DNA from: Margaritifera margaritifera
Taxonomy: Eukaryota; Mollusca; Bivalvia; Unionida; Margaritiferidae
NCBI GenBank assembly: GCA_029931535.1
Contig: JAQPZY010001332.1
Span: 806,001-870,000 of the forward strand
DNA length: 64,000 bases
Direction: 5' to 3'
The notes beneath the pieces are model-generated. The model was given only the letters and a program-made list of their open reading frames with translations, was not told the DNA's origin and made no database searches. Numbering within the stretch: the stretch's first letter is position 1; each line of letters opens with the position of its first letter. The translations under genes and the position numbers were made by a program. Below are positions 1 to 64,000 of the stretch, one piece after another.

Positions 1-801
1 AGATTTGGTATGTAATGTTACAGGCTCTAAATTACTGGTTAGATAAGAGAAGTCACACAAAATTTACACCTCCTTACCTACAATGTACCACAATAGGCCC
101 ATGCATCTTACATGGGCTGTGCTGTCTAACAGTCTTAACAAAGTTCACAAATGTTAAAAAGTCCACATCTGCACTGAAATCAGGGAATTCTTGGAAATGG
201 AAATGCATCACTCTCCTAATCTCGTCATTCTGAAATGTATATATAGCTCGTTATCCTAGGATTATCAGCAATTCCACCCTCTTTGAATACAGGATTATTA
301 TGAAGTTGATGATGATGATTAATATTGTTACTATTATAACATTAAATTAAAGTAGTACCTAAAGACAGCAATTATGAATAAAGGAAAAAAAATCCACATG
401 CTATAACATTTAAAGAAGGAAACAATGATCATAAATATTTATGCAGTTCTGTAGCTGTCTGTCTCATTGTCAGTTGTGCTCTCTCTCTCTCATGATCTAC
501 CATATGCACTTGCTTATAAGTCAAAGTGCAAACTGTAGAGATTCAGATCTGCTGTTACATAATGTGCCAGAAGATCTGTATCTATGCAGTTTGCTAAGAG
601 TAATAAGTAGAACAAACACCATAAACCCTAGTCAGATGGCGAATTATGTGACGATAGATCAGGGTCTATGTTGTTTGCAGTTAGACTGAACTTACAAGGT
701 AGTATATACGGTATTTAACTCATGAGAATTAAACTGTGGTGATACATAATCAAAAGTAATAGAAAAATCTGTAACTATAGTAGCATGAATAATAACATTA
801 C
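1..801. other. Partial intron of the receptor PTP gene, downstream of exon 927-802
   Basis: This is the start of an intron on the minus strand; the next phosphatase exon lies beyond the window edge. Apart from one MITE copy (498-713) and short ATG/ATT-rich simple sequence near 305-345, I see no gene, RNA or regulatory element. The two open frames here (15-233 and 441-689) have no family features, and the second is inside the MITE. Confidence 0.6.
498..713. mobile_element. Double-hairpin MITE, copy 1 (pogo/Tc2-type ends)
   Basis: A non-autonomous element of about 216 bases. It begins TACCATATGCACTTGCTTAT and ends with the inverted counterpart ATATACGGTA. Inside, two imperfect palindromes contain AGATCTG and its complement, around words such as CTATGCAG and CTATGTTG. 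Three more copies of the same architecture occur at 8351-8578, 12298-12518 and 53845-54065. The ends match those of the transposase-bearing element at 44032-46420, so that family is the likely source of the mobilising enzyme (inference). Confidence 0.75.
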
Positions 802-927
802 CATGGTGACGTCAAAGACATTAATATCAAACTTGTCCATATTTGAGATAGATACTGGGCTGACAATAATATCACCATATTGTCTGGCCTCATGAAGTTC
901 ATTAGGCCAGTACATCTCACATTTTAC
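802..927 (-). CDS. Receptor-type protein tyrosine phosphatase, exon in mid D1 domain (VKCEMYWP exon)
   Basis: This 126-base exon has 42 codons, phase 0 at both ends, an acceptor TTTTTACAG and a donor ATG|GTAATG. It encodes VKCEMYWPNE followed by YGDIIVSPVS. That is the conserved phosphatase stretch after the TQGPLP motif, where most receptor PTPs read (V/E)KC-x-x-YWP and then YGDI. It continues directly from the exon ending at 1556. The catalytic HCSAGVGR loop and WPD loop should be in the next exons, outside the window. It forms part of the cytoplasmic domain that removes phosphate from phosphotyrosine. The identification is firm at family level. Confidence 0.93.
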
Positions 928-1735
<808 letters not shown>

Positions 1736-1875
1736 TCAAGTTAAAGTTTTGTACTTTGCTAGTTTCATGACTACATGATCCATAATCTTAATTATACTAG
1801 AGCTGTCTTACTGACATATATACACAATTAGGAATAGAAAGTTAATGTGTATCATAGAAAAATTTAAACAATAGA

Positions 1876-2745
1876 GTACTGTGAAAGGTACATCATACAC
1901 CCATCATGTGTTTAAAAGTCCTCTCTGTAGATAACTTTAATTTCTGTGTAGAAACCAGAATCCTTCTCTCAGTCAGTGACTTTGACCATTGACCTTTTGA
2001 CCCCCAAATCAACAGGTTTCTTCCTAACCTCAAATGCAAGCCATCCATAAAGTTTCGTTGAGGTATGTGATGTACAACTAATGTTATTATGTGCAGACTT
2101 TTATTATTTTTTCAGTCATGGTGACTTTGACCTTGACCTTTTAACTCCCAAATTTCTTGGGTTCTTCCTTAGCCAAAGTGCAAGCCATACACAAAGTTTG
2201 GTAACCATGGCTGATTGAGAACTCAAGTTATTGCATTGAAACCGTTTTATTTCTGTCAGTCAGTGTGACCCTGATATTAGACCTTTTGAGTCTTAAATCA
2301 ATAGGGTTCATCCTTATCCCAAGTGCAACTCATCTACAAAGTTTGGTAACTGTAGATATGGAGAACTTGAGTTATTGTACATAAACCATATTTCTTACTT
2401 CAGTAACAGTGACCTTGGCCTTCGACCTTTTGACTCCAAAATAAATTGATTTCTTCCTTCCTTACCCCAAGTGCAAGCTATCAACAAAGTTTGGTAACTG
2501 TTCATGGTAGAGGACTTTAATTATTGTACAGAAACCATTTTTCTTCTTTCAGTCAGTGACCCTGACCTTGTTGAGCCCCAAATTGATCAAATTCTTCCTC
2601 AATCCAAGTGCAAGCTATCCACAAAGTTTAGTAACTGTAGATGGTGCAAAACTTGAGTTATTGCACAGAATTAAATTGGTAAAAGACAGAGGAATGGAGA
2701 GGAAACATCGTAACATAATAAGCTTTGCCTTATGGCAGGGATAAA
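1876..2745 (+). repeat. Interspersed repeat of about five internal 145-base units with TGACC motifs
   Basis: Each unit reads roughly as TTTCTTCTTTCAGTCA, then GTGACCTTGACCTTTTGACC, then TTCTTCCTTACCCCAAGTGC, then ATCCACAAAGTTTGGTAACT. Units start near 1950, 2105, 2255, 2395 and 2545. The copy has a distinct 5' lead-in (GTACTGTGAAAGGTACATCA) and a tail (GTAACATAATAAGCTTTGCC). Both recur at 4195-4790 and the tail also at 43495-43990, so this is a defined dispersed element and not a local satellite. Repeats of this look are common in bivalve genomes. The ORF at 2556-2744 is only one internal unit. Confidence 0.8.
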
Positions 2746-3570
2746 ATATAAAACAGGAGTACTCCACCAAACAGCACTGGATAACCTGCCAACATAAGGT
2801 CAGTTATTGGAATGTATTTTTGGCAGTATTGTCTGTGTACATGTCAAAAGTCATGTACTGACACGGTTTAAATAGTACTCCTAGATAGATCTTCTGGATT
2901 TGTTCCTTACCTAAATTATCCAAAGAAATGAGCTGTTCAGGGTTCTTTTTAAGGCAAAGGAACATTTATGTACCAAGTTTCCTTGAAATCAGTTATACAG
3001 AAGTTCGGTTATTATCCAGAAATGAAATGCAAATGAATTTCAAGTTACCAAATCCCAAATTGATATAGTTCTCTCTTAGGTAAAAGGATTATAACATATG
3101 TATCAAATTTCATTTAATTTAGTTGAAGAGAACTTAGCTTTTGGTCCAGAATAATATGCCAAGGCTAAATCTATTTATAATAACAGTGACCTTGACACTT
3201 AAGGTACACCATCCCCAAGAATCTTTCTTAGAGGAGAACACATGTACAAATTTCATACCAATGCATTGTGTAAATGATGAAGTTATTGCCTAAACAATGA
3301 AATGTAGTTGTCAAATTTTTTTAAGTGACAGCAAGCCTGACCTTAAAGCTACTGACCTGCAAATCAATAGGATTCTTCTTCGGGATAAGTGGAACAAACG
3401 CATACAATTATGTTGAAAAATGTTATCTAGAACTTAAATTATCATCTGTAAATGAAATGCACAGGCAAAATCTATTTTTAACAAAGTGACCTTAAACTTG
3501 GAGGAAATAAATGTACTAAATTTTGCTGAATATTGTTTACAAGAATGTAAGTTATCAACTGGAAACCAAA

Positions 3571-3818
3571 ATGGATGCACTCTTTCCCACTAGTCATCCT
3601 AGACAAACAGCGGTAAACAAATGGATGCGCTCTTTCCCACTAGTCATCCTAGACAAACAACTGTAAACAAATGGATGCACTCTTTCCCACTAGTCATCCT
3701 AGACAAACAGCGGTAAACAAATGGATGCACTCTTTCCCACTAGTCATCCTAGACAAACAGCGGTAAAACAAATGGATGCACTCTTTCCCACTAGTCATCC
3801 TTGACAAACAGCGGTAAA
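3571..3818. repeat. 50-base minisatellite, 5 copies
   Basis: Five near-identical units start at 3571, 3621, 3671, 3721 and 3772. They read ATGGATGCACTCTTTCCCAC, then TAGTCATCCTAGACAAACAG, then CGGTAAACAA. The copies differ by single bases (GCGC for GCAC, ACTG for GCGG, one inserted A). Such low divergence implies recent amplification. Confidence 0.93.
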
Positions 3819-4194
3819 CTAATAATACCCTGCAGCTTTAACTGGCTGGTTATAAAAACTTGCTGTACATGGCAACCATAAAACTGACCATATTATATCT
3901 GCGGCCACGTTACAGGTATGTTCCAACAAGACTCAAAATAGAGCACAATACCAAAAAAATAACAGATATTTAATAACGTGAAACCTCATAATGATTGATT
4001 CTCATTAGACAGAGTTAAAAATAAGAAAATAAATTAAGTAGCAATAAAATGACAAAATTTACCCAATTTAATTGGACCCATGATCATACCTGCATTATAA
4101 GAGGGATAGCAGTATACTGAGGGGCTTCATAATGAGGGACCATTGTATTTTTATCAAAAGTCCAGGGGACTCACATTATGGAATTTTAGAAACA

Positions 4195-4790
4195 AGAGTA
4201 CTGCGAATGGCACATTATATACCCATCCCATGTTTACTAGTCCTCTATATTGATAACTAAAATTCTGGTGCAAAAAAAAACTTTTCTGCTTCGAGTCAGA
4301 GTGACTTTGACCTTTGACCTTTTGACCACAAAATCAATAGGCTTCTTCCTTTCTCCATGCATAAGCCACCCACAAAGATTGGTCCATGTATGTGAAGTAG
4401 AACTAATGTTATTGTGTGGTAATCATTTATATACTTTCAGTCACAGTGACATTGACCTTTGACCTCTAAATTTACAAGGTTCTTCCTTACCCCAAGTGCA
4501 AGTCATCCACAAAGCTTGGTAACCATATATGATGATGAACTGAAGTTACTGTGCAGAAACCATCTTTCTTCTTTCAGTCACAGTAACCCTGATCTTTGAC
4601 TCCAAAATGGATAGGTTTCTTTCTTACCCTAGGTGCAAGCAATCCACAAAGTTTGTTAACTGTAGATGGTGAAGAACTCGAGTTATTGTGCAGAAACGAA
4701 ATTGGTAACAGAGGGACGAATGGATATATGGATGGACAATGTCATAATATAATACACTTCGCTTTATGACATGCATATATAAAAATGAAA
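4195..4790 (+). repeat. Second copy of the half-site repeat, with two perfect DR1 motifs
   Basis: This copy has the same lead-in (GTACTGCGAATGGCACATTA), about three internal units and the same tail (ATAATATAATACACTTCGCT) as the copy at 1876. It contains TGACCTTTGACCT exactly at 4308-4320 and again at 4453-4465. These are direct repeats of the AGGTCA half-site spaced by one base on the minus strand. No protein is encoded. Confidence 0.8.
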
Positions 4791-5442
4791 ACAAGCTGAC
4801 CATCAGACAACTTTCTTTCATAAGTTTGCCTAAAAATTTTAAAAGTATGGGATGAGCTTATCACAAAGCATGGACCTGTGGGAGAATTATGGTGGTAACC
4901 AATCAAATGGTAGGATAATGTGACCCAAACGACCTCGCATTATTACAGCTAAACCAGATTATGACAAAGAGCTTGAGGCCAGTGAAATTCCTTAGTTACA
5001 AAGATAATTCACTAGTCATCTGCACATATATCAGAACTTTGCTATATCCACAAATATGCTAAATCTAAATTTTAAATAAATTTTATATTCCTGCAATGTA
5101 ACTGCAACAGACAATAATTCATAATTAAATGAAAATGAATTTAAATCTTGTGAACTGTAGGTGACTAGCAGTTTATGTACATGTCATTTTGCTTCAAGAT
5201 TAGATTCTGTTCAAATTTCAAGATATCAAATGAAACTATTGCTTTCAAAATACATGTATCTGAGTGCATGCACTGTCTTGAGATCTTGATCTTAACACGT
5301 TTCTATGCCAGCTTCATGCACACAGAATAAAATCAATGCTGAGCTAACAGAATACAAAAAGATGAAAAGATAACAGACAAACAAACACACAGACCAAAAA
5401 GTTGGACACACAAAGACCTACAGCCATCGTTGCAAAGCATGG

Positions 5443-5775
5443 ACAACAATCCACTACACTCCTTTATCACCTATAGCTGCCTGTGCCGAGACTTTGTTTT
5501 TCATCAGTATAGATAAACAAAATATACGTCATCAACAACACAATGTAACAATCTGTAAGACATCAATAAAAGTGCCCATTTTATTGATCAATAAGTGACT
5601 GTGTTTGGAAGAGAAACTTTGATTGGCTCATTCAAACAGTATGAAAGGTCATGTTGGGTCACAATGGTGAGAACATTTTGTTCAAACAGGTTTATGGATA
5701 TTCATGAGAAATGAGGAAATATCAGCACAGACAGCCATAGGTGATAAAGGAGTGTAGTGGATTGTCACCCGTGGC
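5443..5775. repeat. Fold-back (inverted) repeat
   Basis: The outer arm at about 5446-5495 (ATCCACTACACTCCTTTATC, then ACCTATAGCTGCCTGTGC) is repeated in inverted orientation at about 5725-5772 with a few mismatches. The similarity weakens inward. This is a hairpin-forming MITE-like element; I see no target-site duplication with certainty. Confidence 0.7.
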
Positions 5776-8350
5776 TTGTGAAGAAAACCTACGGCAAGAA
5801 GCACAAAGTACACACATGCATATATGACTATTTTACACTTAGATAGCAATGTTATGAGACATGTGCGAAATTGTGAATGTCTTGAAAAATATATTTCCTT
5901 TTTTTCAAAATAAAATTTGATAAAATTAAAACAAGAGTCATCTACAGACAACATATCCCCCGGTCTCCTGCTTATGTAAAGACTTCTAGGACAGGTAAGC
6001 TAAAAATATTGAAACTTAAAAACATAGAAAAGCAAAAGGCACATCTGACCCTGTATTCTTGAAACATTCTGAGATGGAAACAATGGTCCTTTTTTTCCCA
6101 CATAGATCACACAACTGTGCAATATTTCAGTACTCTGTTAACCAATCAAGTGGACACTAATTAGTTAAGGCCATGTAGATGGCATAATTAGAACAGTGGC
6201 AAACCATCAGGGCTCAGGAAAAGCACTTGTCCACTCGTCCTGACCAGGTAAAAATTGGCTGGGCGGAGTAAAACTTTACTACGTACTCATCTCTGGGCCG
6301 AGTAGATGCAGAATCATACCTTGAGAATAAATCTGAGTGCATTTTCTACCCTTAACAAGGACTGAAGTTCAACATCGCTTAACATTTGGCATGCATCAAT
6401 TATAAATAACTTATGCCTAATCTGCCTACTTGTTGCAAAGAAAATGGCTTTTTTTTTTTTGCTTTTTTTAAACACTAGTACCTGATGTAAGCTTGATACT
6501 AACATGAGTAAATATTATAAACATATAATGTTGCAGTTTCACACTTTGCCCTCGATTTCTTCATGGTGTTTTCATTCACAGTGACACTTTTCAGTAACTC
6601 AGGCATCATTGTAATGTGGAGAAAGATTCCCTTTCAATGAGCTAACACATCTTTATGAGTCACACCACTGAGAAGTTAAAAGACTGAAAATATAGAAATT
6701 TGTCTGATTTTTCATCTGGCCAGGCATTATTACAGTTGCTGCAGGTCACCGGTGTTTTCAAGACTGAAGCTTTCTTGATACATTGTCATACTAAAAGGAT
6801 GATGCTAGCAAATATTTCTATATGCATATAATTACTTTTCAGAAGTAATTTATTTGCCAACTTACATTTGAAATGATTGTTTTAAGTATCTCTGCTGATT
6901 CCCACCAACTTTCACACAATGCATGCTGTTGCAATGTATTTCTAAAGCAGATAATGTCAAGACAATAACCGATTGGTCAAAATTTAGTTGAGATAATGAC
7001 CTAGAAATGTTCCAAATCTTTTGGCCAATCAGCAATCTACCTTTTCATGGAGCCCATGTATAGCTCTCTAGAATGGAGGTTTGACCAAAATGGATCATTT
7101 AGCATGAAAGTTGGTGGAAATTGAGATGGTTGGAATTCTTCTTTCAAATGCAAGTTACTGACATCTGTCTTGTGAAATGTACTTTCAGACTTATATAAAT
7201 ATATGCTGGTGTCTTTACTTTGGCATGACAATGTACTAATAAAGCTACACAGTCTTGAAAGTACTGGTGATCTGGGGCAAGCATAACAATGTCTGACGAG
7301 ACAAAACTCATAAAAAATTTTGACATTCTGTCTTGTAACTTCTCCCATATCTAACTTATAAAAATGTGTGATAGCTCATTGAAAAGGAAAATTATGACAC
7401 CTAGATTACTGAAAGGTTTCACTGTAAAGATGAGTACCACTAAGAAATCAAGGGTTATATATACAACTGCAATTTCCGGAGTTACAAACCTTGCCTCTTA
7501 TTCTATGCTTATCTAATGAGCCACGTATTAGAACCTAATATTTTCATGATTTTAGTATCAAGCTTGCACCAGGTACCTGTGACTCTTTAATAAAAGTATA
7601 AGCAGTGTAGTGGAGAAGTGTACTGTGTTGAGTATAATGAGGACAGGGACAAGTAACTTGTGCAACTCACTCATCCTAGGGATGAGTGCTTGTGAAAATG
7701 TTCCTAAGCCCTGCACCATATAAAGGCTCTCAACATGATTTTGACATGTGATATCTACTTCAAAAGTATCCATAATGATGGTACTATCTAATGATAGGGT
7801 ATTGAGTTGGGGAGTGAAATATCAGATAGGTATCTCAAATCATTGTTATGTAATACATCCTTTTGACATCCTATCAATATGAATCAGATGATGATTAATT
7901 TTCCATGAGGTTTAAACTTAATCAAATATTGAGTTTTGGAATATTAATATTTCCCCACCCCCACCTCCCATATCAAGTTTCTTTACCATATGTTATTATC
8001 TCTGTGCAGTTTTAACAAGAACCAGGGATACAGTGATACTCTCCATCTGTCAATTATTTTTTCTTGTTCTAAACAACAGAAAAAACCATGAACGTGGTTA
8101 TCCTTATGGTAATTGGCAATCATGTACAAGGGGGTATTATTTGTTGACTTCCTGCTTAGAAGTCCCTACAAGAGAGTCAAAGATTGAATGTACTAATAAA
8201 AATTTAATAACTGTAACATTTTAAATTTGTGAACCACAAAACTCAGGGCAGTTGTATCAGGAACATACATAATATATATGACACATTTTGCTATTATCAT
8301 TGTACACCCCTAGAGGCCAGATTCTACTGGGTGAAAGTCAGGGCTTTGAT

Positions 8351-8578
8351 TACCATATATACTTGCGTATAAGTCGATACCAACTGCAAACTGCATAGAC
8401 CCAGATCTGCCATCACATATCGCATAATGTGCCGGCAGATCTGGGTCTATGCAGTTTGTAAGGACTAATCAGTAGAACAAACAACATAGACTCTGATCTG
8501 CCAGCGCATTATGTGACAGCAGATCAATGTCTATGTTGTTTGCATTTGGACTCGGATTGTACGCGAGTATATACAGTA
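8351..8578. mobile_element. Double-hairpin MITE, copy 2 (best preserved)
   Basis: It starts TACCATATATACTTGCGTAT and ends GAGTATATACAGTA. Palindrome A pairs GCATAGACCCAGATCTGCCA with GGCAGATCTGGGTCTATGC. Palindrome B pairs CAACATAGACTCTGATCTGC with GCAGATCAATGTCTATGTTG. The two stem-loops lie side by side between the terminal inverted repeats. In single-stranded form it would fold into a clover-like shape (inference). Confidence 0.85.
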
Positions 8579-9154
8579 ACTTTGGAGTGAAAGTCAGTTG
8601 TACAAGCATATTTCATGCATCAATAATTACCTTGATTAACCACTACAGGTGAGGCCACACATGAAAAGCATGCAGCATGCAGTTCATTCTTTTAACTCCT
8701 ACACTTATTCATGTGTACAATACAGAGTTAACTTGCTGAGGATAACCTATCACAATATAAAATATATAGCTATTAATAGTTTACCACTGAATAAACATAT
8801 TTATTCCTACTCCCAACTGCAATGGTCAGAAAGGGCCTTCTGAATACAGGGCTAGCATGGATGATTCTATGTGATCATAATACAAATACTTAACCTACGT
8901 TAGTAAAGCATAAAATGTTGGTCACAGTGATCTTTGGTTGTAAGGCTGTAGCAGTAACAGAAATGTATCCAATTATCAAGTTTCATGATTTGAACATAAA
9001 CAACACCCACTAAATGACCTTTTAACATAAAATTATAACAAAACCAATGAAGCATGAAATATAGATCACATAGACCTCTTTTTGCAATAAGGATGTAGAA
9101 CTTATCAAGATGCACCCACTCACCATGTTTCATGATTCTAAGTATCAATGATAA

Positions 9155-9340
9155 TATAGTAGAACCTGTCTTGAAAGATCACCCCTTCTACCAAAAAATA
9201 ATGTTCTCTCAAGAAAGGTGGTCTCTCATGACAGATCATAACACTATATAATCAATAAATCTGTGAATGAAGAAACCAAGCTCTCAAGACAGTTGGTCTC
9301 TCATAGCAGTGGTCTCTCAAGACAGGTTTTACTGTAGTAT
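9155..9340. repeat. GTCTTGAAAGAC-type repeat
   Basis: It contains several copies of TCTCAAGACAG, GGTCTCTCAAGACAGGTTTT and related words, with an inverted start (AACCTGTCTTGAAAGATCAC). A relative lies at 38065-38285. It is probably a short fold-back element. Confidence 0.6.
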
Positions 9341-10032
9341 TATATAGCATATCATAAAATTCATGGTCATGAGCCAAATTCAAAACTTGCATATAAAACT
9401 TAACCAAAGCCAGTTTTGGATGAAATATAAATTGTGATAAACCTCTTTGCTTGTAAGGGTGTATTAGTAAACAGAGATGCATATCGTCAGCAATTTCATG
9501 ACTCTAGCATGAACAGTGTCTGAGAAATTGACATCAAACGAATTAACGCAAGTCACTGAAGTATAAAATATGCACATAATGAGCCACTACTGAAATGAAT
9601 AGTGTTCGTCAAGATGCATCGAGTCAACAAGATTCATGATTCTAGATAGGATAGTATGTACACACGATACCAAAAACCTATTTGGTCACAAGTTCAATGC
9701 AAAAGCTTAACCTGAGCCAGTAAAATGTGAAATGTAGGTCACAGTAACCTTTTTTGGTATGGGGTATAGGACTAAGTGATGTGTACAATCATCTAGTTTA
9801 ATGATTCAAGCATGAACAGTAAAATTTCACTTTAACAAAAGTCAGTGAAGTGTGAAATATGGGACACAGTGACCTACTTTTAAGATGAGCATTTAGTTCT
9901 CATAAAGATGCATCCTCTCACCAAGTTTCATGATTCCAGGTATAACTGTATTACACAGAAGAAAAAAGAAGCAACCCAATATGGCCATTAGTTAAACACA
10001 AAACCTTAACCTAAGCCAGTAAAATGTGAAAT

Positions 10033-10051
10033 GAAGGTCACAGTGACCTTC
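10033..10051. promoter_or_regulatory. Perfect inverted half-site palindrome (consensus oestrogen-response-element geometry)
   Basis: The sequence GAAGGTCACAGTGACCTTC has two AGGTCA half-sites facing each other with a three-base spacer (IR3). This is the textbook steroid-receptor palindrome. It sits inside a repeat unit of 8900-10310. Sister units carry degraded forms (AGGTCACAGTAACC near 9738, GGTCACAGTGATC near 8921). No function is shown. Confidence 0.5.
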
Positions 10052-10569
10052 TTTTGTGGCAAGAGTGCAGTATTAATAGAGACACATGCAATTATCTAGT
10101 TTGATGATTCTACCATTAACAGAGCTTAAGAAAAAAAAAAAACAATACACAAAATTTAACTAAAGTCAATGAGGCATGAAATATGGGTCACAAAGACCTA
10201 CTTTTGTGAGAGGGTATAGTACTCATTAAGTTGCATTCTCTCATCAAGTTTTATGGTTTCAAGCATGAAAGTATTTATACAGTGTGCAAAAAACCTAAGC
10301 TAAATGCAAAAATATGACCAAGAATGTACAACTAATATACATATACATACAAAGTTAGTTTCCTCATCCCCATCCCAAAGGGGTAGGTGTTATGAAACCC
10401 ACTCCACCACTATTGTGTGTGGACACTGATGTCAATGCCTGGGGTAGTGCAATATGATACCGTTTTGAATTAGTCAATAAATAAAAACATGCATCATGCA
10501 CTATGCAGTGAATCTGCAACGGCAACCCAAAGAGGCTGCTTTAGTTTTGTCATATTTTGTCATATTTCT

Positions 10570-10571
<2 letters not shown>

Positions 10572-10618
<47 letters not shown>
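10572..10618. repeat. (GA)n microsatellite
   Basis: A continuous run of about 23 GA dinucleotides. It produces the poly-Ser/Leu stretch of the spurious minus-strand ORF 10501-10740. Confidence 0.97.
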
Positions 10619-10622
<4 letters not shown>

Positions 10623-10977
10623 CTTGGTGAGTAAAACTTGGATTTGATATCCAAGAGCAGTAAAAAAGGTCTTTTTCAAAGCTCTTATTGTGCAAAGTAA
10701 ATGTGTATCCAAGTAAATTCTGCAATCTGAATTCATACATATTTTAATGTTATTCTAGTTTTTCCATGTGCAGATGGCATCCATTCTGTACTTCACGCCT
10801 CTGGCTTTGAAAAAAAACCCCAAAAATTTAGATGGAAGCAATCACAAATATGTGCACTTTTTATTTTTGATCCACCACCACCACCACTTCCCCCACCCCC
10901 ATCAATAAGGCTGCATTTAGAACAAGAAACTGCTACTTTCATTGTCATCTACTCATCCTCATAAAACATCGTACCAA

Positions 10978-11815
10978 ACATGATTACACTCCGTCAATCA
11001 GTGTACATACGATTACACTCCGTCAATCAGTGTACATATGATTACACTCCCTCAATCAGTGTACACATAATTACACTCCCTCAGTTAAGATATTATATCC
11101 AATCAGTGTAGATATGATTATATTCCCTCAATCACTTTTTTAGTTTTGAACCACCCCCACCAACACCTCCCCCACGCCAACCAATAAGGCTGCATTTAGA
11201 ACTAGAAACTGCTACTCATCCTCATAAAACATCCCACCAAAGATGATTACACTCCCTCCCTCAGTGTACATATGATTACACTCCCTCAATCAGTGTAAAT
11301 AGTACATTCCCTCAATCAGTGTAGATATGATTACACTCCCTCAATCAGTGTAAATAGTACATTCCCTCAATCAGTGTAATATGATTACACTCCCTCAATC
11401 AGTGTAAATAGTACATTCCCTCAATCAGTGTAATATGATTACACTCCCTCAATCAGTGTAAATAGTACATTCCCTCAATCAGTGTAGATATGATTACACT
11501 CCCTCAATCAGCCTAGATATTATACCAATCAGTGTAGATATTATATTCCCTTAATCAGTGTAAATATGGTTATACTCCCTCAATCAGTGTAGATATGATT
11601 ACACTGCCTCTTTCAGTGCAGATATAATTACACCCAATCAGTGTAGATATTATTACACTCCCTAAATCAGTATAGATATGATTGCACTCCCACAATCAAT
11701 GTAGATATAATAACACTCACCCAATCAGTGTAGATATTATTACACTCCCTAAATCAGTATAGATATGATTGCACTCCTGCAATCAATGTAGATATGATTA
11801 TACTCCCTCAATTGG
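10978..11815. repeat. About 30-base minisatellite array
   Basis: Roughly 28 units of about 28-31 bases read GATTACACTCCCTCAATCAG followed by TGTAGATAT or TGTAAATAG. Two sub-variants alternate in the middle (TACATTCCCTCAATCAGTGT against ATGATTACACTCCCTCAATC), giving a higher-order dimer between about 11290 and 11480. A related duplicated flank (CCACCCCCACCAACACCTCC, then AATAAGGCTGCATTTAGAAC) appears at 10870-10935 and 11150-11215. Confidence 0.92.
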
Positions 11816-12297
11816 TACAGAGTTCAAGTTACAAAATACATGGAAGAGTCCAAATGGCCTATGAAAATGTGACTTTGATCCATATCCCATATCCTTTATT
11901 GTGAAGTCAATTAAAAAACTATATGATGATGTACCACAGGAGAAATTGTTGGATTTTTTTTTTTTATGGAATGCAGTTTTGTATATAGAACATATACTTG
12001 ACAAATATGTGGAATGAAAACTCCACAAACAAGCTTCGGAATATGAAACCCATCATTGGAGAGTGGCATGCCTCAAGTGCAGTATGCAGAGTAAGTTTAT
12101 AGTCTAAATGACCAATTACCAGCTATGGTAATCAGAATTTAAGAGAAATATTGTATTTCAGTAAACAGCAGAGATAAAGAAGTCTATAGAGTGAGTTAGC
12201 ATTCTAAGTGAAAATTAGCAGGGCATATGAGCAGACTTTATAAAGGGAAATAGTACAGTCAACAGTGCTAAATACACAAACTTTATAAGATTTAACA

Positions 12298-12518
12298 CCA
12301 TCAACTGTACTCGATTATAAGTGGAGTCCAACTGCAAATAAAATAGACATTGATCTCCCGTTGCATAATGACCCAGCTGATCAGGGTCTATGTTGTTTGT
12401 TCTGCTGATTACTCCTAACAAACTGCATAGACGCAGATGTGAATGTGCATTATGCGATAGCAGATCTGGGTAGTGCAGTTTGCAGTTGGACTTGGCTTAT
12501 AAGAGAGTATATACAGTA
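12298..12518. mobile_element. Double-hairpin MITE, copy 3
   Basis: The left end is degraded (ACCATCAACTGTACTCGATT) and the right end reads GAGAGTATATACAGTA. The two internal palindromes with GATCTCCCGTTGC, CAGATGTG and CAGATCTGGG words are recognisable. It lies about 180 bases from the DYINANFIP exon. Confidence 0.75.
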
Positions 12519-12694
12519 GCAGACTGCCAGGAACATGGTGCTGTTAGCAAATTAGGTTTGTACTAGTAAACAGACAACACACTACTAGCAGGGTAGGTAA
12601 GCAGGCTTGATAGTTAAAAGTGCAACCAGGTGGGATAAGTCAGCACTCTTTGTGGGTTATTACATCATTAGTAGGGTTAAGTAAGCAGACTTAC

Positions 12695-12774
12695 AGGGAT
12701 AAAATTAGCATTTATGTAATCTGATGTTGGGTCATCTTCATCTAGTAGCTGCAACTTCACACGACTGTGGTCAA
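12695..12774 (-). CDS. Receptor-type protein tyrosine phosphatase, DHSRVKL-DYINANFIP exon
   Basis: This 80-base exon has an acceptor GTTAAAG|TT and a donor CCT|GTAAGT. It enters with two bases, completing a Phe codon with the previous exon's final T, and leaves in phase 0. It encodes FDHSRVKLQL, then DEDDPTSDYINANFIP. DHSRV-K-L and (D/S)YINA-(N/S)-(F/Y)I-P are motifs of active classical PTP domains, and their presence suggests a catalytically competent D1 and not a decayed D2 domain. The join to 1690-1556 gives [17 protein letters not shown]. Confidence 0.95.
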
Positions 12775-13266
12775 CTTTAACAAAACAGGACCAGGACAAA
12801 ATGCAAATGAATGAAATAAACATAAACAAAACAAAACGAACACAATAATAATAATGCACAGGAACCCTGCCATAATGAGCTTCATTACAACACAAATTCA
12901 GATATAACATGGTTGCATCATGGCTCCAGATTTTTTTGCCTCTGATGTCACTTATTCTCTGATATTACTCAAAACATCAGCCAAGCTGACAAAACATATA
13001 ATAAAAAAACCCCATTCAGTTAAGTTTTGGAAACCTATAGCGTACAGATCATAATAAATGTTCTTACACAGCAATGATTAATTTTAATTGAGCAAGGGCT
13101 GATCTTAATCCAATATGTTCTAAAAATTGGCATGTAGTAAAATAGTTGCAATATGTTGAACTGGCACTTTGTTTATCCTCACCTGACACTCATATACATA
13201 TTCATCCAAGTTTTTATTATTCTAGCAGCAGCCAACTACCTCATTATGGCAGGATTCCTCTGTAGT

Positions 13267-13275
13267 AATAATATC

Positions 13276-13321
<46 letters not shown>

Positions 13322-13395
13322 TCAATAATAATAATAATATCAATAATAATAATAATAATAATAATAAAAATAATAATATCAATAATAATAATGTC

Positions 13396-13429
<34 letters not shown>

Positions 13430-13461
13430 TCAATAATAATAATAATAATAATAATAATATC

Positions 13462-13532
<71 letters not shown>

Positions 13533-13537
13533 TAAAT
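13267..13537. repeat. (AAT)n microsatellite with interspersed ATC triplets
   Basis: About 90 triplets of AAT/ATA register, interrupted by ATC at several positions (near 13320, 13339, 13377, 13392, 13427 and 13459). It gives poly-Asn with Ile on the plus strand and poly-Leu on the minus strand. Both long ORFs here (13153-13548 plus, 13236-13595 minus) are artefacts of the tract. Confidence 0.97.
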
Positions 13538-14171
13538 CATGTAAGTAAATCAAATTAACATAGGAGTAAATAAAACACAACAAAGTCCTGTACATAGGAA
13601 AGTAAAAAAATGTCGTCTAATTTTGTACATAAAATTATGACTAAACCTATACTGTTTGAATCAGTGAACTTGAAGTCAATTTTGAACTAGTGAACTTAAA
13701 AGCTGCTTTCAGCTCGCTGGCTGAAAATCTTTCCAAATCAGTGTTCTAAATGTTGTCTTTTATCATTGTGTTTAGTTACCGCTGGTTCAATGCACTTTTC
13801 TGTTTTATACTAAATGCAGAAAATACTATAGCACTTGTACTCATATCTGTTTTACTGGTGAGATTATGAGGGTGCACCAAAAGATTTACATTATCAACTA
13901 AGCTTACTATACTACAAAAATACATTAAAATCTGTCCAGGATCTATTCTAGGATGCAAGATCGTGGAATTCATGCTATTTTCTAAACAATCATGCCAGAA
14001 AATCCACCAAATATGCAAAAAATCATGTATTATATTTGCACGCCCTCCTTCATTTTTTTTATAGTAAATCCCTCCTGTATTTAGAAAATTGCCCCCATTA
14101 TCAAACGAAGGTGAGAATATCCACCCAATTTTAAGTTCTAAAATAATCAAACAGTCCTGCTGTCTAACTGC

Positions 14172-14340
14172 ACACCTGACACTGAGGTTATAAAAACATT
14201 CTTATGCTCAAACTCAGCTTGGACTAAAAACTCGGACATCTGATTGGCCAGAGTTTGGACATTAGCCAATCAAATGTCAGAATTTTTAGCTGAGTTTGAG
14301 TTTGAGAATAAAAAAGTTTTCATAACCTCCAGGCCTGATT
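14172..14340. repeat. Short fold-back MITE
   Basis: The arms GGTTATAAAAACATTCTTAT, then GCTCAAACTCAGC, are matched in inverted orientation by GCTGAGTTTGAGTTTGAGAA, then AAAGTTTTCATAACC. Inner arms CTGATTGGCC and AGCCAATCAAATGTCAG also pair. The whole can form one hairpin of about 75 base pairs with mismatches. Confidence 0.85.
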
Positions 14341-16551
14341 TTGGTAGAAAATGCCACCAAAGGGACATATTTTTGTACAATAATATATCATTATATGTTA
14401 TTTTAGTCCGAATTTAAGGGACACCTGTTTAAAACTGTTAGTATGTTTGTTAACTATCCACTATATTCAGGTTTTTGTACAGTTACACAATTCAAAAAGA
14501 AGATGATGGGAGCAGTTAAAATAAAGACATTTTCTTTAGTATTTTTTGTTTACTGCTTCTTTCATGATGGTTTTAAATACTTACATTTTATAAAACCATG
14601 AATAAGATTAAATTATGTTTAAATATACAAAAGAACTTTACTGAGACTTGGTTGTACAATAATTAGAAAAATAACTGATGCCCAAAATGCTTTCGAGATT
14701 AAAAGCAATGAAGTGAAAATTTTAGATGAACAGTTAAGATGAAAATTTATCAAAGTTACTGAAAACAAAAATATATATACAGATTATTTAGCATGTTAGA
14801 TAACACAATGATAATACAGTAAGCATGTATACAGTGATTTATCCAGGAATTTCACATGGGGAATTCTAACTTTGGCATTTTCATAAGGGGGAGGGGGATA
14901 TGGGGGGCAGGGTAGGGGGAATTTTCAATTTATAAGGGGGCAGTTTTATGTGAGAACAATATCTATAAACGGATCCCTTATAGTATTTTTCAACAAATGT
15001 GGCTGTGATAAATAACTTTTAATGATAACTTTTAATGAATATTAGATTAAACTTAGTTGTTTTATCTTCACTATCAGTACAGTAGCAATAGTGACTGTGT
15101 AATGATAAGTGCACAACATTATATGCATTAGAACTGCATGTAACAGCTGAGACATTAGCACAGAATACCAAAACCTGCATGTCTGCCATTGTACAACCTC
15201 ACCAAGTGCAGTTGGTAGTGAGCTTTAAATAGCTAGATAATCACTGAAAGCATCACTTAGTAGGTGCTTGATTATGGTGGTGGATCTAAAAGTCAAGCAC
15301 TTAAATGGCCAGATTTGAACTTCAATAATATTAATAAATGTTATGGGATTTGTTATGCTTATGACAAATCAACTGTATTATTTTTGTGCTTGCTTATTTT
15401 TAAGGGGGGGGGGGAGAAAATTCATTACATTGGTTATGGGGTCACACAATTTCATGTCCTGGAGAAAACACTACATATATATCAAATAGGTGTTATGTCA
15501 ATAATGTTAGATAATAACACACTCATGCAATAACTATCATCAATCAAGCTATCATAACAAAGGAATTAGAACCTATCGTTTGCTATTATAAAACTATAAC
15601 TATCTGCATAGTTACTAATTAGTTCACTACTCGACTAATCAAATATGCATTTCTAGTACATGTATGCAAACAGGTAAAGAAGCACTAGTTAACTAAATAA
15701 ACATGTATTATAACAGAACTATCCTGATGGCTACGATACACAATAACTTTTATCTTAAAACATTTGTATGAATGTGTTCTAAGCTAATAAAGTTTACATT
15801 CGTCCAACATTTTCTTTCCTTTTTTGACAAAACAAGTTGCAACTTCTCTTCATTTACTTGTCTCCATACTTCAAACTATTTTATTGGAATAGAAAAGGAC
15901 AGCTAACTAAATGATACATTACACTGTTGCACAAGGTAAATTCTACTGGAAAGTATGTTTCATTTCAAAAGAAGTCTAGTGCATCTCCTCCCAGTCGAAT
16001 GAAAATTACCTTTCTTTTGAAGTAGACTTAAAATTATGCTCTATGGAAGATCACCACAAAATAGCTTTACAAAGTTGTAACATCATCCCCACCTCTGATA
16101 TAATGTAATACAGTATAATCTCACTGGTTTGAACATTTTGGATCTTTTAAAAGTATGTTTAAAACCAAATGAGGGATTTATCATTATATTTAATATAATA
16201 ACTCAAAGTGTGGATTTCTTAAACCAATTTGATAGGTGCCATAGATGTTTAAGCTACTGAGATTCTACTGTAGTTACAATAATTTTTTTAATTTTCTTTT
16301 TTCTTAAAACAAGAAAGAGCTTAATAACCTGTCTGTGACCCATTAGGGATATTTTAGTACACTGAAACCTGTCATTCCAAAACAGCCTTGTGATCAGAAA
16401 ATAGAGTGAAACCTGCAATAGCAGACATCTGCATATAATGGACACCTGATATAGGACAATATTTTAAAACCCTTTGCATAATTTCATTGAAAAATGTTAA
16501 CCTATGTACATGGCATCTACTCATAAACACAAATTCCCTCACCAAAAGCGA

Positions 16552-16631
16552 CACATTTGGAGTAGCCAAGAATATACAGACTGGTATGGAGAACATTTGG
16601 AGTAGCCAAGAATATACAGACTGGTATGGAG
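16552..16631. repeat. 39-base tandem duplication
   Basis: ACATTTGGAGTAGCCAAGAA, then TATACAGACTGGTATGGAG, occurs twice in direct succession without visible divergence. It inflates the spurious minus-strand ORF 16372-16740. Confidence 0.95.
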
Positions 16632-16860
16632 GATTGATGCCAAGGCAATGGTAGTTAAGTGCCTTGAATATAGATATACCTAAAAAACCCAATCCATCCA
16701 GGTCTGGACAGGATTCAAATCTGTTACCAACTGGCTGCAAGTCTTAGCTAACATCTTGATTTAAAATTTTGGTTTTCATGTGCATGCCATCACTGATAGA
16801 CCTGTGATTACTTGCATGTAATATATAATGCTTTAAGGAATTTTTAAGTGTGTGACTCAC

Positions 16861-16951
16861 ATGCTAAAATATTGACCCAGCGATTCTTTGACTTGTTTTC
16901 CCCTAACAGTGCAGCCTCTGTGGAATGTCTTGGACTCAGCTTCTGAATATC
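16861..16951 (-). CDS. Receptor-type protein tyrosine phosphatase, pTyr-recognition loop exon (KNRW)
   Basis: This 91-base exon has an acceptor CATGCAG|GATATT, a donor GCAT|GTGAGT, enters in phase 0 and leaves one base over. It encodes DIQKLSPRHSTEAALLGENK followed by SKNRWVNILA. It corresponds to the helix and the phosphotyrosine recognition loop of classical PTPs, normally KNRY-x-(N/D)-(I/V)-L. The Tyr that usually stacks on the substrate ring is a TGG (Trp) codon here. The following Asn is the one usual in receptor PTPs. The exon joins cleanly to 12774-12695 through a split Phe codon. Confidence 0.93.
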
Positions 16952-18108
16952 CTGCATGAGAGAAAAAATAAATATTAAGCAAAAGCAGAAATAAAAATTT
17001 GCATACTACATAATCAAGAACAAAATAATAATTCCAAGACATGAAGACAATTCACAAAACCGATCTTTTCTTTTCCATTATTTTTCTAACTTTTGCAACC
17101 AAAACATTTGTGTTTGACAAACAAATGTTTTATAAAAAAAATGGGGCAAAAATAAATGTGCAATTATGGAACCCTCTGAAACTGATCTTTTCCCCTTGAA
17201 AACATTTAACAGTAGAATTTCACTGGTTCAAACACAGTTCAAACACCCTGGATCACTTGAATATAAGACCCAACTGAAAGTCTGTAAATATATTAAACCT
17301 CATTCTCTAAAACAATGGCTCTCTTGAACTAATTTGCTAGGTTCCTATGATGTTTGAGCAAAAAAGTAATTCTATTGTAACAATAATTCAACATTTTGCA
17401 GAAATAAACTGATTCCACAGACACAGCAATTTATTATGAAATATAATGAACCAATCACAATTCTGGTGGCAATTTAAAAACTGTATTTACCTTTGTATAA
17501 CACCCACACACCAACATTTGTGAACAGCATAGACCCAGACCCAGACCAGATGTCCCATAAGGCACCAGAAGATATAAGTGTACACTGTTTGCAGCTGGGT
17601 ATGCATAATAACAGGAAATACAATACTGTGAAACCACTATTTTTTATAGGGTAGTAACTTTTATTGATTTCATGGTTTTGACAAACTATAAATTTAAAGA
17701 CTAAACAAAGAAGGATCCATCTGTGTTAATTTCCTCAATTCATAAATTTTAAGCATGCCTGCCATAACATGATGCGTCACATGAAAAACACTATTTTTTA
17801 AGGCTCCCACCTGCACCCCCAGACATGGTTGTGTTTTGAAAAACAAACTTTCCTAGTAATCTTAGCAAATAATAATAAATAAAACAAGAGACGGAGAGAG
17901 ACCTTTCTTTACCACCATGATATATGCCCATAACCTGTAGCCTGTATAAACAGTTAACAGTCCTAATTAGTGTTCATGTAAAACTATCCTTGGGGCAGTT
18001 TTTACATTTGATTGTCATAAAGGCAATTAAAACTGTACATAAGGTGATCAGAGATAAACAACCAGCATTTCACAGATTACTCAACTGGCTGAAAATAATT
18101 TTGCTGAT

Positions 18109-18294
18109 GTTAAGTCCTTTAAGCACTGGTGTGGGAGAGCCCATTAGGTTATTTGCATCAGAAAACGTACACTAAGTGGAACAACCTAATTTTTTCATTT
18201 GTTAAGTCCTTTAAGCACTGGTGTGGGAGAGCCCATTAGGCTAATTTGCATCAGAAAACGTACACTAAGTGGAACAACCTAATTTTTTCATTTG
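18109..18294. repeat. 92-base tandem duplication
   Basis: Two successive copies begin GTTAAGTCCTTTAAGCACTG and end CAACCTAATTTTTTCATTTG. They differ at only a few positions (GGTTATTTGC against GGCTAATTTGC), so the duplication is recent. The ORF 17924-18175 runs into the first copy and has no family features. Confidence 0.95.
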
Positions 18295-19069
18295 AAGTTA
18301 GAGATTCATGCTGAAAAACAAATTTAAGTTCAACTTATTAAACATCACTGCCTTGAATGAGTGTGTTTAAGCTATCTTTATTAAAGGTTGTTGGCAAGTT
18401 TGTGATCAGTGCCAACGTTTCTTTGAAGTTGGATTTTATTCCATATATAAAATGCAAAACACAATTATTTTGGTAGCCGAACAGTATACAAGTGTGACTC
18501 ATTTTTGAAGGCAAAATGTTGAAATTCAGCTGTGATTCAGCATTCTGGCTGTCAGGTGTGAATTTCCTATCCCATACAAGTGCATTTGATGGTTTCTATT
18601 ATTCTTCCTAACTCTAGGTCTAAAGAGTATATAATTGTCAAGTTATTGTCAACTAGGGGTGAAATGATACACCTTGGTTTTATTTCCAGTATGAAATTAC
18701 AGACAGACATAGACTTATCATCTGTTCATATGCCATTTTCATCCTTGACAAGTTAAAAAAAAAAAAATACTTCCAAAGAGACTACCTGTTAGTTGTCAGT
18801 GACTTTAACTCAACTTTTTAGGCCATTTGAGGCTGCTTCATTGGATCAGATGCAGGACTCATCTTGGTCACTACGCCATTTGTTTTGCACTGCATGAATG
18901 CTTTAAAAAAAATCTTGTTACCAATTTCATGTCTTCACTTAAAGTTGGAATGCATTACGGTGTTATCTTCAAAACAGAAGAAATAGTGCAACTTCCTTGT
19001 ACAAGGAAAATGTTATCTAGAACAAGTCTGAATGTGGGAGTGGACATAACTAACAACCAAATCCTTCAC

Positions 19070-19885
19070 ATTGTACTCAGAGCAGATACAAAACAATTGC
19101 TGTGGCCACAGGCACTCATTTGTGTCAGTGAAAAAGTTATTGACAACATCCACTTCCCTTCTACAAATTAACAAGGTGGCTATAACTTGTAACTCGTGCA
19201 GTTTGGAACCTGCCCCCTTGCCGATTCTGTGCAAATTTGTTCTTTTGTTAATCCAGTCGGCATGTTCAGTTGGTGATTACATATATCAGAGCAAAAGGAG
19301 ATATTCTAAACTTCTTCCCCATGTACAATTTAAGTACTTTACAGATGATTAAAAGCCACTTTTGCGTGAAGTTTCTATATTGCTTCGTATCTGTTTGGAT
19401 TGAGTTTGGATTCCAATGCATCCGGCATGTCACGCACCAAACAAGCTACAGTTAGTCTCATTGGTGGTTATTGTTTTTTCCTGGACTTGAACAAACAATT
19501 ACCACCAATCAGAATTTAAAGTCACATATTTCACTGCGTGACACACTGGAAGTGCAGCCTTCAAATTCGATCCAAGTAGACAAGATACGAAGCAACAAAT
19601 AAACTTTGCATAAAAGTGGTTATTAAATGATCAGTAAAGTACTTAGATCATATATGGAGAGCAAATCTGGAATGTCTTCTTTACGTTGATATATGTTATC
19701 AGTGGCTGAACATGCTAATGGGATAAAATAATTAGCACGGAATCAGCTTGGGGGGCTGGGCAGATTTTGAACCACGTGAGTTAGTCACCTTTTGTTAATT
19801 TGTAGAAGGCGAGTGGGTGTTGTCAATAGTTTTTATTTTTTACTGACAGAAATGAGTGCATATGCCAGCTACGGCTGTCTCAGAT
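19070..19885. repeat. Large inverted repeat with arms of about 400 bases
   Basis: The left arm, about 19070-19480, is the diverged reverse complement of the right arm, about 19500-19885. Paired landmarks are GGCACTCATTTGTGTCAGTG with GACAGAAATGAGTGCATATG; TCCACTTCCCTTCTACAAAT with ATTTGTAGAAGGCGAGTGGG; GGCATGTTCAGTTGGTGATT with ATCAGTGGCTGAACATGC; TTGCTTCGTATCTG with CAAGATACGAAGCAAC; and ATTGGTGGTTATTG with CAATTACCACCAATCAG around the centre near 19490. Open frames inside it (18827-19171, 19013-19234, 19071-19352) are by-products. Confidence 0.88.
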
Positions 19886-20090
19886 GTATTCTCAATTTAA
19901 AGAATAAAAGGCAAAATTACGAATAATTATTCACGACTGCTGAAGATTAAAGTAACTTGTATAGGGTAAGTATTGTTTTGTATCGATTTTTCACCTCCTG
20001 TATCATTATCGGTATCAATATGGAAACATTATCGAAACATCGATTAATTGTTTCAACCCTATTGTCAACATCATTTGGATTACACCTTAC

Positions 20091-20172
20091 CTCATATTCT
20101 TTTGCAAATCTCAGTCTGGAGTCTTTGTTCAGCTCTTTTAAATATTCCTCCAGGTTTGAGAGCTTGAAAGGT
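20091..20172 (-). CDS. Receptor-type protein tyrosine phosphatase, first exon of the D1 domain
   Basis: This 82-base exon has an acceptor GTTATAG|A, a donor GAG|GTAAGG, enters completing an Arg codon and leaves in phase 0. It encodes RPFKLSNLEEYLKELNKDSR followed by LRFAKEYE. This is the N-terminal helical segment of receptor PTP D1 domains (RPI-x-x-x-x-(L/F)-x-x-(Y/H)-x-x-x-(L/M) ... F-x-x-E-(F/Y)-E). It sits between two large inverted repeats in its flanking introns (19070-19885 and 20607-24336). Confidence 0.92.
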
Positions 20173-20606
20173 CTATAACAAAGGACAATAATCAAGTGAT
20201 AAACAAGGGTTCCAGGGAACCCGAGTCTCCCTTGCAAACTGTACTATGAGGTATCCCACTACACATGCCTTAAAAAAACTTAAAAATAAAATTGAGTCTA
20301 GAATCCTAACATTGACTGATGCTGCCACTATTGCTAAAGCTGGAATAGTGATGCCTTTGTCTCACAATTTTAACAGGGCAGGCAAAAAAAGGCTGTGAAT
20401 CCCACAACATAACAAGTAAATCTAAATTTAATTTAATTTAACAGAAATTAAGTCATATAGTTCACATATTTCCCATAAACAAATGGCAACAATTTTGTCT
20501 TGCAAATATGTTGATCTTTTGAAGAAAAAAAAAATGCAGTCATGCAAAACAATTATGATTTACAGTACACAGCAACAATAGCAAACAGTACAAAATGTTC
20601 ATGTTT

Positions 20607-23600
20607 TATATAGTCAAACCTGTCAATAGCAGCCATCATAGGAAAAGGCCAAACTAGCCTTTGTTCATAGGTGACCTCTGTATGTAGGTTCACCTTTCAA
20701 ACTTGGGTTTTGAAAAAAAAACTATTCACTGAATACCATTATTATTATTATTATTATTATTATTACATTATCAACAGATTTAGTTTAGTGCACTATTCAA
20801 CAAAATCGTAAATACATGTATATGTTGTTCTCTCCCAAACTTATGTTCCACGCAAGATTATTGTATCCTGCTCACTCTCTAATCAATCCTATAAATTAAA
20901 TCACTGGTTCTTAAAAAAAAAAAATCACCAATCTTAGTTTTGTGCACCACAACAAAACTTGTTTAACTAGTAACAGACAGCTTACATATGACTGTGAAAT
21001 AGAGGGTTAACTTTTTGTGCTGCCAACTTGTATAATTCGGCTTAAAAACAATTGTTCACACTTCAAACACTATCTGGATTAGCAAGTTGCTCAACTTGCT
21101 GAGATCAAAAGGCAGTCAGTTTATGTGAGAGGCCTGTGATGAATTGGGAATGAAAAAAAGGCCTTATGTGGCTATTGTTAGTAACACATGAACTGAAACA
21201 TCACCTGCCTCAGTTTTTAGTTTGAACAGTATTTATTCAAGAGAATATCTTTATGTATGATTTATAACAATACAATACATGGGGATTCAGTAGAAAGATG
21301 GAAGCTTGTTGAAAACTGTCTCCCCTATTACAGTGAAATTTTAACAATCAATAATTGATAGGTCATATACATGTACAGTACAAATATAAATATATACATG
21401 ATCAGTTCTTATATCTAGTATATGTAATTATTTCAAAGATCATATAATTGTTAGAAAAGATGGAATACACTTGTGTGGTTGTGACCTATGTATTAATTTG
21501 AAAAATATTTTGACAATTTTATAAAGGTTTGCACTGTCATAAATATTTGTGTATTAATGTCATCAAAATACATATGATTGTCGGATAATAATGTCTTAAT
21601 TGTAAGTCATTATGGTAATGTGAAGAGAACACAATGTCTTAGAGTTGTACATCTTTTACATTCTAACAGAAAGTGTTCATCTGTTTCTATTTGTCTGCAT
21701 TTGCAGTACCTATTGTTAGAAACAAAATTTAGGAATAAATCGTTATTTAAGTTACTGCATTTGGTTCTCAACTGCTTAAAACTATGCTGAACTTGATCCA
21801 CCCAATCACCAACATAATACGAAAGAATTTTATGTTTATCCCACTTCACATAAATTTTAAGATTTTGAATGGATGGGTCACTTATTATTTCAATCGATAA
21901 AGTGTTCCACAGTTGAATTGTGGAAGGCAGAAATGATTTTTGACACAAGGTCATTCTGCACAAAGGGGGTTGAATAGTATTAGATGATCGAGTGGTGTAG
22001 GTCTCATTGTTAACAAAAAAAGGTTGAATTACATCTTGTAAATACTTTGGAGCAAAACCATGGTACATTTTAAGCAAATGAATTAATTTATGCTTATAAC
22101 ATTGAAAATTCAGGCTATCCCACCCAGTTTACTCTATAATAGTGCTCAAGCCGCACTCTTAGTAGCACCCGTTACTATTCTCATAGCATCCCGATTTATT
22201 TTTTCCAGTGATTCTTTTTCTTGTGTAGAACAATTATCCCTGATACAATCAGCAGAGTCAACGAGGGAAGTATACAAGATTTATACATTCTTTCGAATCT
22301 ATATTTCATCCAATCTATATTTCAAATTTTTCAAAGTGTTAACTTTCTCCCAAGCCTTTTAAGACAAATGCTTGACATGTGCATGCGAAGCGGCATCACC
22401 AGACAATATAATACCTAAATGCTTATGTTGGAATACTTCTTGAATATCTTTGCTACACATATGCAGTATAGGATGATTATTTTTGAATTATGTTTTCATG
22501 TTATGAGCAATGACTCTGTTTTGTCTGGGTTAAAGGTCACTAGCCTCAGTGTTTAAATACTGAATGACCCTTGACCCCAATGAAAAGGGATGTAACTCCT
22601 ATCGCTCCTAAAGATTAACCTTTTTCATCAGTGACAGTTCTAATTCACTGTCATATAGATGAAGATATCGTCCTATATCCGTCACACTGGCACAAAAGGT
22701 GACTCCCATTTCTGCTGTGACAACATGACTGATTTTCTCACCATCCAGCAAATGAATTGCTTTGATCCTCTCCCCTAATAATAAAAACCATCTCACTTTT
22801 GAATTTGACATACTGACACCACAGTGACTACAAGCAAATAAGAAATGTTTAAACATCAATTCACGATATGCCTTTATCTAAACAATGTCTTCCTCATACA
22901 ACGTCTAGTCTGCATACGCTGAGCAGTCACTACCAATATGCGTCAGTGACCACTTAAAGCTATGAAAAACCATTATTTGGTTAGGAAACATCTGGCTACT
23001 GACCGCAGAAGGCTGGTGATCATTATATTGAGTCAAACCTGTCCCAATGGTCACCTTTACACAGTGGTCACCTGGTCATAACAGCCATTCTACCGCCTCC
23101 CCCCACCCAGTCCAGCAAATTTCCTATATAATAGTCGTGTACATAATGGACATCTGCTTTCTACAGTCAGCGGCCAAGTGTTTCCTAACCAAATAATGGT
23201 TTCTCCCTGCTTTAAACAGTCACTGGAGCATATCAACAGTGACTTCTCTATGCATTAAAATTAAACTTTTGTTTGATGAGGAAGTCATTGTTTAGATAAA
23301 GGAACAGCATATGAATCTACGTGTAAACATTTCTTATCTTGTATGTACTCACCATACTCCAGCCACACTGTCAATGTAACTCAAACAAAGTGTCAATATG
23401 TCAAATTTGAAAGCAAGGTGGATTTTATGATTAGAGGGAGAGGGTCAAGTAATTTGTTAGCTGGATGGTGGGAAATGTAGTCATACAGTCACAGAAGAAA
23501 TGAGAGTCACCTTTAGTGACACTGTGGCAGATATCATTTAAAAACCTAATTTTGTTTTTATATCTGATGAAAACAATTATTCTATGAGAAGAGATATGAA

Positions 23601-24336
23601 TTCAAAAAATTTCATTTGGGTCAAGTGTTAATAACAATAGCCACATTCAACTTATTTTAATTCCCTATTTATTACAGGCCTTTCACTTAAGCAGAATCTT
23701 TTGACCTCTGCAAACTGAGCAACTGGTTAATCCGATATTGTTTTGAAATGAAAACACCTGTTTCTGAGCCTAACTATGCAAGTTGGCCAAAGAAAGAGTC
23801 AGTCCTCTTTTTCAAAATCATATGTAAGCTGTCAATTAGTAGTGAACTTAGTGTTTTGTAATGGTGCATTTTACAAAAATCAGTGATTTTTTTTGCATCA
23901 GTGATTATTTAATTTATAGGATGGATTAAAGCAAGCAGGATACTGTAATATTGTGTGGAACATAATATAAACATGTACTGTGTGATTTGGTTAAATACTG
24001 CACTAAATTAAATCTGTTGATAATAAAAAGAATATTGTGAAATTGTATCTTGTAATAATAATAATAATAATAAAAATAAAAACAATACTAATGACAATGA
24101 TATTGATATTCAGAGCATAGTATTTGTTCAAACGACCAAGTCTAAAAGGTTTATCCTGCATACAGAGGTCACCTGTGTACAAAGGTCAGTTTGACTTTGT
24201 CCCATGGGTTGCTGCTATTGATAGGTTGGACTGTACACGACTTTTATATAGGAAATCTACCAGGGGAAAATTATAATAACTGTTGCAACTAGGTGACCAC
24301 TATATATAGGTAAACATTAGAACAGGTTTGACTATA
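20607..24336. repeat. Giant inverted repeat (arms about 1.1 kb), left arm interrupted by a retrotransposon
   Basis: The left arm (20607 to about 21195, resuming about 22560 to 23060) is the diverged reverse complement of the right arm (about 23150 to 24336). Paired landmarks from outside inward are: TAGTCAAACCTGTCAATAGC with the complement of AACAGGTTTGACTATATC; GGTGACCTCTGTATGTAGGT with GCATACAGAGGTCACCTGTG; TTATGTTCCACGCAAGATTA with ATATTGTGTGGAACATAATA; AGACAGCTTACATATGACTG with ATCATATGTAAGCTGTCAAT; AGAGGCCTGTGATGAATTGG with TTTATTACAGGCCTTTCACT; AAAAGGTGACTCCCATTTCT with AATGAGAGTCACCTTTAGTG; AACAATGTCTTCCTCATACA with GATGAGGAAGTCATTGTTTA; and CCATTATTTGGTTAGGAAAC with GTTTCCTAACCAAATAATGG. 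The central loop (about 23030-23165) repeats sequence also found at the right outer end. The minus-strand ORF 22608-22859 is arm sequence. Confidence 0.92.
21195..22560 (-). pseudogene. 3' part of a non-LTR (LINE) retrotransposon, reverse-transcriptase C-terminal region, degenerate
   Basis: The minus-strand frame 22077-21610 encodes MYHGFAPKYL, SFLPSTIQLWNTLS, and a Cys/His knuckle CKCRQIETDEHFLLEC. This is the end of Jockey/CR1/RTE-like ORF2 proteins, in which the LPSTI-x-LWN motif and the C-x-C-x(5)-HFLL-x-C cluster recur. Further upstream in broken frames are FNPDKTESLL (about 22535-22500), the usual RT palm/thumb 'NP-x-KT' motif, and IRDNCSTQEKESLEKIN (about 22255-22190). Frameshifts and stops make it dead. 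It interrupts the left arm of the inverted repeat, so it inserted later. It is 5'-truncated, and 21195-21605 would be its 3' untranslated region. Confidence 0.85.
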
Positions 24337-25698
24337 TCATTACGATACAAAGAACTGCTTTGTTTTATTAATCATACAGTGCAGAAATTGGTGATGGTAA
24401 TAAAGTATGTTTTCTAAACTCCAGTAATCTCATAGATTACATTTTGGGATCATATGTGCTACTTAAAAATAAGACACCTGTTATTAACATAATTTATCTT
24501 CTGGAGGAAACAAAATTGTTACCAAGAAAAAGTGTTCAAAACTGTCAGTTACAATCTAAGTGCTAAGTAAAATGTGCATCAAGGCAAGAAGTAAACTAAA
24601 GATAAGCTACAGTTTTACCAAAATTATCAGATACAGTTTCTTACGCAAAATTAGATCTTCCTTTAAATGAATTACAGCTTTCCATCATTATCACACAGCT
24701 GTTGGAGTCCATAACCACTGATCGTGTTATGAACTGAACTGTGGTATAGTGAGAACCATATATGTACTGAACCATGGTATAGTTGGAATAGTTGAACTTT
24801 GTCAAATAATAATATTTTAGAAAGGAAATAAAGATATAAAATACTAAAGCATCATGTTGTATTTCTTTCAAGCCATACTGTCATATGTTTGATAGACCAA
24901 TTCAAATACAGTTGTTTAATTTTTGTCATGGGGTCCATAATGGTACCACATTTTACCCAGAATTGTTATAAAGAAAGGCATTATAATGAGAGCTGTATTG
25001 AGACGGATCATTTCTACCACACTTTAACAGTTTAACATATTTCTGGCCTTTTTATCATCATCTGTAGTATATAATGGGTGGATGAAACACTACATATTTT
25101 TAATATTATAAGAATGAAAGCAGACATGGTTTGCATATGACTTTGTAATACTAGAATAATTTTGCTCCTTAATTGACACATTTAAAAGTAATGTAGAAAA
25201 GGAAAAGAAGAAATTAGGCTATTATAGAAGAGCAAAGCTTACCTGCACATATACGGACTTAAATATAAATGGTGTTCATTGCAAAAGCTAACACTATGCC
25301 TCCACCTCTGCCACCTACACCATTGTGTTTATAGCATTAAGCTCTCCTGCATTAGGTGTGGACAAAGAAACATTTCTAGATAAATTGTTACCTCACCCCC
25401 CCCCCCCCCATTTGCTTCTTAGCTGTCCGACATTTATGACATTCTTACCTTTGAAATGAGTAAAATTATTGACTGCATAATGGATGGATTTACCATTAAA
25501 AAGGGCCAACCCCTCTAACTAGTTTTGGTTTGAAGCAACTTTTTAATCTGTGGTATATCACATGGGAATAGTCTTGTCACTCTTCCTTCTTCTACAATAC
25601 ATGATTATTAAGAGCTCCTCGTGTGTGTGTGTACGCAAAATACAGAAGTGGGGGGGGGGGGGGCTTACAGACAGGGGGAGAGAGGGTTAGTTGCATAC

Positions 25699-25794
25699 CT
25701 TTTCCTTACAATATGTTCAGTGTCTTCAGTGATGTGGTTAAAAGCAACTGAATCTTGTTGGTCCCTAGAATGTTTTCTCATTGTGGCAAGAATC
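25699..25794 (-). CDS. Receptor-type protein tyrosine phosphatase, juxtamembrane exon
   Basis: This 96-base exon has an acceptor TTACAG|G and a donor AAAG|GTATGC. It completes an Arg codon with the transmembrane exon and leaves two bases for the Arg codon of the D1 exon. It encodes ILATMRKHSRDQQDSVAFNH followed by ITEDTEHIVRK, a basic-then-acidic cytoplasmic linker with no motif of its own. The identification rests on reading frame, splice sites and position between exons 31038-30930 and 20172-20091. Confidence 0.85.
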
Positions 25795-26289
25795 CTGTAA
25801 GGAATATTTACTTCAATCACATAAGCTGGAGAAAAATGCTTAACTAATGAATTTTGTTTTGGTTATTTCATGGGGCTATTTTAAACTCTTCTAAAACAGT
25901 CATCTATCAGAGTACTCAACTACTGGACTTTGTCTAAGGAAAAAAACAGTGGTCTCTGTATAACATGCTTCTATATTTTGTGGTACCTTATATTATACAA
26001 TAATGGATACATTTATTTTTGAAATTGCTGATTAATTTGCTATACCTGATCTTGGTTCTTGCATTATTATAAACCATTATAATGAAATTTCCCGTAAAAC
26101 ACAATCTATCATAATGTGATTTTGCACAAGACATACTCATAGCCTAGCTTATGATCTACTTCAGTAAAAGGTGGCCCTGTAACATGGTACACTTTTATGG
26201 CTCCTGTAAAATGGGTTTATAAAGGGAGATAACTTTAACTCATTAACAAGGAGCTGCCACTAACATGGCCATTGTCCTCTGCCACCGAA

Positions 26290-26940
26290 AGACTTTAGTA
26301 TTAGGAATTGGGTGTAATATGAACGTGTTATTATGTCAATCAAAGGCAATAACTCAGTAAAATATGGTCAGAATGTTTCTTAAAATTGATATCATATAGG
26401 ACCTTGCTAATATGAAGTTTCATAGCTAATTGAAATTTTTTTAAAAAGTTAATTCTAGAGTATTCATAAGCCATTAGGATATTGATCAAACTCATCAGAT
26501 ATCTTGTTGAGATAAAGCTTTTCAGGAAATTTGGTTTAAATCAAGCCAGATCAATGATAGAATGTTAAAAAGACATGGATGTCTATTCTATCAAAGGTCA
26601 TAACTCTGTTAATATATTGTCAAAATTTGGTCTTTGTCAAACTCAGCTAAGACCTTGTTGAGGAGTTTTCTTCTAAAATCTTGTTGAAATCAAAGATAAA
26701 ATGTGAATGCTAAATTGTTCATGAACCAGTGTAATGCAAAGTCATACAGAGGCCATAACTTTACAAAGTATCAAAATCTGACCTTCAACAAACACATCTA
26801 TGCTCTCGGTGAGATGAAACTTCACAGCAATATGGATGTTAAAGTGTTCACAAGCTTGTACACAGACAGACAGATGGATGGATGCAGCTAGGGACAAAAC
26901 ATCGGCACTTGTGGCAATACCGATATGATTTTAGATCAAA
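26290..26940. repeat. Degenerate tandem-unit repeat ending in GACAGACAGATGGATGGATG
   Basis: Recurrent words spaced about 120-190 bases apart (TATGTCAATCAAAGGCAATA, TCTATCAAAGGTCATAACTC, CATACAGAGGCCATAACTTT and GAGATGAAACTTCACAGCAA) show diverged tandem units. The tail ACAGACAGACAGATGGATGG is typical of dispersed molluscan repeats. The ORF 26703-26891 lies inside it and is not a gene. Confidence 0.6.
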
Positions 26941-28379
26941 TCAGAATTTTATAAATCCACGAGAGGCATACTGTGGGTTCACTCTCATCTGTTGGGCACC
27001 AACATTAGTGTTGAAAATTTGATAAAATTTAATGATCGATTTTCAGATTCTGATAACTGATTGATGATTAATTAATAATCAAATTATTTGTTCATAATAT
27101 CTTGCATGTCTTGCTAAAATTGTGGCTAATTTTCAAATAGCCTGAAATCCAAAACAGCAGGAATGACACAAGCTGAATTCTGACCAAAATCAATCATGGA
27201 AATTGTATTGAAGTAATTGGTTGTGTCAGGGAAAGTGACAAATTTTCGAGCAGATGTTTGACAAATGTTTGACCAAATCAATTCATCAGAACAGCATTAA
27301 TCAATATCCATGGAAAAATCTCATGTTTAATGACACAAGTTAAACAAGTTAAACCAATCCAACTGTAAGGAACAAAAGAAGTTCCATTTTGCTCAGAGAA
27401 TTCAAGTATCAATGAAAACAGAATTTTTTTGCAAAACCACAAAAGATGATATCTAGTAAAAATTAATTTTTATTGCTTCAGTAGGAGGTTTTAAATACAT
27501 AAACTTACATGCACATCTGATTGTTTGCTGATTTACTTTATTTCCTATACATATACCATGCTAAAATAAAAATGGGGAGCCATCAGTATGTTGTGACAAT
27601 ATTCCAAAGAACAGAACCTGTTCTTTCTTCTTCATTTGCAAGAGTCTCCAACATTTCAAACAAAAATGAATTAACATTTTAAAACTAAACACTGACTTAC
27701 TGAATAAATGAATGAATAAAATTATGGTAAACATGACTACAAGCATACAGCTCAGTCATTACATCAATGTAATACAGTCCCACCCGTTTATGTCGACATC
27801 CTCGGGCCCGAGGAAATATTGTCAACATAAGCAGATGTCGAGATAAGTGTTTGGGGGGGGTGGGGTGACCTGTCGTCAATGAGCCAGATTTACACTATGA
27901 GGAAACAAACAATGGAAATTTTGAGTACATGAAGACAAAACCAGCGTGAAATACACGTCTATATTGACAAATTACATTTTGGTTACCTTGGTGTAATAAA
28001 ATCCAAAATGCATTAAGTGTATGTATATGAAAAATCCATGAATTCGTGTACGGGTCTCATGTTAGAAAATGTATGCATCGGTCACATCCCGATAGGAAAC
28101 ACATGTATAAAAAATGGTTGTCCTCATTTGATCTAACACGTCTTCACAATTCACTACGATAATCATTGTCGCCAGCAGCTCACGGTTGCATAGTTGTTAT
28201 TTACATGCTACAAAGTACATGCACATGTACTTAAATTGGCCTAGATTTTGGTCAGCCTGAAACAATGTTCCCATCTTACTGAGGCTACCAAGGGGATGGG
28301 GCTATTCACAGGGAAATGATAACATGTATTTATTTAGGGAAGTCATCGTGAAAAGTACATAAAATTGAACAAGAGATAT

Positions 28380-28700
28380 GCGGCTGATATGATTAATTTA
28401 CCTTCAACGTAGCCTTTCTTTATAGACTCATCAGCTGTCATCCATCTAGACCAACAAGTTGTTCTTCTCCTTTTTTTTTTTTTTTTTTTTTTTACTGGTC
28501 TGCCACCAGTTAAAAAAAAATTAAAAAAAAAAAAAAGGTGGAGAACAACTTGTTGGTTTATCATCCATCCTGACAGGGTGTTATGTTTAAGTGAAAAGTT
28601 TTCACAGACATATTTGCGAGATGCCCCACCTTCAACTTCCTTAACAGATAGATATTTAGTTTCCAGAGACTGTAAATTTAGTCTGTGTTTTACGCTGCCG
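28380..28700 (-). pseudogene. Fragment of a pogo transposase, CENP-B/Psq-type helix-turn-helix, interrupted
   Basis: The minus-strand frame encodes KHRLNLQSLETKYLSVKEVE, then GGASRKYVCENFSLKHNTLS, then GW. This fits the Psq/CENP-B N-terminal helix-turn-helix (K-x-LSL-x-x-K-x-x-(L/V)I-x-x-x-E-x-G-x-S-x-x-x-(V/I)-(A/C)-x-x-F-x-(I/L)-x-x-x-TLS-x-W). Right after the Trp the frame is broken by the small inverted-repeat insertion at 28451-28556. The continuation (TADESIKKGYVEGK) is visible on the other side. The DDE catalytic domain is absent. Confidence 0.75.
28451..28556. mobile_element. Small MITE inserted into the pogo transposase fragment
   Basis: The perfect outer inverted repeats are CCAACAAGTTGTTCT and its complement AGAACAACTTGTTGG, followed by poly-T on the left and poly-A on the right, with ACTGGTCTGCCACCAGT as the loop. 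Total length is about 106 bases. It nests within 27775-29325 and splits the helix-turn-helix reading frame. Confidence 0.85.
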
Positions 28701-29513
28701 TTGGTAGTCATCATAAACATAAATAAAGTTAAAAAGGAAACTTTCACAGCACAATAAACTTGTTTTAGTCACTGATCACTTTGGAAAATGCAACAATCGA
28801 TCAGATTTCATTGCTTTTATTCAAGTTTGGTGATGATTTTTTTTTTTAATGAAGGGTGGATTGTTTTTATTGAACATTGTAACCGGCTTGCTTTGATGAA
28901 GGGTACATGTGTTATTTAAGTCGCCGCGAGAGGCCAACTTTATAGGACCAAACAAAAGCCTGTTTTTAAATCCACCGAGACATTAAAGCCTGGCGGCAAG
29001 ATCAACTAATTGTTGAACAAAGTACAGGTCGGAACTGGCCGCTTGTCGACATAAATGACCCAGCGACAAAATTAAAGCTTGGCGGCAAGATCAACTAATT
29101 GTTGAACAAAGTATGGGTCGGAACTGGCAGCTTGTCGACATAAATGATTAGAAAACAAAGGATTTGTTCAAGCTGGGACCAAGGGTTTCTGTCGACATGT
29201 ATGTTTATTTTTTATCTCGACGTCGACATAAGCATGACAAATTTGGTAGTAATAGTAAACCAAGGGACCGGGACTTTGCTTTTTTGTCGACATAGGCGGC
29301 TTGTCGAGATAAGTGGGTAGGACTGTACAGTGAAACCTGGCTAAAACATGCTTTGTTATAACACAAATTTGGATAGAGCATGATCATGGCATGGCCCTTG
29401 AAATTTTACAATAAATCCATGTTATAGTGGGGTTTTACTGTACCGCTTGCTGCACATATAATGCAGATTTGCCTATAAATAACTAAGTTAATTTTTGTGA
29501 AGCATATGATATA

Positions 29514-29589
29514 AATTCGGGATTTTACACTCTGATTATGAATTCGGGATTTTACACTCTGATTATGAATTCGGGATTTTACACTCTGA
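29514..29589. repeat. 27-base tandem repeat, about 3 copies
   Basis: The unit AATTCGGGATTTTACACTCT followed by GATTATG is present three times, the last truncated. It yields the NQSVKSRIH repetition in the spurious minus-strand ORF 29406-29624. Confidence 0.95.
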
Positions 29590-29599
29590 CAAATATCTA

Positions 29600-30075
29600 C
29601 TGGATGGAGATCATTTAGGAACAATTAAAACTGCAAGATCAGTTGCAGTCACAAAATTCTGTCATTCATTGCATCGAGCTGAAAGTCAAAGAGGGCAAAG
29701 GTTCTTACAAAAATCAAGGAAGTACAAAGATTTATCACTATGTGAATCTTTAGATCATGACCATAATATGTATCAAGTTTCACAGCAATCAATAAAAACC
29801 TGCAAGACAAGTTGCATTCATAAGATTCTGTCTTAGACTGCATTCAGCTGCAGAATGAAAAGGGCAATTACTCTAACAAAAACTGAATGTGATTTACCAG
29901 CATGCACATATTCAGATAATGGCCATACCATGTACAAAGTTCCATTGTAATACACTGAAAACTGCAAGACTAGCTAAGTTCACAATATCAGATAATGGCC
30001 ATACCATGTACAAAGTTCCATTGTAATACACTGAAAACTGCAAGACTAGCTAAGTTCACAATATCAGACATGAAA
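29600..30075. repeat. Tandem-unit repeat with a recent 78-base duplication
   Basis: Diverged units carry AAACTGCAAGATCAGTTGCA, ACAAAATTCTGTCATTCATT, GATCATGACCATAATATGTA and GTTTCACAGCAATCAATAAA. At the 3' side a 78-base segment starting CAGATAATGGCCATACCATG is duplicated almost perfectly (about 29913-29990 and 29991-30066). Confidence 0.8.
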
Positions 30076-30929
30076 TACTGGAAGAATGAAACAAGTGTAT
30101 ATAGGCCAGTCGCCTAGGCCCACATAAAGGGTGAAGCCCTGGTGGGTGTGATGGTGGGGTGGCCAAGGGCTGTCAAGTGCCCTGTGGATGCAAAGTGTTT
30201 TGTCCACATAAGCATCTTCAGGTGATAAATATAATATTGAACAAGTTTCATGGCAGTCCATCAAAACCTGTGGGCCTAGTTGTCCTAATGAGATTGTGTG
30301 CCAGACGCACACAAGGATTACTATATACTACCACCTCTATAGTGTTTTTTTTTTGGGGGGGTATACAAATTTGATTTGTCACTCTTTCATAAAACAAACC
30401 GCCCAAACTTAAATATACTCTTATGTTAGATACATTTTCAGCCTTTCAAACTTTTTGACATTAAAAAGACTTTTAATTCACAGCTATCAAAAAGTGAGTT
30501 TAAATGTGCACTCAAGTTGATGACATTTGTGAATACTGGGCCAGTATATTAATTTCATATGAACTGTTGTATCATCCTGAAATAATTTGTCCATTACTCC
30601 TTTGTCACTACATGAAATGAGTGTACCATGGAATTTTCTAGACTGGTTCTCTGTTTGATAACGTTGTGCTCATAGCCAAATTGTAAAATGGGTTCCAAAT
30701 GGTGGACATTACACATATGAAATCTGGAGGAGTAATGTGTGAGTGAAATCCACTGACTGCATGAGAATGCAGATCAAACAGAACCCTGAATGATCAAGTT
30801 TGATCCTGGTTTGGATACTCTCTGTGACATGTGGTTTAACAATTTATATCAAGTAACTGTGGTGTTGCATGATCTAAAGTGATACCTATCTCTTTCCATT
30901 TGCTAAATGCAGATGGGATAATTACTTAC

Positions 30930-31038
30930 CGAGTGTGATATCCCTTCCTGTAGAGTACTACACCCCCAACAACTGCTACGATAGCCAACAGCACCAATAT
31001 GATTGCTACTGCAATGGTAGCGGCATTGGACGGAGGTT
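30930..31038 (-). CDS. Receptor-type protein tyrosine phosphatase, transmembrane exon
   Basis: This 109-base exon has an acceptor GGTTCTAG|AA and a donor CTCG|GTAAGT. It enters with two bases and leaves with two. It encodes PPSNAATIAVAIILVLLAIV followed by AVVGGVVLYRKGYHT. An uninterrupted hydrophobic stretch of about 23 residues is followed by Tyr-Arg-Lys, the stop-transfer signature of a type I receptor. The first split codon becomes Lys if joined to exon 33774-33679 or Glu if joined directly to 47057-46944; both keep the frame. It connects the ectodomain to the cytoplasmic phosphatase. Confidence 0.93.
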
Positions 31039-33678
31039 CTAGAACCATAAAATGGAAACAAAAAATTTAACTAAATGGTTTGTTGTGCTGCCAATGTATG
31101 ATCCAAACATTAAAAACTCATAAGAGTTATTTGAGCATGATAATATTAGTTATCATGAGAGGAATGGAGTTAAAGGTAAAAAGAAGATACATATGATAAT
31201 TAGCTCCCTGTAACCTACAATCCATTCCACTATAACTGCTACATTGACCAACAATACTGGGGGAATTTGTGATATGCTCCAGCTGTCTATCCATCCCTCC
31301 ATTTGTCTATCCATCCTAACTCATATCTGCTAAACCATTATGTAGATATTCACCAAACTCTGTGTATAGGTTGCCCATGTAACATAACCATCTCCGAAAG
31401 GGGTATAGCTTTTGGACCCATCCCCTGGGATCGCTCAGATGGGTGATAGGTCAAATAATACAAAAGTTGCATTTTACAATGACATTTTAAAATATATTTT
31501 ACTAACTTAAACATGATGTCATAGTATAAGACACATAATATATGTAATGCATTTCATATTGTGATCCCATGTTCAAGGTAATTGTATACATGTCAGGATC
31601 TTGGGGGTGGTGTTGGGTATATATATATATACATATTAAAAAGTGTGGGTATTTCCCATGGTGAGCTGTGGAAGTATAGCTCTAGTTGATCCTGCAATGG
31701 CAATGGCAGTGACACTGGATGGAGGTTCTGAAACTATAAAACAACAAAGGCCCACATAAGCCCGATATCAGCCACCTGGCATAAACTGGTCCAAAAGGCA
31801 AATATAGTAATAAGGCAGGTGTAACTTCAGCTGGACTAGATGGTGCTTTGGCATTTTTTGTATGAATCTAAAAAGTGTTCTTGTTAGGACTCTATCTATT
31901 GTATCTGGTCTAATATGATAAGGCAGTTATGAAAGAAAATATGTTCTATGATCATAACTTTTTTATATATTAGAATCAGCTTGCCATACTTGATGGGAGA
32001 TAAGTATACTCAGTTTCTATGGAAGCCACACAGATACAACTTTGATTGAGCATATCCCAACAAATTCATACCAAGTTTTATCAAAACTGGCTGGTCATTC
32101 TGAGAATGAAGTTGAAAATAGGTCATCCATATGTTTGCTATGGAAGGCACATTCTTGCTAGGGCAGCCATATCACGCACAACTCTGATAGAGCAATGTCC
32201 TGAAAAAACACTCATACCAAGTTTGATCAAACTTGGTTCAGCCATTCTAGAGAAGTGAAAAACAGGTTTTCCACTGGGTTGCTAAGGAAGCAACACTGTT
32301 GCTAGGGAAGCCAACATAAAACAATTTTGATACATGTCCTAAAAAATATTTCTACCAAGTTAAATCCAAAATGGCTCAGTTGTTCTGGAGAAGTTGAAAA
32401 TAGGTTTTCCATATGTGTGCTTTGCAAGTCACACCAATGCTAGAAGAGCCACCAGGGATTAAATTTTGACAGAGCATGTCCTAACACACATTCCACGTTT
32501 AACTGAAAATGGCTCAGTTGTTCAAGAGAAGTCAAAACTAGCTTTTCCACTTAGTTGCTATGGAAGCCACACCACTGTTTGGGGAACCACCCTGGACAGA
32601 ATTTTGATAGAGCATGTTCTAACAAACATTCCTACCAAGTTTAACTGAAATTGGCTCAGCTTATCTGGAGAAGTTGAAAAATGGGTTTCCATATGGTTAC
32701 TATAAGAGTCACATCATTGCTTGGATAGCCACAAAGGACAAAATTTTGACAGAGCATATCCTAACAAACATTCCTACCAGGTTCGATCGAACTGTTCTAG
32801 AAGTCAAAAATAAGTTTTCCATAAGTTGGTATGGAAGCCACACTGTTACTAGAGGAGTCATCCAAAACATAAATTGGATACAGCATGTCATAAGAAACAT
32901 TCCTACCATGTTTGATAAAAATCTGCTCATCTGTTCTGGAGAAGCTGAAAATAGATTTTCTATATGGTTGTTATGGAAGCCACACATATGCTTGGGGATC
33001 CATCCTGGACAAAAGTTTGATAAAGCATTTCTTAAGAAACATTCTTACCAAGTTTGATCAAAATTGACTCAGTCAATTTAGAAAAGAAGTCCAAATCATT
33101 TTTTTTTCACTGGTTGCTAAGGAAGTTACATCACTGCTAGGGGAGGAACCCTGTATACAATCTTGACAGAACATGTCCTAAGAAACATACCGATCAAGCA
33201 TGATCAGGAGTGGTTCAGCCATTCTGGAGAAGAAGTAAGAATCATGTTTACCAACCAGTTGCTTAGGAAGCCACACCATTGCTAGGGTAGCCACCCTGGA
33301 CACAATCATGATAAGCATGTCCAAAGAAACATCTGTCTAGATAATAAATAGGTTTTCCATTTTAGTTGCTAAGAACAACTGCTATGGGAACAATCCCAAG
33401 CACAACTTTGGTAGAGCATGTATTGAGAAATTTTCATACTAAGTTTGCTTGAAACTGGTTAAGCAGTATTTGAGAAAAAGTTGAAATTATAAATGTGTAG
33501 AGATGTTAGACAACAGATAATGCAAGCCAGATGCAGGGCCATACCATAAGCCTACTTAAGGCCTGGTGAACTAAACAACAAAACATTCTAGATGAATATA
33601 CATGTACTCATAAGGTTCACGACGATATGCAGCAGTTTGAAAAAGTAGGTAAATACAAAAACTTATGTTAGTGCTTAC
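31039..33678. other. 2.6 kb intron, mostly a tandem-unit repeat
   Basis: 31060-31970 contains AT-rich sequence with a TATATATATATA run near 31619. A partial echo of the transmembrane exon's flank (GGCAGTGACACTGGATGGAGGTTCTGAAACTATAAAA, about 31704-31742) resembles 31019-31052 (GGACGGAGGTTCTAGAACCATAAAA). The rest, 31975-33480, is the tandem-unit repeat. Confidence 0.5.
31975..33480. repeat. About 140-base tandem-unit repeat (roughly ten units)
   Basis: Units share GATAGAGCATGTCCTAACAA, ACATTCCTACCAAGTTTGAT, AAAATTGGCTCAG, TTCTGGAGAAGTTGAAAATA and GGTTTTCCATATGGTTGCTA, then GGAAGCCACACCATTGCTAG. ORFs at 32046-32258, 32466-32648, 32674-33057 and 32709-32987 are translations of this array and show its periodicity. 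They should not be annotated as genes. Confidence 0.85.
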
Positions 33679-33774
33679 TGCTACAACAACTGTCAACAAC
33701 AACTGCAGCAATGACAGTCAGAAATGGTACTTTGTCTTGCTGCATTTTAGGCAAATCTACACTCATGATTTGAA
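33679..33774 (-). CDS. Receptor-type protein tyrosine phosphatase, probable cassette exon before the transmembrane segment
   Basis: This is a 96-base candidate exon. It has a strong acceptor (GTTGTTTTTTCCTCAG|TT), a donor AGCA|GTAAGC, one open frame only, and phase 1 at both ends, compatible with both neighbours. It encodes QIMSVDLPKMQQDKVPFLTV followed by IAAVVVDSCCS. The end is hydrophobic and has two adjacent cysteines. Because its length is a multiple of three with symmetric phase, inclusion or skipping leaves the receptor frame intact. I recognise no domain. It could add a short membrane-proximal segment, and transcript data are needed to show it is used. Confidence 0.65.
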
Positions 33775-35884
33775 CTGAGGAAAAAACAACACATTTTGTT
33801 AATTAAAAGGTAAGATTAGAGAATACAAACTTGTTGTGTTGTGATAAGTATACTGAACATTCCGATTCCTGGAAAAATAAAAAACCTGCAGCTGAAAGGC
33901 CATGATTGTCAGCCGACTCTAACTGGTCCTTAAAATCTGTGCCAAATGTTATCTTCCCTTAACTTACACCAATCATATCAGCTTTCATAAACTACCAGAA
34001 AAAAGGGCCTCAACAATTAGTATCTGTTTTATCAAGAGTACAAAAGATAATTTTTTATTATATAATTAAGTGTGAAATAACAAAAATTATTGGTGAAATA
34101 TTTTTCATATTTTCTTTAAAGTCCTATATTATTACATTTGAAAATACCAGATTTCCCATCATGCCACAACGATGATTGTGTGTGCCGATAGAAGTTATAC
34201 TTGCAGCAAGAAAAATGAGCATTTTGTGAGCTTGAACAATAAATAGAAACTGCATTACCTTTCAGACATGGAAATTATATTTTTTCGAAGATATCTGACA
34301 CAACCATTTTGCTTCTCTACAAAGTTATGTCCCTTCAAAACCTCTACAACAATGTCAAACGTCCAGTGTGCTGCATCGTTCAATTGAACTTGCTTTGTGG
34401 TCAGATAGGGTAAAATAGTTTATCAAATGTCAAAAATTACATTTATTGCAACATATTAGGTTATCCCAAACCTACCGTTCTCTCAAAATTGCTCACATTT
34501 TTTTATGCTCAGAACTTATGAAAAGAGGGGGTGGGAGTTGTGTGCTGAAGAATGAATTTTATCTTAAAAGCTTTGATTTAGAAGCATGATTGGTATATAA
34601 TTAAAAAAATATTTTCTTTTCCTGCATAAATACCTAATAAATTTCATCTTGTAGTACAAGAAAATAACACTTTAGCTCGTGGCTTCGCTACTTATTAAAA
34701 TATCATGTTGTTTGTACCACATGATGAAATGTATCTTGTATTAATGTAGGAAAAGAAAATATCCTCAACTTATTTTTTTTTACTGAACTGAATGAAAAAT
34801 TAAAACTATATGCACAGGGGCAGACAAATACAGTGTCTGGCAGCCTGGGATAACAAAATTTTGCACTCAACCAGACAACCAAATTCTAGCCGCCATTAGT
34901 TAATGCAGAGTGTATTTACTTTGATGTAAGGCCAATAACAATGAGCTCCAGACTGTTTTTTCCTCCACCACTAATGCTGAGAATAGTTATGTCAGGTGTC
35001 ACTTGTACCTGATAAGTACACATCGTAATCCTCACTAAGTGTGACTGACTGATAAAACATTTACTAACTGAGGCCAGATTTCATTGATCCAAGCAACGAT
35101 GCCATGATCTTATTTGCATACAGAAGTGCTTGCTTGAATCAGCAAAACTAAACATTTATCACTGGTCAGAGTTTCCAACTGATAGAATTTACTCTTCTAT
35201 TCCCATCTGGGTGAACAACACATTATAATTTAAAATGTAACAAGCACTATCTAATGAGTAACTGATCTAGGCAGATGGGATACTTTTTAGTGTAATTCAG
35301 CATGATTCAAAAAGAGACAGATCACTTGGGTGGGATATATTAATTAAAATGAATAAAATAAAACTTCCATGTGGATTTACATTGTACAAGTGATGTGACT
35401 GAGATGAATTGGAGCTCAAGCTAACAAGCCCAAGGGTTGTCAATCTCATTTGTTCCACCAGAGTGTGTCATGTCATAATGTGTATTCACTGACACGTCAT
35501 ATTAGTATAGCTCTAATTTTCATGAAGGATTAGCATTTTATAAATTTATTTATAATGAGCATATGATTGTGCCTTAAATTAAGCTCAAACACGTGCAAGT
35601 AAGCTGAATTATAGTGTAATTGGAACCGTGGAAATTTAAGGCAACCAGGTTTTTGAAAGCTTCTCCGCCCCGATGCATGGCTTGCAAGATTAAACAGCTG
35701 ATTGACTGTGCTTTTATCTTCTATACAATAATAGTACATATATCTGATAGAAATATAAACCCTATGAGGTGGATTTGATTTAACTGTTTGCTCTACTGAT
35801 CAAAGTAATTACGAACAAGTATAAACTGCAAAGACTCTGTGCAGCACCTGCCACTAGGCAGATTGTACATGATATTCACTTTGT

Positions 35885-36000
35885 GAGTGTAAGTGCCCAT
35901 AGCCAAGTGAATTAGATGACTGGTCTACATGGAATATTTCTGAATTGGCTGTTGTGTGTTCAAGACCACAAGGTGGTTGTGTGGCTTTATTCCAATGCCT
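35885..36000 (+). mobile_element. Possible tRNA-derived SINE head
   Basis: The word ATAGCCAAGTGAATTAGATG resembles a pol III A box (TAGCYNAGTGGTTAGA) and, about 45 bases on, TTGTGTGTTCAAGACCACAA resembles a B box (GGTTCAANNCC). The spacing fits a tRNA-derived promoter. No target duplication was identified. The plus-strand ORF 35945-36271 starts within it and is not supported. Confidence 0.45.
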
Positions 36001-36313
36001 TATAAAAAAATTTAGTTCCAAGAGTGATAAGAAGAAAAGAAGAACCTTGGTTCTTGTGAACCTTGGTGGCAGCAGGCAGAAAATATCAATATGTTTCAAA
36101 TTTTTTTTACCATGTTCTAGTGCTCTCTTTCTCTCTCTCTCTCTCTTGTGCATGTACACAAGTGAAATGCATGGTCATATACCTGGTGATTTAAGGGTCC
36201 TATATGGTCCATGGTATTTGGAGGTTGTACATCCAGCTCTAGTGCAGACATACACACTCAAGCTGAAATGATAAAATGTTATAATCACTGTTGATAATGA
36301 TAATTGATTTTAC

Positions 36314-36315
<2 letters not shown>

Positions 36316-36356
<41 letters not shown>

Positions 36357-36362
36357 ATTATT
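36316..36362. repeat. (ATT)n microsatellite
   Basis: About 15 ATT triplets, followed by GGTGGTGATGATAGTGGTGT and AGCAGCAGCAG. Simple sequence only. Confidence 0.95.
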
Positions 36363-38064
36363 ATTGTTATCATTATTATTGGTGGTGATGATAGTGGTGT
36401 TAGCAGTAGCAGCAGCAGCAGAAGTAGAGTGTCTCAGCATACGGTGATCTGAACATCAAAATGGTCATGGATCCCATTTTATTAGGAAGGTTATATTTTT
36501 TTGAAATCACTACTCAGTTTTTTATTTGGTTGATGATGACTCAAGGTAATGTCATTTCACATAAAACATGATCCCAATCATAGTTTGATTTTGCATACAA
36601 CATAACCTGTAAAAATTAGAAATCTACAGCAAAGCAACATTATCCCATTATCCCCATGCTTTTCTCTGTTACCACTACTCTTGCACGTGTCCCCAGACCA
36701 CCAGGCTCCGCATCCTATAGGTGGATATAAATTCCAAACTGTTGTGCATATCTGCAAATCACCCATAACCATATTCAAAAGTTTCAAGTACCTATCTTAA
36801 AATGTGTAGGATTAGTTGCACAGAATAACAAACACATAAATGCACATCCAGTTGGAAAGGATAAAATAATCCCCACCTTTTCTTTGAAAAGCATGGCAAT
36901 AATTAAATATTTCCCAATGTGAACAAGCATATTCTGTGAATTTTTGTCATCTGTCTACTATGGTGAGGTCACAAAAGTTCACAATAATGAAATCTGACTG
37001 TGATCTTTAAAACAAAGCTGTAATGTTACTCAGTGAACATGGAAAGTAACCAAGATTCTTGGCCCTATTACAAGGGCATTAGAGTAAAAGTGCAAAACGG
37101 GAGGAAAAAACGTAATCAGTGACCTTGAACTTGAATATAAAACCTTGACTGAGATACATGAGATGCCATCACAATGAGAAGCAGAAGAGTACCATAGTTC
37201 ATCCCTGTACCTCAAACAGCTTTTATGATCTAAAGCAGAAATAGAAACCTTACAGTGTTGACCAGTGACCTTGACCGTTAGGATAGAACCTCAAACGTGA
37301 AATGTAACACATTTTCTAGTGACAATATATAAGGATACCAAGTTTTATCCATTTATCTCAAACAGCTCTTAAGTTAGAACACAAAAGGAAAAATGTGATA
37401 TGTGACTTTGACTTGAAGATAGGATTCCCATTGTGGCACATGACACCTTCTAGTGATATATATATTTAAATCAAGTTTCATCCCTCCATCTGAAATGGCT
37501 TTAAAATTATTAAACTGAAAGAATGTGTGTGAAAAAATGTATCATCCAACAGTAACTTTTGGTTTTTTGATGTAGATTTTCATATCAAAGTTGAAACTAG
37601 TCCAAATATATACTGGGTTAAATACACAGTTCTCCTGAACACTTTCTTTAGAACCTGCAAATGGATCTCGATGAGTGAAAAATAAAACCCAGTAAAAAAT
37701 AACTCAGAGTAGAAATCCCTAAAGGGATCAATTTGTTATAAGGGACCCTACTGTTTACTTCATTCAAAGGGATAGAAAGACAGCAAGAAAATGCATACTT
37801 TTGGATGGTTCATATCATTTAATTAATGTTTCATCATCCTGTATTGATAGTTCAAGTATGCATTGTGATACACTATTGCCAGAGAAAATACTGCAATTCA
37901 CTGATGTATTGATGATACTGAACCAGCTCTAATGAACAGACTGAGTGATACCATCTAATTTTTCCAGACAGGCATATACATTTATATAAAAAAAAATCTT
38001 ATCAACAGTATTTTTTTGCTGTTGCTCCATTCCACAAAAGATTAAAACAGTCTACTGTTTGTAT

Positions 38065-38285
38065 AATGAAACTTGTATTGAAAGACCTCTTCTTCTGCCA
38101 CCTAAAAGCTTTCTCTCAAGACAAGTGGGTTCCCACTGGAAATCATTACATTACACAGAACAGTTGATCTGTGTATACAAAATCTCATCTTTCATGACAG
38201 GTAGTCTTCCAAAACAATGGTCTTTCACGACAGATGATTTTCAAGAATGGTGTTCTTTCAAGTCAGGTTTTACCAGACTTGTAAT
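38065..38285. repeat. GTCTTGAAAGAC-type repeat, second copy
   Basis: Shares TTGTATTGAAAGACCTCTTC, TTCTCTCAAGACAAGTGGGT and TTTCAAGTCAGGTTTTACC with 9155-9340. The plus-strand ORF 38059-38301 spans it and is not a gene. Confidence 0.55.
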
Positions 38286-38759
38286 GTACTTACTAGAATG
38301 ATGTATCTTCGGGTAGATTTTCTACCTGGTATGAGGCAACCATTTCTGAAAAACAGACAATATGCCATCATTCTTCCATGACAAGTCCATGCTTGATGAT
38401 AAGCCAATCCCCTACAACTGCGAAACTTTGGCTTTTTATTTTACTGTTGACACAACCACTGCCCTACCAACCCCTTCAAACAAGAGTACCACAAACAGCA
38501 CATGATATGCTTGTCTCATGACCTTTTCTCAACTAATGACCTTGACTTTTTAGCTAGAGATTTGATATTCAAATGAACAGGTACTGACCTGGGTAAAGTC
38601 TCATAAAAATATATGTAGGGGTTAAAAAGGGACACCCTGGATCAGGAAACAGAAAACTAACTTGCATTATCCCTTTATGTGACCTTGGCTATATGGCAGG
38701 AGGCATGACTAATTATTTGAAACATTGCCAAGTCAAGATATATAAAAAGTTCAAGTTTC

Positions 38760-38955
38760 ATTGGATGGATAGGTTTTGGTGGTATATGGCACAGCAACAC
38801 TTTGAATGTTATCTCATGCCAAGCCAGGTAGAGTGTAAGGTGCCTCGCCCAAAGACATACTATGGTAGCTGATAGGGGCTGATCCTGTGGTGGAATCAAA
38901 CCTGCACCCTTCTGGTCACGAGTTAAATGCCTTAACTACTCAGCCACCATGCCTC
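38760..38955 (-). mobile_element. tRNA-derived SINE
   Basis: Read on the minus strand from about 38953 it gives GGCATGGTGGCTGAGTAGTT, then AAGGCATTTAACTCGTGACC, then AGAAGGGTGCAGGTTTGATT, then CCACC. TGGCTGAGTAGTTAAGGC is a class II tRNA (Ser/Leu-like) A box and GGTTTGATTCC a B box at the right spacing. The following body (TCTTTGGGCGAGGCACCTTA) matches a tail type frequent in invertebrate SINEs. It is not a functional tRNA, since no acceptor stem closes. The minus-strand ORF 38675-38899 is within it. Confidence 0.75.
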
Positions 38956-39349
38956 CCCCTCCCCCTGCCCAATACATGGACAGAGGTCAGTGATTTAAAA
39001 TATCCTTTGTTGCGACCTCAACCTTGAGGATGGGGGTATGGCTATGGTATGTGACATACTATCTAGTCATGATAAAACTGATTAAAGTTTCATTCAAATG
39101 TCTTCAATGGTTCAATAGTTATACTCCAGACAAGGATATAAGTCATAGAAATACATTTGTGGTCAACTGTACTTTATAAACTACCCCATATAAAAAACTG
39201 TTAACTTTGAGGTTAATCTAAAGTGATCACTTAGTCATTCTTCAACCAAGGTGGGCTCAACCAATTAAGCCTCCAATGCAAGACCTTCACAAAAGAAAGA
39301 AAGATGGGGGGAGGGGAGCAAATTTAAGCGTCGATCTTCACTAATAATG

Positions 39350-40060
39350 AACAAGAGCACAGTAAACAGCACATTATATGCCTGACCCTAGTTTAATTGT
39401 CATCTATGTAGCCAGTAGACTGGTATGGTTGACTCTGGAGATGACTGAACAAGGGTCTCAATGACCCGACCATTGGTAAAGGAATGTGGTCTTCAACTAA
39501 ACCTAAAGTGCAGGAACCAATATTTTCTTATCAGACTTTCCACGACCTAGACATCTGATCTTTAGACACCAGAATCTACAGATTTTGTCATTACCCAAAG
39601 TGCAAGCCATGCACAAAGTTTGTGCTAGGAACTTACTCTAGAACAAAAGTTATTCCGCAAAACTGATTTTTCATTGAGCCACAATGACCTTTACATTTGA
39701 CCTTCAAAATCAATAGGCATCTTACATGCCTTAAGTGCAGGCCCTCCACAAACTTTGGTCAAGGTACGTTGCCTATAATTAGAGTTATTATTCAAGAACC
39801 CTTTTCCCTCTTTCAATCACAGTGACCTTGACCTTTGATTCCAAATCAATAGTCAACTTTCTTACCCAGTGTGTAAGTCATCCACAAACTTTTGTGTTCT
39901 TTTTTTCAGTCACTGACCTCGACCTTTGACCTATTGAACCCAAAAGCAAGAGGCTTTTTCCTTGCCCCAAGTGCAAACCATCCACAAAGTGTGGTCCAAG
40001 TCTGTGATGTAAAACTAAAGTTATTGTGTGGAAACCAATTTTTGGAGTAAAGTATGTTTC
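39350..40060 (+). repeat. Half-site repeat, third copy
   Basis: The lead-in (AACAAGAGCACAGTAAACAG) resembles that of the copies at 1876 and 4195, followed by several units with AGTGACCTTGACCTTTGATT, CTGACCTCGACCTTTGACCT, CTTGCCCCAAGTGC and CATCCACAAAGTGTGGTC. It lacks the usual 3' tail, which may have been lost to the neighbouring insertion at 40095. Confidence 0.7.
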
Positions 40061-40094
40061 TTCAATAATACTTACCTGATCATAATACATTAGG

Positions 40095-40207
40095 AGTGAG
40101 AGATATGGGAGAGATATGGGCTAGAGATATGGGATATGGGCGGCTAGAGATATGGGATATGAGCTTAGAGATATGGGATATGGGCTAGAGATATGGGATA
40201 TGGGGAT
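40095..40207. repeat. GAGATATGGGATATGGG minisatellite
   Basis: About seven units of 9-21 bases built from GAGATATGGG, GATATGGGCTA and CTAGAGATATGG. They translate on the minus strand as repeated PISLSSYPISL-like strings in two spurious ORFs (40121-40321, 40185-40415). Confidence 0.93.
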
Positions 40208-40599
40208 ATGCCTGGATGCAGCTTGTAGAAGAATTTCCCTCCTGCAAATCCAAAGGAAATAGAGTGAGCCTGCTGAAAGAACTGGGCAGGTAGCTTGTTG
40301 TGCTCTTGCTATAGGTCCCACAGGTCAAACTGAGCCCTTTGGGATGAAATGTATGTGAAGAAAAAGCAAGAGAAAGCAGCCTCTGTCTTCCAGCACATGG
40401 CTTAAAAGATGACAATTAGGAAACAGTTTGGCTTGAATGCTAGGCTAGTGGCTACTGCCCTAACCTTGTGAGCCAATATGCACAAGAAACTTGTTTGGTC
40501 TTGGGCTAGTTCTCTATATGAAGAGCAGGTAACCCATCATACCCAGGAAAATAGAGCTTGAGCTAATATACTGTCCTTTCCTTTATTTAGTGGTAAAAA

Positions 40600-43060
40600 T
40601 AAATGACATCTCCCTCTTCTAACAACTCAGTATGCTTGAGGTACCACTTCAAAACCTCTACTGGGGTCCTGCAGATGTCACTGAAGTGAAGGATCCAACA
40701 AGGAAAGAGGTTTCACAACCAAGGACTGATTCCCCATGAGTTGGAGTCTGTTCTTGGCAATGAAAGCAGGAGCCATCATGAGTGAACCATCGTGGCAGAA
40801 CTGCAGATAGTTTCAATTGAATGACAAGGCATGTATCTCACTGATTCTGCCTGCTGTTGCTAGAATGACTCAGAAAGCAGGTTTTGTTGCAGCAGTGAGT
40901 CAAGGAGGTTCTAGACATAGGTTCAAAATGTGCTTTATTCAGCCATGTCAGAGCCCATGGTAGATTCCAGTTCGGACACAGGGCCAGAGCCTTTGGTTAA
41001 GACAAATCCCAGTTCAAAAGCAGGTCAGAGAGGTCTTTGCCTTGACCTATATCCTTCCTTCCAAGATAACACATCAGAGATCATTGAACAGTAGCCTTTG
41101 ATAGTTACAGGGGCTAACTTCTTCTTTCTGAAGAGCCAAAGAAGGATGTTAGCTATTTGCGGTACTGAGGTTTTTAAAGGAGCGATGCATTTCTGCTCGC
41201 GCCACCAAGAGAAACTCTCCACTTCCCTGTGTATGCTTTTAAAGTGGTAGTACTTCTTGCCCAAGCGATTCTGTCCTCTACTTGTTCTGAGAAATGTTTA
41301 CCCCTGAGGGATGAACCAGGCAGGTTCAACAATTCTGGGTTTGGATGGAACACCTGCATTCGTGGTTGCTTGAGCAAGTGAGGAAAGACCAGGATTTTAC
41401 TGTTAATCTCCACTGTCAGGTTTAATAGCTTGTTTATCCATGATTTTGTCCACTTAAGGAGAGTAATCAGTACCAGAAGGCAATCTGATTCCCTTGCTTT
41501 CTGCAAGACTTTGTGGATAAGAGAGACTGGAGGGAAGGCATATGTCGCTAGACCATTTCAGTTCAATGGACAGTAGTTGTGCGTTCCACCTTGTTGCAAA
41601 TAGACCAACAAGTAGTTGAACCCAATGGGCAAAGATTTATCTCAATACAGAGGGGTGAATGGACATTTCAATCTGAATTACCTGATTCTGTTGGGACAGT
41701 GAGTCTGCTAGAATACAGAGTCTGACCAGAATGTTGTGGACCTGGTTGTGAATTTGTTGATGATGACACCAGCTAAGAAAACCCCAAACCAGGTGGCAGC
41801 AGTGTCAGGATTTGATTCCCTTTGCTTTTTGATGTAATTTACCACAGTGGTGCTGTTGGATAGGATAAGAATATCCATTCCAGACAACATCTGCTGCCAT
41901 GATTGAAAGACATTGATTATGGCCTTCATTTCCATGAGACTGATGTGTAATAAATGCTCCTGAAGGGGCTACACCCCAGCAACTTCCCAAAACGATGGCA
42001 GGAGGTGGGCATACAGAGCCAACTGTGGTGGCATCCATGTAGATCATAATTCCCAGAGGCTGAACCTGCAAAGGAATACCCAACATGAGTAAGGTGACAT
42101 TGACCCATTTGCTGAGATGGAACCTCGTGTACCCCGAAACTGGGACTGCTTGGTTCAGTGGGCACAGCTTCACTTGCCACCAGGATATGAGAATCATCTG
42201 CACTGGTCTCATAAAGCGGTGGACCAAGATGATGAAGTCCACTGATGCACTGAGGAGACCCAATAGGTGAAGAAATTCTTGGGCTGAGATGCAATTCTTT
42301 GAGAAAATTGTAGATATCATTTAGATGATTATCAGGGCATGTTTGTGAGGAAGACAGACCCTGTTTAAATGTGTTCTGAAATCCATGCCCAAGTGGGTAA
42401 AATGGTGGGACAAGCTGATACTGGGATGTTGTTTGACACTTGGGTCTTGAAGTTGCCTCTCTAATGATTGTAATAAATCAGCAACTTGGTTGGTGTTTCT
42501 TGGCCAATTGATTAATACATGTGGAAACTTTGTAAGTTGTCAATGATGCAGTAGGAGGAGGCAGTCAAAACTCTGGCTGCAGAAGCTGGAAAACGTTTTG
42601 GATTGATGCATGGAAGGCTATACCAAGATGTTACTGGCCCCTGAGGTACTGCCAAGAACACATTCCAGTTCTGGTGACAAGGGCGGTGCTGGTGCTGTAT
42701 ATGAAGACCATGATCATCTGCCATGCTTTATTTCCTTCTGGACCAGTGAGTTTTCCACCTTCAACATCTCTACTATTAGGAAGCTGTAAATTGAGGTGGC
42801 ATCGAAGGCTATACCGATCGAGTCCACATCTTGTGTGTTTCCTCACCCTCTCACTTGCCTGATTAATTTGTTTGGCCAAGAAAGTCGCCCTTACATTTTC
42901 TGACCGTTGTGTGCATATGTTACAACTATGGCTCAAATTGCACCTGATACAAGTCAGACAGGTAGCATTGTTATTTTCCATCAGCATGAAACACTTGTAC
43001 CCCATGCACTTAGTCCTGCCCAATATATTGACACCTGCAATTGTAGAGAGCAAAACAAAG
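40600..43060 (-). pseudogene. Degenerate DIRS-type retroelement (gag-like, RT/RNase H, tyrosine recombinase)
   Basis: Blocks in transcript order on the minus strand, all frameshifted: a Cys-rich gag-like piece (about 43053-42630) with NNNATCLTCIRCNLSHSCNI and EVRATFLAK-like VRATFLAKQINQASERVRK; an RT connection fragment (about 42430-42100) with HLGMDFRTH, LHLLGLLSASVDFI and HRFMRPVQ; an RNase H region (about 42070-41800) with IMIYMDATTVGS, SCWGVAPSG and the histidine/Asn words before KQ; and a tyrosine recombinase (about 41300-40600) with LKAYTGKWRV, VTIKGYCSMISDVL and ATARR. LLSASVDFIxLxRxHMRP and the recombinase N-domain are characteristic of DIRS elements, which integrate without target duplication. 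Most of the RT palm is missing or unreadable. I saw no termini. Confidence 0.75.
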
Positions 43061-43494
43061 GCATATACAGGTGAAATCAGTCAAGTGTCTCGTGAACTTA
43101 CTGTCAAGAGGATATTAATGAAAAACTCAACTGCCTAAAATAATTACATGAATGACCTTATGGCTGGTAAAAATGGTCAATTACTTGACAGAATTCAGGG
43201 CCAGTATTGAGATGAGGCATTGTAGACCTCCGGCAGATAAGTAAAATGGTGCTGACGTGAAAATCATAAGACAAAGTTAGACAAATAAAGTTTGAATTCT
43301 TCATTTATGATAGAAGCAGAGTGAGAAACAACTTCCCTGTTGTGAGAAGACTCCATAGAATCACTCAAATGGTGTAAGGAACAAGCAGATTTGATTTTGC
43401 GAGGTCTTGAAAGAGAGCATGCTTCCAAGCACGAGCAGATTAGTAACTGACATATAGAGACAGGATTTAGCACCAATCCCTCTCTACCCATTAT

Positions 43495-43990
43495 AATTGG
43501 GTAACATATTTGAAGAAACCATTTTTCTTCTTTCAGTCAGTGACCTTGATTTTTAACCCCGTAACCCCAAAATCAAGAAGCTTCTTTCTTACTCCAGGTG
43601 CAAGCCATCCACAAAGTTTGATCACAGTATGTGATGTTGAGATAATGTTATTGTGCTGAAACTATTTTCTTGTTTCAGTCACAGTGACATTGATCTTTGA
43701 CCTCAAAGTTGAAAGGGTTCTTCCTTACCCAAAGTGCAAGCGATTCACATAGATTAGTAACTGTAGATGGTGGGGAACTTGAATTATTGTGCAGAAGCCA
43801 TATTTCTACTTTCAGTCATACTGACCTTGACCTTTGAACCATGAAATCGATAGGGTTTTTCCTTATCTCAAGAGCAAGCCATCCACAAAGAAATTATTGT
43901 GCAGAAACTAAAATGATAACAGACAGCTGGGATGGATGGACATCATCATAACATAATACACTCTGCCTTAAGGTGGGCATATAAGAAATT
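43495..43990 (+). repeat. Half-site repeat, fourth copy
   Basis: About three units with TTCAGTCAGTGACCTTGATT, CAGTGACATTGATCTTTGAC and ACTGACCTTGACCTTTGAAC, then the family tail GGATGGATGGACATCATCAT and ACATAATACACTCTGCCTTA. It abuts the 3' flank of the DIRS remnant, and the transposon begins about 40 bases further on. Confidence 0.75.
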
Positions 43991-44031
43991 ATAACTGAAA
44001 AAAAAATGACAAAATTCCATCAAAGTTTATG

Positions 44032-46420
44032 TACCATCTATACTCACTTATAAGTCAATATTTTTTACTAAAAATTTTATTAATGCAGAGTAGGGGTCGT
44101 CTTATAAGTGCGACATACAATTGTTTTTAAAAATCAGACCCTAATCCCTCAGTGTATAAAGGTAAACATGCTTTGTTTTTCCAAGTTCACAATCTTTTGA
44201 TTGAGATACTAATTTGATAATTATGACCTTAACCCCTTAGCTTGTAAATGCAGCACTGCTTTGTTTTCCCCGGTGGACAATCCTTTGATCATGCCACGAA
44301 TCTGATACATGTTCAATGTCATGTTGATCATACTGTGCAATTGACACCTGCTCAGTTGCGGCGATCCTTTAATGAGATTTCAAAGACTGTATGATCAAAG
44401 TCTCTCACAGAGCCCAAGCTCAGTCTCTACATAAGTAATGGTCCAAGTTTATGAATCATCAGTGTTTTGTCAGTCACTGTGTACTTTATCACTTAGATAT
44501 CATACAGCGTGAATTGCTAAACTTAGGTACTTTCACCAATATGGGGAAAAGACAACATAATGCGTCCAATGGAGTATTTAAGTTAAAAGTTATAGACTTT
44601 GCAGAGAAAAATAACAACTGCGCTGCAGAACGTTAATTTGGTGTGTCGGAGAAACATGTGTGTCACTGGCGCAAGAAAAAGTCAATTATAGGTGATAGTG
44701 CCAGGCATCTGAAGAAAATTCAAGTAATGGAAAGCCCTTATGCAAACTGGGAGTTTAGTTTCAATGAGTGGGTTCTAGAGCAGCATCAAAATGGGCATGC
44801 AGTGACTAGAAATGGCATTAGATTGAAGGCCCTTTCTACTGCCAAGGCTAACGGTGATGAATGTTTTAAAGCTTCAGCTGGATGGTGTATGCGATTTATG
44901 CGATGTCGCGGACTTTCACTTCTACAACACACTCACACAGCCCAGAAATTGCCTGTCGATGCTGAGGAGAAAGTGGATATTTTTTAAAAATTTGTTATCT
45001 ATGAGAGAAAACAGAATAATCTTGATTTGGTACACATAGGAAATATGGTCGAAACTCCTATGTTTTTTGATATCCTGGGAAATTCAACTGTACACCCAGC
45101 AGGAGACAAAACAGTGACTATAGGGACTTTGGAAAATGAGAAACAACATTTCACAGTAGTATTAAGTTGTTTAGCAAATGGTACAAAACTGAAGCCTCTA
45201 CTTGTGTTTAAACGCAAGACGATGCCAATAGAAAAGATTCCAAGTGGAGTGGTTGTAACTGTTAACCCTAAGGGATGGGTAGATGAGGCAATTTGTTTGG
45301 TCTGGATTGAAAAAGTATGGAACACTAGACCAGGCGCATTGTTGAAACATAAGGCATTGCTTGTGTGGGACATGTTTTGGATGTATTTGATGCAGTCTGT
45401 GAAGCAGAAGTTGGGGTGACATCGAACATACCAAGCTGTTATCCCAGGTGGCATCATGTCAGTATTGCAACCATTGGATGTTCATCTAAACAAGCCATTT
45501 AAGGCAAATATGCATAAACAGTGGCACAAGTGGATTGTAGATGGGCCCAAAGAAAAGACACATGCAGGAAATCTGAAGCGTCCAGGGATTGAGTTAGTAA
45601 CTCAGTGGGTGTGTAATGCATGGGAGGAAATTCCAAATGAGAATGTGGTCAAATAATTTAAGAAATGTGGTATTTCCAATGCAATGGATGGGACGGAGGA
45701 TGACAAACTCTTCAATGATTTCATTTGTGACAAGACCAACACCGAAGCACCCACAGATGACAGTAAAGACAAAGAATCAGAGTGGACGAGGAATCAGAGT
45801 CGGACGATGTTTACGATGACCGGATGACAGTGGAGGAATTTAGAACTTTATTTGGTAACTCCAACGATGAGGATGAATTCTTGGGCTTTGAACCAAATGA
45901 CATCAGACAGTGACATTTATAGGATACTGTGAAACACAAAAGTGTAGACTTTACATTAATTGTTTATTTATAAGACTTTTGGAATTAATATATCACGAGA
46001 TATTGTGAATCGCATCATTTTTGACTACCAATTTGATACCTTTATGTGACCTATAATCCAATGCATGGATTTATCATATAAATGGATTAAAAATAAAGCA
46101 TTATGGATTTAATTACACAAAGATGTACAAAATATAAGTTGTCAATTTATTTGTACATATTCAACTCAATAATAGAACTGTATTTATTCTATGTTGGTTT
46201 TGTTTTTATTTGCCCTATCTATCTACATGTCTATCTATCTATCCAGTTTGGCTTGTTTATTTGTACTAGGTGCAGCTCCTACTCACTGATGACATGTCAC
46301 CCCTTGCAGATGGATTTGATTTGCAAAAAACACCTCAACTTATAGGAGGGTGATAGAGGAATTAGCTTTTTGTGGCCACGAAAAAGAAGGGGGTCTAGTT
46401 ATAATCGAGTATATACGGTA
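44032..46420 (+). mobile_element. pogo/Tc2-like DNA transposon, nearly full length, inactive
   Basis: The left end TACCATCTATACTCACTTAT and the inverted right end ATAATCGAGTATATACGGTA form terminal inverted repeats of roughly 25-30 bases. Between them lies one transposase reading frame broken by stops (44541-45913). Ends of the TACCGTATATACTCG...TATAAGTC kind are shared with the four MITEs in this window. The length, about 2.4 kb, is normal for an autonomous member of the family. Confidence 0.82.
44541..45913 (+). pseudogene. pogo/Tc2-type transposase pseudogene (CENP-B-like HTH plus DDE domain)
   Basis: One frame runs from ATG 44541. Order of parts: first HTH (VFKLKVIDFAEKNNNCAAER, then FGVSEKHVCHWRKKK); CENP-B-type second HTH (ANWEFSFNEWVLEQHQNGHA, then GWCMRFMRCRGLSL); DDE catalytic core with VETPMFFDILG (first Asp), LLVWDMFW (second Asp) and VLQPLDVHLNKPFK (third Asp); and an acidic tail (ESESDDVYDD, then DEDEFLGFEPND) ending at TGA 45911. 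In-frame stops lie at 44634, 44985, 45417 and 45654, with a frameshift near 45780. All three catalytic aspartates are still encoded, so decay is fairly recent. Confidence 0.88.
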
Positions 46421-46943
46421 CATTAGGATTGAATATTTGCTAATTTTCAATAACTGACATGGACTATTTTGAAACACTATGTAAAGAAAAAAAAAAAGAA
46501 ATAGATGAAGAGTGAATTTGTTCAATTTGATCTATTTTGTTTATGCCAAAAGTTGGGTTTAGTATGCTGATGCTATTTTTGCACAAGTGTTACATGCAAA
46601 TATTGTAAGCATTAATAATATGAGAGTTGGCAGAGCAAAGTGCATCACGTATTCTTCAGCTATCTTAGTACCACTCTTCTGACACCAAGTATTGTTTTTC
46701 TGCTAAACCTAAACATAATCTAAAACCATAACAATAATATGAACACTGTGGATGTTTACAGCCTGTGGCCTGTAAATTACAAAATTATCCTGACCTATCA
46801 AATTGCCTTCACATGCATTACACATCCTGCACAAAGTCATGTCAAAATCATCAACAGCGCTAGAATAAGTACCACTGCATTAATTTGATTTTGCTCAAGC
46901 AACAAAAACAACAATCAAAGTTATAAATGACCAACGCACATAC

Positions 46944-47057
46944 CGTTATTGTGAACTTCACTTGCCAAGGAACTCAAATTAAACTTGTAAGGAAATGTAT
47001 CTGGTTTTCCTTGACCAATGTCAGGTAGTTTTTCAATTTCCACATCTGGAGAATTTC
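46944..47057 (-). CDS. Receptor-type protein tyrosine phosphatase, membrane-proximal ectodomain exon
   Basis: This 114-base exon has an acceptor TTGTTTCAG|GA, a donor AACG|GTATGT and phase 1 at both ends. It encodes NSPDVEIEKLPDIGQGKPDT followed by FPYKFNLSSLASEVHNN. It continues the non-canonical fibronectin-like membrane-proximal region of exon 58351-58208; an N-glycosylation sequon (NLS) is present. Support comes from splice sites and phase match on both sides. No strong motif stands out on its own. Confidence 0.8.
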
Positions 47058-47617
47058 CTGAAACAAATGAATTAGCACCATGAAAGGAAAAATATACTTT
47101 CTCAATATGCCACCAGTACTTTTCTTAAACAAGAGGCTTGAGTAGGCCTGATTTCACTCACCTTGCTTACCTTACTGCACCCCTGCAAGAAGAAATTCAT
47201 GACTTCATGCATACTTGTGAACTGTTCATGAATGTGCATGAACTGTTCTTTAAATGCTCATGATTAGTTCATCAATCTAGTTCATGAACATATTCATTAA
47301 AGTTCCACAACTTAGTTCATGAACATACTAATGAACTTTTTTGAACCATTATAATAACTTACAAGTTCTTGAAATGTCATGAACAACTTGGTTCATGAAC
47401 AATTCAAGAACTTTGATGCACAACTAAAATATTTATTGAAAATGTTGATGATATTTATGATACAATTGTATTTATAAAAAGTTCATGAAAATTCATTATA
47501 CAAACTTTATCACTATATTTGTGAAATAAATAAATTAAAGGTAAAAAAATACAAAAAATATGATAATGAATACTGTAGAAATGTTTACAAAGATTTTTAT
47601 TCAGATACTTGTGTTCT

Positions 47618-47903
47618 TAATCTGAGTAGTCTTGGACTAATTTGGGTAAATATCTTGGCTGTTTGGATTTCTTCATCTGATCAGCTCCTTTGTTGCAATG
47701 ACCATAACATCCTGGAGATGCACATGCATATATGTCAAAATCATTTGGAAACAGCTCATTACAAGTTCACAATAATGGATTTCATTTGCAATATCACTAC
47801 CTAACAGGTCCCACATCTTCTCATAACTTAGCTCTCTGAGTGGTGAGCAGTCTGGAAATACTTTTTTCATTGTTGAAACTACATCACTGCCTGCATGAAG
47901 TAG
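47618..47903 (-). pseudogene. Last exon of the unknown minus-strand gene in the composite element
   Basis: The acceptor AAATTTTCAG|CTACTT is followed by an open frame LLHAGSDVVSTMKKVFPDCS, then LRELSYEKMWDLLGSDIANE. After one frameshift near 47757 it continues NELFPNDFDIYACASPGCYG, then HCNKGADQMKKSKQ, to a stop at 47618-47620. The CASPGCYGHC cluster could bind a metal ion. No family is recognised. It is presumably joined to exon 48341-47990, although the exact donor of that exon is unclear. Confidence 0.5.
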
Positions 47904-47981
47904 CTGAAAATTTGTTTCTCAAAAAACATTAAAAAAATGTCATTTCCTTTTCTTTGTGGGCCGAATAAGATGCAGATTGAT

Positions 47982-48341
47982 AGTCCTCTTAATCAGATGA
48001 AAAAACTGACACACCAGAATCCGAGAAATCACTGTCTACACTGTTTTCATCATCATCATCATCAATGTCACTGCTATCATCATATTCATCACTGTCATCA
48101 TTGTCATCCCCACCACTGTCTTCTTCATCACCAATACCACCATTGTCAACATCACTGTAACTTTCCTTATCATCAAGCAGATCAGGACTAAAGTTTTCAC
48201 ACTGTGCATCAACACTGCAGTTTTCCCTTGAAGCACCAACTAATATAATTTCATCATTCTTAATCTCCACATTTTCTGGCTGACCCTTGGCGCTTCCATG
48301 ATATTCATTCCATATGCTTTCAGCTGCCATAGGAAAATAAC
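47982..48341 (-). pseudogene. Middle exon of the unknown minus-strand gene, acidic
   Basis: The acceptor CATATTTCAG|GT gives SYFPMAAESIWNEYHGSAKG when joined to the exon ending at 49841, in the correct phase. It continues to an Asp/Glu-rich low-complexity region (EEDSGGDDNDDSDEYDDSSD, then IDDDDDEN). The phase agreement between two independent exons supports a real former gene. The open frame reaches a stop at about 47989 unless a donor is used just before. No known domain. Confidence 0.5.
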
Positions 48342-49840
48342 CTGAAATATGTAAAACAATTTACCAGTACTCAACTTGTTTCATATTTCAGAAGATATGT
48401 CAGCTTCTTACATAAATTTATTTCTTGATTTATTGCGGTTTTCTTTTGGTTCTTATACAGACCCTGAAACATTTATGTACCCCTCTTAAATACAAACAGA
48501 ATGAAGAACGAACAGTAAATGAATGTAAAACAAAACAGCAATAAAAAAAGCAACTTTGCATGTGACACAGCCTAGTCATCATATATACATATATGTCCAC
48601 CAAGTTTCACAAAAACATGTTAAACTAGTGATCCTGGGAGTGATCATGGAAGTGTTGGAATAGAGAAGTGAAATCTATGTCACCAGCTTTTTGTGAAAAA
48701 GCAGGGAGTATTAATGCTCTCATGAAAGTCATAAGGTAGTTTTTCTGAAGATGGAATCATATCTTTTTAAGTTCCTTTTCAGCTGATTGTTTCACTGGAC
48801 TTTCATTGCTGCTTGATGTTTTCTACTGTTGTTTATTTCTAGTTTCGTCCTCCGAGTACTTCATGGTATCTCAATGAATGTGTCATCTAAATACCTCTTT
48901 GTCTTTTCAATGGACCTAGAATAAGTAAACATCATTAGCCCTTTCACATATTATTTAACATGGTCATGTGATTTGTCATTCAGATTCAACTCTGGCAGGG
49001 TGACAGGATAATACAAAGAGTCAATATGTACAAGAGTTGTTATTGCTTATAAATTTATCAAAAACCAATCAAAGTTTCTAATATTCAAATGAAAATGGAT
49101 TGAAATCGTACTAACACAAATTTATTTGACAATATAATCCTGGTCCATTATAGAACTTAAAATTACACAAATAACAAGAATGTAACAATTTATTATCGGA
49201 TGCAGTACAACATTCATGTATTTTGCATACAAATTTTGTTGCGTTTTAAAAAAAAACATGCTGTAAATTTTCTATGCAAATTAAAAAATGCCTCTATTAG
49301 ATGTGTTTTCTTCCCCCCAAAATTTTGCTTATATATCAACATGAATTGCACCAATGCACTCCACATCCATTGCCAATGAAAGGAACTTTTTGTTTTTATA
49401 TTGATGACAAGATATAAGTGCAGTGTGGTTTACAAACAATGAAAATACTATTAAGAGCTGCTGTGGACCACTCACCAAATCCAACTTATAATCTTACAGT
49501 GCACTGGGAACCTCATTTGCATAACAATAGGGAACTTGTGATCTTTGGTGGGCTATGTAGGAAATTTCAGATACATAGCAATGTTGGAATTACTTGTAGA
49601 GGGCTCAACCAAATTTAAAATTATCTGAATGTCCTACTTGGCCTTCATTCATTACTACTAGTCCACAATTGTTGACAAGATGTAAGGAAAGTAGGACAGC
49701 TTCAGGATTTATTTTTTTTAAATCTAAAAAAATGGAAATCTATACTTCGGGCATGTAAAATTTTTCTATCCCTAACTTCCTATCAGTAGCATACTGACGA
49801 TACCTGCATGAATTTAATTAACATTCGTTAAAATACTCAC

Positions 49841-49979
49841 TCATATTGTGTGCAGAATATAAACGGTATATCTTGGAATGCAGAATTCTGCAATAGTTTT
49901 GGTATTCAAAGCATTTTCGTCCATTACTGTCGTGAACTACGGCATACTCTGTTGACTTTCCACCATCATTTGTTGCCAT
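49841..49979 (-). pseudogene. First coding exon of the unknown minus-strand gene
   Basis: It starts at ATG 49979 inside CAAGATGGCAAC and ends at donor ATGA|GTGAGT (phase 1). It encodes MATNDGGKSTEYAVVHDSNG, then RKCFEYQNYCRILHSKIYRL, then YSAHNM. I do not recognise the family. Its start codon lies about 75 bases from the first readable codons of the opposite-strand BEN-like gene, implying a shared bidirectional promoter. Confidence 0.5.
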
Positions 49980-50052
49980 CTTGCCATACAAACCGAAATA
50001 TGTAAACAACGATTATTCTGATTGGATGTTAGCGGAAGCAGACAGGACATGA
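49980..50052. promoter_or_regulatory. Putative bidirectional promoter of the composite element
   Basis: This is the gap between the two divergent first exons. It contains two CCAAT-type words (CTGATTGGATG at 50019 and TGATTGGTGA at 50050) and an ETS-type core AGCGGAAGC near 50031. No TATA box is seen. The minus-strand start codon is embedded in AAGATGGC, a YY1/TISU-like word typical of TATA-less promoters with short leaders. Confidence 0.4.
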
Positions 50053-50317
50053 TTGGTGAATATATGCGCGTGGATTCAGCAGCAGCTGAGCCTTTTTTCC
50101 CACAAACAAAACAGCGTACAAGTGGGTGAACAACGGATTCAAAACCTCAAACTAAACATATGGACTTTTGTGGAACTGACAGAGGAGAATCTTTTCAGTA
50201 TCATTTCTTTTGAGTCAACAGAAGTGCAGAGAAGAGATTATGAAGAATATAAAGAAAATGACTTGGTGAGAGCAAATTTCGGGGGGAAAGTATACCAGCC
50301 AGGATTACAAAAGTCCA
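50053..50317 (+). pseudogene. First exon of a decayed BEN-domain gene (Tudor/SH3-like N-terminal part)
   Basis: The open frame runs to donor TCCA|GTGAGT and encodes KLNIWTFVELTEENLFSIIS, then EVQRRDYEEYKEND, then LVRANFGGKVYQPGL. Invertebrate BEN proteins often start with such a small beta-rich module (x-W-x-x-VE(W/F) ... SV(I/V)P ... G-x-x-(V/C)-x-A-x-(W/F)-G-x-K-x-Y-x-A). There is no in-frame ATG; an ATG at 50065 (MRVDSAAAEPFFPQTKQR) lies in another frame and would need a frameshift near 50127. So it is a pseudogene or its start is elsewhere. Confidence 0.55.
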
Positions 50318-51186
50318 GTGAGTATAAATTGTCATTAAGTGATTCTTTCAATAAAATTTATATGGATATTTTATTGGTTTTCATACATAATATATATTAA
50401 TTGTAATGAAACTCACAGGGAGTGATTTTTTTTCAAACCCAGTTTGTGTTAAGAGCTGCTCTTGGAATTTTTGAAAATCACTAAACATTATTCAGCTCCC
50501 ATTCTGAATCATCCCACCTTTCAATCTCGATACAAGACACTGTACTGTATCTACTACAAATCTATATGTGTGGCATCATTTCTGATTTCAAAACATCACT
50601 ATTTCTATAATCCGATGTACTGTTTGGTAAATTAAAAACTGAACTGTCTAGTTAATGTACCAAATCGTACACAACAATACAGATGCAAATAGTGACCTGA
50701 TGAAACTGGAAGCAATACCTAACATATGCGGAGTCAAAATAAAAGGTGCGATGAAACCACAGCGACAAAATTCTCCGAATAAGTTCTGTATAGATTTTTT
50801 TGTATCATTTTGTTTTCTGAATTGTATGCCAAACATTACATAATAATGTAGTCTGGATACAAGTGCTTTAATCCTATAAATTTGTGTGATTCATATTTGG
50901 ATAGTATTTACGATGTAAGCAATTAGACTAATATTTGTTTGAAAAATATATGCAATATAGATGTTATTTTCTATTGCAATACAACAAAAATAATTAAGTA
51001 AAAAATATCGAATTAATACTTGTAATAATTATTATTATTACTAAAATGTGCTTTCAAAATCTGATTAAATCTCTTAATTTTATTTCTATTTTACTTGCAT
51101 TCATCATTGATTTTTATTTACTTGTTTTACTGAGTCATCTGAATATAATAATTTTTACTTAGATTTCATTATGAGGCACATGTTAA

Positions 51187-51187
51187 T

Positions 51188-51237
<50 letters not shown>
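51187..51237. repeat. (AAT)n microsatellite
   Basis: About 16 AAT triplets within the intron of the BEN-like gene. Simple sequence only. Confidence 0.95.
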
Positions 51238-51940
51238 TCTACATTACTTTCACTCTGATGTAGTCAAAGCACTTATGTTTTAAATACAACTGAAATATGA
51301 TATTAAAAATATTATAGGGCAATGCCACTTTATTCAGAATGCATTATTGTCGAATGTTTGGTATATAATTAAAAAAGGATTAAAAATAAAATCTATACTC
51401 AACTTACAGAACATTTGTATAATTCAGAGAATTTTGTCATTGCTTTCATCTCTGTTTTATTTTAATTGTAACTGTTGTGGAGATAGGTACCTTGCATGTT
51501 GTAAACAGTATAGTATATACATGTACTGACTTGTTTTTCTTTTTTTTTAAACCTCTGCAAGAATCCAAGTCCATACCTTGACTGAAACCTACTGATCTGG
51601 GGACACAATGTCAAGGTAACCATGAACCAAGGAAAAAAATGATTTCTGGACAATGATTTTACTTCTAAACAATTATCTTAACCAAGCTTCATGGATAGTT
51701 TCAGCTTTGGGCAAAAGAGAAAGCTAATGAATAATTTGAGCAGAGAGAGGGGGCTCAAAAGGTCACAAAATGTGTTGTGTATGTGTCTAGCATTCTGATG
51801 ATGAAGTGCCTTTCAAGCTTAATAATTCTGGTCCAGTCATTGTGAACTTTTTGTGAAAAGTCCCATTTAAGTAAATATCTAGAATTCTTTGTGAGGTTGT
51901 CTGTACTAATAAAACTTGCTTTATCTTTCTTTCACATCAG

Positions 51941-52319
51941 ACAGTAGAAAAGTAAAAGAAGTAGAGGATTAAGTTGGCAGGTTAAGGAAGAAAACCAGAA
52001 AACTGGAAGACCGGATGGCCAAGATGGAGGATACATTAAGTACTGACTGCTGCAGCAATGTGAAAGATTCAAATGGTGGAAATCAATCAGGTGATCAGAT
52101 GGAACAGCTCAAGTCAGAGATGGAGAAATTCAGTGGTGACAATGAGCATGAAGTGACTAAATTATTGGCCTGAAGATCTTTATAAAAGATGAGTTATCCA
52201 ACAGGTCAATCTCTGGAAAGCAATTGGTCAAGTCAGGAGAAACCCCAAGACAGCCCCTTGACCAGTCAAAACTGAATATGGTTGAACAATTGGTGAAGCC
52301 AAAATACCCCATTATCTAA
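51941..52319 (+). pseudogene. Second exon of the decayed BEN-domain gene: coiled coil and C-terminal half of a BEN domain
   Basis: The acceptor TTTCTTTCACATCAG|AC matches the phase of the exon ending at 50317. It encodes SRKVKEVED, a stop (TAA at about 51970), VGRLRKKTRKLEDRMAKMED (coiled coil), a Ser/Gln-rich linker, and after a frameshift near 52172 IFIKDELSNRSISGKQLVKS, then PLDQSKLNMVEQLVKPKYP and a stop. The pattern LFT-x-(E/D)-EL-x-x-(S/R)-S-(L/I/V)-x-GK ... PLD-x-x-K-(L/V)-x-x-(I/V)-x-x-x-V-x-x-(K/R)-(F/Y)P is that of BEN domains, DNA- or chromatin-binding modules known from animal and viral proteins. The BEN N-terminal half is not readable. Confidence 0.65.
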
Positions 52320-53844
52320 AAAAAATTTTATAGAAAAATTACAGAACATACAAAAAGTGTTACGAAGATAGTAAGAAAATGAACATCATCTGTCAATTTA
52401 TATGTGCTTTGTTGCATGTTAGAAATTTATTTAAAATTAAAAAAGACTGTTTTTAACATAATATATCTTGCATTTTTTTTTTACTGTTTTGCAATCCCAC
52501 CACCATTGTTATTTCATGATTAAGGAGGAAATGTTAATATCGGTATTTGAGAGTTCCTCAGATAATCAAATTTTGTATAGGAACTGTTCATGAACAGTCA
52601 TGAATCATTCATGTTTAGAAACTTTGTTCATCAATAGTTCATGAACAATATGCTGGTGCCATTTCATGTTCATGCACCGTTCATGAACAATGACGACCAC
52701 ATTTTTTAACTTTTATGGACTATGCATGAACTTGGTTCTTGAATAATTCATAAACTGTTCAATAACAGTTTGTGAAGTCTAGGTTCATAAATTCAATTTT
52801 CATGAATTGACCTATTTCAGTTCATGCATATTCATGAATAGTTCATGAACCTTTTCATGGACTTTCATGAATGATTCATGAACCCAGTCCATGAATAATT
52901 CTTGAACAGTTCATGCCAGTTCATGAATTGTTCGTGATCATTTCACATTTGGCATGATTTTATAGTTTTTCCAAGCTGTTACAACTGGGTAATGTAACAA
53001 AAGAAAAGACTCAAACAAGCTTTCAAGATTTAAAATACAAATATTTAATTTCCTAAAATATTAAAATATATCAACAAACAATTAAAGTAAAAGAATTAAA
53101 AAATAACTTACAGTATAGAACATCCTTAAAAGTCCTAAATTGTTATAAAGTTCACTGATCCGGAAGTTAATCCAAATATTCTGAATGAGATTCCTAATGA
53201 AACCTTTGCTGTAATGATGTGTTAATAAGAATCAGTATATCCAAGTTTTATAAATTCCAAATAATCCCTGTGAATGGAATATCACAAGTTCTAGAAATTT
53301 TTCCGATAATTCCATGGAGCTGTATGATTATTAAAGTTGAAGAAACAGTACTAATCCAGAATGTACTGTATGATAATATCACAAAAGTAGAATATCCCAC
53401 ACACAAAAAGAACCAAATTCGTTTATGACCTCTCAATCCAGTGTAGCTATGAAGAATGCCAGAATGCTGCTAGAAGTCCTATAATATAGTCTCTTACTAC
53501 GCAGAATCGAAAAAAACCCCCATTTAATCCTTCTAGAACCAACTGTCTCCGAACCAATCAGAAACTAGGTTATGTGTGACATCTCTAAAGTACCAGTGTA
53601 CCAATGTTTTAAATAATCAATAAAGTATTTACCTTAGAAATGAATCATAGAATCTAGGTCAAAAGTTCAAACCTCACATGCTGAAAACACATGACATGAC
53701 TAAAGCTTCAGTGAAATATCAATCGAAATTACCGTATATGTACTCACAGCAAGACGACAACTGTTAGACCAAGAACAGAGATCATAAACTAATAAACTAT
53801 ACCATTATTAAAAGAAAAATGATATATAATTCCATAACTAAGCA

Positions 53845-54065
53845 TACCATCTATACTCGCTTATAAGTCAAGTCTGATTGCAAACAACATAGACCCTGAT
53901 CTGCTGTTGCATAATGCACTGGCAGATCAAGGTCTATGTTGTTTTTTCTACTTATTACTCATAATAAACTGCACAGACCCAGATCTGTTGGTGCATTATG
54001 TGATGGCAGATCTGGATCTATGCAGTTTACATCTGGACTTGACCTATAAGCATGTATGTATGGTA
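53845..54065. mobile_element. Double-hairpin MITE, copy 4
   Basis: It begins TACCATCTATACTCGCTTAT, nearly identical to the left end of the transposon at 44032, and ends GCATGTATGTATGGTA. Palindromes: CAACATAGACCCTGATCTGC with GGCAGATCAAGGTCTATGTTG, and ACTGCACAGACCCAGATCTG with GCAGATCTGGATCTATGCAG. The plus-strand ORF 53907-54104 lies in it and is not a gene. Confidence 0.85.
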
Positions 54066-54359
54066 TATATAAAGGTATCTATAAATCTTGTTCATACAAG
54101 CTGATCTATGTAGAATAATAAAAAAACTAATCAAGAACAGGGCAATAGGAAAGATGCTTTTCATAATAAAATTTAATTCAAGATCAAGTATATTTAAAAG
54201 CTGGTTAGAAATATGGCCTCAGGGTTGAAATGAGATTGATCAAACTGATAGAAGATCTCCTTATAAATATACACAGATGAAGCTCATAATTGTTTCTATC
54301 CCACCTTAATGATAAAAGCTGATTGACAATAAGATCTGCCAATTCAGCATTTTCATTTA

Positions 54360-55560
54360 GAACCTAGTAGATATTATAAGAAGTATTTTGGCCAATACCC
54401 AATGTCGATATCCTGGAGGAGTAGCCATAACAAGATTTTCAAGCTGGCTGCCAGGACAGTCATACTGGATCTCCGATCAGCATCATTTTCTTTCAGGACC
54501 AACTAGACACCATAAGAAGTCTTCACATGAAAACCCCATGTCGATATGACTTTCCATTTAGGACGAGTTGCGACAAGAACATTTTCAAGCTGGCTGCCAG
54601 GACAGTCATATTTGAGCTCAGATCAGCATCATTTTCAATCAGGACCAACTAGATGTCATAATTATTCTGGTGAAAATCCCAAATCAATATGACTTTCCAT
54701 TTAAGAAGAGTAGCAATAACAAGATTTCAAGATGGCTGCCATGGTGGCCATAATGGATGTCAGATTGGCACCATTTTCATTTAGTATCAACTAGACATCA
54801 TAAGAAGTCTTCTGGTGAAACCCACTATTGATATGACTTTCCATCTAGGAGTGGTGTTAACAGTTTCAAGATGGCCACTGTGGCAGCCATATTGGATATC
54901 AGATCAGTTCAATTTTATTTAGGACCAACTAGACATCACAAGAAGTCTTCTGTTGAAAACCATGCGTTGATATGACTTTCTGTTCAGCAAGAAAGGTGAT
55001 AAAAAAATTTCAAGATGGCTGCTGTGGTGGCCATATTGGATGTCAGACTGGAACCATTTTCATTTAGGACCAACTAGACATCATATGAAGTCTTCTGGTG
55101 GAAATGCCATGTTGATATGACTTTCCATTTAGGAGGAGTAGAAATAATGAGATTTTCAAGATGGCTGCTGTGGTGGCCATGCTGGATGTCGGATTTTGGC
55201 ACCATTTTCATTTAGAATCAACTTGATATAATAAGACATCTTTTAGTGAAAACCCCATATTACTACAACCATCTATTCAGGAGCAGTAGCGACAACAATA
55301 TTTTAAAGATGGCTACTTTGGTGGCCATACTGGATATCTGAACAGGACCATTTCATTTAGGACCAACTACACCTTGGAAAGAATGTGTGTATAAAGTTTT
55401 ATGGCAATCCTCCAAGTAGTTTAGGAGAAGTAGCAATAACAAACTTGTCATAACAGATGGACAGACATTGGAAGATGGATGTATGATGACACATGTCAGA
55501 CACTGGATGACAGATGAACAACTGAAAACAGGCCATCCCATAAGCTCTTCTAGTCTATGA
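54360..55560. repeat. About 135-base tandem-unit repeat with CAAGATGGCTGCC motifs
   Basis: About seven diverged units share TTCATTTAGGACCAACTAGA, CATCATAAGAAGTCTTCTGG, TGATATGACTTTCCATTTAG, GAGTAGCAATAACAAGATTT, then CAAGATGGCTGCCATGGTGG and CCATATTGGATGTCAGATTG. The last unit is followed by TAAAGTTTTATGGCAATCCT and an ACAGATGGACAGACA tail like that of other dispersed repeats here. No coding potential. Confidence 0.88.
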
Positions 55561-58207
55561 CCAGTAGAGCTAAAAAACCCGATATTATCTGGGTTTTCTT
55601 TTTTTCAAAATCACTGTTCTTAAAATCTCTTTCTGAAGCTGTTATTACTGTCCTCACCTTGAAGTCAGATTTTACTGGGTGAAAATCAAAGGTTTTGATT
55701 AACCTTAGAGTGACATCCAATATGACCACTATTACAAGTATAGTTCATGCATCAGCAAATTACCTTCTTTCTACATTACCTTCAGTAAAGTACCTAATTA
55801 TTTTCTTAGCAGCATAATGATTCATGACAAGTATGAGGAGAATCGATTTAGGGGTTTAGGAAATACATGCAAATTAAAAACTGTAACAAAAACCTTAACT
55901 GTTGATGCTGCCACTGGTACCAGCTGAAAAGTGACCACTATGTCTCACTTTCTTACTAACGTGGGTTCGACAATAAATATCTTTTACTGAGGATAGTGGA
56001 TATATGATCATGTGCTTTTCTGTTTATAAGTAATGATGCTGGCTGGCATGTTTTACTAATGTGAATAGAAACTAGGACCAAGATGATACCATTTCTCTAA
56101 GTACCAGATAGAAAGTAATGACATTATGTGCTTTACTGTGCAGATACAGTTGTAAAACAATTTTGTTATGATCTTGAATAATGTACTTGTTTGGGTGTAT
56201 ACTACCTAATCACATATACTGAAATTTGTTGCATTGCTTTTTTTGTCTTTTCTAAAAGCTAAAAATTGCATTGACGAAATTCCCTTTGATCTGAATTGAA
56301 ATCTCCTGGTGAAATTTTGTAAATCTCCTCATTTGACCTTTTAGAGCTGTCACATGTATGCCAATCATATCTTAAATCACCTCACAAAGATATGCAGATG
56401 TTGCCCATAATCCAGCTCAGGCAAGATCTTGATGATATCAACGTATTTGCTAGGTCTGGTCAAAATATATTTTGAAATACTGCCAGTAGTCTACTAAGAA
56501 GAATGCATATTAGATGCCAGATTAACACATTAATGTACATAGATGTCCCTGATAATCAAACTACATATGACCTTGGTGATGTACATGTAAGCCAACCATG
56601 TTTGCTCAAAATCTGTACTGAAAAAAAGTATATGGTGGTAACAAGCTTTAGCCAATTAAATGCCAGATTATTTCATTTATATGTATATAATTTTGCTAAT
56701 AACTGAACTCATTCAAGATCTTCATGATATAAGCCTACATACCAAGTTGGATCAAAATTAATTTAGAAATTCTAGGATGGTCACTGGCTCAGCCAGTCAG
56801 ACACCATATCATTTCATCAATATCTGAAGTTGTTGTTCACAAATGAACTTGTATGAGATTCTGATTATATAAACTTTCTGATCAGGTAAAAACTGGCTGT
56901 GCTGAGTAAACTTCATTACTTGCTTATCCCAGGGCCAAGCAGATGCAGATTCACATCTTGATACAAATTTCTGTACATTTTCTACCCTTAACAAGCACAA
57001 AAGTTGAACATAAATTGCTTAAAATACATAAATTATTAATTATTTGCATATTTTGTCTACTTATCATTAGTCTAGAACATGTTGGAAAGGAAGCGGGCTT
57101 CGTTTTTTACACAGCTTGATACTAATATGGACAAAATCATGAAAATATTATGTTCTGAGTGAAGACAAAGATCAGCATAACACTCTCTGACCAGACAAAA
57201 AAATTCCCACCACATCTTGAAAATCTGTTTCTTAACTTCTCTCGGGTCTAATTTATAAAGATGTGTGAAAGCTTGTTGAAAAGGACAATACAACTATATT
57301 TACTGAAAATGTCACTTTAAATGCAAATACCATTAAGAAATCAATGACTAGGTGAAACTGCAATATTTTGAGTTACAAACCTTGTCTGTTATTATATATT
57401 TATCTAAGGGACCATGTATTAGAAGGGTATTAAACCCACTGTCTTCTCTCCAAACATAATATTTTCTTGATTTTCACCCATTTTAGTACCAAGCTTGCAG
57501 CCAGTACCTATGGTTTTTCAGTAAGAGTGTAAGTTGTGTAGTGGAGAAGTGTACTATGTTGAGTAAAATGACGACTGGGATAAGTAACCGTTGGAAATCA
57601 CTTGTCCCTGACAAGTGCTTGGAAAAATCTTTCCTGAGCCCCGTAACTGTCAACAGATGGAGTTGACACACAATGGAAGATGAACATAGGGCCATATGCC
57701 ATAAACTAGAAGGGCTCCCACCAAGGATTATTCCAACATGATCTTTCAATTGTTCCTATACTAATTACTTGGAAAGGAACATGCATTTACCCAATATAGT
57801 AGATACAGCTACAATGTTGCATATCACCAACTGTACTACTCTTATTGATGTAAAATGGTCTCTCTCTTGAAGGGTTATCCCCTTTTGTAATGAAAAAATA
57901 AGTTCATCAGAGTGGGTGTCATCTCCTGAAGGGTAAGAAATGGTTACAATGAGCTAGCTACTCTGTTTCAAGACTCGGCTGATACTTGTCAGGGTATGGC
58001 CTCTACTGAGTGTAACCCCATTAGAGTGGGGCAACAGAGTTACCAATGGCTAGTGAAAACTCAAGTTGCTAAATCTAAAACACACATATCCTGTACTTCC
58101 CTTCATGTAATCTCTCTTTTTTTTTTAAAGAGGACTCAATAGGACTTGAAAAATACTGATCCAGTTGTTTCATACTTCCATGTCCAATGACAGGTACTTG
58201 TACTTAC

Positions 58208-58351
58208 TATTTGACACAATTAATCCATATGTTACAACTTTTCCCTGCTTATCATTTCGAAAGAAGTCCAGGTAAAGTTCAACTGTCAATGAAGATGTAC
58301 TCATCGCTTGATCTTTTATGAGGTCCTCACTGCCAGTATATGATGGAGGCT
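58208..58351 (-). CDS. Receptor-type protein tyrosine phosphatase, ectodomain exon (fibronectin-like)
   Basis: This 144-base exon has an acceptor TTACATCAG|AG, a donor AATA|GTAAGT and phase 1 at both ends. It encodes PPSYTGSEDLIKDQAMSTSS, then LTVELYLDFFRNDKQGKVVT, then YGLIVSN. The pattern F-x-x-x-x-G-x-(I/V)-x-x-Y-x-(L/V)-(I/L)-V is that of the divergent membrane-proximal fibronectin-III region of R3 receptor PTPs (N-G-x-I-x-x-Y-x-V-x-V). It joins to 47057-46944 through a split Arg codon. Upstream exons lie beyond this window or were not found in 58.4-64 kb. Confidence 0.85.
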
Positions 58352-58984
58352 CTGATGTAATAAAATACAAATGTTAAAATGTAATAAAATACAAATGTTA
58401 TTCTATTTGAAGAAATTTCTGTAGTACTTAAATATTTATGAATTTAAAAACTTTTTCATATACTATGCATATTTGACATGGGCAACTGCTAGATATGGAT
58501 TGGAGACAAACATTTTAAAAATCATACATAAAATGATATCTCAAGCTAAAACTTGTGCTATTCAGGACAGGGACAAACTTGGAAGAATATAACAAAATAG
58601 AAAGTTCCTCACAAACAGTGATTAACTAACAGATGTGCAACAATAAAACCTACCGGTAACAGAAAGTGCCTGGCATACAGCAATTAACTAATAGATCAAA
58701 TACCATAATAAAATAGGAAAGTTTATCTCTCTTTCAGTCATCTCTAAACTTAATTTTTTTTTTTTTTATCCAAAATCATCGAGTCAGTTTATCCTCATAT
58801 TTTGCTGATTGACGATATATAATTTTTTTGGGTTGTAAAATATAGCGGGTCAAGTTAAATTAAGATATCAAGTTTCAGCATTGTAATAATTTACTCTTCT
58901 CCAACTTTTAATTTCAAAACTTAATGTATCTTACAGTTTATGTTACAATTCAGCACTAATTGTCCAAATCAATTATTACAGCAT

Positions 58985-59345
58985 CCCCTCACTATAAGGT
59001 CCTTCATTCTAACATGGTTCCTTCATAAGGTGGGTATGATCAAAGATCTCATTTCATTAAGTGCTAGTAAATTCATATGTATCATGTACTTCATTATCAG
59101 ACAGTCTGACTGTAAGGCAGTATACTCTATGGTTCTCATGGACAGCATAATAATAAACCGTGCATCATGTACTTCATTATAAGGCAGTCTCATTATAAGG
59201 TGGTATACTCTGACTCCCAACGACAGAATTATAATGAGTGGGTACTGTATCATGTACTTCATTATAAGGTGGTCTCACTATAAGTTGGTATACTCTATGG
59301 CTTCCATGGACAACATTATAATGGTGGTGTACTGTATTAATATTT
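58985..59345. repeat. About 75-base tandem repeat, 4 diverged units
   Basis: Units share CATGTACTTCATTATAAGGT, GGTCTCACTATAAG, TGGTATACTCTATGGCTTCC and ATGGACAACATTATAATG. The overlapping ORFs on both strands (58940-59182, 59023-59262, 59177-59383) are artefacts of it. Confidence 0.85.
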
Positions 59346-61007
59346 TGGTCTAACAGCAGAATTACAATATCAAGAGGATTCAAAATAATTCACTATTTAA
59401 AAGTAATATTTGTGCCACGATTTGAATTGTTGAGCATTGACTGCAAAATAATATTTATTATCAAAAGTATTATCCATATTCTTAAGAAAACAAACATACA
59501 CACTCTTTTTTAAATTAGTAAATTGTTCTATGCATGGAGGATAGCCTGCTAATCAAGGTAAGTGGTTTGTAAACACAGGCATGTGAATAAATAGGACAAG
59601 TGATCATGAACATCAATTCTGGTTCAAAAGCATGGTAAAGCATGTTTTCAATATTTACTGACTAAAAACTTGCTTCTTATGCCTTATGTTCGTTAGTGTT
59701 CCACAGTTATTTCAATAATCATTTCATCACATCTGTGAAACTTATGGGATCATACTTCAGTTTTATATTGTTTGGTCAGAAACTGGGACACTCTAGAACA
59801 CACAGCTCTCCAAAAGAGATGTATCTGACAGATAATTTGTTCATTTTTTAGCAATACCACAAATTTCATGCATAATATAGAGAGCAATATCAAATTTCTG
59901 ACCAATGAAGTTCATATGCATAAGCAAATGTGGAAACAATGCAGTAGTTTTCCAACAAGAGGCCCAATTGGGCCTGAGATTACTAACCAAGCTGACATCT
60001 GCCTAACAGACAAATGCATGAGCAGTTGGCAAAGAAATTCTGGGTCATTTTAATAACAGCAGCTACAGTACAGCTCACGCAAATTTTCAAAACCCCACAC
60101 ATTGCGATGGTGGTGGAGAGCGAGTGGAGAGGATTAAGAAAAAAAACTCCACCTCTCCATGTGTCCTGATGGAGTTGCCGCTGCATCTTGTGGAAAATAG
60201 CTCTGCACACCATGCTTTCTCGCGGATTCGCGTCTGATGACCACCACAGAGTGGATGTGGTCTCAATAATATGGGCACAGTTTACTGTTTATAACCCCTG
60301 CAAGCATTCTCTAAAGAGGTTCAGAGAGAGAGAGAGAGAGAGAGGCACCAATTTATCTACATCATTATCTCTTTCGGGAGCAATTTGTTTACTTTTTGAT
60401 ACTGAAAAAAATGTGATTATTCAGTTAATTACAAACATTTCCTAGTTCTAACAAAGATAATGTATAATACATAGTGCCAAATCAAATTTTATATAATATA
60501 AACATAATTACAATGCCTCACAAACTGTATTAATACTACATTTTGCGCAATGAATCCAATTATTTGTTTCCTATACTTTTTTAATGATCATATGAAGTCA
60601 GTGATATTGTACTCCCTGCAGAGAAATGAACGATAAATGTCAAACACATTAATAAAATCGCATTCATACCTAACTGAAGTGAAACAAAATCACACAAGTT
60701 CTGATGGTTACCCCATGCATGAGTTCTCATTAACATAATGTACGATTTCTTCTGACATCCAACCACAGCATTATAGAGGGCTAATTGAAACTTGAGAAAG
60801 CATAGTTCTGGCGGTTGCTGCATGAACATGCAAAAGCAAAAATTATTGCTAAAAAAAGCATTATTACAATTTTGTATCTTTATTTTAATTTAAACAGTAC
60901 TATTTTGTATTAATTATCAAAGTAGCATTTTTTTAATCACAAATGGTTGCAAAAAGTCATCCTAGATAGATGTAGGTTGACACATACATTTTTCGAAGAT
61001 AAATGCT

Positions 61008-61150
61008 TATGTGCAAACTAATAACCTAGCACAACAGAAGCCATCAACACGGTTTGTTTTCTTTGCTACTGAGGTGTTAATTTCATGTGCGAACTGATAA
61101 CCTAAAAGCACAACAACAGATCTTCTGCATGTTTGTTTTCTTTGCCATTA
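61008..61150. repeat. Tandem duplication of about 72-75 bases
   Basis: The segment TATGTGCAAACTAATAACCT ... GTTTGTTTTCTTTGC at about 61010-61065 recurs as CATGTGCGAACTGATAACCT ... GTTTGTTTTCTTTGCC at about 61084-61146, with several substitutions and a small indel. Confidence 0.75.
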
Positions 61151-62249
61151 TGTTCACAATAAACAACGTACTCAGAGATAAGTGAATCATAATGTATAAC
61201 CACAGGCTATTACATTGTTTAATTCTCGTAAAAGAAAAAACAGTGATAGAAAGAAAAAGTTGTGAACTAATCAATACAGCTATACTTTGTTAATTTATTT
61301 GTTGATTGTCTTCCATTCCTTGCATCAGTCAGATTAGTTGTTTAAAAAGGGACAATGGTCTTGCTTTGAACTACTTACAAAGATGTAATTCGACCTTTTG
61401 TTATTAACAATGAGACCTACTGCACTCTATCATTCGGCTCCCTTTCTGTAGAACTACCTTGTATCAAAATTAATTCCTGCCTTTTACAATTTACCAACAG
61501 AAATTATAAGTAACTGATCTATACAAAATCTCAAAACTTACTTGAACCGGGATAAACATATACCCATTTATTGTAAGTAAATACCGTACATCAATTATAT
61601 ACCTGTATATTTATATCACCAAGTAAACTTGAGCATCAGATGAAATTGATGTTATACTTTTTTCTTTTTCTGTTCATTTTCCTACTGCATACTATATATA
61701 ATGCAGAAAAATGAGATGAACCTGTTCCAAAGCATTTCTAGATCATTAACTGTTTTTAGTAAAGTTCCTCTCTTCTCTCTCTCTCTCATAAAATATGGAA
61801 TACAAATCACTACTGTGCAAGTTATCGTAATCAGTTGCCCTTAACATTAAAAACAATTTTTTTTTACATGCTTTGGTAACAGTATAAGTGTTCCCTGATT
61901 GCCTAGCTTTCTTCAATTAGTGGCCTCATCATTCACACCAAGTCAAAAAGATGTTCCTGCCATGAAAGTTTTTCATGATTCTGTTTATGTTTTGAAGAGT
62001 TTTTAACCAATGTGAGTTTCAAAAATAATGTTAACATGCTTATTAATGTTAATCAAATTTTACTTTTTCTATGCTTGACACCAACATTTGTAGGCAATCT
62101 TCAGAACTAAATTATAAAAAATCCACCGATTATATATCTACACATACAGAAACTGAAATCTGGAAAAGTTCACAAGTGGTAAGAAAAGAAATACCATAAT
62201 AGACATTATAGCATCATGGAGGAAAAAGAAAGAAAGAAATTTTCCCACC

Positions 62250-62345
62250 AGTGGGCTCAAACTGACGACCTTGTGCTCCAAAGTCAAATGTGTGTGTGTG
62301 TGAATCTCACACTTTATTCACTCAGCCACAGTAACTGTAGCTGTA
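62250..62345 (-). mobile_element. tRNA-derived SINE-like fragment
   Basis: The minus strand from about 62342 reads CAGTTACTGTGGCTGAGTGA, then ATAAAGTGTGAGATTCACAC, then AAGGTCGTCAGTTTGAGCCC. TGGCTGAGTGAATAAAG resembles a class II tRNA A box, and TCAGTTTGAGCCC a B box. A CA repeat is inserted between them. It is similar in kind to the SINE at 38760-38955. Confidence 0.5.
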
Positions 62346-62799
62346 AAGCAATATACCACATACAGCAACATGCCAAACACTATTCAAAGAAATTATAGTT
62401 TACATTTTTTTTCTCTCATTAACCAAATGCTCCAACAGTCACAAACAGGTAACTGCATACTTTAATATCTGCATCAAAATAATTATAAGAAATAGATCAA
62501 TATTATGATTAGATTATTGACATATCATTTCCATATGATTTACTATTTTTTCTATGATAATAAAAAATTTTGTTTTTATATTTTCCCTTTACAAAAATGA
62601 GCAAATAATAGGATATATACGTGGAGACAATACATCCATTCAGAATGCCTTAAATTTGTTTGAAATTAAAATCTCTGAACATCTGAGATTTTAGTTTTCC
62701 ACATTATTATTTATTTCAGCAATAAGTTGAGTTCAGATTAATTACAAACAATTGTATTATATGCGCTGTGTTGCAAGATTAATTGGGAGAATAAAGTTT

Positions 62800-62920
62800 T
62801 TATATGGTTTATTTTATATACCGCTAGAAACAAGTTTTACGCAAAAATACAACAACTTGACCACATTGCGTTTCTCACTCCATATTACAAGTCCAAAATT
62901 CGTTTTTTCCACAAACAACA
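62800..62920. repeat. Direct repeat, first member
   Basis: TTTATTTTATATACCGCTAG, then AAACAAGTTTTACGC, is shared with 63885-64000 (TTTGCTTTATATACCGCTAG, then AAACCAGTTTTACGC). Similarity continues in a weaker form through CGTTTCTC and AAATTCG. The copies are about 1.09 kb apart and in the same orientation. Confidence 0.75.
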
Positions 62921-63884
62921 AAAAGATTTTCATTCAGAAGTTAATACTTCTTTTGAAACATCAGGGCTAAAAAAAAAGATTGAAGCTCAACACCTTCCTG
63001 AATGGCCATTGTTAACAAGCGTAGCAACTGACTTCAAAGTAAAATTGTCACACTTCTGCTGGTGCTTGATGATAGATTCACGAAAAAAGTGACGAAGAAA
63101 GTAACCTTTGTCATAAAAATCACTTCGTTTATGGCATAAACAGCCACTGAAAGAGAGCAGCCTTCAATACCGTGTAGACGAATTTGGCACATTTAAAAAT
63201 TATCATGCTCTCAAATAATCAGTCATTTTCTAAGTCTACAGATAAAGGTATTTGTATCCTACTTTCAATAATTTCTTTAAACAAGGTTTTGGAAACAGTG
63301 TAGATATTAAAGGGAAACTATGACAAATTAATAACTAGTACAAGAAGCTCTTTTATGAAATATTATTGATTGAGAAAACACACTGAAGTTACCGCTTGAT
63401 GCAGAACAATACATGTATGTACATGTAAAGTATCAAAGACTCACCCACTAAAGCACATTCACATACAGTTGGTAGTCTTTCGCCTACTAAGAAGTATTTA
63501 TATACGTATATGGATATGGGTACGTGTATAAAAGTAATCCAGGGGCAGGGTTGACATGCTAATTGTTTATCTAATGCTCTTACATCCACATCTTTTGAGC
63601 GCTAGCATTACAGGATGTTATCCCAGCTTAAGTGGCTTCATTAAACAGAAGTGTTTTCATAACAATATTCCCATGATATGCTTGAATTCTGACTTAAGTA
63701 ATTGACCTTCTACTCTATGTGTTACTGGGGGTGGGGGTGTGATAGGATTTAGCTTTATCAAAATTACACTTGTTGCGATTTTTAGAAAATAAAATATTAA
63801 TAATTTTAGATGTGAATCAGGACCATTGCAGCTTGTTACATTTAAATGCTTGGTCCCTTATCCGGAAAATAAAAATACTATATA

Positions 63885-64000
63885 TAGTTTGCTTTATATA
63901 CCGCTAGAAACCAGTTTTACGCGATAATATCAAAACGTAACGGCTAAACGTTTCTCTGTCTAAATTCGCTCTTCACAAACTAATATCTTCTTAGTTTAAA
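63885..64000. repeat. Direct repeat, second member
   Basis: Counterpart of 62800-62920, running to the window edge, with the same TATATACCGCTAGAAAC and AGTTTTACGC words. It could be a terminal repeat of an element, or a local duplication. Confidence 0.75.

Follow-up and report, generated by a model that had tools for sequence, protein, structure and literature searches.

A 64-kb stretch of Margaritifera margaritifera DNA (the window) was found to hold two divergent genes between two palindrome arrays, all within positions 47180-52945. The plus-strand gene encodes a coiled-coil and BEN protein. Its first exon (50158..50317) is spliced from 50317 to 51941, where the second exon (51941..52371; C476:857937-858368) begins. 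The second exon encodes a coiled coil followed by the BEN domain, and it carries several stops. The sequence-only reading had described this junction as phase-matched; the frame is open apart from the stops, which look like decay. The same reading had called the gene BEN-like, and profile searches agreed. In the frame of the window copy PF10523 scored 23.0 bits, slightly under the cut-off of 23.2, and in the uninterrupted C1228 copy (positions 4-74 of 76) it scored 24.0 bits, which passes the cut-off. A hand-made composite scored 35.4 bits. A search of solved structures with the composite gave 22 matches up to E 10, the best at E 0.064 and none named BEN. Structure prediction for the BEN exon gave a poor model (pLDDT 54.9).

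The minus-strand gene, originally described as an acidic-protein gene, has three exons. The first (49841..49979) appears C2H2-like by eye in the consensus and is joined in frame to the second, acidic exon (47989..48341). The predicted splice from 49841 to 48341 did give a single open frame. The third exon (47617..47888) is of the YCxxC...FP...C...C type and was recovered as two match pieces (C476:853620-853772 and 853748-853888); its frame is broken in this copy. Judging from the gene layout, the region between the two genes (49980..50157) is presumably a promoter common to both. The minus-gene consensus had no match at the curated cut-off in Pfam and NCBIfam. A protein database search with this gene produced 135 candidates that share words with it, none at E <= 1, and a search with the exon of a relative produced no candidate.

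A relative of the last minus-strand exon was found at C91:914692-914946(-), with 35% identity (E 9e-10). The version of this exon in a sister family, C539, is 49% identical to the same C91 exon. A Transposase_21 match (C91:913686-914057(-)) lies on the strand of the C91 exon, about 0.6 kb downstream of it. This match is weak, with 26.6 bits against a Pfam cut-off of 28.6 (E 0.0037), and contains two stops; it is one of 24 genome-wide at E <= 10. None of the 24 lies beside a copy of the window's family, and the C91 locus had no BEN match nearby. Versions of the tnp2-like exon are present repeatedly in the window's family and also in C539, C798 and C91. Since the C91 relative of this exon precedes a Transposase_21 match, sequence comparison suggests that the 'acidic' gene most likely represents the N-terminal portion of a tnp2 (Transposase_21) transposase. 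The exons of this likely N-terminal part are present in the family, and the catalytic part was not found there. The second protein had been suggested as possibly the enzyme or its partner, and through the C91 link it is probably enzyme-related.

The palindrome GTTCATGAAC occurs in exact form eight times in the 64-kb window, three times in 47224-47490, four times in 52586-52928 and once at 26717. The seven exact palindromes reported in the two arrays were thus counted correctly and lie far above chance in shuffled sequence; their confinement to the arrays does not quite hold, given the eighth copy. With at most one mismatch, 15 were found in the window, compared to a mean of 3.3 and a maximum of 7 in 100 dinucleotide shuffles. 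In the arrays alone, 1000 shuffles per array gave means of 0.002 and 0.003 for the observed 3 and 4 exact copies. The left subterminal array (47200..47490) and the right one (52586..52928), neither of which has a strand, also contain variants of the motif. The two arrays contain 14 copies of TTCATGAA and at most one of any other 8-bp palindrome. Across copies of the family GTTCATGAAC was concentrated at the ends. The right array had 86 exact GTTCATGAAC in 9,982 aligned bases (8.6 per kb), the left array 27 in 3,354 (8.1 per kb) and the interior 1 in 73,353 (0.01 per kb), and 12 were counted in the 119,210 bases that were unaligned or flanking. The TTCATGAA arrays are minisatellite-like and have expanded in certain copies (C201, C194). 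Places where an array matched and the interior did not were few among the copies examined (C486, C972 and C1329 show the array alone). Of the 30 contigs with listed array matches, 11 were absent from the whole-element matches, C539 and these three among them.

A search of the 2.45-Gb genome showed that 47180-52945 matches 32 places on 25 contigs, the window included. Of the 128 matches elsewhere in the genome, 127 stay within query positions 179-5946. Nine share a left border, starting at query 179-187, and eleven a right border, ending at query 5943-5946. Both genes lie between both ends at other loci, for example C1465. The genome search proposed earlier thereby recovered copies and defined their shared borders. 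The view of the locus as one decayed copy from a mobile family that encodes a BEN protein and another protein is supported by the genome-wide recurrence of the same two borders, and the single-element reading stands because other loci carry the gene pair with an end on either side. Copies differed from the window by a mean of 7, 10, 15, 12 and 12% for the five exon pieces, compared with 12-13% for introns, with different copies counted in each piece, and indel rates were similar in exon pieces and introns. No clear coding constraint was therefore seen in within-family divergence from the window. Two subfamily consensuses (group A, 14 rows and the window; group B, 8 rows) differed at too few positions for a test of selection; 14 further rows were omitted, being other subfamilies, near-duplicate C673 copies and reverse-strand array matches.

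Four copies with extra DNA were considered as longer, autonomous versions and rejected. The 5.6-kb insert in C330 contains a frame that we take to be hAT-like (L061) and looks nested. The first 10 kb of the 11.5-kb gap in C405 is presumably DIRS-like (L062), an identity supported by a match of this DNA to the C1465 flank, and also looks nested. C463 and C698 have additional DNA with frames taken to be piggyBac-like and hAT-like, which was read in the same way.

The termini of family copies form a short, imperfectly matched inverted repeat of about 9 bp, CCCCTNNGA / TCAAAGGGG or TCACAGGGG. A CCC core is present on the left (CCCCTTTGA/CCCCTGCRA) and on the right (TCAAAGGGG/TCACAGGGG), and the terminal inverted repeats of animal TRC elements, as described in the passage cited, also start with CCC (PMC1636069). 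In the window the left terminus (47180..47194, plus strand) is a decayed CCCCTTTGAGAACAA / CCCCTGCRAGAACAA. The right terminus (52929..52950, plus strand) reads TTCATGATCATTTCAAAGGGG in other copies and is decayed past 52945 here. Both were placed by the common border and aligned ends. The right end of the window copy is too decayed for comparison of target-site duplications. Four copies could be read at both ends, and equal flanks were observed in one of them, C1228 (AG/AG); those of C1465, C618 and C201 were unequal. In C1228 and C201 the ends were read from two separate stretches, which were taken to belong to a single copy. Comparison with the DIRS-like DNA points to an overlap of about 3 bp, decayed (CCA vs TGA). 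TTAA was found at none of the ends of the aligned copies.

The sister family C539 has about 40% protein identity to the window's family, with which it shares the layout and the palindrome of the arrays; its terminus, read at one locus, is similar. Its BEN remnant is 40% identical to the BEN of the window's family, and the BEN stop directly adjoins an array with six exact GTTCATGAAC in 356 bp, followed by TTTTCACAGGAG. The tnp2-like exon is located 6 kb off on the opposite strand from the BEN remnant. A second BEN match in C539 (3521327-3521594, minus) does not fit a simple one-pair layout. In C798 the same divergent gene pair was found 11 kb apart. Mismatches between the C618 and C539 BEN exons were distributed 53/34/73 by codon position over 108 codons, a pattern that points to past protein-level constraint.

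The window element is probably a dead, non-autonomous copy of an animal CACTA (TRC, Transposase_21) cut-and-paste transposon, with the BEN protein in a putative TNPA-like role; its exact superfamily is a prediction from sequence comparison. The ancestor would have had two divergent genes, a tnp2-type transposase leftward and a coiled-coil/BEN protein rightward, and ends that combined a short inverted repeat with CCCC and subterminal GTTCATGAAC arrays. A master copy would have lost the catalytic part of the transposase but retained the N-terminal exons together with the BEN gene and the two ends; it would then have spread, presumably mobilised in trans. The BEN protein of the element may have bound the array palindromes, as judged from the preference of NACC1 for CATG palindromes. 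Paired via its coiled coil, it would bind the CATG-centred palindromes at both ends and could bring the ends together, and the transposase would then act on the CCCC termini, much as TNPA and TNPD work together in plant En/Spm.

BEN domains occur in chromatin and boundary factors of hosts, and some viruses have them too. It is possible, though unlikely, that the element is a CACTA derivative in which the BEN protein has no part in transposition: its gene would be a chromatin gene captured from the host, protecting or regulating the element, and the arrays would be bound by the transposase itself. The human BEN proteins are mostly chromatin-related in the account cited (PMC11472053), as such an origin would suggest; however, BEN stays beside the array in the sister family of about 40% identity and keeps its divergent partner in C798, and the array palindrome is CATG-centred, like NACC1 sites.

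Acquisition of a tnp2-like fragment and a BEN gene by an element of another superfamily, such as a piggyBac-like one, is very unlikely. Terminal inverted repeats starting with CCC also occur in piggyBac-like elements, and frames that we take to be piggyBac-like adjoin or sit inside two relatives (C463, L076). These frames are at differing positions and look nested, however, and the tnp2-like exon is recurrent in the family, C539, C798 and C91. The ends of the aligned copies also have no adjoining TTAA, the target sequence that piggyBac and Kolobok duplicate in the source passage (PMC9587614). That there is no element, and that two unrelated satellites came to surround two host genes by chance, is scarcely credible. 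The minisatellite-like arrays with their expansions and the three array-only places would fit such a case, but independent satellites were rejected because the entire 5.8-kb unit recurs with fixed borders, and copies of the C1465 type hold both genes between both arrays.

The CACTA reading was compared with known systems as presented in the passages cited. Animal CACTA-related TRC elements comprise SmTRC1 of Schistosoma and relatives in Tribolium and Aedes (PMC1636069). They resemble the present family in a Transposase_21-type enzyme gene (here a probable one, via the weak C91 match), a CCC-starting TIR and deletion derivatives with retained ends; neither a BEN gene nor a palindrome array is part of the TRC description in those passages (PMC1636069). 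The SmTRC1 TIR is 54 bp, compared to about 9 bp and imperfect here, and the TRC target duplication is 2 bp, compared to equal 2-bp flanks in one of four copies (PMC1636069). Plant En/Spm (TNPD, TNPA) likewise combines a tnp2 enzyme with a second protein and has repeated subterminal motifs at both ends (PMC2613891). The second protein of En/Spm binds these motifs, as BEN may bind the arrays here; the second gene here is separate, divergent and has a BEN domain, and the TIR is CCCC instead of CACTA (PMC2613891). The BEN domain of NACC1 binds CATG palindromes (ACATGT), CATG-centred like the array motif, although the bases around CATG differ (PMC11472053, PMC7764960). NACC1 is a host regulator with a BTB domain, whereas the present protein has a coiled coil ahead of BEN and is encoded inside a transposon (PMC11472053, PMC7764960).

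Among the literature matches listed for BEN domains and DNA transposons nothing closer was found, and a BEN gene with arrays was in no paper found. In the cited part of PMC5704228 the co-mention rests on a reference title alone, and in that of PMC11075544 BEN-type zebrafish genes and Kolobok transposons are named in separate passages. Literature searches for EnSpm with subterminal repeats in molluscs gave nothing to the point. The locus had been proposed as an undescribed, unassigned system. That claim goes too far, as the element is most likely of a known kind, animal CACTA/TRC; the BEN gene with its arrays is the part that the literature found leaves undescribed.

A transposon BEN gene beside arrays of CATG palindromes provides a natural pair of protein and putative site, which stayed together as protein identity fell to about 40%. 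If true, this would carry the two-protein scheme of plant En/Spm over to animals, where the binding domain is an unrelated one. The boldest view, rather unlikely at present, is that an animal CACTA lineage has its own end-binding BEN factor for transposition, which recognises the CATG-centred palindromes at both ends and evolved independently of plant TNPA, and that some CATG-specific host BEN proteins descended from it. Transposon BEN genes are a possible origin of lineage-specific BEN genes.

When window positions 47000-53100 were searched against the Margaritifera margaritifera assembly itself (2.45 Gb, 1,696 contigs), at least 130 matches were obtained, two of them the window's own place. 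Of 2,207 candidates, 40 were scored, so that match counts are lower bounds. In a recount of the match table, with pieces more than 15 kb apart taken as separate, the family occupied at least 32 places on at least 25 contigs, window included, and nucleotide identity to the window was 67-95%. Among the listed matches elsewhere, 127 of 128 lay inside query 179-5946 (window 47178-52945), the remaining one beginning at query 154; nine began at 179-187 and 11 ended at 5943-5946. The single repeated element proposed in the sequence-only reading was in this way recovered as a family with common borders. Window-like copies (for example on C1465, C405, C330 and C618; C numbers denote other contigs of the assembly) formed a first main group, and copies on C673, C294, C561, C565, C602 and C1306 a second. 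Where the second group was read, the window sequence ended at 47929 and joints were found at 48528/49131 and 51278/51829. Five copies in C673 1050000-1240000 had flanking DNA in common, about 84-97% alike in aligned parts, and are segmental duplicates of a region duplicated several times. At C294:5229500-5231800 a long tandem array with a unit of about 25 bp, open in several frames, adjoined the element.

Right ends shared ...TTCATGATCATTTCAAAGGGG or had a second form, ...TTTTCACAGGGG. Their flanks mostly differed between copies, those of C561, C565 and C1306 being similar to one another. The left end of C1465 reads CCCCTTTGAGAACAA; the alternative form is CCCCTGCRAGAACAA, and several copies have decayed versions. 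Together the ends make up an inverted repeat that is short (about 9 bases) and imperfect; in the window itself, the right end is decayed past 52945. Both ends were readable in four copies, of which C1228 was flanked by AG on each side, and no duplication was observed at the flanks of the other three (C1465, C618 and C201). The C1465 copy was inserted in a DIRS-like element, and comparison with the DIRS copy of L062, DIRS-like DNA read from a gap in C405, gave an overlap of about 3 bases, CCA versus TGA.

An open frame at 46921-47124 (-), without a Pfam match, begins some 55 bp to the left of the element border. It may contain a host exon, in which case the element may be intronic. A protein-tyrosine phosphatase exon was found at 12677-12964 (-) (PF00102, 20.0 bits, slightly below the cut-off of 20.9), and 19947-20243 (-), which had no Pfam match, is presumably a further exon of the same host gene. 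At 44637-45419 (+) lie transposase remains that we take to be of the pogo/Tigger type: one frame matched a Tc5 DNA-binding domain at E 1.3e-10, and the frame listed after it matched DDE_1 at E 3.2e-11. DIRS retroelement-like frames were recognized by eye at 41805-42477 (-); one, searched against Pfam, gave no match. A 146-bp tandem repeat occupies 54415-55369, and by eye its unit was also recognized on the left of the C370 copy, near 2731100.

The palindrome GTTCATGAAC occurred exactly eight times in the 64 kb window: the seven reported earlier for the two arrays, three in 47224-47490 and four in 52586-52928, and a further one at 26717. Shuffled arrays gave means of 0.002 and 0.003, versus the 3 and 4 observed. 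Over 33 merged stretches, exact palindromes numbered 86 per 9,982 aligned bases in the right array, 27 per 3,354 in the left array and 1 per 73,353 in the interior. Another 12 were found per 119,210 unaligned or outside bases, part of them probably in array that failed to align. As sole query, the right array matched 30 contigs, 11 of which were absent from the whole-element search. One of these 11 was C539, a sister family; in three others (C486, C972 and C1329) the array was present with no interior match within the stretch read. Such array-only places may be solo ends, other subfamilies or a spread satellite.

Two divergent genes lie between the arrays. In the plus-strand gene (50158-52371), the proposed splice from 50317 to 51941 holds and gives a BEN-type frame with stops resembling decay, exon 2 encoding a coiled coil and the BEN domain. 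The BEN-like assignment agreed with profile matches (PF10523, cut-off 23.2 bits) of 23.0 bits for the frame as it stands in the window, 24.0 bits in the uninterrupted C1228 copy (positions 4-74 of 76) and 35.4 bits in a hand-made composite sequence. The predicted structure of the C1228 exon was of poor quality. Searched against the genome, the composite gave 55 matches, including C539:3540769-3541086 at 40%. Further BEN exons, 38-89% like two query BEN pieces, were observed on C786, C1424, C1180 and C486. Mismatches at the three codon positions numbered 53, 34 and 73 between the C618 and C539 exons (108 aligned codons) and 54, 39 and 70 between C1228 and C539 (106 aligned codons), as expected under past protein-level constraint. 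No clear sign of coding constraint was observed within the window's own family, which fits neutral decay after spread.

The minus-strand gene (three exons, 49979 down to 47617) had been described as coding for an acidic protein, and its splice from 49841 to 48341 likewise leaves an open frame. A majority consensus was built from 15 rows for exon 1, 14 for exon 2 and 9 for exon 3, counting the window. In it, exon 1 was C2H2-like by eye, exon 2 was acidic, and exon 3 had the pattern YCETCNELFPNDFDIYACASPGCYGHHYKG...KKSRQPR followed by a stop. Exon 3 gave 23 genome matches, with distant relatives on C539 (40%), C91 (35%, E 9e-10) and C798 (36%); with the C539 version as query, identity was 49% to the C91 exon and 77-81% to C798. 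In C539, after one stop, the next frame was KKDRQSRKSFILADTKKQLKHLLEAPGI, which we take to be typical of animal tnp2-type transposases; the frame after it is presumably piggyBac-like and looks nested. The Transposase_21 profile (PF02992, cut-off 28.6 bits) had 24 genome matches at E <= 10, 18 of them above the cut-off, and none of the 24 lay beside family copies. One of those below the cut-off, a weak match with two stops (26.6 bits), was at C91:913686-914057 (-). It shares its strand with the C91 exon and follows that exon at a distance of about 0.6 kb. Chance placement there is unlikely, about one in 100,000 by our own estimate, because there are just 24 matches per 2.45 Gb. Judged by this arrangement, the acidic protein is most likely the N-terminal portion of a transposase of the CACTA type, and the window's family lacks the catalytic portion of that enzyme.

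The divergent pair recurred in relatives. In C539, the BEN exon (on stretch L077, with internal stops) ends in a stop. The 356 bp immediately after this stop contain 6 exact GTTCATGAAC; next comes TTTTCACAGGAG, a terminus resembling the second form in the family. As in the window, the tnp2-like exon is on the opposite strand, here at a distance of about 6 kb. A second BEN match (-), 13 kb from that exon on its far side, does not fit a single divergent pair. C798 had a BEN exon (-) and a tnp2-like exon (+) about 11 kb apart, and genome searches with BEN queries gave no match near C91.

Plant En/Spm requires both TNPD, the enzyme, and TNPA, which binds repeated subterminal motifs (PMC2613891); animal CACTA relatives have terminal inverted repeats beginning CCC and 2-bp duplications (PMC1636069); and the palindrome selected by the BEN domain of NACC1 is ACATGT, with CATG at its core (PMC7764960), the structure of this domain having been solved on CATG DNA (PMC11472053). 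By analogy with these precedents, we lean towards a TNPA-like role for the transposon's BEN protein, which would bind the CATG-centred palindromes at both ends. In the accessible part of the open-licence literature, no description of a BEN gene inside a transposon was found. The element, previously labelled unassigned, is CACTA-like in its ends and most likely in its enzyme, and its apparent novelty lies in the second gene and the arrays.
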